From: Crossaster papposus
Taxonomy: Eukaryota > Echinodermata > Asteroidea > Velatida > Solasteridae
Direction: 5' to 3'
Assembly (NCBI GenBank): GCA_037893245.1
Contig: JBAIAA010000022.1
Coordinates: 930,001 to 994,000, forward strand
DNA: 64,000 nt
Part shown: piece by piece, positions 1 through 64,000 of the stretch
Position numbering within the stretch: the first letter of the stretch is position 1
How the letters are laid out: each line of letters opens with the position of its first letter
Position numbers and translations under genes: made by a program
Notes under the pieces: generated by a model
Seen by the model: the letters and a program-made list of their open reading frames with translations, nothing else
Told to the model about the DNA's origin: nothing
Database searches by the model: none

Positions 1-40
1 TGTCTTTCTTTCATTGTTCAGTTGTGAGTGTCAATCACGA

Positions 41-778
41 AGCACGCGTTTGAACGTGTCATCGACGTCTATAAAACGTCAACTAATAAGATATGTTCAT
101 TTCACATTTCAGTGTCGGTGACTGAAAGCGACATAAACGTAACTTCCGTCTCATGAATATTAAACGAGTCAGTGGTGCGTGATTGACAGCGCACTAGGGG
201 CCACGCGTTTGAACGTGTCATCGACGTCTATAAAAAATGTCAACCAATAAGATGTGTTCATTTCACAGTGTCGGTGACTGAAAGTTGCATTTAACATCAT
301 GAATATTAAACGAGTCAGTGGTGCGTGATTGACAGCGCACCAGGGGCCACGCGTTTGAACGTGTCATCGACGTCTATAAAATGTCAACCAATAAGATGTG
401 TTCATTTCACAGTGTCGGTGACTGAAAGTTGCATTTAACATCATGAATATTAAACGAGTCAGTGGTGCGTGATTGACAGCGCACCAGGGGCCACGCGTTT
501 GAACGTGTCATCGACGTCTATAAAATGTCAACCAATAAGATGTGTTCATTTCACAGTGTCGGTGACTGAAAGTTGCATTTAACATCATGAATATTAAACG
601 AGTCAGTGGTGCGTGATTGACAGCGCACTAGGGGCCAAGCGTTTGAACGTGTCATCGACGTCTATAAAATGTCAACCAATAAGATGTGTTCATTTCACAG
701 TGTCGGTGACTGAAAGTTGCATTTAACATCATGAATATTAAACGAGTCAGTGGTGTGTGATTGACAGTGCGCTAGGGG
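41..778 (+). promoter_or_regulatory. Tandem promoter-like repeat array, five units of about 144 bp
   Basis: Five near-identical direct repeats begin near 45, 204, 350, 494 and 639. Each unit carries a GACGTC palindrome followed at once by a TATA-like CTATAAAA, then CCAATAAG, then CATGAATATTAAACGAGTCA. The array ends where the first exon of the C1q-like gene begins, so multiplication of a core promoter is the natural reading. That role is inferred. Units 2 to 5 are almost identical, which means recent expansion or gene conversion. Two more diverged units lie near 38640-38950. Confidence 0.6.
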
Positions 779-942
779 CCAATTACAAACCGGGCAACGT
801 TCCTCAGTCACTGCTTAGGAAATCACTGGCAAGTTTTTTAAGGCAGGAGCGCACGCTTTATTTCTCACAACGATCGCAACTCATCTTCGCCTTGGGCAGG
901 ACAGCCAGAGAGAGACCTGAACGCAAGAACGAGATTTACAAG
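779..942 (+). other. Non-coding exon 1 of the C1q-like gene (predicted)
   Basis: Unique sequence follows the promoter repeats and ends with ACAAG before a strong donor, GTAAGG, at 943. The same exon end and donor recur in the second copy at about 38950-39112, which supports a real transcribed exon. The transcription start is not known, so the left edge is approximate. No useful start codon lies in it. Confidence 0.5.
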
Positions 943-1091
943 GTAAGGTTCTGTGACAGATGGAAACAGGCTTTTCAAGTCTTGAGATGAAATTAATGTT
1001 TGTATTCCTTCTTGATTAGTGGTTCTTACAAAAGTATGTTTTAAACAAAACTCGTGAATAGAGTAAGTTGTGTCAGATTATATTTTGACTC

Positions 1092-1418
1092 TCTGCTCCG
1101 CTGTCCATGTAAATGGTTGTAAAAGGCCGTTCATGTACTTGGGGTCCCCTATACATGTATACCCTTGGTACTGTGCTTGATGTTCAGGCTGTTCCACCAT
1201 CCTTCTGACATGCTTTAATGAGCACACACAGCCTACCCCAGCATCCTACCAAGCATCGTTTAGCATCATGTCAGAATCTGCCGCGTATCCTGTTCCAGAA
1301 TCTTCCACCTCATGTCCACTGAACTCGGCACCATCCATAACCCATACTGTTGTTAGCGCAAGCATCCCATCCTATTGATTTGTTTCACCACTCCATGCAA
1401 ACCCTTAGGGCATAAGTC
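1092..1418 (-). pseudogene. Unidentified coding-like block in intron 1 (copy 1)
   Basis: The minus strand reads as protein-like sequence closely matching the longer open block at 39242-39556, with a few frame and stop differences. Recognisable parts are a WV-DGAEFSGHEVED stretch and a Cys-rich GVGCVC motif. I do not recognise the family. It lies in the same place relative to exon 1 in both copies, so it was part of the ancestral segment that was duplicated. It may be an antisense gene relic or an older insertion. Confidence 0.4.
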
Positions 1419-1707
1419 TTATTTAAAAGGGTTGGAGCAAACGTCAAATGTATTGTATTCCTTCTTTGCATCCACAGACTCCCCTTGCTATCTCCCCATT
1501 TTGTCATCATCTTTGTTACTTTCTTTTTAGGGACAGCTGCTCGCTTTGATAAAACATAATGATATCACAACATCAACAACAAACAAACAAACAAATTATA
1601 GCCTTTACGCTGACAACAGCCTCAAAGCGCTGTAAAATTACATTAAAATAAACAAATAAAGAGACTTGTTGTGAGTTAAGGTGTTTGTTTTTTTGTATTA
1701 TTTTCAG

Positions 1708-1777
1708 GTGACATTCAACTTCAGTCACTAAGATTTCTTCCCGGCGGCTGAGCTCTGATTAAGAACACCACGTCAAG
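1708..1777 (+). other. Non-coding exon 2 of the C1q-like gene (predicted)
   Basis: A pyrimidine-rich tract and TTTTCAG precede 1708, and GTCAAG followed by GTAGGC marks a donor after 1777. The 70-nt stretch has no start codon in a useful frame. It is therefore a likely 5' UTR exon between exon 1 and the coding exon at 2696. Confidence 0.45.
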
Positions 1778-2696
1778 GTAGGCCTTACTGTATTAAAAAC
1801 AAATAACGTTATATTTTTTAACAAAACCATTGACGTATCTTGGGAGGAGCTATAGCTAAACAATCAGCGAGACAAATTCTTAAATATTACCGTATTTACA
1901 GAGTTTTTCAGTCAGGATATTATATCTTTCCCAGTTATTTTAACACTAGTATCATACATTCTTATAACGACACTTTACTTTCGTCCCCGAACATTGCCTA
2001 GCTCAATTCTCAATTTAAAAAATAGTTATCAACGAATTCCATTCTAGATCAAGTATTATTGCAATTTGTATACTTTTCTGATTCCTCCTAAAATTGTGAA
2101 ATTCGTTTCACGGGGCTTTGGAAATTAAATAAAAAAATAACTAATGTTGGTGTTTTTTTTGTCGTTTGTTTTAAGACTCTTGGTCATTTATATACAAAAA
2201 TTAACCATAACGTCTGATAGTAAACAGAACAAAATGTAACGACAACAGCGTCTAAATCTATTAAAATAAAAACAAAGCAAAATACCCAAAACCACACATT
2301 AATTTACGACGAATCGCAATGCTCTAATTAAAATTATACTGCAACTTTAATCAAATCCCTTTGTAATTTTTGAAATTGAGAATCAAGAGTTGAGATCGAC
2401 GATGTTTGCGGACGAAATTAAAGTGCAAATATAATGAATTTCTGGAGAAGAAGAGAGGTGGGTTTGGCCCTACTTTATAGCTTGATTCAAAACCCGTACG
2501 ACACTCTTCCTCAAAAAAGTTGTTCCGTCAAATTTGTTTTGCCGCTTTATACAAACCGACCAAAACGAACATCTGAAGTTATTTTGTATGCGCTCTACCC
2601 GAGAACCTTTAAATTCATTTTTTTTTGCTTCTTTTTCTGTTTAATAATTAGTCCCTCTTGTGATTTATATTGTCTACTTTTGGAATTTTATACAGA

Positions 2697-5600
2697 ATGA
2701 AGATCTTGGTGGCAACCGTTCTTTCAATCGCCCTCCTTCTGGGTAACTCTGTCAAGCTCCGAGCTTCCGTCACTGGGCCGGTTGCCACGGACGGTGATGT
2801 TCCAGCGTCTCGGGCGTGTCCGATGTGCTGTCAGGGACCTGCTGCCGCACATGGTATACCAGGTTTAAATGGGCAGATTGGACCGATGGGACCCTACGGC
2901 CAGCCGGGGTCAAAGGGCGACGCAGGTCAGCCAGGTCAAATTGGCGATATCGGGCCAATCGGTCCAATGGGTGAGCGGGGAGCACTTGGGAACGCTGGGC
3001 CTAAAGGTGACGATGGGATAGGTCAGCCCGGCAAGATAGGTCCGAAAGGTCTGCAGGGTGTAGTCGGAAGTCCTGGTCAGACTGGTGTCAAAGGTCAGAA
3101 GGGTGAGCCAGGGGAGACACCAGATGACTCCAACCAGCGGGTAGCATTCACCGCGGTGAGGACGAGCTACTCTGATGCCTCTACGAGTCACGACCACTGA
3201 TCTCTATAACTGGATAGGTCGAGCGTACATTGATGGGATAGCGAGCCGTGAAGTCACCGGCGGCCATGATGGGATATTCAAAACATTGCCTTCGTGCATG
3301 CAAAAGACGCGTAGACACGTCGAGAGTGAGACAGTGGAAGCAGCGATGGTGGGTAAAAATGCATTAAAATCCTTTGTAAATAAGTAAATTTATTAAATAA
3401 ACTTGCAGACTGTGCGATCAGTATCTATCTTTGTAAAAAATGTCAGGACTACGGTTTTAAGAGAGATTTAGGAGAACATTGTTGGGCGAAAACGATATTT
3501 TCGTTTCCACATGAATTCCAGCGGGATTTTTTTTTCATATTGTGGTCCTATCCATCATTTTATCTGAAAGAAAAACTGGGATATTTCGAAAGAACAGTAG
3601 ATTTATAGAATCAGTTGGTCTAGGATACCCTTACAATATGATTGAATTCCACAATACAGGTATTTTCAGACCAATTTTGTACCCATTCTATGAAGACTGT
3701 CCCGTTGACTTACGTCAAACAGTTCATGGTGGTAATTTGTGTACACATTCGTACACAACATATTGTGTCATGAACTATTTGACGTGCATAAATTTAATGT
3801 TCTGTAGAATTATCCCAATATCGCAATGATCACAGTTTTTTCTCTCACAATTCTGAAAGTGTAGAGCCACCTATTAATAATAATAATAGTATTATTAAAT
3901 GCATGGTGTAGGCCAAGGCTATCATGGTGGAACTTAGGATGTAGACACGTATTTCCAATACTTCAGAACAATTTCATTTTCGCCCACAAATCTCTCTTAA
4001 AAACGTAGTCCTGATGACATTCCTTGCAGTGCTCAAATTAAATTTCACTCTCTGAAGAAATGGGTATGCCAAATAAATTGAGAATTTTGTGTTTTTAAAA
4101 TAGCGTCATGTTACAACATTCTTTCCTTGGCATTTAATTTATACCTGTATTTTTTTTTCTTTGTACACTACAGCTAATTGGTTTACCCAAGTCCACTTCT
4201 TGCTACTAAGATGTCAGTCTGTACAGCTTATTACGGCTGGACAAGTCATAGGACGAACTGCTCCCATTATGACAGAGGGACAACAGATGACAGCGAATGT
4301 CAAAACCTATTTTGTTTAACCATCAGTAAATACGGTAGCTTAATTGACCAACTACGTTTTCCAAGATAAGCTATCTCGGTGTTCCACATTTCTTAGATGT
4401 GCTGCAAATATATTGCAGAACTCTGCATCTTGGCATTTCATTTTTTAACAATATAAGTACAGATAATAAAACAGTCGCAACAGTCACAAACCTATCTTTG
4501 TAACATGGAAATATATTGAACATGTGTTTTATGAAAACTGACAAATCTGGTTAAAATTGTATTGTTAATATTCAAAGCAAATTATACAGATGTTAAAATG
4601 ACATGGATTTACCCAGTCAGTGTTCTCCACAATCACTGGGTAGCGGCCGCCCTGTGTACATGTTACGCTGTTCTGTCATATTTGTATGCTGCCCTGTTAA
4701 AATGTTATGCCGCCCTGTCAAATTTTGCTTTTCAATCATGGTTTTATTTTGCTTTCTTACAAAACAACAATTGTGGTGTACAAATCTTTAATATTGTGTT
4801 CATATCGCACAAATATCTAGAAACACTCACAATTCAAAGTTAAAGCCGTACAAGGGTGTCCTATTAAAATTTGGCCTGTGAAGAATGCTGCCAAATGTAT
4901 CTTTGCATAGTATCAACAAATATTATTCTAAAATGACATCGCAAGTTTTGTTTTGGTTTTAAATTCATAAACAGTCCGGGGTTAATTGTTTTTTATTTGG
5001 TTTTATAACATCAGTAAACAATACATAATAAGCATATTGTTACTATGGCAGTAGTTATTACATGTTATATGTAGTGTATCAATGTAAAATAAAAGCATAA
5101 AGCAAAATTGAATCCATTGTGTGACTTATGTCATTATTTACACATGTGATTGATATTTTTAATTGTGATTTATTTCAAGTTTCTCAAGTTCATAGTTTAA
5201 GCCATAGAGGTGTATCTTTATTATACAGCTCTATGGTTTAAGCTCAAAACCACATAATTAATTTTTTCTGTCCACTTGTCCAGCAAGAATTTTTGGGACC
5301 CTTTCTAAAAAATTTACTAAACATTAGGTTGATTCCAAATCTGGACACTGCCTTAAAACCCCACGAACAAACCACATGATGTGCCAATTAAATTTTCCTG
5401 AAACACACTGACATTTGTTCAATTTTTTCAACATTTTTTTATTTTATTATAAAATGCACTTTTTAGTGTCTGGATATAAAATTAAACCAACAATTTCAAG
5501 AATTTCCTTAATCCAAAAAAACTCGTTTTGCCTTTTCCTTGTTCCGGTTTGTGCATAAGGTTATGATGTGGATTTCTTCCCCCCACCTCCCCCCCCCCAA

Positions 5601-6318
5601 AAAAAAAAAATAAATAAATAATTTAGAAGTTGGAAATTCTTGAAAATACTTGTCCGACATATCCCATAGACTTTGCACTGCATTGCATCGTCTCACACGA
5701 ATGTCTCATATCTTTTCAAAAAAATAGGCCTATTTAACATTGAAAGTTGGCGTATACAGGTAATTCTTGGGTGTTATTATGTTTAACTTGATTTTCCTGA
5801 TCAAACTGGATCGTTTTTGCGACGTTAACTTCGTTTCCTGTGATATTAAATGAGTTTTCTCGGTCGTGCGCTATACAAACGTGTGTACGCCTGCAATGTT
5901 TTGAATATCCCAATATGGCCGCTGATGGCTTCACGTGCAGAGCCGCTCGACCTATCCAGTTATAGAGATCAGTGGTCACGACACCCGTTTGCCCTTCCAG
6001 CAGACCGAGACGCTTCTGCCGGGTACCAGCTTCGATCTCGGGACCGGCACGTTCACGTGTACTGTGCCGGGCACCTACGTGTTTACGTTTTCTGTGAACA
6101 AATATTATTCCAGCAGCCTGTACGTTCATCTCCGGAAGAACGACGACTTTGTTGTCTCTGGCTATAGCAATGATTTAAGTCACCATGAGCAGGTGTCTGG
6201 GAGCGCGGTGCTGGTTCTGCAGCGAGGAGACACGGTGGGGCTTACCGTGTACGGTAGGGCGTATATTGATTCCACCGACTACACATCATTCAGTGGCTTC
6301 CTCCTTTACCCCGAATAA
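2697..6318 (+). CDS. Secreted collagen-like C1q-domain protein, coding exon split by a TIR element
   Basis: The coding exon starts after TATACAG at 2695, with ATG at 2697. Residues 1-24 form a signal peptide. A CPMCC cysteine cluster (41-45) probably links chains. Gly-X-Y repeats run from about 53 to 139 with one short break near GDDGIG. A C1q domain starts at about 147. The frame is cut after 3194 by an inserted element and resumes at 5983, giving 166 plus 111 residues, 277 in all. The second part has the usual C1q strands and ends in FSGFLLYPE. Family knowledge: such proteins form trimers, are secreted, and act as lectin-like recognition molecules in invertebrate immunity. AATAAA signals follow the stop at once. 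As it stands this allele would be truncated after a few extra residues unless the insert is spliced out. Confidence 0.85.
3187..3194. repeat. Left 8-bp target-site duplication GTCACGAC
   Basis: GTCACGAC at 3187-3194 recurs at 5975-5982 on the other side of the inserted element. Removing the element and one copy restores the C1q reading frame with no loss of bases. An 8-bp duplication is usual for hAT transposons. Confidence 0.85.
3195..5974. mobile_element. hAT-like TIR element inserted in the C1q exon
   Basis: The ends are perfect inverted repeats of about 31 bp starting CACTGATCTCTATAACTGGA. They continue as imperfect inverted repeats for roughly another 70 bp, including GGGATATTCAAAACATTGC on both arms. 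The 2780-bp interior has only short open frames (for example 3542-3829), none of them a recognisable transposase, so it looks non-autonomous. The 8-bp flanking duplication points to hAT. Perfect ends and duplication suggest a recent insertion. Confidence 0.8.
3442..4022. mobile_element. MITE nested inside the hAT-like element
   Basis: GTCAGGACTACG followed by TTTTAAGAGAGATTT at the left is mirrored near 3990-4022. The arms also share GGGCGAAAA. The interior has no gene that I recognise. It is a smaller inverted-repeat unit inside the larger insert, so it was carried there or landed later. Confidence 0.5.
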
Positions 6319-8576
6319 ATAATAAATAATTGCTGAAACAGTAGTCGTATTAAAAAGAAATAATATTCAATGTCATAATAATCAATATTTGTTAAGCGTC
6401 TTATTTAGTCTCCATAAAAAGTTTCAAAACACTTTACAAACCGACATAAAAACTACATGAAAAACAATTTAATCAAAAGTATAGAACTTGTTTTATAGGT
6501 TGCGTATGTTTTTATTTCACACTCGACACTTGTCGCAATAGCTGAAATACATACGGTGTTTTAATTCTAAACCTTGTTTCAATACGATTTAATGCAGTTA
6601 ATTAGTTGTACAATGAACTATCGACGTACTAATAAATATCTTACTTATTTGAAAGAAAACAAATGATTCTAGGCATCCAGCAAAATGATTACGGTTGATA
6701 TCGTGTAATTGTTCAGAATTGTTTAAACAAATTCACAATCGCCCGCTGGCGGATGCGACAAAACATAATAATAACTGCCCGACTTTGGTTAAAAAAGAAT
6801 GCCGTTTTTCTTGCTTTTCTCGGCATCCATGATTGTAAAACTTCGGACAGGTCAGTTAAACGATATTTACTATAGAATACAACCGAACCCCCCAAATCCA
6901 CCCATTCATAATAATTTAAGCAATTACCAATGGTGTATCCTAGTCCTTTAAATGTTCATACATGTCCGCCATATAAACATATCGTTACTGAATAAACATA
7001 TTTACCCATTCTATGTTGTTTCAATTTTTTTTTTAAATATACAATTTACTGTTTTTAATATTCATTTTTAATAAAATGTTCAGATATACTGATACCAGTG
7101 CAGCGTAACTGGAGGTCCAAGGTTCAAACCCAGCTAAAGTCAATGTATGAATACAAAATATAATATTTTGTTTCAATTCCCAATTTGTAAGCATTTAATA
7201 GCATCTGTATAAATAAAAAAGTAAGGTAGAATATTAGCATTTGCTCTATTTGGTATAAATTAAATGGCTATACTGTACGTGCACATGATAAACTCTATTG
7301 TTATAAACCATTCGGCTGTGCAATTAACTGCAAGTATAAAGCGTTTGATACTTTGTTAGTTAGCAATTCTAGGATTCCTAGGATATTAAGTATGAGCATC
7401 ATGACCTCTCAGTTTTCACTTCACTCGAAACTTCTCTCTCGGCATGTCCTAGTCCCACTCTCCCTTCAGTATCATGTTAGCTGCCATGTGGCTGATCTCA
7501 TCCGAGCACCTGACCCCGACCCCGTTACCGCCAACGAGCACGCCAAGCCCAGGGCCGACCATGTCGCAGTAGAGTAGCCGCGTAGGTGTGGTGGTAGTCA
7601 CGCAAGTATCGGTGTGAATGGAAAGTGGCTTCAGATCTGCAACGGTAATAAAAAGTGTTGCATCTTTTTCGGTTTAATATCCAGAGACAATCACGGCAAC
7701 TTGATGAAAGGGCGACGAAAACATAGGACGAACACTTGTGACGCGGTATGTCAAAATCAGGCATTTTGGGGCAAGAAGTCAATTTTGAGTTTCTGCAATA
7801 TTAGTAAAATGCACCCCTTGCTCTTTTAAATGCCACCTTGCGTTTTTTGTATTGAATATTCCAAAGTAAAGATATACAGTTTTGAAATCACATTGTCTGA
7901 AATGTAAAAAATGAGAAAGAGACCTTTCAAGTTGGAGTTTTGTATTACACAAAATGCTTTGTCAATGAAGTTTTAATTGAAACTTTTACATAACAGTTGA
8001 AACATATTAATAGCACCACAAAAAAATGTAAATTCCCCAAATCACTGAAAATCACCCCACATTATTTTGTAGCTGTTTCTCCTTTCGTAGCACAGCCCAA
8101 TTCCGCCTGGTTTTGACATACCATGTCACATTTTTGAATGGATGCTTCGTTCTATTTCAATATGCTGCACTTCACTGGATATACTTGTAACAAATTTGTG
8201 ATTGACTTTTGTTTTATCCCACCGTTTTGTAAAACCTGCCGATAGTAATTATTGACTAGTTTTGTGGTGACGGCGCTCAATATAACGGGGCACTACGATT
8301 CCTCGCATTAAATTACACCTACGACGCGCCAATGTGTTTTGTGAAAAAAGCTCACAGGACGTGTCGCAGCTGCCTTGCGGCGAAATGGCTGCATCAAGCT
8401 GTATACTCCCCACGGAGCCGAGATGGTATTTGGAATGTTTCGTGTGCACAATGAGCAGGGGTAATAATATTGTAGTGACACGCACCAGTATTGTTGGATA
8501 CGTGCGCTTTACAAATATTTTTATTGTTATCTATAGTTTTTAAACAGTAATAAGATCGATGGGGTCCCGCGGATCA
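6319..8576. other. AT-rich stretch without a recognisable gene
   Basis: Open frames are short and without family signatures. At 6713-6870 lies one copy of a dispersed repeat (TCGGCATCCATGATTGTAAA) with relatives near 50770-50835 and 57425-57560. At about 8340-8445 there is a plus-strand fragment of the same SINE body found at 10032-10250. Confidence 0.5.
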
Positions 8577-8581
8577 CCTAC

Positions 8582-8725
8582 CAGGAATTATGCCTTGTAG
8601 GCACTGCAGGAGTCTATCTGACGTTGGTTGATCACCGTGACCAAAGTACCAGGCCTTCATTTGCTCCTTAGTTGTCATATCTTTCTCACCCACTTTACCG
8701 TGACCTATTTTCAGGTACCACTTAC
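8582..8725 (-). CDS. Unidentified phase 1-1 exon, copy 1
   Basis: The minus strand shows an acceptor (TTTTGTAG) and a donor (CCTG before GTAGGTG) around an open 144-nt segment, with a phase-1 border at each side. The 48-codon product includes KWYLKIGHGK, then MTTKEQMKAWYFGHGD, then LLQCLQGIIPG. I do not recognise the domain. It is preserved in the second copy with at least one silent change, which fits coding constraint or simple recency. No partner exons are clear. Confidence 0.45.
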
Positions 8726-9429
8726 CTACAAAACATTTGGGGAAAGAAAACAAAATTTAGCTACATGTATTCAATAGGAATAGTATGGTGGTTTCATTGG
8801 GACTAACAAATGATCAGCGCGGAAGCCAAGCACAAGTTCTCCTCTCGCTTGGTTGCAGCAAGTGAGTTAGGGGAGACTTGGGTTTGAGTCACCAAACATT
8901 GAGTCTGAGTCAGAGTCCCAGTCACCACTGTCGAGTCTTGAGTGCGAGTCCTGAATCAAACAGGTAGAGTCCGAGTCCGAGTCATAAGTCAAATGGTTGG
9001 GTCTGAGCAATATTTATTGGTATTTGCCAGAGATTCAGTAAGAATTCAAAATCCAAATTCAGTAAGAATCAAATATCTATATTACTAAAATTGGAAATTC
9101 ATAGCTATTTTCCCATTCATAGCTATTTTATAGCTATTCCTATTTTGCAATCTATAGGTTGGTTGAGCACAAACATTACCGTTGTGACTTTGAATTTACA
9201 AGGCGGGATTCAGACCTATACACGTCATGCATATCATTTGCATATCTCAGGAGGGAATCTCAGGAGGTACGCAAGATTCGCTGCTCGTAATACTGAAGTC
9301 TAGGAACCAGACTAGGCTAGACATTGGAGGAGTGTGTTTACTCATAAAGATGTCAAAATCCAGCTGGATTATCTAATGGCCTGTTCTCTTTATGATTATA
9401 CATTCATTAGTCACATATACATGGTAATA

Positions 9430-9890
9430 TTTACCGTTTGGGTACGCCGGAATCGGTGGAAAAATGTAGCAGTCTTGTCCCAAGTCCATTTCTCCCTCAT
9501 GAACGTCTAAGGAAGGCATGCCCTGGAGCCTGTCCCTGTCATCTTCTATCAACTACAGAAGCACCACGACTTGAGGCTTGGCCGTTATATCAAGTTGCAA
9601 CCCAGCGGGTAGTAGGTCTCCCACAGCAGTTGAGGCCCCAGTGCGGAGCAAGACTTTCTTAGCATTGATGGTCCTGTCGGCTTCGGTGGCTAGTGTAAAT
9701 ACGATGTGATAGATCGTCAACGAGGTCGTCCAATATTCTGCATTCTTGGCGCTGAGCCAAGGTCTGCTGGGCAAAAAGGAGCTTCTGCGGGCTCAGATGA
9801 TGACACTGATCCCTGTCTGGTTGGCACCATCGAGTAGCTTACGGCCGAGGGAACCATCGTGTGCAGTCAGCCACAACACCCCAACGTCCC
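9430..9890 (-). pseudogene. Broken coding-like block, copy 1
   Basis: After a possible acceptor near 9892 the minus strand reads DVGVLWLTAHDGSLGRKLLD and further open pieces, ending in IFPPIPAYPNGKYY. Stops and frame changes separate the pieces. The same block recurs at 13523-13985 with nearly the same lesions, so it was already broken before the duplication. The family is not recognised. Confidence 0.4.
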
Positions 9891-10019
9891 TGTAAAAATG
9901 TATTCCTACAGAGAAAATGATAGGTAACCAACTATTTAAGGTGTCATGTGATTAATGGCTGTTGACCGGTTCCCAGCCATTTTCCACTCGATAATAAAAG
10001 CAAGTACTTAGTGAAATAT

Positions 10020-10250
10020 TCCAAATACCATCTAAGCTCCCGGGGGAGCATACAGCTCGATGCTGCCATTTCGGCGCAAAGAAGCTATTCCAATGACCAT
10101 CTCTGCCCTCACAGGTACCCATTTACGCCTGGGTGGGGAGAAGCAGAGGCACACGCACAACCCCAGGTTGGACTCGAACCCACAACCTGCAGAATTACCA
10201 GCAGACCACAAATGAAATGCTCCCGGCCACGATGCCACTCCACAGCCCTA
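10020..10250 (-). mobile_element. tRNA-derived SINE, copy 1
   Basis: The minus strand begins with a tRNA-like head: an A-box-like GTGGAGTGGCATCGTGG and a B box GGTTCGAGTCC (10169-10179). The body contains CCCAGGCGTAAATGGGTACC, a module common in marine deuterostome SINEs. It lies just upstream of the foldback element. The duplicate is at 14113-14345. Confidence 0.65.
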
Positions 10251-10299
10251 AATAAGTGGTCTTCTACAATTGAAAACTTTGATATGAGAGTTTTTTTAC

Positions 10300-12050
10300 G
10301 GAGCTCTGGAAGTGCCATCCGACTTGTTTACATCCTGACATATTTTATCCCAGGATGACGACATAATAGAGGCAAAATGACGACATCCTTTAATATTTGT
10401 TCGCGTAATAGCGACATCCTGAGATAATATATCGCGAGATGACGACATGCTGAAAGTAGGATGACGACATGCCGAGATAACATATCGCGGGATGACGACA
10501 TGCTAAAAGTAGGATGACGACATCCCGAGATAATATATCGCGGGATGACGACATGTTGAAAGTAGGATGACGACATCCTGAGATAATATATCGCGGGATG
10601 ACGACATCCTGAGAGTAAGATGACGACATCCTGAGATAATATATCGCGGGATGACGACATGCTGAGAGTAGGATGACGACATCCTGAGATAATATATCCC
10701 GGGATGACAACATGCTGCTGAAACCATGTAGGATCCTGATTAGATCAGCAATACGAAAGCTTAAAGGGACCATCTGCGTTTCCGCGTTTCAGAATGAAAA
10801 ACCATGTAAAGACGGACACTTGGTGCAATGCTCGCAGTCACATTACGATAGGCCGGGTAGCAGCGCGGCGAGTCTCTGCCTCGATTTTTGTCATACCCCT
10901 TGCGAGGTTTTATGTTAATGAGGCTTCCCTTTGAGGGGCGGAGTGGTTTGACAACAAATTTCAAAAATTATTTTGTCCCATTTATCACAGAAAATAAACA
11001 CAACCACACACATAATGTTGTTGTAAACATTATACTTTATTGATTTAAGCAAACAAAATCCGTATTACATGTTTCCTTTAATCAATCCGTATGGTAGGCT
11101 TTGTCTATTTCCGTGACGCTTTTGCTTTGGCCTTGACGCTTTGACTTTGGTCGTGACAGTTGTGGACCACCGTAGTATTTCGTTAAAAGACGTCTTCTTG
11201 AGAGATATGATTTATTATCCTGGAAAGACGTCTTTCCAAGATACGATTATCATGGAAAGGCGTCTTTTTGTGATACGATTATCATAGAAAGACGTCTTTC
11301 TGAGATACGATATTAGGAAAGATATATTTCCGAGATACGACATCACGGAAAGACATATTTTTATATCAGTATTCCGTCTTTTTGAGATAAATTATCTCAG
11401 AAACGCGGAAACGCGGATGGTCACTTTAAGCTTCCGTATTGCTGATCTAATCAGGATCCTACATAGTTTCAGCAGCATGTCGTCATCCCAGGATATATTA
11501 TCCCAGGATGTCGTCATCCTACTTTCAACATGTCGTCATCCCGCGATATATTATCCCAGGATGTTGTCATCCTCCTTTTAGCGTGTCGTCATCCCGGGAT
11601 ATATTATCCCCGGATGTTGTCATCCTACTTTCAACATGTCGTCATCCTGCGATATATTATCTCAGGATGTCGTCATGCTATTTTCAACATGTCGTCATCC
11701 TATTTTCAACATGTCGTCATCCCGCGATATATTATCTCAGGATGTCGTCATCCTACTTTCAACATGTCGTCATCCTGCGATATATTATCTCAGGATGTCG
11801 TCATCTTATTTTCAACATGTTGTCATCCCGTGATATATTATCTCAGGATGTCGTCATCCTACTTTCAGCATGTTGTCATCCCGCGATATATTATCTCAGG
11901 ATGTCGTCATCCTACTTTCAGCATGTCGTCATCATGCGATATATTATCTCAGGATGTCGCCATTACGCGAACAAATATCAAAGGATATCAGGATGTCGTC
12001 CTGAGATAAAATATGTCAGGATGTAAACAAGTCGGATGGCACTTCCATAT
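10300..12050. mobile_element. Foldback element with satellite-like arms (unit 1)
   Basis: The outer ends are inverted copies of a sequence with GGAAGTGCCATCCGACTTGT. Inside each end lies an array of a 53-bp unit: minus-like orientation at 10330-10715, plus-like orientation at 11478-12020. The unit combines GATGACGACATCCTGAGATA with ATATATCGCGG and a spacer. Further in, a shared inverted segment carries GGATCCTGATTAGATCAGCA and GGACCATCTGCGTTTCCGCG. The single-stranded form could fold into a very long hairpin. No transposase is visible. The many short open frames over the arrays are repeat artefacts. Confidence 0.75.
11185..11400. repeat. Degenerate tandem repeat in the foldback centre
   Basis: Five or six units of about 38-42 bp contain GGAAAGACGTCTTTC and GAGATACGATTATCAT. 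AAGACGTCTT is itself palindromic. It fills much of the unique centre of the foldback element and is missing from the shorter foldback at 14392-15480. Confidence 0.6.
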
Positions 12051-12211
12051 TTTTCCGTATTTTTCAGATGAATAACATTTTTGACTAACAAATAGTCACT
12101 TTTCTCACTTCCAGAAACTTGTTTTAACCTCAAATTGATTCTGGACTTTTCAATGTTTCCTCTTTATAAAAAAAAAGTAGATAATCCTATCCCCATTTTT
12201 CCTCAAAAGTA

Positions 12212-12650
12212 CGGAGCTCTGGAAGTGCCATCCGACTTGTTTACATCCTGACATATTTTATCTCAGGATGACGACATAATAAAGGTAAAATGACGACATC
12301 CTTTGATATTTGTTCGCGTAATGGCGACATCCTGAGATAATATATCGCGGGATGACGACATCCTGAAAGTACGATGACGACATCCTGAGATAATATATCG
12401 CGTGATGACGACATGTTGAAAGTAGGATGACGACATCCTGATATAAGATATCGCGGGATGACGACATGTTGAAAGTATGATGACGACATCTTGAGATAAT
12501 ATATCGCTGGATGACGACATGCTGAAAGTGGGATGACGACATCCTGAGATAATATCTCAGGATGTCGTCATTACGCGAACAAATATCAAAGGATGTCGTC
12601 ATTTTGCCCTTATTATGTCGTCATCCCGCGATATCTTATATCAAGATGTT
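12212..12650. mobile_element. Truncated second foldback element in unit 1
   Basis: It starts with the same end (GGAGCTCTGGAAGTGCCATC) and 53-bp arm repeats, turns around near 12550, and is cut at the duplication junction near 12650. The complete counterpart is at 15650-16306. Confidence 0.7.
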
Positions 12651-12665
12651 ATGCCTTGTTATTAC

Positions 12666-12809
12666 CAGGAATTATGCCTTGTAGGCACTGCAGGAGTCTA
12701 TCTGAAGTTGGTTGATCACCGTGACCAAAGTACCAGGCCTTCATTTGCTCCTTAGTTGTCATATCTTTCTCACCCACTTTACCGTGACCTATTTTCAGGT
12801 ACCACTTAC
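12666..12809 (-). CDS. Unidentified phase 1-1 exon, copy 2
   Basis: Same 48-codon exon as at 8582-8725, with acceptor TTTTGTAG. The donor is GTAATA instead of GTAGGT, because the duplication junction falls just beyond it. At least one change (ACG to ACT, Thr) is silent. Function unknown. Confidence 0.45.
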
Positions 12810-13522
12810 CTACAAAACATTTGGGAAAAGAAAACAAAATTTAGCTACATGTATTCAATAGGAATAGTATGGTGGTTTCATTGGGACTAACAAATGATCA
12901 GCGCGGACGCCAAGCACAAGTTCTCCTCTCGCTTGGTTGCAGCAAGTGAGTTAGGGGAGACTTGGGTTTGAGTCACCAAACATTGAGTCTGAGTCAGAGT
13001 CCCAGTCACCACTGTCGAGTCTTGAGTGCGAGTCCTGAATCAAACAGGTAGAGTCCGAGTCTGAGTCATAAGTCAAATGGTTGGGTCTGAGCAATATTTA
13101 TTGGTATTTGCCAGAGATTCAGTAAGAATTCAAAATCCAAATTCAGTAAGAATCAAAGCTCTTTATTACTAAAATTGGAAATTCATAGCTATTTTCCCAT
13201 TCATAGCTATTTTATAGCTATTCCTATTTTGCAATCTATAGGTTGGTTGCGCACAAACATTACCGTTGTGATTTTGAATTTACAAGGCGGGATTCAGACC
13301 TATACAAGTCATGCATATCATTTGCATATCTCAGGAGGGAATCTCAGGAGGTACGCAAGATTCGCTGCTCGTTGTAATACTGGACACCATTTGAAGTCTA
13401 GGAACCAGACTAGGCTAGACATGGGAGGAGTGTTTTTACTCATAAATATGTCAAAATCCAGCTAGATTATCTAATGGCCTGTTCTCTTAATGATTACATT
13501 CATTAGTCACATATACAAGGTA

Positions 13523-13985
13523 ATATTTACCATTTGGGTACGGAATCGGTGGCAAAATGTAGCAGTCTTGTCCTAAGTCCGTTTCTCCCTCATGGACGTC
13601 TAAGGAAGGCATGCCCTGGAGCCTGTCCCTGTCATCTTCTATCAACTACAGAAGCACCACGACTTGAGACTTGGCCGTTATATCAAGTTGCAACCCAGCG
13701 GGTAGTAGGTCTCCCACAGCAGTTGAGGCCCCAGTGCGGAGCAAGACTTTCTTAGCATTGATGGTCCTGTCGGCTTCGGTGGCTAGTGTAAATACGATGT
13801 GATAGATCGTCAACAAGGTCGTCCAATATTCTGCATCCTTGGCGCTGAGCCAAGGTCTGCTGGGCAAAAAGGAGCTTCAACGACTCAGATGATGACACTG
13901 ATCCCTGTCTGGTTGGCACCATCGAGTAGCTTACGGCCGAGGGAACCATCGTGTGTAGTCAGCCACAACACCCCAACGTCCCTGT
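13523..13985 (-). pseudogene. Broken coding-like block, copy 2
   Basis: Duplicate of the 9430-9890 block, with small indels relative to it. It reads as separate short frames on the minus strand and is not recognised as any family. Confidence 0.4.
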
Positions 13986-14112
13986 AAAAAATGTATCCCT
14001 ACAGAGAAAATGATAAGTAACCAACTATTTAAGGTGTCATGTGATTAATGGCTGTTGACCGGTTCCCAGCCATTTTCCACTCGATAATAATAGCAAGTAC
14101 TTAGTGAAATAT

Positions 14113-14345
14113 TCCAAATACCATCTCAGCTCCCGGGGGAGTATACAGCTCGATGCTGCCATTTCGGCGCAAAGAAGCTATTCCAATGACCATCTCTGCC
14201 CTCACAGGTACCCATTTACGCCTGGGTGGGGAGAAGCAGAGGCACACGCACAACCCCAGGTTGGACTCAAACCCACAACCTGCAGAATTACCAGCATTCC
14301 ACAAATTAAATGCTCCCGGCCACGATGCCACTCCACAGCCCTAAA
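14113..14345 (-). mobile_element. tRNA-derived SINE, copy 2
   Basis: Duplicate of the SINE at 10020-10250, with the same head and body. The B box has one change (GGTTTGAGTCC). Confidence 0.6.
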
Positions 14346-14391
14346 TAAGTGGTCTTCTACAATTGAAAACTTTGATATGAGAGTTTTTCTA

Positions 14392-15480
14392 CGGAGCTCT
14401 GGAAGTGCCATCCGACTTGTTTACATCCTGATATATTTTATCTAAGGATGACGACATAATAGAGGCAAAATGACGACATCCTTTAACCCTAACCCCCTAG
14501 GCCTTACTTTGGGCTAAAGAACTGCGTACTACAGAATACTACTTAATATTTTGTAGCATTGGGTCCCTCCGTGACTGATGATTGGGTGTGTACTAACAGA
14601 GTGCAGATACTGCCAACTACAAAATACTAATAGTAGCAATACAGGTCAGTAATACTTACCTGGCAAAAAATGCAGTAGTCCAACCTTGACCCATTGTGTC
14701 CCAAGTTACAATTTTTGCCTTCTTATTCCTCCATGAGGCTACACAGCATACATGGGCAATACACACTCAGCAAGCAGAGGGACCCAATGCTAAAAAGTAC
14801 TACGAGTGCAATAAGGGGTGAAGTACCCAATACTAAAAATTACTACAGGCATTGCACAAAAGTCAGTGAGAGAATTGCATACTACTTTTTACTACTAGTA
14901 GTAAAAAGTAGCATTAGGTAGGGTTAGGGTTAATATTTGTTCGCGTAATGGCGACATCCTGAGATAATATATAGCGTGATGACGACATGCTGAAAGTAGG
15001 ATGACGACATCCCGAGATAACATATCGCGGGATGACGACATGCTAAAAGTAGGATGACGACATCCTGAGATAATATATCCCAGGATGACAACATGCTGCT
15101 GAAACTATCTAGGATCCTGATTAGATCAGCAACACGGAAGCTTAAAGTGTCGTCATCCCGCGATATATTATCCCAGGATGTCGTCATCCTACTTTTAGCA
15201 TGTCGTCATCCCGGGATATATTATCCCAGGATGTCGTCATCCTACTTTCAACATGTCGTCATCCTGCGATATATTATCTCAGGATGTCGTCATCCTACTT
15301 TCAACATGTCGTCATCCCGCGATATATTATCTCAGGATGTCGTCATCCTACTTTCAGCATGTCCTCATCACGCGATATATTATCTCAGGATGTCGCCATT
15401 ACGCGAACAAATATCAAAGGATATCAGGATGTCGTCCTGAGATAAAATATGTCAGGATGTAAACAAGTCGGAAGGCACTT
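14392..15480. mobile_element. Foldback element in unit 2
   Basis: Ends and 53-bp arms match the 10300-12050 element, but the centre is reduced to one copy of the GGATCCTGATTAGATCAGCA segment. The left arm is interrupted at a TTAA by the 14487-14929 insert. Confidence 0.7.
14487..14929. mobile_element. TTAA-target element with telomere-like ends
   Basis: The 443-bp insert begins CCCTAACCC and ends GGGTTAGGG, flanked by TTAA on both sides (14483-14486 and 14930-14933). Unit 1 has the empty site CCTTTAATATTTG near 10390. Further inverted segments include CATTGGGTCCCTC and its complement. TTAA duplication is the mark of piggyBac and Kolobok families. No transposase is present. Confidence 0.75.
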
Positions 15481-15649
15481 CCATATTTTCCCGTATTTTT
15501 CAGATGAATAACATTTTTGACTAACAAATAGTCACTTTTCTCACTTCCAGAAACTTGTTTTAACCTCAAATTGATTCTGGACTTTTCAATGTTTCCTCTT
15601 TATTAAAAAAAAAAGAAGATAATCCTATCCCCATTTTTCCTCAAAATTA

Positions 15650-16306
15650 CGGAGCTCTGGAAGTGACATCCGACTTGTTTACATCCTGACATATTTTATC
15701 TCAGGATGACGACATAATAAAGGTAAAATGACGACATCGTTTGATATTTGTTCGCGTAATGACGACATCCTGAGATAATATATCGCGGGATGACGACATC
15801 CTGAAAGTACGATGACGACATCCTGAGATAATATATCGCGTGATGACGACATGTTGAAAGTAGGATGACGACATCCTGATATAAGATATCGCGGGATGAC
15901 GACATGTTGAAAGTAGGATGACGACATCCTGAGATAACATCTCAGGATGTCGTCATTACGCGAACAAATATCAAAGGATGTCGTCATTTTGCCCTTATTA
16001 TGTCGTCATCCCGCGATATCTTATCTCAGGATGTCGTCATCCCACTTTCAACATGTCGTCATCCCGCGATATATTATCTCAGGATGTCGTCATCGTACTT
16101 TCAACATGTCGTCATCCCGCGATATCTTATATCAAGATGTTGTCATCGTACTTTCAGGATGTCGTCATCACGCGATATATTATCTCAGGATGTCGCCATT
16201 ACGCGAACAAATATCAAACGATGTCGTCATTTTGCCTCTATTATGTCGTCATCCTGAGATAAAATATGTCAGGATGTAAACAAGTCGGATGGCACTTCCA
16301 GAGCTC
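15650..16306. mobile_element. Complete second foldback element in unit 2
   Basis: Inverted ends GGAGCTCTGGAAGTG and CACTTCCAGAGCTCC bound two short arrays of the 53-bp repeat that turn around near 15945. This is the smallest complete form of the family here, at about 650 bp. Confidence 0.75.
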
Positions 16307-16797
16307 CGTACAAAAGCTCTTGCAGAAAGGGCAAAACAGACTTTCGGCATGCGCAAGTCTACAATCCGTAACCTCTTCCCGCATCTTGTTGACGTCAATG
16401 GTTCACAGGTTCACAGTACGCGTGAAATATTCGCACATGCATTCACACGTGCGTGCATTTCTCTCTCACCTGTCAATCGTTCAATATCACTGAACCTTTG
16501 AGCTGCTCGTCTGCCAAGTTCTCCCGATTCAAAACTTCTGCTGATTCCACTAAATGCTCGTCCCTCATCAAATACAGACCGGCTTTCATAAATCTTAAAA
16601 AAATAACCAGAAGATATACAATAAAGACGTATTTTAACTTTTTTTTCCGAACGGTGGTTGTATATAATTACAAAAGCACTTCCTGCACAAAAACCTCGTT
16701 TTCTCTGTTTGGCTTATGATTGATCCTGGGTCTTAATCTCCTCGCAGGAGATTACAGGGAAGGGCTACCCACATAAGTTACTGTATATATCATTCAT
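16307..16797. other. No recognisable gene
   Basis: AT-rich flank of the duplication. I see no domain, splice pair or element ends in it. Confidence 0.5.
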
Positions 16798-17143
16798 TAT
16801 AACACCTCACTCACAGATTCTGTGTCTTGATTGGCCGAGAGCACGTCACGTGTCACTTGCTATTTTTACTATTTTTTACTTGCGCTATCCAAAAAGACTA
16901 TACCACGCAAAAAGGACTATGCGCATAGCAACACACGAACTATGCGCATAGCAACGAAAGCGTGACTGAAACCCAGACGTGTGTTTCGGTGCATTGCGTA
17001 AACATTGCTCTATCACCTTCGCACCCGTTCATCAAGGCAACAAAGTACACGTATGATCGAGAGACGTATAATTCGGAGATTTTTTGTCATTACTATACTT
17101 TCAGGAAGCTTAAATTGTGCAGAATCTGTGAGTGAGGTGTTAT
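16798..17143. mobile_element. MITE with perfect 25-bp terminal repeats
   Basis: TATAACACCTCACTCACAGA continues to 25 bp and is exactly mirrored at 17119-17143. TTATAA is formed at both borders. The interior includes CTTGATTGGCC, a motif seen again near 17440, so a relative sits next door. Confidence 0.75.
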
Positions 17144-17170
17144 AAAACAAATATTGACTGCTTTATTTCG

Positions 17171-17286
17171 CGGTATAGTAAAACTAGCCTCCCTCGGTGA
17201 TTCATGGAGCATTCTATTTTCCCTCGGCTTCGCCTTGGGAAAATAGAATGCTCCACGGATCACCTCGGGAGGCTAGTTTTACTATA
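17171..17286. repeat. Near-perfect 116-bp palindrome
   Basis: GGTATAGTAAAACTAGCCTC is mirrored at the right end. The centre has GGAGCATTCTATTTTCCC, then a short loop (TCGGCTTCGCCTT), then its complement. The sequence would extrude as a hairpin of about 50 bp. It looks like a snap-back transposon remnant. Confidence 0.75.
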
Positions 17287-17773
17287 CCACTCAAATCAGT
17301 CAATATTTGTATAAAAGCTAATGAACAGGAGAAATTGAAAATATCATAAACCCAAAATTTATTTTGTCAACTTTGTCCGGGTTTCGTGGTGGCAGGTCAC
17401 ATATATGAAAATGCATGAGTATACCCACAGACTCTGTGTCTTGATTGGCCAAGAGCTAGTCACATGGTATTTTCTATTTTTACTATCTTTCTGTGCACGA
17501 CCAAAAGTACTATACCCGTAGCAACCATGGTACTATACCATTAGCAACCCAAGTAGTACCCATGGCGCGGTATTTGTGTGTAAATGTATGCTGATGTGCG
17601 ACCTGAACATCGATCTGAATCTCTGAACCCCGAGCACTGATTTGGCTCATCTTTTATAGCGGTTTGGGCGCGTACATAACGCGTGGAGCTAGCGCCTCAT
17701 AACAAAATGTCCTTTGCAATACCCTGATTGGTCATAAACCACTCCTCCATGTATTATTCCAAATCACAATAAT

Positions 17774-18929
17774 AGTCCAGGGAAAATAAGTTTTGACCTC
17801 ACACAAATTGCAATAGAATATTTTTCACCATAGTGCACTTCTATAAGGTCCCTAGAATGACATACTAAAAATCTCAAAAAATCCAAGTATTGGAAATAAT
17901 ATGAATTTGCATAAATCGTTAATCCCTGCCGCGTAATATATTTATTCCTATATTTGGGTATAATTATTATTATTTTTTTTTTGAAAAGTTTATTTTGGTG
18001 ATTCTACTTGCATTATCTTACTTCAATAACATTTTCTAAAGCATATAAGTGACTGACTACTTATTGTGGGGATTTCCTTGAACTTGTTCAAGTCTCCCAT
18101 GTTAGGCAACCCTTTAACTACATTTTCGCCCAATTTATGGACACCCCATTTTCCCCAGTTGTTGTTTGCTGGGCTAAATATCACAATTTTATCATTGTTC
18201 ATATGATTTTCTATAAGGTTTTAAATATGTTAACTGTGCCAGTAAGCAACTTGGTGAATTTAAAGCTCACCAATACTGACTACTTGATGATATCTGGAGA
18301 CAGTGTAAATGTGCGCATGTTTATGGGGTTCATGAAGTTGTCATTTTGGATAATTACTATGTTCACATAATTATTCAGTCACTTACAGTGTATGCTTTAG
18401 AAAATGTTATTGAAGTAAGGATATGTAAGTAGAATCACCAAAATGTGACCATCCACGACAAAAGGGCTGTAAAGTCACCAGAGCTTATTTGAAGAAAAAG
18501 ACCATTAAAATATGTGAACAACAATAACAAACAATGAATGTTTATATTCGGCGTTACTTGTTGTAGCTTACCATAAATACTAACTATGTCTTGTAATACA
18601 TCATTTTAAAGCTTATTTCTTGTAGATTTCATTTCTCTAAATATCTCAAAACGTCAAGATGCCTACTTTATGGCCCTTTTGTCGTGGACGGTCACAAATA
18701 AACTTTAAAAAAAAAATATTAATAATATACTCAAATAAATATATAAATAAATATATTAAGCGGCAGAGATTAACGATTTATGCAAATTAGTCATATTTCC
18801 ACCACTTGGATTTTTTGATATTTTTAGTATGTTATTCTAGAGAGCTTATAGAAGTGCACTGTGATAAAAAATATTCAATTGCAATTTGTGTGGGGTCAAC
18901 ACAAGAAAATTAAGTATTTTCCCTGGACT
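17774..18929. mobile_element. Long inverted-repeat element with 5-bp duplication ATAAT
   Basis: Termini are AGTCCAGGGAAAATA and its complement, flanked by ATAAT at 17769-17773 and 18930-18934. The arms are hundreds of bases long and share TTGCATAAATCGTTAAT and TTACTTCAATAACATTTTCT. There is no transposase. Related arm sequence lies at 39950-40140 and, more weakly, near 33160. AG...CT ends recall Polintons, but the 5-bp duplication does not fit their usual 6, so I leave it unclassified. Confidence 0.7.
18445..18695. mobile_element. MITE inserted in the right arm of the inverted-repeat element
   Basis: The ends are GTGACCATCCACGACAAAAG and an imperfect complement. It interrupts the arm sequence CACCAAAATAAAC, which is intact in the left arm near 17985-18000, and is flanked by AAAT on both sides. 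Its ends resemble those of the MITE at 60881-61281. Confidence 0.75.
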
Positions 18930-18991
18930 ATAATCCTACTCCTAGCGTCTTGACCTAGATGAAATTGCTTAGATGAAATAAACTTGTATAA

Positions 18992-19473
18992 AGCCCTGTC
19001 CGCACTGGACTTAATTTGGGCAAACTAACCGAGCCAATGGGTAACTTGCCCATTTCAAGTCCAGTGCGGACAGCCTGGGTAACTTTCCTCACAGGTAACT
19101 TACCCACGCCGCGTGGGAAGTTTAACCAAGCCAAAGGTGCCCAGGAAGATTGACCAGGAAGATTTAACCGAGCCAGAAAATCCAGTGCGGACGCGACGTC
19201 TCGGTTAAATCTTCCATCACCCATTATGTAAGAAAATAATGTTGAGAGCTAGCGTCGGGAACAGACGATCCGGTCGTCAAGTCGTGGTCATAGGTCAAGC
19301 AGGGCGCCCTCTTTATTGTTTTGGAGCCAGCTTGGTTAGTTTACCCATCGTCTCGACAATTCTACCCGTGTCAATTAAATCCAAGTGCGGACAGTGGGAA
19401 GATCAACCCATCGGAATGTTACCCGGCGTCATGGTCAAATTACCCAAAATGTTTATCCAGTGCGAACACGGCT
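18992..19473. mobile_element. PIF/Harbinger-like MITE
   Basis: The ends are AGCCCTGTCCGCACTGGA and an imperfect complement near 19456-19473. A TAA duplication flanks it (18989-18991, 19474-19476). The 3-bp TWA duplication is typical of PIF/Harbinger. The CCAGTGCG motif recurs inside. Confidence 0.7.
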
Positions 19474-19476
19474 TAA

Positions 19477-21350
19477 GTCATTTCATCATTTAACAAGAAC
19501 TCTGCTATTATTTTATCATAGGCTCTATTGTTAATACGTGGCCAACTGTATTGACATGAATTTTGTCCATAGAAATACGAAATGTAACTTGATACTTATT
19601 TCTTATCTTCCATAAAGCCTACATGTATCAATTACGTTTGGTAGAACGATTGTGTAAAATGACCTGTGACATCGCATAGCACCCCCAAGGCATTATAGTG
19701 GTACGGTCGGCATGCACTATTTTTCAAAATCAAAGTGTCTGATGCAGCTTGCGGAATACATCTTGAAATTTCACTTTGCATTCAAATCGTATGTAAATCT
19801 TAGTACCACAATCTTATTCGTCGATGTGTACTTGCATCTCAGATGGCTTATAGAGGACTTCTGTGGCCGTTTTGAGGGTGAAATCGGATGTTTTGGGCAA
19901 ACATTAGTCCGAGTAACTTGGACCCAAAAATCACCTTTTTCAACACGTGGACATGTCGGGGGATATCCAAGCAAGAGCCCTTTGTTTGGATCGCTGTACG
20001 GAATGTCTGCACATCGATCCCCCATGACCTTTCACAATTATCCCCCAAAATGTCACGGAAAACGGCCACTTACAAAAATGATGCTTGTCCCCAGTACTCA
20101 GTAGGCACTGTCTAAGGATTAAAGTAGGCAGGATCATGAACAATTTAAGTTATTGCAATTTCTTCAAATTGTACCTTATCTGAAAGAGCTCAGAAAAAGG
20201 GAAAAAAATGAGGGGTAAATGATGTCAATATGGTAACTAGAAGGAAAGTTATGATTTTTTTAGTGATCGTGTTTTTTGGCCGTTTAGGTGTGAAATAAGC
20301 CCAAAAGTTGTGACCTATACACGGGAGTCACGTGATCCGGTACGTGGCAGCGGCGCGGCCGCGGCGCGCACTGTGTGGTGCTACATATCCACCCCTGTTG
20401 CGTGATTTGATGGTATCATCCAACCGTGACGTTTATGTTGAATATTTATATTGCTGGCTGAGCGCGCGTGCGCGTAACGATACATTCATAATGCACATTT
20501 GCACCCACGAGGCACGTCGTCTATAGTACAGTCTACGTATTGCCTCGCCGGCCGCGCGCTGGGCCGGGGCCGCGCAACTAGTTTTGTCCATGGTGCAACA
20601 TATACATCGTCAATGAGCCATTCATATTGCACAGTTTTCGGAAAGGAATTTTCCTTAAAAAAACATTCACACCACAAATTAGAACCAAAATTTTTCCCAA
20701 AGACTGAAAAACCTTCTTTTAAAAGAAAGAAATGGTAATAAAATAGAAATAAAAAAAGGAATTCGAAAGTGGATTTAAAACCACAACCTACAGCTCACGA
20801 GGCACGAGGGCCAACACCCTAACCACTACACTACCTCGGGCTACGGTATCCGGAACGAGATGCTGGTGTTTCATTATCTAGTCTAACCATGTTGCGTAAT
20901 CAGACTGTAGCGCCCTCTTGCGTTATTCTATATACATTTATTAATCACTGGTATGTACGCCGTGGGCGCGCGATGTATGCTTTAAATACAAATGTATAAA
21001 AAAGGGCCGGGCCGGGCCGGGAGTACTAATTTAATGTCAAAACGTAAATTTACATCAAGTATTTCTAATGACAAACACTGTTGTCCATTTATAATGTTAA
21101 CACAATACATTAACATTTTCCATTAATTATTATTTTTTGTTTTTCAGGGAGAAGAGGATAAAGAAACTGAAAAGACAAGAATTATTTCATGTTTTGGCGT
21201 TTTCTTTTTGTATTAAATTTAAATATTAAATCATTCTAAACAAATACGGTACCTAAAAATTACGAAAGTATTTGCCTTGGCTTTACCTTTGAAATTATAG
21301 TACTAAGATTTGACATTTTGATGTAAAATACACGTTTATTTCTGTATGTA
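19477..21350. other. No recognisable gene; GC-rich patch at 20320-20580
   Basis: Several overlapping short open frames at 19700-20140 occur on both strands without domain content. A GC-rich, CpG-rich patch lies at 20320-20580, and a repeated GGGCC run at about 21000. No splice-supported exon was found. Confidence 0.45.
20763..20843 (-). ncRNA. tRNA-like sequence (SINE head or tRNA pseudogene)
   Basis: The minus strand reads GAGGTAGTGTAGTGGTTAGG as an A-box region and GGTTTTAAATCC as a degenerate B box. Stem pairing is incomplete, so it is not a working tRNA. A SINE head is the likely origin. Confidence 0.45.
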
Positions 21351-21354
21351 GGCA

Positions 21355-24352
21355 TTACACGTACAGAAACATGTCATCAACTGAAATGTCTGTCAATATT
21401 TCTGCAACTGTTTGATATACTGGCTCATCTTCACCATGGAACATGCACCTATACTCAATGGCTTTTCCTGGTTTTTTGATCATCTCCAGTATACATCCCT
21501 GACACATCATGTCTCCTTTATCAGTTGACCACTTCTGATTAAATCTGAAATTAACCAAACATGATGGGTCTTTAATGGCAATCAGAATTGCTTCTTTCTC
21601 TTCTTCAATTTCTACATGTGTGAGTTCTGTCAGGTACTGAATAAGTTCATCTTTTGTTGCCTTACTGTACGCTATCTTCCTTGATGGTATGACACCAAGT
21701 ATATCAACTCTCAACTTAATTTGGGATTTTATAATGGCTGTAGCTTTTGTTTTAGACAGTGGTTGTACTCCAGTATGTATTTCTTCATATGTTTCCCACA
21801 CCCCAAACTCTAGTATGTTTTCTATGATCTTTTCCTTCTCATCTCTTTTGTTGTTATCTCTTGCTTGTATTTTTTTCCGAGATTCTTCAATTTTGTCATT
21901 GAAAGATTTCTGAAGTTCTTTTTCTCTGTTTTGTTCTTTTTCTCTAATTGTTCTTCCTTCTTTAGTGGCCTCTGTGATAATGTCCGACCTCTCTTGTGAT
22001 GACCTGGATTTCAGAAAGTTCTCATTCACTTTAAGTGAAGCAAATTTGCTCTTCTGTGCAATTTTGGCAGGTCGAGCGCTGTATGCTTGCCGGCTTCTTG
22101 CATCGTATGGAGCAAATACACGCTCCCCAGAAATGTTGTTACTGGTGCAGGAACGTGCCTGTGTTTCTAGAGCTTCTGTTGGGTCACAGAACTTCCCTCC
22201 ATCCAGGTAGTCAGCAAGTTGACGATGTATAACATCTTTGGTTTCATTGAGAAGACCGGTGAGAACATCAATGGTCTGATGATCGTACGCCGTTGGTTGA
22301 ATGAGTTTGCAGTATTTCGAATCCTGTTTGGTAGGTGTGTTGAAGGCAGTTATATCAAAGCCATGGATAAGACTGGCTGGATTACATAATGATAACATAT
22401 CAACAGTGGCTTGAAATACTGAACTAGTGTCAAGAATGCCGTGTCGGGTACCTTGCCACCGCATCCAAGGGCATGTTACATACTTGTCAAGTAGGCCTAA
22501 TGCACGTAGGATTGGTTGCAGGTTTCCTTCTATGAGGCTGTTGTTGATGCTCAAGTGCAGATCATTCCTAGGTTTCATGGTGCTTGTGAAGAAGCCTACT
22601 ATCCCATCTGTGTATGTATAGACCAAACCCGCATTAACAAAAAAAATATTAAATCTGTTGCCCACCCACCTTGGATAAAGAGTTGAGTTTTCCCCTCCCC
22701 CAAATCCCTTCTTCCTCAAATACACCGGTAAATCCTTTGGAAGTCCGCATGCTGCGTCATGAAAGAGTTTGTCTGTTGCCCGTATTAATGCCTGTGTGTT
22801 GGATTCACCTCTCTTCTGAAAAGGATGTTTCCCACCCTCTTTAAAATTTAACTGTTCTTCATAACTTCGTACCCATTTACCACATTGCCTGTGTATTGTG
22901 TCCAGCGGGTGCATCGCACATCTAAACGAATTGAGCGAGTGACCAGTGACTTCTTCCAACAGTCTGTCAACTTTATTGTTGGTGACACAACGATCTGTCA
23001 TAGTGTTTGTTATTTTTGATAACAAGCCTGAGTCGACTTCATTCACACACTCCTGTACTGTATGCATGCTACATACTCTTTCGCTGTGCCACCAACAGTT
23101 TCTTTTACCCCTAGTGTGTACGAGTTATTTTCATCGCCTAACTCTACTTCTACAAGATGTCGACCATTTTTTGTGGTGCCATCATATTTTATAGTTAAAT
23201 TTTCCTTTTCGCGTAGTTGTTCCCTCAGATACATATTGGACACAGCTTCCATCTCAGAAGAAATCCTCTTCTGTGTACTTATTGACGGCAAGTTTCCTTC
23301 AAACTGCGAGTCCGTCATTTTCTCAATTACAGTGTGAATAGCTGGACCGACCTTACTCTCTGAAATCCCGAGACTTTGAAGGATCATTGATGTTTCCTTT
23401 ACATTTGGATGAACTTTTCTTCCAACTGTGGTGGGAATTGTTGAGATTACTTTGTCTTTCTCTTCTGCAATACACATATCATTTTCAAGTACTGATATGA
23501 CTTGTGTGCTTTGTTTCAGTTTGCTCAGTGTTGTCTGCAACGTGGCTGTCAAATGTTTAGTGTCTACACGTGATGCTTTTGATGGTTTGCTTTGGATGAC
23601 TTTGTGCTTATTCTTTTGGTTCTTTTTCAACTGTTTGAGTTTTTTTCCCTTAACTTGGCATGATGAACATTTCTTGGATTTGAGAAGTCTACGCAAATGT
23701 ATTGTTTGAGTTCTCCAATGTTTTGCCTGATCAATTTTTCTCTTGAACGATTGAATGACATGCTTGACTTGACCTATCTTGCCAACAATATCGTACACCT
23801 TTTTAAGCTTCTCTGATGCTTCTTTGTTCTTGCTTTCTGTAGCAGCAACATGATTTCTAAGTTCATGAATTGTTTGCCGTAGCTGTTCAAGTTCAGTCTT
23901 TTGTTTGCTATTTTCATCAACTAGCTCAGCAACTGTAACCTCCTTTACACCTTTATCGTCTAGATGTACATGTACACGCTTTTCAGATGGGAGAGGATTG
24001 CCTTGATCAAGCACCAGTTCCCTTTTTCTTGGACCTGATGGAGGGATGTATGCATCAGCAAGGTACTCTTGAAGAACAAGCCTATCACCAGGTTTTGAGT
24101 TCTTTTGAAGAGCCACTTTTTTGCCTTAACTGCAGCAAAACTTGTCCGCACAGAGTCAGGCTTAAAATAACAAACGTCAAAAATGAACGACATGCGAGTT
24201 GCAATATCTGCCCATTTCAAACCTTTGACTCGTCTCTTCCCAGTCATTTGAGTGAAGACTTCAAACGCTACCTGATTAGTTAGTGACGATCTGGACACCT
24301 CTTGAAATGGACCCGCCGATGTACGGATGACTGGACCCCCTGGACCTGCCAT
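21355..24352 (-). pseudogene. Protein of a repetitive, unnamed metazoan family, in three frames
   Basis: Reading starts at ATG 24352 and continues in three successive frames to a stop at 21355, about 1000 codons in all. One frame change lies in an A run near 24120 and one near 23060. The first part has MTGKRR and WADIATRMSF. The second has a Lys/Glu-rich coiled coil and a CSSCQVKGKK motif, then KYDGTTKNGRH and YTLGVKETVGGT. The third has NTMTDR, then CAMHPLDTIHR, a charged coiled coil and a C-terminal CQGC motif. I recall many copies with the NTM-DR signature in cnidarian, mollusc and echinoderm genomes, and that abundance suggests a mobile element. A catalytic role for the conserved D residues is only inference. 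No TIRs were found at its ends. Confidence 0.55.
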
Positions 24353-25272
24353 ACTGTAAATGAAATTGAAAAGTACGGGGGGGGGGGGGAATTATAAATA
24401 TGATATACTTAAAGAAGAAATAAAGAGTTAAAAAAACAAAACAAAAAGGTTTGTGCAAGTGTATTGTCGTTGTAAAAATAAAACTCTCTTCTTTCTCATA
24501 TTATTTGGTTACTAATTGTAAAGGTACTTTGAATGCTAATACCAATTTTGTGGTGGTTTTGCGTCAAACTGCATGGCAGGTAAGTTGACATTTTTTCATT
24601 TGTAGATTCTGGGGGAGGACTTAGATGCAACAGAAGAAGGTACATGTACGTTCTGGAACAGGCAAGTCACCTAACTACAAATTACATTAATGAACAATAA
24701 AACAGATAACAGCTGCATGGGTTCTAGCATGGGTACAATTATTTAATCAATATTTATTTCTAACGAGAAGATAATTTCCACTTATACAATATAAAAGTAT
24801 AAGTATAATATAAGTATACATTATAATGTTGCCTTTAATAGTAAAAACATAACATTGCAGTAGGCCTATATATATTTTTTAACTGATCATCACTGCGCAG
24901 CGACCCAATTTATTTTTAAAGCTATATTAGTAAATAGTAGCTAACATAAGTATGTTTTTTGTTTCGTTCGTTTGAATTAAAATCACATATGTAAACTTTA
25001 ACAGTCTGTATTTTATCGTTAAAGTTGGTACTTACGATACAGATTTCACGCACGAGGCGAAGTCCGGCGGATGAGTCCCGATTTTCGGTCACAACTTCTG
25101 CGTTCAATTAGATCGTTCACGATCGTGCCACTGCGGTGATCGTGCGTAAAGTCACGCTATATTTTAATGAGCAATACAAAAACCACAACAAAAGCACAAA
25201 ACAATTATGTGTTTACAACCTCGACATTTATATTGTCAGATGTACTGTTTTATTAGGCTATCCAAGTATAAA
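24353..25272. other. No gene recognised; one copy of a dispersed repeat
   Basis: The segment 24950-25145 (TTATCGTT, then ATTTTCGG, then CACAACTTCTGCGT) recurs as a diverged direct copy at 26185-26390. The rest is AT-rich without splice-supported exons. Confidence 0.4.
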
Positions 25273-25634
25273 GGCCCATTTACACAGACGAGCGGTAACG
25301 GAATTTCGCGCTGTGAAAAAAATAGAACACATGGTTTTCTATGGAATCGTTTATATTGATTGAGAGCGGACTCGCCGCGTGGTAGGGCGATAAACCGCTG
25401 CGTTTTAGAAACCTGAGCGATTTTTTAGAAATACCGCGCAGAGACTTTGCGTTCTGGCCAATCAGCGGTCTCGTTGGGTTGACGTCATCATGGCCTCTCC
25501 GGATCGCGGAACACTTCGATCTTTAAAAAACAAATACCGGACGGGTTTCTGCCCAGCAGTGTATATGGACAATATCGAGCGGCATACCGCTTTCTGTTAT
25601 CGCATTCCGTACCACTCGTCTGTGCAAATGAGCC
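25273..25634. mobile_element. MITE, about 360 bp
   Basis: GGCCCATTTACACAGACGAG is mirrored imperfectly near 25615-25634 and the inverted match continues into CGGAAT. No clear flanking duplication was found. Confidence 0.6.
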
Positions 25635-25818
25635 GGTGAAGGCATTAACAACATGTATTAAACAAGAAAGTAACTTATAAACCAATTAGTGTAGCGAATC
25701 TTTTTAGTATTTTTAAACCCGGGTATTTTTTCAAACTTGCTCTATGGTTAAAACATGCAGGAAAAAACGTTAAAATAATCAAAAAAGTAAATTTGCGAAG
25801 AAAAAGATGAACGTTAAC

Positions 25819-25893
25819 GATAACCGGGATCGAACCACATATCTTTCGATCCATAGCTCGCCTCTCTACCAACTAGGCTATCGGCGAGTTGGT
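25819..25893 (-). ncRNA. tRNA-like sequence
   Basis: The minus strand has an A box (TAGCCTAGTTGGTAGAG) and a good B box (GGTTCGATCCC), with a plausible anticodon region between. Stems are not fully paired and no poly-A-like tail is evident. It is either a tRNA pseudogene or a SINE head. Confidence 0.5.
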
Positions 25894-27940
25894 TGAGGAC
25901 AGCTGGTTTGTTTACAGTTAATGTAGTTCTATACAAAATAGCGAACCGCTACACGGGTTAATATTAAGTGGTGTCTGATTAATTGAATAATTTAGATTTA
26001 TTCATCTATTCCTCGCCAACTGATTGGCTGGTGGGGGAGTGAGAAATGGTCGAGTCTAAGATAGGGGTGTACAATGTTTCATACTTCGTGCACATATTAA
26101 ACCACATTTGCCGCTAGTTCTCAAAGCTTACCGCTAGTAATATTAAATAAAAAGAGTGGTTTCTATGACTAACAAGGGTATATTGTTTCGTTCTTTTGCA
26201 TTAAAAATTACATATGTTAACTCTAAAAGTCAGTTTTTTATCGTTGAAGTTGGTGCTTCAAATTTGAATTGCCCGCACGTTGTAAAAGTTGGACAGGTGT
26301 TACGGTCTTGATTTTCGGCCACAACTTCTGCGTCCAAAAGAGCCTCCACGAGCGCGCCACCAACGACCGCTGCCGTGATCCTGCCTAATTAAAGAAGGCA
26401 CTAAGGATCAAAGAAGACACTAACAGTATCAGTGTGTTCTTACCTTTCAAAAAAGTGAGAAAATCAGGCCTCAAAATGTGGAGCAATGTTCGCCGATTCA
26501 AATGCACATAATTTATAGCCATTGTTGAGCAAAGTCAACGGCTGTTACCTGTTTCATGCACTGTGCTGTAGTGGATGGCTAAAAATAGTACACACGTCGT
26601 GGAGGAATAAGAAGACACCGTCAAAAACATGTTTCTTTGACCTATACTAGCCTACATACATCAAAGATACACGTCTTTTATAAAAACGAACTTTCTCCAT
26701 ACTGAACAGGCACCTTTTTACCTTTGACGTTGCCTTTTCAACTCCAAATAAAATAGTGAAAGGAAAAGTTCCTAACCGCAGTTTCATAATCATATACACA
26801 GGCCAAACTTAAGGGCGCCGCCATTACTAAAACTATTCGCGCCTCGACTTTTGAGGGCGCTACACATTATTTTTGTCAAAACATTCGCTTCAGACGCATC
26901 GCGTCCAAAAGCGACAAATCTATTATTATATTTTGTTTTCATTTTTTTTTTCAAGACCCATTTTTACTGTGTTTGTTTTTGTACCAACTTGTATCTCACC
27001 AAAATTTCGCGAGGATTTTCTCTCCACTGATGTTCACTCCGAACCGTTGAGGGTGTCTGACCCTAGTGCGCGGGATAGCCGGGCTATAGATAGCCCCTTC
27101 GCTGGACTCTAAGCTGAGGATGGCTGACCCTGGTGCGCTGGATAGCCGGGCTAGATAGCCCTTTCGCTGGACTCTGTTGTTCTCTAACACAATGAATGCT
27201 AGATGGACCTTGCTGTAGGCCCAACTCGGATTCGCAGTTTGCTTACTATATTGACGAATATGTTTCAATAAGCAGGTAGACCCAGCCTTGTATTTTACAC
27301 CCCAAGCGACGAGGTGTGGTGGTCGACTTCAGATTACTCTTTAGTCGATGGGACCCTTCCACACAAATTGAAAGGGCCCAGTGATTCAGGTACACCCCCC
27401 TGCTACACCTGACTGGGGTAGTAGAGGGAGCTTAACCCCTCACTGGTGCTAGGAATAACACTCCCCTCACCCAAAAAGTATACATCCTCCAGATTATAAG
27501 CTAGAAGAGTTAAGTACTCAAATGGTGTTTAAAGCACACAGGAACATTTACATTCATTTCAAAAATAACCTAGCGAATGATTAGGCCAGATAAAAAACAA
27601 AACTAGTTTCTAGTCCAGATGGTTTTTGGTTATAGGGTCGTATCATATAATAATAATTAGACTCCACTAATAAAAAAAATAAGAATTAGGATTGGTAGAA
27701 AAGTGCCGATGTGAATATGACTCAGAAATGACTGATCGTTGAAAATTACTTACATTGTTGTTTTTTCTTATTATGTACGGTTATGATATTGGGTTTTCCT
27801 ATAATCACGGCTTTAGCAACTGCTGCGTTTTTTGAGAGACACCTTGTAGTTAGAGAAGTTGTCAGTAAAGATACCAAACATTTTTGTTTTTTAAGAGCCA
27901 AAGATTGCAAACTGCATAAAGTCCTGGCTGCAAGACGTCC
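25894..27940. other. No gene recognised; local direct repeats
   Basis: A dispersed repeat copy lies at 26185-26390. At about 27050-27175 a 60-70 bp segment with GGATAGCCGGGCTA and TTCGCTGGACTCT is duplicated in tandem. Nothing else here supports a coding or RNA gene. Confidence 0.4.
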
Positions 27941-28290
27941 TAATCGCGGTATGTAGCACTTCCTAGGCCGCTGATGCAGGCGCCCTCTAACGCCTAACGT
28001 GACCACGCCCTTAGCTTCGAATAGAACGTCTTGGCTAACTAACTTAATCGCTCGAAAAATTCGCATGTGTGTGTGACGTTGTGTGTACAATCTCGTGACG
28101 TAACATGGTCAAGTTTCTGTTACGTCACGTAATTATGCACGCAACGTCACACGCGCATGCAAATGCGACACAATTATGCTTAATAATTTTCCGAGCGATT
28201 GTTGGTTAGCCAAGACGTCCTATTCGAAGGTCATGGCGTGGTCTACGTTTAGAGGATGCCCTCATAGGCAGCCTACGATGCCGCGATTAT
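27941..28290. mobile_element. MITE, copy 1 of a pair
   Basis: Inverted arms run from TAATCGCGG at the left to CCGCGATTA at the right. Both arms carry CTTCGAATAG and GACGTCTTGGCTAAC. A second copy lies at 29330-29655. Confidence 0.65.
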
Positions 28291-28780
28291 AATGCAAAGA
28301 ATGTGTAATTTTCTTATTTTTTTTTTATATTTTTTTTACATATAATTGTATTTTATACCTTTATATAACATTGTACTATGGATAAGCATTCAGCCAATAA
28401 GCTGATTTTTGAATTTTTTTGTGATTGTAAATTAGTGTATAAACAAGAAATTTAGACAATTAAAGAACCTTTAATGAAACTGAATTATTGTGTGTATCTT
28501 TTTATTATTAAGTGTGATTGAGGTCTGCAGTTAAAACTCCGTTTTTACAAACCTAATACTACTGGTTGACACAAGTCCGGTATATTGGAAATAGAGGTAA
28601 CATTGTAAGGGTTTAGTGTTGCATTTTTGTTTTTAATTGGTTAATATTTGACTTTTTAGAAAACATTTAAATTGTAAGGTGTTAGCCTTGTACTTTTATT
28701 AAAATTAACAAAATAATTACTTTTGGGAAAACATTTAAATTGTAAGGGGTTAGTTAATAGCCTTGGATTGTTATTAAAAT

Positions 28781-28872
28781 TACACAAATAAACCACAAGA
28801 GAAACTGACTATGTGAATATGCACATTTACAAATAATGCAAACTCAGTTTTACTTGTGGTTTATTTGAGTAT
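28781..28872. repeat. Short hairpin, about 90 bp
   Basis: AAATAAACCACAAG and CTTGTGGTTTATTT form the outer stem, with ACTGA and TCAGT further in. It is a snap-back repeat in AT-rich DNA. Confidence 0.6.
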
Positions 28873-29044
28873 TATAAAATAAAACGTCGTATCCTTATTG
28901 AGTGATCCCCACAATGTCGCTTCCCATGTTGTATCGTACAATTGGGTGTCGTGATCCCTGGCTAAACGGAATTCTGGTGTTTATGACTTCTGACTAATAT
29001 GCCCTCGAACAAAGATACTGACAATTTGGAAGACCACCAACATA

Positions 29045-29113
29045 GGGCAAGATAGCTCATTTGGTAGATCGCCCGACCGGAATTCTAGAGGTCGCAGGTT
29101 CAACGCCTTGCCA
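29045..29113 (+). ncRNA. tRNA-like sequence
   Basis: GGGCAAG pairs well with CTTGCC at the far end. TAGCTCATTTGGTAGA is a good A box and GGTTCAACGCC a fair B box. The T-stem pairs poorly, so I favour a tRNA pseudogene or SINE head. Confidence 0.45.
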
Positions 29114-29329
29114 ATTTATTTGTTCACTTTTAATTTTATTTAAATTGACTAAAAATGTACTTTTCTTTAAGAAAAAAAATGTAAGGGGTTATAGCCTTGC
29201 ATTTTTATAAAATTGGCCTAATTGTTTTATTTTTTAGATAAATTAAACATTGAAAGAGGTTAGCCTTGCATTTTTATTAAAATTTTTATAAATTAAATTA
29301 TGGAACATTTTTAAATTGTAAGGGGTTAG

Positions 29330-29655
29330 CCTTGACCTTTGCCATGACCTTCGAATATGTCGTCTTGGCTAACTCGTATAATCGCTGGGGAATTAAATTA
29401 CGAGCGGAATTGTGACATTTACATGCGTGTGTGATGTTGCGTGCATAATCGAATGATGCTACATGCATAATCGCTAACTCATTGGTCAAGTTTCTGTTAC
29501 ATCACATAATTATGCAACGTCACACGCGCATGCAAATCGACACGATTGTGCTTAGAATTTTCCGAGAGATTATAAGGCCGATGTGAGTAAGGGTGGTCAT
29601 AACGTGGTCTACGGCGTACATCAGAGGGCGCCCGCATTGGCGGCCTACGCGCGCA
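29330..29655. mobile_element. MITE, copy 2 of a pair
   Basis: Shares TTCGAATA, GTCTTGGCTAACT and CATGCAAAT-type segments with the 27941-28290 element. The outer left end is missing. Confidence 0.55.
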
Positions 29656-31280
29656 GCATACAGCGCTGTTTTCTCAGTTGTTTATTTTGAACTCCAAGGA
29701 AGTAATCAATATGCAAACATGTCATATCTCCAGAACCGAAGGGGCCATGGAGCTCTATTATATACTAATTGAAAGCTGACGTTGTGAGCTTTGCATTCAT
29801 GTATATAACTATTTTTGGCGACATAATATTAATTTTTATAAAAATTGACTATATACGAAAGACTTTTTGAATTTTTATTAAAAAAATTGTTTTATTTTGT
29901 TTACCAAATAAATGGTCATAAATTATAAATAAAACAATGTGATATCTAAAATCAATGAAACATGTATTATTATCAGAAAAACACAAGATAAAACAAAATA
30001 AGGTCATTTTCTCCCAGAGGTTATACCTAAAACGCCCCATTTGTTTCTAGAAGTAATTTGAAAGGTTAAACAACAAATTGCTGGTAAAATTGCATTTTAG
30101 AGCAATGTTCGCATGTGGCGTCAGTGATGACAGCTAAAGTAATGTTAACTGTTTCCTATAATGTACAAATAAAGTCCAGAGTCTGGTGTCCAGACAACAG
30201 TGGGTAATACCGACTGCTCTCTCCTGGCACCAGACTACTTCATATTGAAAATTTGCAAAAATAGACTTCTATCTTTTGTAAATTTGAATGCTTCAGATTT
30301 AACCGATGCCTCTTTTTCTTTCGTATGATGAGCAGCTTAACGTGTTACTGCATACATCGGCTGTTACCACAAAAAACGCACCTCCTATTTTTTTTCACCC
30401 AGTTTCCCATCTTTAAAAGCAATAAAAACATATCAAAATGAATGTTCACAATGATAAAATAAAAAAACAATTAATGAAATTGTTAGTTAAATTGCATGTT
30501 AATAAAAGGTACTTAATACTGTGACAAATCTACTGATAGATGCGAGGGTGCATATCGGTACTCATGATGTTATGATCAATCATGACAACATCATGATAAC
30601 CAATTCCCTGCAGAAGTATCTACACCACCCTCACCCCTAGTCCATAGCAGCTGGAATGCCATTATACCACACATTTGTTATGGGCTCATTAGTGAGGGGT
30701 TCTGGCAAAATGAGACAGAACTGGGCAGAGGTTGAAATGAGGGTGTTTGTGTATCAGAAAAGAGAATAAAATTCTCCTTATAATACCTCATGTTGTGCTT
30801 CAATCGGACATTCCGTGAACAAGTTATGGAGGTTTAAAGTTCACATTTATTAATATGTCGCAAAAGTAAAATGTTGAGAAAAAGAACTTAATCAAATATA
30901 GTTATTAGGCATAGCAAAGATTACAAATATAAATCAATCTGAAGACAAATAAACCACCCATTATTTATTATTTTGAAGTTTTCTCCACTATGCCCTGTGC
31001 CCAGTTCGGCCTCGCACATTGAAGCACATTGAGTTGCGAGTTTGGTTGTTTTTGTTTTCCCTTAGGGGGAACAAAAAAATCATCCAAACCACAAATTACA
31101 ACAAGAAAAGGTTGCAATGATTTAACAAGTTCGGGCAGGGATTATTGTAACATTCACCGAGCCGAGGCGTGGGGTTATTTATTTAATAACGAAACTCGAC
31201 CCGACGCAGGTTCAGGCCGAATGTATCGGGAAGCACACCCATGACATTTTCGCCCATGCTCGCTGCTGACTATGGAATTC
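29656..31280. other. No recognisable gene
   Basis: AT-rich, with a short hairpin near 30565-30600 (ATGATGTTATGATC). The open frame 31029-31244 on the plus strand has a Cys/His-containing stretch (CNDLTSS, then CNIHRAE) but no family I can name. Confidence 0.4.
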
Positions 31281-31304
31281 TATATATGCCACTCTAAACG
31301 TCGT

Positions 31305-31445
31305 GCGTCGCCCTTTTTGCGTCGCCCTTTTTGCGTCGCCCTTTTTGCGTCGCCCTTTTTGCGTCGCCCTTTTTGCGTCGCCCTTTTTGCGTCGCCCTTT
31401 TTGCGTCGCCCTTTTTGCGTCGCCCTTTTTGCGTCGCCCTTTTTT
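31305..31445. repeat. 14-bp minisatellite
   Basis: About ten copies of GTCGCCCTTTTTGC. Because 14 is not a multiple of 3, every frame cycles through the repeat. This produces long but meaningless open frames on both strands (Phe/Arg/Pro-rich one way, Lys/Arg/Gly-rich the other). Confidence 0.85.
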
Positions 31446-31727
31446 CGTCGCCCTTTTTTGTCGCCCTTTTTTATGGAATTCCAAAGACGACAAAACTGCG
31501 TCGCGTCGTGCCGTCGCCCCGACGCCACGGGGCGACGGCACGACGTCACCGTCGCGCGCCAGACCGTCGTGCCGTCGCCCCGTCGCGTCGTGTCGTCGCC
31601 TCAGACTAGTGGAAATAGGGGGCGCCCTTACAGACGTAATTACAAAGATAATTAAAAAGGATACTGTCCAGATGACAAGGCAAAAGCGGATCTAGCAAAC
31701 TGTAAATTCCCAACATGTTCAATTATG

Positions 31728-32056
31728 CTGCGTTCCAATCGCGTCGTGTATATCGTGTTTACGAGTTCACGAGTCGTATAATGGCGTTCTAATCGCCTGG
31801 TAACTCGTGTTCACGAGTGGTGAACTCGAGGTGGAATTTTTTTCTCCATGTTCACGACTTCATAACGATTGAAATACTCGCGCATACGTGTTGGTTCACG
31901 TACGAGTTCTTGTGCGATAAAGAATATCCTTACCGCACGACTAACTCGACTGTGCGCGTGCGTCGATCTTGGCGGGTAGCGTTTGGAATGCAACCCACTC
32001 GTGAACGTGGAGAAATTCACGGTGAACACGATAAAAACGACGCGATTGGAACGCCG
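31728..32056. mobile_element. MITE with CGTTCCAATCGCG ends
   Basis: CTGCGTTCCAATCGCGTCGT is mirrored by ACGACGCGATTGGAACGCCG, and both arms contain ACACGAT or ATCGTGT segments. The interior is rich in CACGAG. PIF/Harbinger-like by style, with no certain duplication. Confidence 0.65.
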
Positions 32057-32277
32057 TATAACGTTAGGCCGGCAGCTGTTGTAAAATGCGCCCTCTATTG
32101 GACCTGATCACAAGCCAAAATAAACTTTTCAATTTTATTTGTATTTTTAAATACTAGTCAAAAGTACCCGTGGGTGTAATATATGACCGGAAGAAGGGAA
32201 GTTGGGGATGGGGTGTAATCTCATTTGGGGAATACCCACTTTATCTCATGTGGGGAATTCCACTTTGTACAATGAGT

Positions 32278-33060
32278 TAGTGAATGACCTTGACCTTGAC
32301 CTTGATGTTTGCCATCCACGACAGTGCTGAAACAAACTTTTGACCTTTGACCTCAACGACCTTGACCTTTCCAGAAATGACCCCTCGAGGGCAAAAAGTT
32401 TGTGAATGACCTTGACCTTGATGTTTTTCATTTGCGACAGTGCTGAAATAAACATTTGACCTCTTACCTCTACGACTTAACATTTGACCTTTGACCCCAG
32501 TGACCTTGACCTTTCCAAAATGAACCCCTCAAGGGCAATTCTTGGGTCAACCTACATCGACCCACCAAGTTTGGCGAAGATCGGATCAAGAACTGGGGAG
32601 GAGTAGCGAAAAACGAACATTTGACCTTTGACCCCAGTGACCTTGACCTTTCCAAAAATGAACCCCTCAAGGGCAATTCTGGGGTCAACTTACATCCACC
32701 CACCAAGTTTGGGCGAGATCGGACCAAGGACTTGGGAGGAGTAGCGAAAAACGAACATTTGACCTTTGACCCCAGTGACCTTGACCTTTCCAAAAATGAA
32801 CCCCTCAAGGGCAATTCTGGGGTCAACTTACATCCACCCACCAAGTTTGGGCGAGATCGGACCAAGGACTTGGGAGGAGTAGCAAAAAACGAACATTTGA
32901 CCTTTGACCCCAGTGACCTTGATCTTTACAAAAATGAACCCCTCAAGGGCAATTCTGGGGTCAACTTACATCCACCCACCAAGTTTGGGCGAGATCGGAC
33001 CAAGGACTTGGGAGGAGTAGCGAAACAAACACACAGACAAACAGACAGACAAACGTTGCT
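32278..33060. repeat. 138-bp tandem repeat carrying DR1-type motifs
   Basis: Units start near 32480, 32617, 32755 and 32893, preceded by diverged units from 32278. Each holds TGACCTTTGACCCC, the complement of GGGTCAAAGGTCA. The unit is 46 codons long, so a repeated open frame (plus strand, 32621-33070) arises by chance. The array ends in a GACAGACAGACAAACG tail, as in known non-coding retro-repeats of marine animals. Confidence 0.75.
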
Positions 33061-33071
33061 CGAATTATAGT

Positions 33072-33072
<1 letters not shown>

Positions 33073-33127
<55 letters not shown>
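33073..33127. repeat. (GAT)n microsatellite
   Basis: About 18 GAT units directly after the tail of the 138-bp repeat, probably its 3' simple-repeat tail. Confidence 0.9.
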
Positions 33128-34098
33128 ACCCAAACATGGGGAAAAAAATATGTTACACGGGAAGTATTTACGATTTATGCAAAATAGGCATATTGTTTTA
33201 AAAACTTCGTAGGGCTCGACATTATTTACTATGCCTTAAGGGATCTTCATGCCAAATATGGTGCTTTTATCCACCAAGTAACGGTAATCTCTAAATATAA
33301 CATTAAGCTACCTGATTAAAATATCCTGATAATCCTTACATTCAACTATGTGAACTTTTCAACCTGCCCACACATTATCATAGGAGAACTGTTAACGACT
33401 GTTTTCTGTATATAAACACATTAGTCAGGGAGCTTATGGTGATCCGTAGGAAATGAATGATTAGAAGATCCCACCCACCTAGTCATGTTATTTAGGTACT
33501 AGAGAGCACAAAAAACCATGTTGGCAATTTTGAAGTTTTGGCAGAGGGCGGCCATCTTGGATTTCAAAATGGCCGCTATATACATCTTCATTATGCCATA
33601 ACTCTGGCTCTGAATGCCGTGCAAAGCTGATTTTGGAGCCAAACCCTACATTTGCCATGATAAGGAAGCAGTTCAACATACATCTGATGTGATCAAAGTA
33701 AGTCATATTTGGTTTTTAGCATTATTTATTCAAAAATGGTCACCAGTATGTCATAATAGTAGTGTATCCTAAGCGTATCTTGGTACAGTATATGATAATG
33801 TATGCATTTAGACCTACATACCGATTTGTATTAAGGGTGTGAAGGGAGGGGGTAAGAACCAACTTGTTCGTGGCCATGACGTTATCCTTGCTCAACCTCT
33901 ACTGCTACACCTAACTCTACAATTAGGTTACTAGGCATGGTCTTAGGAACTTCATCTTGTTCTTCGGTCAAGGGTTCCTCCACTATCTTGGGCTGGTACC
34001 CCCACGTCTCAAAATTCTCGCCGGTGTATGGCTTCAGTCGGTCGCCGTGAACTACAACCACCCTACTCCCAGGCTTCAGCTAAATCCGGTAGGTCACA

Positions 34099-34865
34099 TC
34101 AGAGAGTCTGTTGACCACCAAGTATGGTCCTACCCATCGAAGTTCTAGCCTTCTTCCCTTCTTCCTCGCCCTCGTGCTTGTACAGCCATGCAAACTGGCC
34201 TTCCTTTAGGCTTTCGCCATGTACCCTGTGATCGTAATTTCGCTTCTGGTTTTTGGCACTCTGCTTCAGGCACTCTCTGGCCCTGCCATGTGCCTCTTGC
34301 AGATTCTGCCGTAACCTCTGGGCAAAATCTGTCGCTGTTGCGTCCTCTACTGTAGGACCCTCAACCAGCAAATCATTTTGAAGCCTCGCCTCCCTTACAA
34401 ACATCATCATGTTTGGAGACTCGCCAGTGGACTCTTGGGGAGTGCACCGATAAGCAAAACATGCGTACGGTAAACACTCGTCCCAGTCACGCTGTCTCCT
34501 CCTCGGATCAATCATCACAGCAACCATGTTAATGGTTCCCAGGACCTTACACATCCCGCCAAACACCGCCGACTTAAAGTTTGTCTCCTGATCGGAATGC
34601 AATTCCAAGGGAATGCCAAACCGACAGACAAACTCACTGACAAACTTGTTCGCTACCGTCTCTGCCTTAGCATCAGGCAGAGCGTATGCCTCCATCCATT
34701 TGGAGCAGTAGTAACCAAATACCATGATCCAGACGTTGCCACTGTCACTCCGGGGGCCGGGGAGTGGCCCCAGCAAGTCCACAGCCACTCTCTCCATGGG
34801 CTCGCCCACCAAATACTGTTGGATCGGGGAAACTCTCCTCTTCGCAGGAGATATCCTCTTCTCAC
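34099..34865 (-). mobile_element. Fossil Ty3/gypsy pol piece: integrase region
   Basis: The minus strand resembles a Ty3/gypsy integrase core and tail, with a DLLGPLPGP-type start, the FGIPLELHSDQ region and the RRQRDWDECLPYACFAYR region. It is an old, broken copy with several breaks in the whole pol. No LTRs or gag were seen. It belongs with the piece at 35742-36299. Confidence 0.75.
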
Positions 34866-34939
34866 ACAGCTCGCAACATCTGATGAATTTTTGATTTTGA
34901 TTTCCGTCGGTCAGCAGTAGTTCATGAGCCTTTCGTTAT

Positions 34940-35400
34940 TCATGATCAACCTATTCAGCAATTGTCTGAGTACAAGTATTTGGGTACTGTGATTGATAGT
35001 AAACTAGCATGGACGACCAACTGTAAAAGTGTTGCAGGAAAAGCAAATCAAAGATTATATTTCCTGAGGAAATTGAAGGAATTGTGCGTTGACATTAGGT
35101 TTTTAATTCTCTTTTATCAGTCCTTGATTCAGAGTATTCGATTTCTTGTTGTCTTGTTTGTAACTTTGGTAACTTGTCAAAAGAAAACATCAAGAAGTTA
35201 GAAAGACCCAGGAAGATTGCCCAACGTATAATTAATTCGAATCTTCCCTCAATTGTTTCCTTGTTTGAGCATCGGGTTTTGTTGAAAGTTAACAAAATTA
35301 TGCATGACTCCTCACACCCATTGAATAATCATTTTAAATTCAACATATCTGGCATCCTCCTTTGTGTTCCACCCATTTCACTCTGTCGCACTAGAAATTA
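34940..35400 (+). mobile_element. LINE reverse-transcriptase C-terminal fragment
   Basis: EYKYLGTVIDSKLAW and QRLYFLRKLKEL, followed by FYQSLIQS, are typical of the end of a non-LTR retrotransposon reverse transcriptase. A second frame continues with KIAQRIINSNLP. It is 5'-truncated and carries a frame change near 35175. It lies between the two Ty3/gypsy pieces, on the other strand, and so seems to have inserted there. Confidence 0.65.
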
Positions 35401-35741
35401 ATTTGTTCAAAATGCCATCCACCTTTTCAATACGTGTGTCAAGAGGTAATTGCTGATGCATATCTTAGGATTGTTTAATAACTGGTTCATCATTAATTTG
35501 TTATACATGTCGTGTTTATCGTCTCTTTGTAGTGTTGTATATCAGTGTTCTGGTCGCGGGTCGCTGCAAGTCGGTCACGCATCATTCATTTTTAGTCGAC
35601 TCGCGAGCTGTTGATGAACTTTGACGAAGTGATTTGTGAGTGATTTGTTAGTGACATGTGAGTGGCTCGATTGCAGCTCTGGCATTGGATGCAGTGTATA
35701 TTGTATTATGATCTGTTACTCGTTATGAATTTTGGTATTTT

Positions 35742-36299
35742 TTAGGAATGCCAGTGTTTACGGCTTGCAAAGTCGAGGACCTTCTCTTCCCCGTCATGGA
35801 TCTGAGACAAAACTGCCCCAATCCCATCTCCACTAGCATCTGTATCTAAGATGTAGTCACTATCAGGAACGGGGTATGCCAACACCGGTGCTGTCTGTAG
35901 TCTCTGCTTCAACCCAACAAATGCATGTTGGCAGGCATCTGTCCACTGGAACTCACGCGACTTTTCAGTCAGCGCATGCAACGGTGAAGTCACCTCAACC
36001 TGGAGAAGACGACTCGTAGTCGTTCAATTCCTTCTTTCACAGTCTTGCCAAACACAATGACATCGTCCAGGTATATCAGCAGGATGTCCCACCTGACGAC
36101 CTGCCATCACCTTCTCCATCACCCTTTCAAAGGTAGCAGGGGCGTTGCAAAGACCAAAGGGCATGCATCGCCACCTGTATAAACCGTTCCGCACTACAAA
36201 GGTTGACTTCTGGCTGGCATCCTCATCGAGGTCAACCTGCCAATACACAGACGCTAAATCGAGAGTGGAAAACCACTCTGCACCCACCCACCAGCGCAT
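35742..36299 (-). mobile_element. Fossil Ty3/gypsy pol piece: reverse transcriptase and RNase H
   Basis: The minus strand shows reverse-transcriptase character (FSTLDLASVYWQV, then RCMPFGLCNAPATFERVM), then the start of an RNase H-like region (YILDTDASGDGIGAVLSQ). It is an old, broken copy, in the same orientation as and upstream of the integrase piece. Confidence 0.75.
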
Positions 36300-36801
36300 A
36301 TAGTGTCTCGTCGATACGAGGGACAGCGAACATAACTTCTGTCCAATTACACATGTTGCATGTGTACAACTTACAGCTACAATTATTTGTTAATTATAGA
36401 TACTTTTGGCCACATACAATTCTTGAGACATCGAAAGGAAAACATATTCATCAAAAATAAAACAGTGCAGCCATTTTGAAGAGCAAGATGGCAGCCATTC
36501 ATGTTTTCTTTCCTGCAAATACAAATTGTAAAGTTTCAACCTTTGACATAAACAATAGGGGGTTTACAGCCTCAAAGATTGATTTCATATGACATTTAAA
36601 CGTTGATTTAGGCAAAAAAGAGGCTAAAAATGGCGGCCATTTTGAAATCTAAGATGGCCGCCCTCTGCCACACTTAACATTTTGCCAACATGTTTTTTCT
36701 TATTCCTGAGGGTCTGATTTAGGTATCTAGATAGGTGGCATGTTCTAATCATTCGGTGCCTACGGGACTTAATTTCGTGTCATAAGCTCCCGGACTACAT
36801 T

Positions 36802-38610
36802 CACAATCACATCATTCCAACAGATGTCAACCCAATTAATATTATGCCCCTAATCGGCGTACTATGTCAGCTCCTAAACACAGTTTGCATGTTCCATGGG
36901 GTCGGGATGAGGCGACTAAACGAGGGTTTATCTCAAGAATTAGTCGTCTGCCTATAACCGACTTCATGAAATTGAAAGATGCGATGCGTTAGGAGCCCCA
37001 ACGCTAAACTGTTTTCGTAGTCAATGAGGGAATACAAAGCTTTGTCGTGTGATCATCCAGTTTAGGTCTATTGTCGAATTTGAAGCTCATGATACACTCA
37101 CTGTAGGTTGTTAATTTTATTGTATGTACATAAGTTGTTTCTAATTGTTTTGTTTTACTGTCTTAATGTTTTGTACAATTATTTTAATCTGTAAAGCAAA
37201 TATATTTTAATACCAAATTCTACTTTATGTTTAATTTTGATTTTAAACTGATGCCCACAAGCTGCAGCTTAATCAAAACAACATTTTTTTTTTATTTTTT
37301 TTTGGTTTCCCGAATTAATAAATAAATAAATAAATAATGAAAATACCAAATAATTCTTCCATGAAATAACCAACCATTGTTTATACACATTTATTTCTAT
37401 GTAACGAAGAGATACGGATTGTAAAAAAACCACCACGGATTCAACGCAGTCCGTACAAAAAAATGGGGCTCGGTGTTTAGAAACGATAGAATGATCAATA
37501 CGTATAGGCAGTGTTCGGGCGGTCTGTTCTTGACTCGCGAAACTCGATTGTGCAAAACCCTGAATAATAGGTGGTGTGTGATCCTGTTCCGTGTGCAAGG
37601 TTCTTGGGTCGCGTTAAGGCGCGAGAACCGAGTTTCGCGTGTCAAGAACAGACCGCCCGACGAACCAGTCATGATCAGAGCAGTCAGAGTCATTATTGGA
37701 GTGACCCGGATGTACAGGGGCCGCGTGCGCAGAGTTCATCAAGTTTATGTTGTTTTGTCTGGTACGTGACTTCATTTTCGGTCTGTATTTCCTCCAAAGC
37801 TCTAGGGACCATTTTTTTATAAGCTGCTAAGCGCAACAAATTTTGAGCTGCTAATCACAATAAATTGGCTTAGCACAACAATTCTTTGCTCAGTTAAAAT
37901 GGTTACCAGTTTGGACTCCATGTGTTTTTCCTGGGCGCCTCTCAAATAAACTAGTAAAACATTCTACCTGAGGCTAAACCATTTATACATGTACTTGTAT
38001 GCATGTCTTGTGCTGAATCAAGTGAAAAAAAAAAAAAAAATAACCCCCCCCCCCAAAAAAAAACAACAAAAAAACCCAACAACAAACAAACAAACAAACA
38101 CCCCAACAAACAGAAACAAGCAGAAACACATTCTCATAACTTTAGTGTTCAAGCGGCTTTGACATTAAACCCCATAAATGCGTTACCATCAAAATGAATT
38201 TTAACAAAATGTCGAAACATTCGCAGAATACTATTTTTAAAACTTGATGTAGAGCGTAGAGATGTGGAACTCGATTTGTTTTCAAAATGTTTTGGTATAA
38301 TAGGTTCCCTTTAATAATATCGTGGCTAGTGTTTGTTTCATAAATGGAGCTCTACATACAACACACACTGAACACTGAACAAATCACGACCGGTGTACGT
38401 CATGTTTCTATCCACCAATCATAGTTGGTCACCCAACAAGTCAGTGGCTCGAGTGGTTTTTCAGTGGTTCTTTAATAATAGATCAGTTGCCATTGTTCTT
38501 TTCATAAGTATACGTTTACGCATTACCCAGCTGCCAAAGAAAAAACACGTGGTCTAAGTTCCTTTATTGCCTTTTCGCCATGCAAACCTTTGAATCTCAT
38601 CTGTCATCCT
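36802..38610. other. No gene recognised; small foldback and simple repeats
   Basis: A hairpin lies at 37514-37668 (GGGCGGTCTGTTCTTGAC in both arms). An A/C-rich low-complexity run lies at 38022-38110. I see no exon signals. Confidence 0.5.
37514..37668. repeat. Snap-back repeat
   Basis: The left arm reads CGGGCGGTCTGTTCTTGACT and CGCGAAACTCG, and the right arm is its complement. The centre of about 65 bp is unique. Confidence 0.65.
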
Positions 38611-38616
38611 TGCATT

Positions 38617-39112
38617 GGTCAGTTGTGAGTGTCAATCACAAAGCACACGTTTGAACGTGTCATCGATGACTATAACACGTCCGCCAATAAGATGTGTTAA
38701 TTTAACAGTGTCGGTGACTAAAAGTCACACTAACATAACTTCCGTCTCATAAATATTAAACAAGTCAGTGATGCGTGATTGACAGCGCACTAGGGACCAC
38801 GCATATGAACTTGTCATCGACGTCTATAAAACGTCAACCAATAAGATTTGTTCATTGTACAGTGTCGGTGACTGAAAGTCACATTAACGTAACTCCCGTC
38901 ATTAATATTAAACGAGTCAGTGGTGTGTGATTGACAGCGCACTATAGGGGCCAATCACAAACCGGGCAAAGTTTCTCAGTCACTGCTTAGGAAATCGATG
39001 ACAAGTTTTTAAGGCAGGAGCGCGCGCTTCATTCCTCACAACGATCGCAACTCATCTTCGCCTTTGGCAGGAGGACAACCAAAGAGAGACCTACAAGAAC
39101 GAGATTTACAAG
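38617..39112 (+). promoter_or_regulatory. Second copy of the C1q promoter repeats and exon 1
   Basis: Two diverged copies of the 144-bp promoter unit (from about 38640 and 38800) are followed by the exon-1 sequence and the same ACAAG before GTAAG donor at 39113. Spacing and order match the left end of the window. No signal-peptide, collagen or C1q coding sequence was found downstream within about 10 kb. Confidence 0.65.
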
Positions 39113-39241
39113 GTAAGATTCTGTGACAGATGGAAACATGCTCTTTAAGTCTTGAGATGGAATTAATGTTTTTATTCCTTCTTGATATGTGGTTCTTACG
39201 AAAGTATTTTTTTACGAAACTCATGAATAGAGTATGTATTG

Positions 39242-39556
39242 TCAAATGGTATGCTTTGCTGTCCACGTAAATGGTTGTAAAAGGCTGTTCACGTACTTAG
39301 GGTCCCCTATACATGTATACCCTTGGTTCTGTGCTTGATGTTCAAGCTGTTCCACCATCCTTCTGACATGCTTTAATGAGCACACACAGCCTACCCCAGC
39401 ATCATACCAAGCATCTTTTAGCATCATGTCAGAATCTGCCGCGTATCCTGTTCCAGAATCTTCCACCTCATGTCCACTGAACTCGGCACCATCCACAACC
39501 CATATGGTGTTAGCGCAAGCATCCCATCCTATTGATTTTTTCACCACTCCGTGCAA
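39242..39556 (-). pseudogene. Unidentified coding-like block, copy 2
   Basis: An open minus-strand segment of 104 codons includes IGWDACANTIWVVDGAEFSG and a C-terminal GDPKYVNSLLQPFTW. It is the better preserved copy of the block at 1092-1418. The TIWVVDG turn is faintly like lectin-type repeats, but I cannot assign it. Its upstream side is cut by the TIR element that begins at 39580. Confidence 0.4.
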
Positions 39557-39579
39557 ACCCTTAGGGCATCAGTCTTATT

Positions 39580-41107
39580 AGTGTTCATGCGTTTTGCACG
39601 TACGTAAGACGGTCATTAAGCTCTCGGCCCATGAAAAACTCTGCTTTGCTGACTCCGCCCCAAGCTCCAACCGCATCCGGACGTCGACGTCTATAGAATT
39701 TCACAACGAGTTTGGTAGCCGATTGTTCAATTCCTTTTCACTCGTGGATTTGCAACAATGGAGATTAACAACACACTGCCTTCTATTACTTCAATGGTTG
39801 TCCGGCAATAAGAACTATTATAGTCTAGGCGATATTTAAAAAAAGGTCTCATCTCGGGCAAGAAGAGGCATCTTTTGAGCAGAAGTTTGTAACATAGCTA
39901 TTTATTTCGGAGTGCTGAATCCGAAAATGATGGCCACCAAGCTCGATTTTTAGTGGAAATATGCCTGACTTGCATAAATCTGTAATAACTGTCGTGTAAA
40001 CCATTTGTTCCCATATTTGTATATATTATTATATATTTTTTTAATTTTGTTGCAATGTTTTTTGGGTGATTTTATTTACAATTCCTTACTTCAATAACAT
40101 TTGGTAAAGCTATAATAGACTGAATAATTATGAGAACACAGTAACGATCAAAATGGCTAAAAATCATACCCTTAAGTTGCGCGCATTTACCTATGAAAAA
40201 GTTTAACCCATGGCGTCGATTTACACAGGAAACATGTTGAAAATACTTAGTGAAAACACTAGTTTTCACTAGTTTACACTAGTAAAAGACGTACCTAAAG
40301 GATTGTGACTCTTTTCAAATGATACGTCTATGTAAAAAACGATCACTTGGCGTACGTGGGACGATGTCTTCTGAAAATACAACTCGTCTTTAGAAATGTA
40401 AAACTTTCATATAAAAGGAAGTTACTCAACTGCAGATGTTCACCAAGAACATCATATGAAGCGCCATATGTGGCAGAGAAATCCCCCTTTTTTCTGTTGA
40501 GCACTGTGCTCCCGGTATTTTAGGAATTCTTTTATAGGTTTCAAGCGAGATGTTTTAGATAACAATAGCGTGGACTGTGTATATGGATAAGAGGGGATTA
40601 CCCCTCTGCCACATATCGTGCTGGGTATAAAGAACACTCTTGAAGCCGCCGACTGTATACACGGTATAGGTCTAACCTACGAGAAGTATGGATCCCAATG
40701 TCATTTTATTATTTGTGTGGTACAGTACCGTCATTTCTACATCAAATCACCATTATTTACCCTGGAAAATGTGGAACTTTTGGACAAAGGGGGATGGGGT
40801 GCGTATGCACCCGTCGCAACCCCCTGTGTACCATACGGCCTGCACTATCGTCATAAAGAGTCCTATAACCTCCGAGCCGTGAACAACTCGATGAAGTATA
40901 GAGTTGAATTATCCTCTTCACGACCTTCGTTGCAAATCAACGGAGTAAAAGAAAACCAACAATGGCAGACGGTGCTCATTGTGGAATTCTAAGGACGTAG
41001 ACAGTCAAAGGGAGTGACGCTTGGGGTGGAGCCTGCAAAGCAGAGCTTTTTATTGGCCAAGAGCTTTTTAATGACCGTCTTACGTACGTGCAAAACGCAT
41101 GAACACT
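39580..41107. mobile_element. TIR element, 1.5 kb
   Basis: AGTGTTCATGCGTTTTGCAC begins an inverted repeat of about 75 bp shared by both ends, including GTACGTAAGACGGTCATTAA. It interrupts the duplicated segment just after CTTATT, where copy 1 (near 1420) continues. The interior holds a partial arm of the 17774-18929 family (39950-40140), an inverted pair around CATATGTGGCAGAG (40465-40615), and a 124-codon plus-strand open frame (40618-40992) of unknown nature. Confidence 0.65.
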
Positions 41108-42180
41108 ACTGCGCCGTATTTCTGGCCGCATGAGGGCGCTGTCGGACGCCATTTTCTGGGTACCCAACACAGGCAAAATGTATTGAAGTAGTTTTAGTAA
41201 CTTTACTTTTTCTAAAAACTGAATATTATGAAGAAAAACAATTTGAAGCTGTAAAAATATTTAAACTGTCGTAAATCATCTCCTAATCACTTTTAATTAT
41301 ATACCCCCAAATACCGTGAGCACAGCGCCCTCAACGTTAAATAATACGGCCTATAAACAAAGTTCAAAGATCAAATCTCGCGCATATGTCGAGGCGCTGG
41401 TACAGTTCTTATTTCACTTCTCAAACAAATTAAAATAAATTCAAACCCGCTTACCAAATATATGTATATTGAATGTGAATATAAAAATATACATTTCATT
41501 AAAAACCAAGAAACGCTGACACAATTACCACTGGTGCCAACAAAAAGACAAACACCTAACTAAAAAAGAAAGTCCCCACATGCTTTTGATTGTTCCTAAA
41601 AAAAAAACGATGCCAAAAAATAAAGCAAGTTGTGTCTGAACATTTCCCAAAACAATCTTACAACAAAAATGTGTAAAGTGATTTCAAATGTTGCTGGTCC
41701 TATTTTCACCACTTTTTTTTATTGCATATTTTGCATGTGCTTCAAGGTTTAGTGAACGAATGAATTGTTACACATTAATGTTTAGCTATAGCGATTTGTG
41801 ATCTTACTCAAATACTCAAGTGTAAAAACAGATCATAAATTGTTTAATTTTGTCCATACAATCATTGTTGTTGGCAAAATAAAGAAGATGGGTGAATTAC
41901 TAATGGGTTTCTCTTCTGATTAGTGGTTATTTGCTCGTAGATGTATGCCTAGTAATTTGTTGTAATTGTACCAAAACATATTGGGGGCTTTCTTTTTTGG
42001 CTGGCGTAGTGTATAGGCCTATTTCAGTAATGTATATACTATATTAACATACATGTTTGCAATGTACACACTAAAACGTACGAGTCGTCACCAAACCTAT
42101 ACAATTTTTTTTATAGCTGTACAATTTTGGAAGTATTAAACGTTATAAATGTTTCATTAATCATATAGGGTCAATATAAG
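41108..42180. other. No recognisable gene
   Basis: AT-rich DNA with short open frames only. No element ends or splice-supported exons seen. Confidence 0.5.
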
Positions 42181-42184
42181 GTAA

Positions 42185-43050
42185 CGTCTCAAAACATAGT
42201 TGGTTAAAATTTTAACCCACAGTTTACCAAACGTTGGGCAAAAGTTTTAACCAGTTTTAACTGTTGTGTGGTTCCCTTGGTAACCAGCGGTTGGTGAAAC
42301 ATTGTCATTTCACTCAACGTTGATTAAATGTAACCAAATTTAACCACAGTTGGTTAACCACATTGGCTCAATTGAAGAAAAAAATACACATTGTTGATCA
42401 CAATTGTAAAGGGGTCGTATACTTTTGGTAATTGGAACCCACTGTTTGTTTCAATCTTGTATAGTTACATATATATACAGATATATACCATAAAACTAAC
42501 CTGTTCAAATTTCATTTCAAAAGGTGGTAGCGATTTGGAGATATTGCCGAAAATCTGGAGCGGTTATGTCCACGCAGGAAGAATAATCTGCATTGGAATA
42601 CAAAATCTGGGAAACGTCACTGCAGTAACGCTTCTCAGATTCAATTTTTTGAGGATAAAAAATTATATCTTTTCCATTACTCATTTACTTCGAAGTGAAA
42701 AGTTTCAAAAAATGCATTAAAATATCCAAAGCTGCTGTACTTCTATACCAAGTAAGTTTGTATTGCCATTAATTTTTGGAGTAATTACCAAACGTATACG
42801 ATCCCTTTAATGTAACCAAATGTAACCACAATTGGGTAAATTTACTCATTTTATTCAACCGTTAGTTACCACGTAAACAACACAACACTCGGTAAAAACA
42901 AATGTTTCAAATGTCGCCAAACTTTGGGTAAAATGTACCCAACATTGGTCAAATGGAAAGAAAAAAAAACAAAAAACATTGTTGGTTAAAATGTTACCAA
43001 ACTATTTTAACCAACTTAAATTGTAATACATGGTTTTTGAGAGTGGAACA
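42185..43050. mobile_element. Inverted-repeat element rich in GGTTAA/TTAACC motifs
   Basis: The left arm (AAAACATAGTTGGTTAAAA) and right arm (TTTTAACCAACTT and AATACATGGTTTTTGA) are inverted. Many degenerate TTGGTTAA and AACCACA motifs fill both halves. It is interrupted by the MITE at 42410-42807. Confidence 0.55.
42410..42807. mobile_element. PIF/Harbinger-like MITE, intact copy
   Basis: The ends are AGGGGTCGTATACTTTTGGT and an imperfect complement, with a TAA duplication at each side. It serves as the reference for the split copy at 58008-60249, which shares CTGGAGCGGTTAT and CCAAAGCTGCTGTAC. Confidence 0.75.
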
Positions 43051-43082
43051 TTCCCATCTCCGAGAACGTTTCGACTCTATAT

Positions 43083-43258
43083 ACACTCAGGGGAAAAAAG
43101 AAACGCACCACTGATTTTTTTTATAGTTTTGCCCGAACCCTAACCCCTAACCCCTAACCCTATTTGTAGCGATTCAAACACATACATTTGATTTCACAAA
43201 ATTCGGGCAAATCTATAAAAAAAAAATCAGTGGTGCGTTTATTTTTTTCCATGAGTAT
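43083..43258. mobile_element. Mariner-type MITE with telomere-like stretch
   Basis: Inverted ends of about 55 bp contain AAAAAAGAAACGCACCACTG and GTTTTGCCCGAA, next to TA-rich targets. Inside the left arm stands CCCTAACCCCTAACCC. The ends match those of the Tc1/mariner relic at 51901-52470. Confidence 0.75.
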
Positions 43259-43735
43259 ACATGAATCTAGGACACAATGCGCAATACTTAGCCACACATC
43301 TACATCATTCCATCTATCGACACAATTAGTTGAATATTCATTCCTGATAATTTGTCTTGGAAGTTGAACAAAATTTGTCAAAAATTGTATCAATCGAACA
43401 TTATCTTTGAGAAACTTTACATTTCATGAAGTAGTGGGCGCCGTGTCTCTTTTACATGCATAGTGTTGCAAGATGTATTGTACAAAATCTACTCTGCATA
43501 ACCTATTACAAAACCGACCACAACATAAAACCATAAACATAATCTTATAAGGTTATTGTACACAAAGGATATGTACACAAAATATGTTCTGAAGTAATAC
43601 ATGTCACACTAGGGTTCACCACGTTAAATTGTTTATAGCTACTGGTCCATTCGTATTTCAGGTACTAAGAGTAACCGACTAAAACTTGTGGGTTCACTCT
43701 GTATATTGTACTGCAGTGCAACGTGCATAGGAAAA

Positions 43736-44372
43736 CTCATCCTGAGCCACGCAGCGCTTTTACGCGCTTTCTTCTAATAGCGCTCAACCCCCTGAGGTGT
43801 TCTCACAAATGTTCATCCTCCCACGTAAACATTTTAATTAATCGGAAAAATTGTAAAAAATAACGTACAGAACGTTAAATAAAGCTTTGCTATTATATAT
43901 TATACAGAATAAGAAACATAAAAGACTGAAAAGCTACGTAAACTCCAATAAAATTAAAAATAAAGGTAGAAATTGTCCTAAGTTTACAAGGGATGGCCGT
44001 TCATAACATGTATTGGCCAACTTGTTTAATGACAATTCAAGAGCCCGTTAAACGCTGGCTCAGGATGGCATCCAATGTCCAAGCGAATGGACCAATAGAA
44101 ATGCGCGTTGGTTCGCATGCCTTTGGCTGTTTTTCAAACCTCAGCTTTGTCTTCGTCTCGGGCTTCATTATACAGTTTAGCAATAGGCTGTAGCCAGAGA
44201 CGGATCCAAAGCCAGGGTTTGGGAAATGGCCTTGGTCTGTTTGTAACGGAGGCTCTGATTAGGCGCATGTTTTTTGCGCTAATAATCACGGATCTGGCCG
44301 AATGCCGCATGGGTTTGAGCGCTATTACTATAGTAGAAAGCGCGTAAAAGCACTGCGTGGCTCAGGGTGAGG
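43736..44372. mobile_element. TIR element, about 640 bp
   Basis: CCTGAGCCACGCAGCGCTTT and CGCGCTTTCT are mirrored, with one change, at 44330-44370, and AGCGCT follows in both arms. No coding content was seen. Confidence 0.7.
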
Positions 44373-44594
44373 AAAACTGTGTAGTGATATGTTAAGTATT
44401 AAAATTGCCTCAAAAGAGGTTCTGGGCATAGGGATGCCACGTCGCGCCGTGTATCAACCTCATGGAATGACATGGTTTAACTGTATCGGCTTTAGTCATG
44501 GTCCAATTATGACCTAACATGCAGCAAACGGACTAATAAAAGCAAGGACTATCCAGGACTTTTCAAGGGGAGGAGCACTTTTGGTGATTATATG

Positions 44595-44665
44595 GGGGAG
44601 GGGGTATAAGGGGAGGGGGTATAAGGGGAGGGGGTATAAGGGGAGGGGGTATAAGGGGAGAGGGT
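44595..44665. repeat. 15-bp G-rich minisatellite
   Basis: Four to five copies of GGGTATAAGGGGAGG. This explains the Pro/Leu/Ile open frame on the minus strand. Confidence 0.8.
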
Positions 44666-44807
44666 CTAAGGGAAGGGGGTGTCCCCCTCCTCTTTGCGAA
44701 TGTTTTGAATAAATAGATATCAGATGCCATCTGGTGCAATATTTTGCAAGTTTTATGGCATATCATGTGAGACCATATATCATCAGTAAAAATTAACGTT
44801 TTCACAC

Positions 44808-44930
44808 TACGAGTTTTTGAATAATAGAAATGCAGTTTCACCTTTAAACCACTGTAAAATCTCCGTGAAATGTTACGGTGTTTTAAGGGTGAAACTGCAT
44901 TTCCATTGTTCAAAAATTCATATTGTCACG
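44808..44930. repeat. Hairpin repeat, about 120 bp
   Basis: GAAATGCAGTTTCACC and GGTGAAACTGCATTTC, with GTTTTTGAA and TTCAAAAAT outside them, form a long stem. Confidence 0.7.
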
Positions 44931-46720
44931 AGGTATAGTGTCACGATGCCCGGCAGCGATATTTTTTTTTCTGCAGGTAGGTTGGTACATTAGCCAATCA
45001 GAACACAGATGGTGTTGACGTCATCGATGATGGTAGAGTTGTCTGGGACAACCCTAACCCTAACCCCTAACCCTAACCCTAACCCGATCCCGGCACTATA
45101 ATTATCTGTAATTGTATAACTTACTCCCCTCTAGTTATAGTAGCATTGAGCGGCGGTTGCCAGCACTGGCGAAACGTTGTGCCTACATGTCACGGCAGCG
45201 TAGCTAGCGAGACATGACACATACACACATTATGAATCATGACGACTAATTCGTCGTTCGTATCGCGCGTGATGTAGTTAGACTGTAATAATCAGTGCTG
45301 TCATGCACTCAGCTCTTTCATATTTCACCGGACCGAGTCTTAAATTTCACCAAATGGCCGTAGATTTCATCAACTACCAACATTTGACTGTGAAATGGTT
45401 CACTGACCATGCATTGCTAGGCTCGAAATTTATTACGATTCTGAATGTTTTAATTTTAACCCTGCGAGCGACCAATTCTTTTGGACGGACGCACGAAGGG
45501 GCTCCATCAGGAGGCGTTTTGTGTTGGGGGAAAATAATTATGTATGGGGGGGGGGGGGGGGGGGGGGCACGAATATTTTTCTCACGGTCTGAACAGATGA
45601 CTAGAAGTTCCCTGGACACACATACCAAAGATTTAAACATTCTGGCTATTTACACAATTGTTTTGAAGGACAACCGTGTAAACATTAATATCAGTATTGC
45701 TCTGCAATACAAGCACATTTCGATTTCTCTGCACAACTCAATGGCTTTTGGAAAAAACCATTATTTTGAAGGGTTGGTCTGCCCCCTAGATGACCTCTTG
45801 GGTTATAAATTTTGTTAAAGCTCATTGACTGAAGAATTTGTTTTTAATTAACCAAAATAGTTTTTGGTCCACCGGGTGGAGGCTTTTGGGTGGGGGGCTG
45901 ATAAAAATGCAAGCGGATCAGACAGGCACTGACGAAAAGGCCTGCACAAAATATGTGTTTAATATTTTTCGACTGTGAAAGGGGGGAAGCACTTGCTCCC
46001 CCTGCTCCCCCTATGGCTACGTCCTTGACTAAAAGCGAACAGTTCTTGAAATATACCTGTCAGGGACACAGACGTCTCAGGACAGAAGTTCGTATGACGC
46101 AGCTTCGCATCCAGCTTTCTCGTACAGAACCGCTCTCATACCGAGCTGCAGATCTGGCTAATTTAAATAGGTACAAGTCTATCAATTTTGTAAATATAGT
46201 TCCGTGCCGGAATGAGTTGTTTTGGAAATTGCTATCTTTCTAAAATAATATATACAAACAGTTGACGATAAATGAGTTAGTTAACAGTAAACAGCCGCAG
46301 TTCAGTTATGGATTTTTCAAAACCATTTCGAAATACTGCCGATCCGACAATAATACATTCCGAATCAATAATGTAGGGACTGCTAATGCGTTCATTTTCA
46401 AGTTGATATTTTGAAAGAAACCTAAACGAAGAATTGGTTGCAGACGCCCAAAGAAAACAAAGGTAGGCTTTTCGTTGAAATACAATAAATACAAGCTACA
46501 CATTGACAATGTTCGGGAGGGAAAAGGTTGAAGATCAAAGACTGTACGCCTCTGTGGGTGGTAATGGCAATATACATATACAGCATGGTTTGATGGGAAG
46601 TAGTGGGAATTACTGGTTCCGAGGTGCAGGTTAGCTCGTCTACATTGTTAAGATGAGGTATTTATTTATCTAATCGTATTTGTTATTTTATTGATTATCA
46701 GTATTTAAATTGTATGTTTT
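44931..46720. other. No gene recognised; interstitial telomere-like run and G run
   Basis: AACCCTAACCC-type repeats stand at 45050-45085 and a run of over 20 G at about 45545-45566. The open frame 45303-45818 spans this G run and has no domain. Nothing else is supported. Confidence 0.45.
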
Positions 46721-47304
46721 GTTTGTGTACATTGTACAACAAGAATCCTAAGCCAGGTAAATATCTGGGGCGAGCAGATTAACTCAATTGGGGCGAGCAG
46801 TTAAACTTATGCAAATTTTAAAACAATTGACAAACATTTGAGCGACCGAGTTGCCGGAATTTACGGCACGCTAAATGGAATGTTCGTCTCGGTATATAGT
46901 GGATGGACACATTATGGGGCGTGCCTTTTATCCCTCACCATCGGACGGAAAGGACCGTGAGCTGTTTCACGATTGTGCCCGCACTGCCGGCTGTTTTGGG
47001 GGAGGTTCCCCTGGGGCACGCGCCAGAGGACCCGAGACCGGGAGTCTGCTGTCCAGTTTGTTTGTCGTCGAGTGGCTCGGCGATGTAGACAGCAGCGCGG
47101 TTCTTTGCACTTTGTGCTGCCTGGTCCGGGACTGGCGATTTCGTCGGACATTGGGACTTGTATTCCGAGTTATCGGATCCTGAAGTCAACCTGCTATGGG
47201 TTTGTCGTCCGACGTGCGTGACAGTTCATCGAGCACGGCATGTTAGCCGTGCTGTTAGCTAACGGAAGGACCCGTTAGAAGAGCCCTATTCCCCCCTTTT
47301 CCTG

Positions 47305-47620
47305 TCGCCGGGAGTCACTGTCGACTGGACTCGTTGTCGCCGGGAGTCACTGTCGACTGGACTCGTTGTCGCCGGGAGTCACTGTCGACTGGACTCGTTG
47401 TCGCCGGGAGTCACTGTCGACTGGACTCGTTGTCGCCGGGAGTCACTGTCGACTGGACTCGTTGTCGCCGGGAGTCACTGTCGACTGGACTCGTTGTCGC
47501 CGGGAGTCACTGTCGACTGGACTCGTTGTCGCCGGGAGTCACTGTCGACTGGACTCGTTGTCGCCGGGAGTCACTGTCGACTGGACTCGTTGTCGCCGGG
47601 AGTCGTTGTCCCCAGGAGTC
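47305..47620. repeat. 32-bp minisatellite, about ten units
   Basis: The unit starts GTCGCCGGGAGTCACTGTCG and ends ACTGGACTCGTT, and units are almost identical. As 32 is not a multiple of 3, all three plus-strand frames stay open with the same 32-residue cycle, so the open frames are artefacts. The surrounding block (roughly 46730-47905), with AATTAAATAAA and an ATCTTAACA end, could be a solo LTR, but I found no duplication to prove it. Confidence 0.85.
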
Positions 47621-47959
47621 GTTGTCGCCGTGAGCCCGGAGTTTCAACGCATAATTGCTTTTTAAAACATTGAACTCTTTCGTTAACGCCAGCTGCTCGC
47701 CCCTTCATATTAAGTTCAAGCAAATACTGGTAATGTTCTTTTATTACATTAAGTCTGTATTTAATTGTAAAATTCTTTATTTTTGTGTAATTAAATAAAT
47801 TATTAAATGTTATTGCTTCGTTTCGTTTCCACTTTGTTTTGGTTCCTTTTCTGGGGAGAAGTAAATTTGCGGTAAATTTACTCGTTAGATTTGGGATCTT
47901 AACAACATACCGAAGCGAAGCGGAGGGAGGTAGTCAAGCTGACCTACACCGGGAAACCA

Positions 47960-48632
47960 GGGCCCAATTCCATAAAAGCATTCTAACTTAGTATATTACT
48001 AGGTTTTAGCCAGATTCCAAATGCCTAGTTGGTTGCTTGCTAGCAATCAACTAAATCGCATTCCATAACACCATTCTATGAAATATTCTTACTAGTTGCT
48101 TGCTTGCAGCTTGGTAGAATGGTGTGGGGTTTGCATAATCGCCAAAGTACGTACATGGTCAGTTTGAGTTAACAATAGGGAAAGAGTTCAAATCAGGTCA
48201 TGCTGTGGGTTGTATTGTCAATGCATTCCTCTGTACCCTATTTAGGGTATGTACATTTGTATCGGCATAAGCACATGTTTCAGAAATGGCTAATTCAGAG
48301 GGTGTTTCAACTCCAAAAAGGGAAAAGAGTCTAATTACTCGACTCAGGAAAATCTGTTCCTTGCAGAACGCTATGAGGAGTTTAAGGTTATCCTTGACTC
48401 TGCGCATAAGGATGTCAATACAAATTCCCAAAAGATAAAAGATTAAAAAGTGACTTAGAATGGTGCTAAGAATAACATACCCCAAACCTATTCTAATTTT
48501 AGCAAGCAACTAGGAACCTTGCTAAGCGTATAATGGTTTTATGGGATAGATTTAGCAAGGAACTAGAGATAGAAAGGAAGTTAGCAACCAACTAGGCTTA
48601 GAATGCTTTTATGGAATTGGCTCCAGTAGTTT
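47960..48632. mobile_element. TIR element with CCAATTCCATAAAAGC ends
   Basis: CCAATTCCATAAAAGCATTC at the left is mirrored near 48600-48625. TTGCTTGCTAGCA-type short inverted motifs fill the left arm. A diverged inverted copy of its left half lies at 57175-57430. Two short open frames inside have no domain. Confidence 0.65.
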
Positions 48633-49142
48633 CCACTATGTATTTTCCATAAATAAACCAAATGCTGTATTTGTGTTACTACACCTCATAAGTATTTACT
48701 GCCTTGTCGATTGTAAGACTGTGCATCTTTATTCGGCACACGATATTCAAGTTCTTCGTCAGTCAATGACGGAAATCTATAGTAACGTTACTGAGACTGG
48801 TTCCGTAAAGATTACAAGCCACCGACCACATGTCTACGAGGCGGGTTCCAGAGGGAATTTGTGGCGCTACCAGAACAGAATACCGCATGGCAGCGAGCTG
48901 GGTCCTCACCGGGATGACGTCACCTGGCAGCGTATCATCTTTAGTTCCAGGACGCGCGGCAGGATTGGCCAATAACGCGCTTAAATTTGCTCATGAATAT
49001 TAATGAAGTGTAGTAATACCGAACCCTTCTCCCTTCCCCCCTCCCAAACTCCCACCAGCACCACCTAAACAAATACAATCATTACTCATGCGCCTTTCCG
49101 TGACCTCTGCTGCCAATGCCTAATACAAACCATAGAAGCTGC
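48633..49142. other. Downstream flank of the CUB/sushi gene
   Basis: This follows the stop of the minus-strand gene and should hold its 3' UTR. I see no clear AATAAA within the first 300 bases on that strand. The 48820-48990 part is CpG-rich, with CTCATGAATATTAATGAAG. Confidence 0.35.
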
Positions 49143-49689
49143 TTAGCGGCTGCCCCTGTCCATTCCGTAGGGAGGAGGACCAGATGGCCCAAGGTAGTAC
49201 GCGGGCTGGTCACTCTCAAAATCAGACACCGCGTTATCCAGCGCTCGTACAGCTAACAGCTCGTCGTTAGCCAGCATCCTGAAGTCGGCCGGACTCAGGC
49301 GGTAGTCCATGGGCATCTGAAGGGTGAGCTCTGAGGTAGCGGCACGCGACGGGGGAGACATGGGTGCCGGGGGAGACATGGGTGCCGGGCGTATTGGTGC
49401 CAGGCTTGGGGGACGGCGCCCGCCGCCGGCTCCGGGATAATCTCTCGTTGGGTGATACACGTCCGAATCACTCGTCATAGGATCACCGATTTCTCCCAAG
49501 GCCGGGTCGGCGTCGGTCTGGGCACCTTGGTTGACAGTGCCGCCGTCATCGGTCCCAGAGATGCTGTTTGCAGCGGAGGGATTCTGCTGGACCGACGGTG
49601 CAATGGCCACAAGACGATCTTCCACAGGACTTTCACGTTGGTCGCTGTACTCGTCTGCGTCTTGTGGTTGTGCTCGTCTTTGCCTACGC
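49143..49689 (-). CDS. Last coding exon of the CUB/sushi transmembrane gene: cytoplasmic tail
   Basis: The acceptor TTATTATAG precedes GCGTAGGC. The first G completes the Arg codon left by the transmembrane exon (phase 2). About 181 codons follow to a stop at 49143. It starts with a basic stop-transfer stretch (RRRQRRAQ), then an acidic and Pro-rich tail. Possible signalling motifs are DEYSD, DVYHP, YYLG and a PPPYG near the end that fits a WW-domain ligand. A PAPMSPPAPMSPP internal repeat is seen. No enzyme domain. The motif roles are inferred. Confidence 0.7.
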
Positions 49690-49785
49690 CTATAATAAAC
49701 AAATACAACTAGGTAACTTAATTCAAAGTCACTGGGTCATTTATCAAGGAGCTTTTAACAAATAGTCAGGTTTCTTATGTGTTTT

Positions 49786-50328
49786 CGTTTAATGTTTGTG
49801 TAGATTTGCTAAGCTATACATTTTTGAAAACGTTAGGATATACTTAACATGAAAACAAATGTTTACATTTGCTCTTAGGTTCTTTATGACGGCCATCTTA
49901 GATTTTTTGAATGATGACGGCAATTGTGCGCATTTGTCTATGACCCAATAAACATATTACAACAAGGATTTTGAATTTATTATGTTCTGTTGATGAGATA
50001 TGGCTTAAAGGACCAAACATGAACAAAATCACACGATGACGTCATCATGATGTCACTTTAATTTATATCTATAACACATCCCGCCATACCTGCATACCAA
50101 GTTTGAACCCAATCGGACTTATACTTCCAGAGATATATGGCATTGAACAAAAATACTTTTAATGTGACACCCAATGACTTCTCATGACAATGACTTCCCC
50201 TTAAAAAAAACTTTTTTTTTTCAAAAGAACCTAAAAACAAAATGTAAACATTGGTTTTCCTGTTGAGTATATCCTAACGTTTCTAAAAATGTATAGTTTG
50301 GCAAATCTACAAAAAAAGTGAACGAAAC
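49786..50328. mobile_element. Intronic inverted-repeat element
   Basis: GTAGATTTGC, then CTATACATTTTTGAAAACGT and GGATATACTTAACA at the left are mirrored near 50230-50320. It lies in the intron between the tail and transmembrane exons. Confidence 0.6.
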
Positions 50329-51115
50329 TTTCAATATGTACATTATGAACCTGACTAAAAACAACGTTGAAGATATTGTCACCTGTCTCAACAGATTGTT
50401 TCCTGTGGTTACCAGTTATCGTATCTAAAATGATTGTGTTTTTGTATGGATAGGAATGTCTCAACGGCTGTTTTCGTAAATACAATGATTGTGTGGTTTT
50501 TTTGTATGGATAGAAATGTCTCAACGGCCATTTCATCCACGCACATAACATTCTGCACACAGTTATAGTTTTCTTCTCTATCTGAAGACCAGAAAATCCG
50601 AAGCAAACGGTATTTATTTTGAGGGGGACTAAAACTTAAAGTTGTTAGCAATTCAGTAACGAGCCACATCATCCATTGAAATCTAGTAATCAGCTTTTTA
50701 CAGGTAGAATAGTACACCGTTGGTAATTGCTTGAATTATCATAATAGGTAAAAATAAATGGGGGGAGGGTGTATTTTATAGTAAATATCGTTTAACTGAC
50801 CTGTTCGAAGTTTTACAATCATATATGCCGAAAAAAAATAATAAATAAATAAATAAATAAATGAAAAAAAAAGAAAAAAAAAAAAAAATAATAATAATAA
50901 TTAATAAATAAATTAATAAATAAATAAATAAAAAATATTTAGAAACAAAATTAAAAATTAAAAAATTAAAAATCATCTATTCCTGATAAATCAAGCAATT
51001 GCGAATAGTGTATATTACTTTTAAAACAACTCAAATCAAAATACTGGCACACAATTAAATTTTGGACCACAACAAGTTGGTTACAAACTGGCGACATCCC
51101 CATTGCTAAGCTTAC
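50329..51115. other. Intron sequence
   Basis: A 60-bp direct duplication (GGAATGTCTCAACGGC) lies at 50430-50525. An A/T low-complexity run covers 50827-50975. No exon signals. Confidence 0.5.
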
Positions 51116-51206
51116 CTTGTGTCGTGTTTGGGCTCGCTGCTGATTAGCATTAGCAAGATGACAAGAACAACAACGATAAGGGCCAAAACAGCTGCCACGA
51201 CAATAA
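51116..51206 (-). CDS. Transmembrane exon of the CUB/sushi gene
   Basis: The acceptor TTCCACAG and donor AAG before GTAAGC bound 91 nt. Entry is phase 1 and exit phase 2. The product is IVVAAVLALIVVVLVILLML, then ISSEPKHDTR: one hydrophobic helix of about 22 residues followed by polar residues. It joins in frame to the sushi exon before it and the tail exon after it, so the protein is a type I membrane protein. Confidence 0.75.
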
Positions 51207-51259
51207 CTGTGGAAGGCACAAGCAACAGTTTGACAAGTCAAGGATTAACCCTCCTATAT

Positions 51260-51545
51260 ATAGTGCATTTACCATAGAGCTGTCAGACCTTTCAAAACCT
51301 TTCAAGTTTCCTAGACTAAAGGGTTTTGAAAGGTGAGAAAACTGTCTGACAAAAAGAACCTATGAAAGATTTCGAAAGGTAAAACAACTCTCTGAACAAA
51401 CTTTTGTGAAAAAAATACCTTTCAAAAGGTTTTGAAAGGTGTAGTAGTGCAGTAGCAACACATTCTGGAGCGTTTTAAAAGGTTCATATTTGTTGATAGC
51501 CATTTTGCCCATTAAGCAGATTTTGAAAGGTTTTGAAAGGTAAAA
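51260..51545. repeat. Cluster of TTTTGAAAGGT motifs in an intron
   Basis: At least eight copies of ACCTTTCA or TTTTGAAAGG in both orientations occur at irregular spacing. This allows many short hairpins. Origin unknown. Confidence 0.5.
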
Positions 51546-51900
51546 CCATAAGAGGGTTTTAATAACTTCCCAATTTTAAATAGTGTTCCATAATTTATAA
51601 CGTCTGTTAGAAAGGCATTAGTTCAGGCTTGTTTCAGACGTCGCGTTTGTATGCCGTGTTGAATACAAATTGTGTGTGTTGGTTTTCTTTGCTCGCACTC
51701 ACGCTGTGAGCATGCGCATTCCTAATTATGAACGATATTGGTGCCAACTTCGAGGTGGAATTATATTCGGCTTAAGCGGGACGTTTGGAAACGGCCTAAG
51801 ACATTATAGATTTATAGATTTATTTCTCATGCAATGTTTGGTTAAGTTTTCATAATTTTTTTTTATTATTGAAAGACATGGTAAATCTTAGTAGAAATAT

Positions 51901-52470
51901 ACACTCAAGGAACAAAGAAACGCACCACAGAATGTTTTTTATAGTTTTGCCAGAATTTTGTGAAATCAAATGTATGTGTTTGAATCCCACATATGTCCTT
52001 GACATTTTAGCCCAGTAATCTAATGTTTATTTTATGTTTAACAACAAAAACAAAACAAGTTAGCACCACCGCTCACAAAAGTGGCATTTACAGTTCAATA
52101 ATTAACATGACCTCCATTCGCGTCAAGAACAGCTGCAATTCGTCGCCTCATGGATCGACAGTAATGTCGTACCTGGTCGTGTGGGATAGCCGCCCACTCT
52201 TCCCCGGTGCCGCCCTCAGCTGTTGTTGTGTCTCTGGGGGGAGATCTCTTTGTCGGGGATTCTCTCATGTGTACCATTAGCATAAAATGCACAAACACAG
52301 TTTTGGAACTCACCCAAATCACTCAGCCGTAACGAGATAAGTAAAGATCGACGTTTATCTCTAAATTGCTCAGAATCTAGAACATGTACCATTTTTACAA
52401 TGCCGGCCCTATTTCCTTAAACAAAACGAAAATGTTACGTGTTGTGTTGTGTTTCTTTTTTCCTTGATGT
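51901..52470 (-). mobile_element. Tc1/mariner relic with transposase C-terminus
   Basis: Ends ACACTCAAGGAACAAAGAAA and a complement near 52450-52470 match the mariner MITE at 43083. Between them the minus strand encodes EEWAAIPHDQVRHYC, then RSMRRRIAAVLDANGGHVNY before the stop at 52095. That is the usual C-terminus of Tc1-like transposases. The rest of the transposase has been deleted. It lies in the intron between the second sushi and transmembrane exons. Confidence 0.75.
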
Positions 52471-52502
52471 TCAAACGATAAACAAATGAATGGTTGTCTC
52501 AC

Positions 52503-55009
52503 TTGCTATAAGCCATGGCGGTAAGCCGTCTGCAGGCGTACATACTAATGCCACGTCAAACTCGCCATTGGCAAGGCAAGTAGTTGCATTGCCGTCGCCG
52601 GGCACATAGGAGTCATCGCACGTCAGCGTGATCACGTCGCCCGCTTGCACCCGGTCAGGATTCCCAGTAATCGCTGGATGGTATCTGGTCCCGAGATGGC
52701 TCGTTTAATTCAGGAATTCGAGGGATCAACCGAGAAGAGACAATACACAGATGTACGTCACCACGAGCAGAAGAGACATGCACAAATTGCATTTGCACAA
52801 GATGTGCGATCACTGAGCCGAGTAATGGAAGAGATGGGGAACCCGTTCACTGAAAGCAGCAGTGATCTCCTTGTCCTGAACAGCAGAGATGTTATGGACA
52901 CAGCAGTGGCAGACACGGTACGGCAGATGGAGAAACTTGGGCTCGAGAAGTATGAGACATATGTTGAAGAGAGGCTTGTGAATCAGACAGTGCCTATCAC
53001 AGATCCCATCAAGCGGAACAACCTCCATCTATTCAGCCGCCCACCAGTCAGAGAGAAGTCAAGGAAACAGCTACAGATGTCGTCCCTGAAGAACGACTGT
53101 TCGCTCTTCTCCAGGCTGTACATTGCCTCCCAGATACGCCATGGTGATTTGGACGAGTTCTTCCAGCACGAAAACCAGGCATGTCCACCATCTCTGTCTC
53201 AGATGGGTGGCCTGAGAACTGGAACCAAGTCTGACTTGATGCCCTGCCTGGAAAACCTTGTTCCGGTGAAAGATAATCTCTCCACCCCCAGAGTAGAAGT
53301 CAGCATCTTGGATGGTGCTGCCATCATCAACATGCTGCGACCAGGGACTGCAAAGACATTCCAAGGTTATGCCACTGATGTCTTCGTGCCGTATGTCACA
53401 TCCCAGCTGCAGCATGTCGACAGACTAGACATTGTGTGGGATCTGTACATGGCAGACAGCTTGAAGGCGGACACTCGCAGCAAGAGAGGAAAGGGAGTTA
53501 GGAGACGAGTCGAACCAACAAGTGCAGTTCCTGGAAATTGGCAAGAGTTTCTCCGCATTGGCGACAACAAGACGGAGCTGTTCTCCTTCTTGGCCTCTAA
53601 CATAGCAGACATTGACACCAACAAACATATCATCACCACACAAGGCACTGGAGTTATTTGCTCTAATCGTCAGGACGTGTCAGCTTTAGCGCCATGCACA
53701 CATGAGGAGGCTGACACGCGTATCTTCCTGCACCTACAGGATGCCGTACAACAGGGATACAGCAAAGTATCAATACGCACAGTTGATACAGACGTGGTAG
53801 TCCTGGCCATAGCATCAGCCAATCGCCTCAACATCTCTGAACTGTGGATTGCCTTTGGAGTTGGGAAGAGCTTCAGGTTCATCGCTGCTCATGAGATCGC
53901 CAAAGTTCTTGGTCCTGACCGATGTGTGGCCTTGCCGATGTTCCACGCCTTCACAGGTTGTGACACAGTGTCCTGCTTTGGCGGCAGGGGCAAGAAGACT
54001 GCATGGGGCACCTGGACCACCTATGGAGACGTCACACCCGCATTCTCTGCCTTGGGTGCCACGCCAGACCCATGTGCCATTGACGAGTGGATGAAACCCC
54101 TGGAGCGATTCGTGGTGCTGCTATACGATCGAACCAGCACAGAGGAGGGTGTGAATCAGGCGAGGAAACAGCTGTTCAGCAAGAAAGGCAGAGCTATTGA
54201 TGGTCTGCCTCCTACACAGGCTGCACTCATCCAACACACGAAGAGAGCTGCCTACCAGGCTGGTCACTGTTGGGCCCAAATGATGACCCCTGCTCCACGG
54301 TTTCCGTCACCAAGTGAATGGGGCTGGAACAAGAAACCGGATAGTGGATGGAGTATAACCTGGACGAACCTACCAGAAGCATCAGACGTTTGCAGGGAAC
54401 TCTTGCGATGTGGCTGCAAGACCGGCTGCAGAGGACGCTGCAAATGCCAGAAGGCAGCTCTTCGGTGTACAGCTCTTTGTCAGTGCGGTGGACAGTGCTC
54501 TGAGTGAGCCATTCCATTGGATTAGTCATGCAAATGTTATGTGAAATGGACACCTTATTTGTCATTTTAACTTATTTGGGGCCAGATATATGGATTTTGA
54601 TGTTTTTCAAAATGGCGGATGGCAGCCATCTTGGATTTGGGTACCCTGGGAATCCCAAAATGGTTCAATATGCATTCCATTTGATTAGTCATGCAAATAT
54701 TATGTGAAAAGGACACCTTTTTGGTCATTTTAACTTACTTGGGGCCAGATATGTGGATTTTTATGTTTTTCAAAATGGCCGCCGGCGGCCATTTTCAAAA
54801 TGGCCGCCATTTTGTTGTCACAGGTCGAATCTGAGATGGCCCTACATCTAAAAATGATCACAAGGGTTTAGTCTACCTGCATCCAAAATTTCATGCTTGT
54901 TTCACCAAACCCACAATTCGTCCAACTATTTCACCTATCTGCAGTACTACAGAGTCTACCTGACCGTTAGCAACCTCTGGTACAGTGCAAGATTGGGGGT
55001 CTGGCGTTG
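52503..55009 (-). CDS. Second sushi (CCP) exon of the minus-strand gene, split by an insertion
   Basis: The first half starts after GTTTTCACAG at 55009 in phase 1 and reads TPDPQSCTVPEVANGQVDSV: sushi Cys1 and the Asn-Gly turn. The second half, about 52672-52503, reads PDRVQAGDVITLTC, then DDSY and NATTCLANGEFDVALVC: Cys2, Cys3 and Cys4. It ends in GCAA before GTGAGA, phase 1. Between them lies a foreign element in the opposite orientation. CAGTA occurs at both borders and may be a duplication, but simple removal at it leaves the halves one base out of frame. The exact border, or a splice use of the gap, stays open. Confidence 0.65.
52673..54507 (+). mobile_element. CXC-domain ORF of a repetitive metazoan family, 5'-truncated
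   Basis: An open frame of about 610 codons starts inside the family-like RWMVSGPEMARLIQEFEGS and runs to a stop at 54507. Residues before it are only the antisense of the sushi exon, so the N-terminus is missing. Family marks are CTHEEADTRIFLHLQDA, VRTVDTDVVVLA-like (RTVDTDVVVLA), LPMFHAFTGCDTVS and GKKTAW. A C-terminal Cys-rich CGCKTGCRGRCKCQK motif is of tesmin/TSO1 CXC type, a DNA-binding motif. The EADT plus DTDVVVLA pattern recalls FEN1-like PIN nucleases; that is inference. Many near-copies exist in invertebrates as far as I recall, so I treat it as mobile. No TIR or poly-A tail was seen. Confidence 0.65.
54508..54945 (+). repeat. 3' flank of the CXC element with 160-bp duplication
   Basis: CATTCCATTGGATTAGTCAT to AATGGCGGATGGC is repeated in diverged form from about 54672, with GGACACC, GGGGCCAGATAT and GTTTTTCAAAATGG in both. 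AAAATGGCCGCC runs form an inverted pair near 54773-54815. It belongs to the insert, because the sushi exon resumes just to its right. Confidence 0.6.
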
Positions 55010-55119
55010 CTGTGAAAACAACGAGGAAAATGGTCCCGTTAACCCTCAAGTATATTTCTGATCGGGGTGGTTGTTACACGGAAGACGGGGATGAGGGGAA
55101 TGTGGGGTGGGGGGGGGGG

Positions 55120-55765
55120 GGGGGGGGGTGGAACGAGGGGAACGGGGTGGGAGGAGGGGAACGGGGTGTGAGAAGGAGAACGGGGTGGGAGGAGGGGAAC
55201 GGGGTGGGAGGAGGGGAACGGGGTGGGAAGAGGGGAACGGGGTGGGAAGAGGGGAACGGGGTGGGAAGAGGGGAACGGGGTGGGAAGAGGGGAACGGGGT
55301 GGGAAGAGGGGAACGGGGTGGGAAGAGGGGAACGGGGTGGGAAGAGGGGGACGGGGTGGGAGTAGGGGGACGGGTGGGAGTAGGGGGACGGGTGGGAGTA
55401 GGGGGACGGGTGGGAGTAGGGGAGCGGGGTAGCAGGAAGGGAGCGGGGTAGCAGGAGGGGAGCGGGGTAACAGGAGGGGAGCGGGGTAGCAGGAGGGGAA
55501 CGGGGTGGAAGGGGGAGCAGCGGCGGATACAGGGGGGGGGTGGGGGCGCACGCCCCCCCTTTTGCTTGAGAAAAAAAAAACGAAAACAAAAAATTGCGTT
55601 TACCATTTTGTTGCTTGGTAAATGTTCACGCCCCCCGTTATGGAAAATCCTGGATCCGCCCCTGGGGAGAACGGGGTGGGAGGGGAGAACGGGGTGGGAG
55701 GGGGGGGGGGGGGGGGGGGCGGGGACGGGGTGAGAGGAGGGGAACGGGGTGATAGGAGGCGAACG
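55120..55765. repeat. 19-bp G-rich minisatellite, split in two
   Basis: Repeats of GGGGAACGGGGTGGGAAGA and variants run over 55120-55517 and 55665-55765. All long open frames here, on both strands, are artefacts of the 19-bp period. The G strand has several runs of three to four G per unit and could form G-quadruplexes. It lies in the intron between the stalk and second sushi exons. Confidence 0.85.
55518..55664. mobile_element. hAT-type MITE inside the minisatellite
   Basis: CAGCGGCGGATACAGG and CCTGGATCCGCCCCTG form typical hAT ends around 147 bp. The G-rich flanks prevent a certain call of the duplication. It divides the 19-bp array. Confidence 0.7.
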
Positions 55766-55924
55766 TTAAAATATACAATGATTCGCCTGGCATTAGATCT
55801 AAGGCAATTTGGTAGTCTATATTGATCCTCCACTAATAGATGTATATGTTTTGGATATGAATATTAAGGTATTCAAGTGTTAACATAAAATACAGCAGTA
55901 AAACAGAATGAAAAGAGGCAGTAC

Positions 55925-56056
55925 TGATTGATGGAACATCAGGCCCGGGTGTAGTCAAGTCCCCACGGGGCGTTTCGCCGGCAGTAGACCCTGAAACGGC
56001 GGGCGGTGACTGAGTAGTGGCCGGTGGCGCTGTCGGTTGTAAGGTCGTTGGCGTCG
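55925..56056 (-). CDS. Thr/Pro-rich stalk exon of the minus-strand gene
   Basis: The acceptor ACTTATGTAG precedes 56056, and a weak donor (ATCA before GTACTG) ends it at 55925, giving 132 nt with phase 1 at both sides. The product PTPTTLQPTAPPATTQSPP, then AVSGSTAGETPRG and TTPGPDVPSI is mucin-like, suited to O-glycosylation. It joins the first sushi exon to the second in frame. The donor is the least certain point. Confidence 0.6.
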
Positions 56057-56186
56057 CTACATAAGTTTTAAAGGGAAAGAGGGTGATGTCACAATGCCAT
56101 CATAAAAATATCAATTTTATAAACCTCGGAAGTATAATTATTAAGGTCATCGCTTGCGTTTGCTGTAACCCAAACATTAATTCTTT

Positions 56187-56454
56187 CAAATAGGCACTTG
56201 GGGAAACAAATTAGCGTAAGTGTTTAGGTAATAAGGAGACAGTGGCACTTAGGGAGACAATTCAGTGTCTCCCTAAGTGTCTATCTACCCTAAAAAAACA
56301 ATATTTGGGAGTTATTTTTGTCCTAGAAAGACAGTTTTTGGTCTAAATAGCATACATCTCGAAGATCTTAGAGAAAAGGGTTAGGGTAAACAAGCTAGGA
56401 CTGTTTTAAGTTTGTGTACATCTCTATGGAATTGTTTCCCCAAGTGCCTATTTG
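56187..56454. mobile_element. Intronic MITE with CAAATAGGCACTTGGGGAAA ends
   Basis: A perfect 23-bp inverted end, CAAATAGGCACTTGGGGAAA plus three more, is mirrored at 56432-56454. GTCTCCCTAAGTG inside repeats the theme. It sits between the first sushi and stalk exons. Confidence 0.75.
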
Positions 56455-56574
56455 TCATAATACCGAAACAAAAGTGATCATTCAATAATATTATTGGATT
56501 ATTTATGATCAAACCTAGAATGCATCCTCTCACTGAATGGATGCCTTCTTTGTGTTACTCTGTATGTTACTCAC

Positions 56575-56760
56575 GTAAGCAGATAGGTGCTTGGGACCAT
56601 GTCCCGTCCAGTTGACACACAAATGCCGCTTTGTCTGACTGGTACCCGGCTTGACAGGTTACTTCAACTTGATCACTGTAGTAATATATTGGTAATGGGC
56701 TACTGTAAGACCCATATGGCACGTTGGAGGGCAAGTCCACATGATGGCATAATCGTCCAA
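56575..56760 (-). CDS. First sushi (CCP) exon of the minus-strand gene
   Basis: The acceptor TAATTTTCAG and strong donor TTAC before GTGAGT bound 186 nt, phase 1 to phase 1. The product starts GRLCHHVDLPSNVPYGSYS and ends VTCQAGYQSDKAAFVCQ, then LDGTWSQAPIC. All four sushi cysteines are present, with the Trp before Cys4. Sushi domains bind proteins or glycans in complement, adhesion and receptor proteins. Confidence 0.85.
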
Positions 56761-58007
56761 CTGAAAATTAAAGAATAATGCATTTGTCACAGAAACCTCT
56801 TCGTGAAAAAACCCGTTGTTTTTTAAAGGCCAAGCTTACTATTGGGAATCTAAAAAACCACAAATGTTTACATATTTACAAAATAGCCTACATGGTATAA
56901 ACATAATGATGTTCGAAAACTTCCCATGGAATAGTTTTGCCTGAAATGCTATAGTCATTGAGAAATGAGTAAAACAATTAGTTTTAGTCTCATGAGACGA
57001 TAATTAATCCGTTGGTGCAAATGAGAAATGGTTCAGAAAATTTTCGCTTTTTTTTCTCAGACATGAAATGACCAATGAGGCTAAAACTTTTCACAAGGGG
57101 ATTTTACAACATTTATCTTTATTCACAGAAAATATGAATTACTTTTATGGCCCAAAAACAATAGTGAGGAATGCATTGACAATGCAACACACAGCATGAC
57201 CTGATTTGAACTCTTTCCCTATTGTTAACTCAAACTGACCGTGTACTTTGGCGATTATGCAAACCCCACAACATTATAGCAAGCTGCAAGCAAGTATAGT
57301 AAGAATGTTTCATAGAATGATGTTATGGAATGCGATTTAGTTGAATGCTAGCAAGCAACCAACTTGGCATTTGAAATCCTAAAACCTAGTAATATACTAA
57401 GTTAGAATGCTTTTATGGAATTGGGCCCAGTTGTCCGAAGTTTTACAACCATGGATGCCGAGAAAAGCACGAAAAACAGCGATTGTTTTCAACCGGCGTC
57501 GAGCAGTTATTTTTATGTTATTTTTGTTTTTTCTTAATCGCCGTCTGGCGATCGCGAATTTTTCTTTATAAAATTATATTTTTCAGAATAATTAAAGGAT
57601 ATCTAGGGCAATAATTTTGCTGGATTTCACCGCGAGACCTTCCCAAGCAATCAATCGTGCTATTGTTGTCTTGCCTTATTCGACAACACCAGCTGGTTTC
57701 TGGGTTTCTGACCTATGATACAGGGCTGTGTGAACATATAAAGCCATAAACCAAAACAGCTTGGGGGTATACACGAAATACAAGCGACTATCGAAAATAG
57801 TACGATGTATGTTGGTGTATAAACAAGATGGCGGCGCGTCGCAGGGGTTAGTGTTTGCAAAATGCTTATAGGCAAATCTGGAACACTCGCTGTAAGATGG
57901 TTTTAAAACTGTTTCCGACCACAATTATCATCCCTCACTTTATACGGAACTTGAAATGCGTTTTGTATTTATAAATAAACAGACTTAGTATATACTCATT
58001 CTTTTAA
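56761..58007. other. Presumed intron; diverged repeat copies
   Basis: 57175-57430 is an inverted partial copy of the 47960-48632 element. 57425-57560 is a copy of the repeat at 6713-6870. No sushi or CUB exon was found here on the minus strand. Confidence 0.45.
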
Positions 58008-60249
58008 AGAGATCGTATACGTTTGGTAATTGGAACCCACTGTTTGTTCCAATCCTATATAGATATAGATATATACCATAAAACTAACCTGTACAAAGTG
58101 TATTTCAAAAGGTGGTAGCGATTTTGAGATAATGCCGGAAATCTGGAGCGGTTATATCCACGCAGGAAGAATAATCTGCATTGGAATACACAATCTGGGA
58201 AACGTCACTGCAGTAACGCTTCTCAGATTTAAATTCGTGGGGATAAAAAGTGATATCTTTTTCCATAACCGCAGTACTTTGAAGTGAAAAGTTTCAAAAA
58301 ATGCATTATGTATAGGAGAATACACGAGAAAGTGTGGATTCGTAATTACGAATTCACGAGGCGCGAAGCGCCGAGTGGATTCTTAAATACGAATCCACAC
58401 TTGCGAGTGTATTCTCTGACTTAAACCATTGCGTCAAAAGAAGTATTGTTATTAACTAACCAGTTGAGTGGAGATGAAAAGGCATGCATGTATCGTGGCC
58501 ATAGACGTAATTTACATAAGGCCAACTAAAAAAAAAAATATGTTTAACGTCACCGCCCGCTTCTTTTTTTAGAGGCCGCCTCCTTTTCTTTTTTTTCACA
58601 AAAATAATAAATGTTATTATCTTTAAACAATAATAATAATAATAACTAAAACTACGTCTGTTCGAGGAACAGAACATAGTGCCTTTTCGCATTTTTTTCC
58701 CCGTAAAAACCATTCAAAAGGAATTTTAAACACATTAAAAGTAATCAAAACGAATGTAGGTTATTCAAACAGATTAAAGGTAATTTAAAGTGATTAAAAC
58801 GATAACGTCACACATTTGTAAACTTTTTGTGAACTACCTAACCAACCCAATACACAATTATTTTTATTTTAGCATGATCCGTTGCTGAGATATGGCTTCA
58901 AGGTCTTAAAACGTAATAAATCACATACAATTGAATGATGGCTTCAAGTCTAACTTTTCATTCTAACTTCCGGTCTGGTGACGTCATATTTTTTTCTCCC
59001 GGTCAAATTGTTTCTAACATGAAGCTATTATATACATCAATTATAAAGTGATTTCAGCAAACTTCGCCACACACATCAACTAAATATTAATTTAGAACCT
59101 GCTCCCATAGGGTGCTATAACATGTTATGACGTCGTCGGTAATTTTTTTGAAAAGTACATCTAGCCAAACACTAACATCGTTTAAAGTAAGTTCATATCA
59201 TTTTCACTTTCAAATTATAAGGCACTTTCGGTTTGGACCGAAAGGAAGGGTCACGTGATTTCTCACACACGAGATAAAATGAAGATCCTAGATTATCCTA
59301 TCAATTGCCATAAACCTAAAGTCCCGGTCTTTTGCGCGTGATTTGTTATTGATTTTCAAAGATTAAATAAATGTAATATGACGTCACGTTACCCCCTGAT
59401 GACGTCACCATGATGTCTGTCTGCTAGACACGAGTTCACTATAGGGTCTTCACTTGGGTAAAGTTTTGTTTGGATACGACTTGTTATGAAAAGTGCTTGT
59501 ACGAAAGAACGTGTACAAAGTCTATTGCATTTTGGTCCTAAAAAGAAAAAGAAAAAAGAAGTAAAACAAAAATCAGAACAAAAACAAAGGCTTTTTCGCA
59601 AAATTGCGAAAAAGCCAATTAAAAAAGATAATACAATTTTAAGATCGTAATTTGGACTTTAGCATCACTGTGTACATGCTGTGAACATATATTTGTTTCT
59701 AATGGGAAGGCTAGGGTGTGACGTGTATGGTGCATACATGATCGACCCACATGAATTTTGATTTTTATTCGTGGGTGAGACATGTTTTAATTTCAAATAG
59801 AAAGATAGGGCGTGACATGTTCACTACATGACCCATATTAAAATGTGTCGAGCGGCTATTAAAAAAGAAAGAAAAACAGGCCTCCTCCTTCCTTCTAAAA
59901 AAAAGACAAACATGTTTTGTTTGTTTTTTGGCCTAAAGGAGGTTCTCGAGGCTCTTACGTAATCAGGGTTGGATTAGGGTTGAGGAATTGAATAACCGTG
60001 GATTCGTAATTGTTACAAATGTAGGCAAGATAAAAACCGTTCCGAATCCACACTTTACTAAAGATTCGTAGATACGAATCCACTGTTATTGTTCAAAGCG
60101 TTGATTCTTAGATACGAATCCACACTTTTAACAATAGCGTGACGTCATAGCAATGGTTCAAACTATCCAAAGCTGCTGTACTTCTTACCAAGTAAGTTTG
60201 TAATGCCAATAATTTTTTTGGAGTATCTACCAAACGTATAGGACCCCTT
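58008..60249. mobile_element. PIF/Harbinger-like MITE split by a later insertion
   Basis: The left part (58008-58308) and right part (60164-60249) together match the intact MITE at 42410-42807, with TAA at both borders. The match breaks at ATGCATTA and resumes at TATCCAAAGC. Confidence 0.7.
58309..60163. mobile_element. Insert carrying palindromes with GGATTCGTA
   Basis: The 1.86-kb block begins with a hairpin (58318-58418: AGTGTGGATTCGTAATTACG, then GGCGCGAAGCGCC at the tip). It ends with several more copies of TACGAATCCAC and an inverted AACCATTGC. The interior is AT-rich without a gene. A TA may be duplicated at its ends. Confidence 0.55.
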
Positions 60250-60659
60250 TAAAGCTTTTTAAATAAGAACAATGCCTTGTATTTTAAGAACGAGAAGAAT
60301 TTGTTTAGTCTTTTACTTTTAACTTTTTGTTTCAGTCCCCCCCCCCCCCTGAATTGAAATGTTGTAAACACGTTGTTGCTGTTTTTCTTTTAAGGGTGAC
60401 ATTCTTTGGTTTTTTACTATGTTATAATGTATCAAAAATGAGATGCAATTGTATTTGTTTATAGTCCAGTTTAGCTTTCTGTAACATGTGGAATGAAATA
60501 AATGAAGTGCAGAACTCCATAAAGGGCAAACATAAAAACAACAGTAAATAAATAAATAAAACGTGGGGGGCAGAGTCTGTGGCCGTCGCTGATCAGCAGA
60601 CACTCCAGGCATCAATAAACTGTTTTTCAATTTGAAATTGCCTGCATTTAAAAACATTA

Positions 60660-61360
60660 CTATTATTATTTTGTATTATTATTATTATTTATTTCTGGTA
60701 ATGAAACCAAGGATCCCTCAAAAGCGCTCTCGGCACTGTAGCTCGTAAGCTTGAAGAAACCTGCAGAGAGAAGTCATTGGGAAGAAAGTACCGTTTTTGA
60801 GGTTGGAAGAAAACCCCAGAAGAATGTCCTGGGAAAAAACCCACGGAGTCAGGCAGGGACAGAAAACCCAATCCACATATGTGACCTGGCACAACGAAAT
60901 AAGCGAAAAGTCGCACAAGTCCAAAACTAGTTACTGGCCGAAATGTTCATTTTTCAAGTGGGAGGTCGGTTTCGAGTTTCAAAAAAACGTTCTTTATCAT
61001 ATTCCAAATTGTATAGCTCAATTAAAACTCTAAAGTGTGCTTTTTAGTGGCTGAATTGCACTGAATGATAGTATAGTTGGCACGATTCACAGACTTTGAA
61101 CTCTGTTTTCTCAAAACAAGGGAGCATGACTTCAGTTATTTAAAAAGAGTAGGGCAGCGGCTACGAATAAGCTACAGCAACACACAATACATAATTTGAA
61201 AGCTTAGGACTTCTTCTATCTAAAAATGTTGTAATGTCAATTTTTGTGTGACTTTCCACCTATTTCGTGGTGCCAGGTCACATGTTGGCCCAGGCGGGGT
61301 TCGAACCCGGGTCATAGTGGTGAAAGGCGAGGAAAGAACCGCTACGCCAACCTGACTCCC
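60660..61360 (-). mobile_element. tRNA-derived SINE split by a MITE
   Basis: Head at 61282-61360: A-box region GTTGGCGTAGCGGTTC and B box GGTTCGAACCC. Body at 60694-60880: GGGTTTTCTGTCCCTGCCTG, then CCGTGGGTTTT, with an (AAT)n tail at 60660-60693. The two parts are contiguous in the SINE, but here 401 bp intervene. Confidence 0.7.
60881..61281. mobile_element. MITE inside the SINE
   Basis: GTGACCTGGCACAACGAAAT and the complement of GTGACCTGGCACCACGAAAT bound the insert. A single related end is found near 17385-17405, and the 18445 MITE has a similar GTGACC start. Confidence 0.75.
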
Positions 61361-61421
61361 TGATGATAAAATGAACTGATAAAAATGAACACAATAGTGT
61401 TGTTAGGAGTATGCATGTTCT

Positions 61422-61761
61422 ATACACCAAGGCAAATCCTGTATTTCCTGGGGAACTGCTTCCAACTGTAAAACGCACATCGAAGCTGGTGGCTGTAGAC
61501 ATTGAAATCCAGGTGTCGGGTACGGCACCGACGCTTCCGCCTGGATAGTTTCCGGTCGTGGCGCCGGCCGCCTGTAGCGTCACGCTGTCCCCAGTTGCGA
61601 GTTTGAAGTACGCGAAAGAAACTACGGCGTAATTGAAAGGAGATGGTATCGCGATCGTGATCGGGCCAGCAAAGCCGTCGCCACTTATACACGGGCTTGG
61701 AAATTTGGGGGACGTCTGGTATCCACCGTTCGCACCGTCGTTGTTGCTAGTTTCCGCTTTA
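61422..61761 (-). CDS. CUB-domain exon (partial), probably of the same gene
   Basis: The minus strand reads GGYQTSPKFPSPCISGDG, then ITIAIPSPFNYAVVSFAYF, then DTWISMSTATSFDVRFTVGS and GFALVY. That gives the SP-FPSP start, alternating strands and GF--Y end of a CUB domain. Only one Cys is seen and the start of the domain is not present. Its upstream side is cut at 61761 by a Helitron. Strand and order (CUB then sushi) fit the gene downstream, but I could not find a phase-1 donor to match the first sushi exon, so the link is tentative. Confidence 0.55.
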
Positions 61762-63155
61762 TCTATACTATAAAAGATGTTAAATTCGCCATCTTGTCCC
61801 TGGGCGCCGCCATCTTGGAACGCAGGGCCGCGCCATCTTGGCGCGTGGTTGGCGCCATGTTGGCTTTTGGTCGGGCGACTCGTCGCCACGCGCGTGTTCC
61901 GCCGGCGTCGGTGGGGCGGGGTGCCGGATCGTTCGCGACGGGGAATCCCCCGGGGAATAAGATTTTAAAAAAAATCGTATTCGTCCGAAGTGAGATTTAA
62001 AAGAAACGGACGTTACTGATAAACGCGTAATCGCTTTTCGATTGCCTGTCGATGTCTGTGGGCCTTTTTGCGTGAACTGTTGCGTTATTTTTGCATTGTC
62101 CTTGCCCGGAGTTCGGGCCGAAGCCTTCCCGAAATCGTACTACCGTAACTCGGTTGCCGAATTGTTGGCCGTTTGCGATTAAGCGGCGGCTACATGCGTT
62201 ACGCGAAGCCTTCGCAAATTGATTGTATCCGCCTTGCTTGCGCGGTGGCCGAGTTGGTGCCCCGTCACGTGTTATTTGAGCTTTATACTCCCTTGGTTAT
62301 TAATGCGGAGTTTGAGCGCCAGCTTCATTTTCGGCCTGAATTTTCTGTGCGTAGACCACATTGCAGTCACAGCTTGGGAACGTTAAAAAAATGATTTAGT
62401 CCTTTCGTGTTGCCTTTTGAGCAAATTTCTTTGCTTCACATTGTCGATACTTAAATATTACAACATTATCTGTCTCAAAACACTCCGAAACATATCGCTA
62501 TTGCCTCAATTTCAACTTTGATCGTGCAAAAAAGTCGCGAATTTGTATGGCGATGGTGGATATGAATATGCAAATTTTGAAACGTGACTGCAGTACGTAT
62601 GTTGAGGGCGCACTGTCAGACGGCCGGTCTGTTGGTTTTTTTAATCGTGATGATGTAAATCAGAAATCCCGAAGTGGTTTGTATTGTTTCCCGTACGATT
62701 CCTGTTAAAAATCACGAGACGCAGGCAGCTGCAAGCGAAGATGGACTGCCTATTGAGTATTATTAGTTCGGAATTCGGGAGTATTTTTACAAAGATTGTT
62801 TTTATTCAGAGTCAATGGTATTCTACGGAGCCCCTAAAGGGACATATGACGAATACAAATCACTGTTACGAAATAATTTGAGTTTTTTTCGTGCACTCAA
62901 AATAACTTATTTCGTGAGCTCGAAATGTTTTCGTGGACACGAAATGACTTCGTGGGCTCGAAAAAATCTGTTCGTGAGCTCGAAATAATTTCGTGCGCTC
63001 GAAATACTTTCTAGCTGGTACTCTACTCGCTAAGTTTCGCGGTTTGTTTGTCATACAATCCATTATGTTGTATTGTTAAGACGTCAACAGGGTGTATCTA
63101 AAGTTACGATTTCACCCAGCTAGCAGGTGCCGCGCGAAGCGCGGCATCCTGCTAG
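61762..63155 (+). mobile_element. Non-autonomous Helitron, copy 1
   Basis: It starts TCTATACTATAAAAGATG after an A. It ends with a GC-rich hairpin (TGCCGCGC, loop GAA, GCGCGGCA) and CTAG, followed by T. These are the Helitron marks (5' TC, 3' hairpin plus CTRG, insertion between A and T). The last 37 bases are almost one palindrome, CTAGCAGG to CCTGCTAG. 1394 bp, with no Rep/helicase gene. Confidence 0.85.
62883..63010. repeat. Palindromic tandem repeat in the Helitron
   Basis: Six or so units of TTTCGTG, two variable bases, CTCGAAA (each itself palindromic), spaced about 21-23 bp. It lies before the 3' end, where Helitrons often carry tandem repeats. Confidence 0.7.
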
Positions 63156-64000
63156 TCTATACTATAAAAGATGACAAATGCGCCATCTTGTCCCTGGGCG
63201 CCGCCATCTTGGAACGCAGGGCGCCGCCATCTTGGAACACAGGGCCGCGCCATCTTGGCGCGTGGTTGGCGCCATGTTGGCTTTTGGTCGGGCGACTCGT
63301 CGCCGCGCGCGTGTGCCGCCGGCGTCGGTGCGGCGGGGTGCCGGATCGTTCGCGACGGGGAATCCCCCGGGGAATAAGATTTAAAAGTGAGATTTTAAAG
63401 AAACGGACGTTACCGATAAACGCGTTATCGCTTTTCGATTGCCTGTCGATGTCTGCGGGCCTTTTTGCGTGAACTATTGCGTTATTTTTGCATTGTCCTT
63501 GCCCGGAGTTCGGGCCGAAGCCTTCCCGAAATCGTACTACCGTAACTCGGTTGCCGAATTGTTGGCTGTTTGCGATTAAGCGGCGGCTACATGCGTTACG
63601 CGAAACCTTTGCAAATTGATTGTATCCGCCTTGCTTGCGCGGTGGCCGAGTTGGTGCCGAGTTAGTTGTTCGCGATTGGGCGGGCCCGTCACGTGTTATT
63701 TGAGCTGGTGCCCCGATTTATACTTCCTTGGTTATTGCGGAGTAAACATAGTACCAGTTGAGCGCCGGCTTCGAATTCGTGCGCGTCTACCACGTTTCAG
63801 TCACAGCTTGGGAACGTTAAAAAATGATTTATTCCTTTCGTGTTGCCTTTTGGGCAAATTTCTTTACTTCACATTGTCGATACTTAAATATTACAACATT
63901 ATGTGTCTAAAAAACACTCCGAAACATATCGCTATTGCCTCAATTTCAACTTTGATCGTTCAAAAATGTCGCGAAATTGTATGGCGATGGTGGATATGAA
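63156..64000 (+). mobile_element. Helitron copy 2, head to tail with copy 1, cut by window end
   Basis: TCTATACTATAAAAGATG follows directly after the CTAG of copy 1. Sequence parallels 61762-62570 with many small differences, for example GCCATCTTGTCCCTGGGCGC in both and an extra CATCTTGG unit in copy 2. The 3' end lies beyond the window. Confidence 0.85.

Follow-up and report, generated by a model that had tools for sequence, protein, structure and literature searches.

What interrupts the coding sequence of a collagen-C1q gene in this 64-kb window (the whole stretch of DNA that was analysed), and what does the interruption leave of the gene product? The original prediction was that a C1q coding exon is cut by a transposon with terminal inverted repeats (TIRs) and an exact 8-bp target site duplication (TSD), that the insertion seems young and may be polymorphic, and that it may leave a truncated or null allele.

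The C1q gene and the boundaries of the insertion

The gene and the insertion comprise the following features:

2694..2695, + strand: possible splice acceptor ACTTTTGGAATTTTATACAG, pyrimidine-rich, directly 5' of the ATG (simple position-weight score)
2697..3194, + strand: first part of the C1q-domain gene, with signal peptide, collagen-like repeats and the first 17 C1q residues (166 codons; Pfam)
3187..3194, + strand: left TSD copy, 8 bp, GTCACGAC
3195..5974, no strand assigned: TIR transposon, apparently non-autonomous, 2780 bp, 34.9% GC
3195..3225, + strand: left TIR, 31 bp, CACTGATCTCTATAACTGGATAGGTCGAGCG, which begins CACTG and carries a premature TGA at 3198-3200
5944..5974, - strand: right TIR, 31 bp, perfect
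5975..5982, + strand: right TSD copy, 8 bp, GTCACGAC
5983..6318, + strand: second part of the C1q gene, the remaining C1q domain to the TAA stop, its frame undecayed

Joining the flanks over one TSD copy (2697-3194 plus 5983-6318) gives an uninterrupted frame of 277 codons from the ATG at 2697 to the TAA at 6316-6318, and the expectation that no base is lost behind the element is borne out by this open frame, which gains none either. The joined product is a secreted protein consisting of a signal peptide, a collagen stretch and a globular C1q domain; it matches Pfam C1q at 2.4e-23 over residues 150-274, covering the full profile, and Pfam Collagen at 1.9e-13, and among the solved structures to which its sequence is related are collagens, adiponectin, cerebellin and complement C1q. 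The element is positioned after residue 166, 17 residues inside the C1q domain. The GC content of the host coding sequence is 56.6% (0.566), whereas that of the element is 0.349; the window as a whole, which is evidently animal DNA, stands at 0.409. The candidate acceptor at 2694-2695 suggests a 5'-UTR intron, in which case the entire coding sequence would reside in one exon. A second C1q gene as an uninterrupted control was not found within the window, and C1q relatives in viral contigs were not confirmed.

Both copies of GTCACGAC are identical and bracket an element of exactly 2780 bp, the left TIR of which is the exact reverse complement of the last 31 bases, the two ends first differing at position 32. 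The identical duplication and the perfect ends confirm that a TIR element cuts the C1q exon. The interval first proposed, 3187-5982, holds a real insertion but takes in both TSD copies, and the element proper is 3195-5974. Similarly, the reading frame is indeed interrupted at the element, but one codon of the element (CAC) is read before the TGA. Scanning the window for inverted repeats that measure 11 bp or more and have an exact 8-bp direct repeat on their flanks, we found the element to be the sole match with a non-palindromic flanking 8-mer outside a satellite block at 10.3-16.3 kb; the other matches were satellite pairs within that block, or had palindromic flanks merely extending an inverted repeat. 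The same scan of 20 shuffled windows produced no match. That an assembly artefact created the insertion is hardly credible, since a misjoin would not be expected to yield at once an exact 8-bp duplication, inverted ends that are perfect over 31 bp and a continuous reading frame. The TIRs, the TSD, the joined frame and the Pfam matches agree with the predicted cut-and-paste transposon in a C1q coding exon.

Interior of the element and other repeats of the window

Because no transposase remnant was found in its six frames, the element appears to be non-autonomous; in a Pfam search at E values up to 0.1, the six-frame translation had no match. Its interior carries the following features:

3247..3289, + strand: left copy of a 43-bp subterminal inverted repeat, separated from the TIR by 21 bp
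5893..5935, - strand: right copy of the 43-bp subterminal inverted repeat, separated from the TIR by 8 bp
3231..3276, + strand: direct repeat TGATGGGATA at 3231-3240 and 3267-3276 (2 in the window, 0.16 expected)
3443..4014, no strand assigned: nested foldback-like segment, 572 bp, with its own imperfect inverted arms (27 bp, 96%)

The 43-bp subterminal repeats are 88% identical, their alignment scoring 61 compared to a maximum of 27 in 2000 shuffles. The TGATGGGATA repeats are putative subterminal protein-binding sites. The foldback segment, with a DNA folding z of -10, probably represents a second element that is older and was taken up into this one. The window contains one TIR pair only and no further TIR copy, no exact TIR match was detected in viral contigs, and the TIR sequence was absent from the literature searched. 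A subterminal motif encountered in 4 viral contigs was rejected, being unrelated sequence devoid of TIR similarity and in three cases the same locus. Also rejected, as a signature of the element, was the YY1-like motif GCGGCCAT of the subterminal repeats, since it is spread over many repeats of the window.

Each subterminal repeat contains one YY1-like motif, at 3260 and 5911. Allowing one mismatch, YY1-like motifs (GCSGCCATNTTG) are found at 21 sites in the window compared to 1.6 expected, and they frequently form inverted pairs or short arrays where repeats end (e.g., 33548-33576, 36467-36661, 54608-54814, 61806-61862 and 63200-63279). In lancelet, a motif of this kind is where YY1 binds the ProtoRAG TIRs (PMC7481187).

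A satellite of roughly 53 bp occupies 10300-16320 in both orientations, and embedded in it is a 1.8-kb direct duplication (8579-10393 and 12663-14486, 96.6%). The tandem repeat of about 145 bp at 1-781 has 0.9 kb of flanking sequence that recurs at 38602-39579 (88%); the two are copies of a repeat-bearing element. Another pair, at 61787-62261 and 63202-63658, shares 92% identity along about 477 bp, and a GCCGCCATCTTG array heads each member. Adjacent long ORFs of 589 and 360 aa at 21358-24125 (- strand), with no convincing Pfam match and, for the 589-aa ORF, no PHROG match either, resemble an unknown transposon protein that has decayed or undergone a frameshift. The region at 34102-34935 (- strand), matching the integrase core (rve) weakly and under the curated cut-off, is probably a decayed LTR retrotransposon. 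For the 652-aa ORF at 52549-54504 (+ strand), which has a Cys-rich C terminus, no Pfam, PHROG or viral-contig relative was found.

Superfamily of the element

As no transposase was recognized in the element, and no second copy in the window or in viral contigs, its class is judged by end structure, and by this measure the P superfamily is probably the best class, in the sense of a P-like end architecture rather than of proven membership. The 8-bp TSD is that of P elements, and the perfect 31-bp TIRs fall within the range of about 27-31 bp known from Drosophila and Anopheles. The P-type THAP, RNase H and GTP-binding domains gave no Pfam match in the six frames, as expected for a non-autonomous copy. 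In the Drosophila P element, perfect 31-bp TIRs and 8-bp TSDs are accompanied by subterminal inverted repeats, and the sites of the transposase lie at distances of 9 and 21 bp from each TIR pair member (PMC7776569). The subterminal repeats of the present element, spaced 21 and 8 bp from its TIRs, appear to reproduce this asymmetry, a likeness that was noticed post hoc. The insertion target, a single site only, matches the palindromic P consensus GTCCGGAC (PMC3276498) at 6/8 positions, a match reached by 5 of the 827 8-mers of the coding sequence.

The resemblance to known P-type elements is partial. The Drosophila P element, with its internally deleted non-autonomous copies, has in common with the element the perfect 31-bp TIRs, the 8-bp TSD, the subterminal inverted repeats, the end asymmetry (21 vs 8-9 bp), a total length near 2.9 kb and, at the one site seen here, a target resembling the consensus; however, here the TIR sequence differs past the first bases, the transposase gene is absent, and the subterminal repeat is 43 bp long and adjacent to the TIR, whereas the repeats of Drosophila P are 11 bp long and about 100 bp in. 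In Anopheles, where the TIRs of autonomous P elements measure 27-31 bp, P-derived MITEs have 8-bp TSDs and unrelated non-coding centres (PMC1562414). Those listed for Anopheles gambiae are like the present element in combining P-type ends and an 8-bp TSD with a centre unrelated to P, but they are multicopy and far shorter (about 205-675 bp by name) than its 2780 bp. The zebrafish P-like element Pdre2, or THAP9 element, likewise has an 8-bp TSD, TIRs starting with CA and subterminal inverted repeats, yet its TIR CATACCTGTCAAC is 13 bp, its subterminal repeats are 12 bp and about 400 bp away, and it encodes THAP9 (PMC10983969).

Among the alternatives, another superfamily, either a Mutator-like or foldback element with degenerate TIRs of roughly 95 bp or an element of Zisupton/KDZ type, is unlikely. 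The TIR together with the subterminal repeat could be read as one interrupted inverted homology of about 80-95 bp, and a foldback is nested within the element; however, the outer 31 bp are perfect and the homology then ends abruptly, and the TSD is 8 bp, while Mutator TSDs are usually 9 bp. Slightly less likely still is insertion by a hAT transposase, which would have the same effect on the gene. As hAT elements also make 8-bp TSDs, the duplication agrees with this assignment, and the site fits GTNCGNAC, the preference of the hAT element hobo, at 4/6 fixed positions, a motif family that is partly common to P (PMC3276498). Yet one would not expect a hAT element to carry a 43-bp subterminal inverted repeat spaced as in P, and the end CACTG would misfit the usual hAT start, CAGNG/YARNG. 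In addition, the published length of hAT TIRs is 10-25 bp (PMC3942097), a range exceeded by the 31 bp found here.

Based on our data we propose that a transposase supplied elsewhere, presumably of P type, would have inserted a non-autonomous cut-and-paste element at GTCACGAC in the only coding exon of a gene for a secreted collagen-C1q protein, and that staggered strand transfer would have duplicated this 8-bp target. Translation would then enter the left TIR by one codon and stop, leaving the signal peptide, the collagen stretch and 17 C1q residues. This explanation as a whole, a non-autonomous P-type insertion that produced a probable null C1q allele, is one that we favor with somewhat better than even confidence. 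Judging from the ends, P-type transposons with a Drosophila-like 21/8 asymmetry may exist in another animal, which alone would not be surprising.

Fate of the gene product and age of the insertion

Translation across the junction adds one His (CAC) and then meets the TGA at 3198-3200 contributed by the left TIR, and the predicted product is 167 aa long, one residue of which comes from the element, and lacks the globular head. ATTAAA or AATAAA hexamers are present in the element from 3363 onward, hence transcripts may also terminate within it. The expected truncation is thus upheld by the premature in-frame TGA, but a truncated or null allele follows only if the element is not spliced out. The haplotype carries a probable null allele, a step at which we infer loss of function.

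One feature of the host exon bears on splicing:

3156..3157, + strand: predicted strong cryptic splice donor GCG|GTGAGG in the host exon (99th percentile of window GT sites)

With this donor, or another in the host exon, joined to an acceptor in or just behind the right end of the element, the insert could act as a new intron and a near-normal protein could be made. The sequence offers 73 in-frame GT-AG pairs, the plausible ones among them joining donor 3156 to a candidate acceptor at 5940, 6000 or 6003, and TIR/TSD transposons that have become introns, termed Introners, are commoner in aquatic species (PMC9860276). Nevertheless we regard a new intron as improbable. Collagen codons (GGTGAG) by nature make strong-looking donors, and of the acceptors the one at 5940 is of moderate strength (89th percentile) and rich in purines, while the better one at 6003, which would yield 257 aa, costs the protein the beginning of its C1q fold. 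None of the pairs excises exactly the insert, and the GT of the TSD at 3187 is a poor donor; an exact intron from GT 3187 to AG 5972 (TSD to TIR) was discarded, as it leaves two bases over and breaks the frame. The most specific version, in which a P-type element serves as a fresh intron through 3156/5940 splicing, would give 278 aa with 11 early-C1q residues exchanged for 12 that are partly transposon-encoded, and we consider it more doubtful still. If it were true, the insertion would diversify the gene rather than destroy it.

The truncating insertion that we favor was also suggested to be young, which is weakly supported. Perfect TIRs give no date, because the source copy already had identical TIRs and selection for transposase binding and transposition keeps them so, but the undecayed downstream half of C1q does bound the age. 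In simulated neutral decay (substitutions plus 10% indels), the downstream 336 bp survives intact with a probability of 0.69 at 1%, 0.16 at 5% and 0.05 at 8% divergence, and the whole coding sequence with a probability of 0.41, 0.014 and 0.001, respectively. As the C1q half behind the stop is undecayed, the insertion would be younger than roughly 3-8% neutral divergence, provided that it inactivated the gene. We infer relative recency from this bound, which by itself does not imply polymorphism; what the intact half argues against is a neutral divergence above about 8%. Alternatively, the downstream half may be undecayed as selection still acts on it, the insert being spliced out.

The locus is a clean yet ordinary case of a transposon disrupting a gene of immune-recognition type, a phenomenon already known, and is of modest use as a marker of P-type transposons and of a possible null allele. 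In mussel, which has a large C1q family, the genes enriched for presence-absence variation include C1q-domain genes (PMC7653742), and for this reason the loss of one C1q copy need not be costly. The two cases are alike in concerning C1q-domain genes, of which invertebrates have large families with dispensable single copies; they differ in that here the loss would come from the insertion of a transposable element into one copy. If polymorphic, such an insertion would contribute to presence-absence variation within C1q families.
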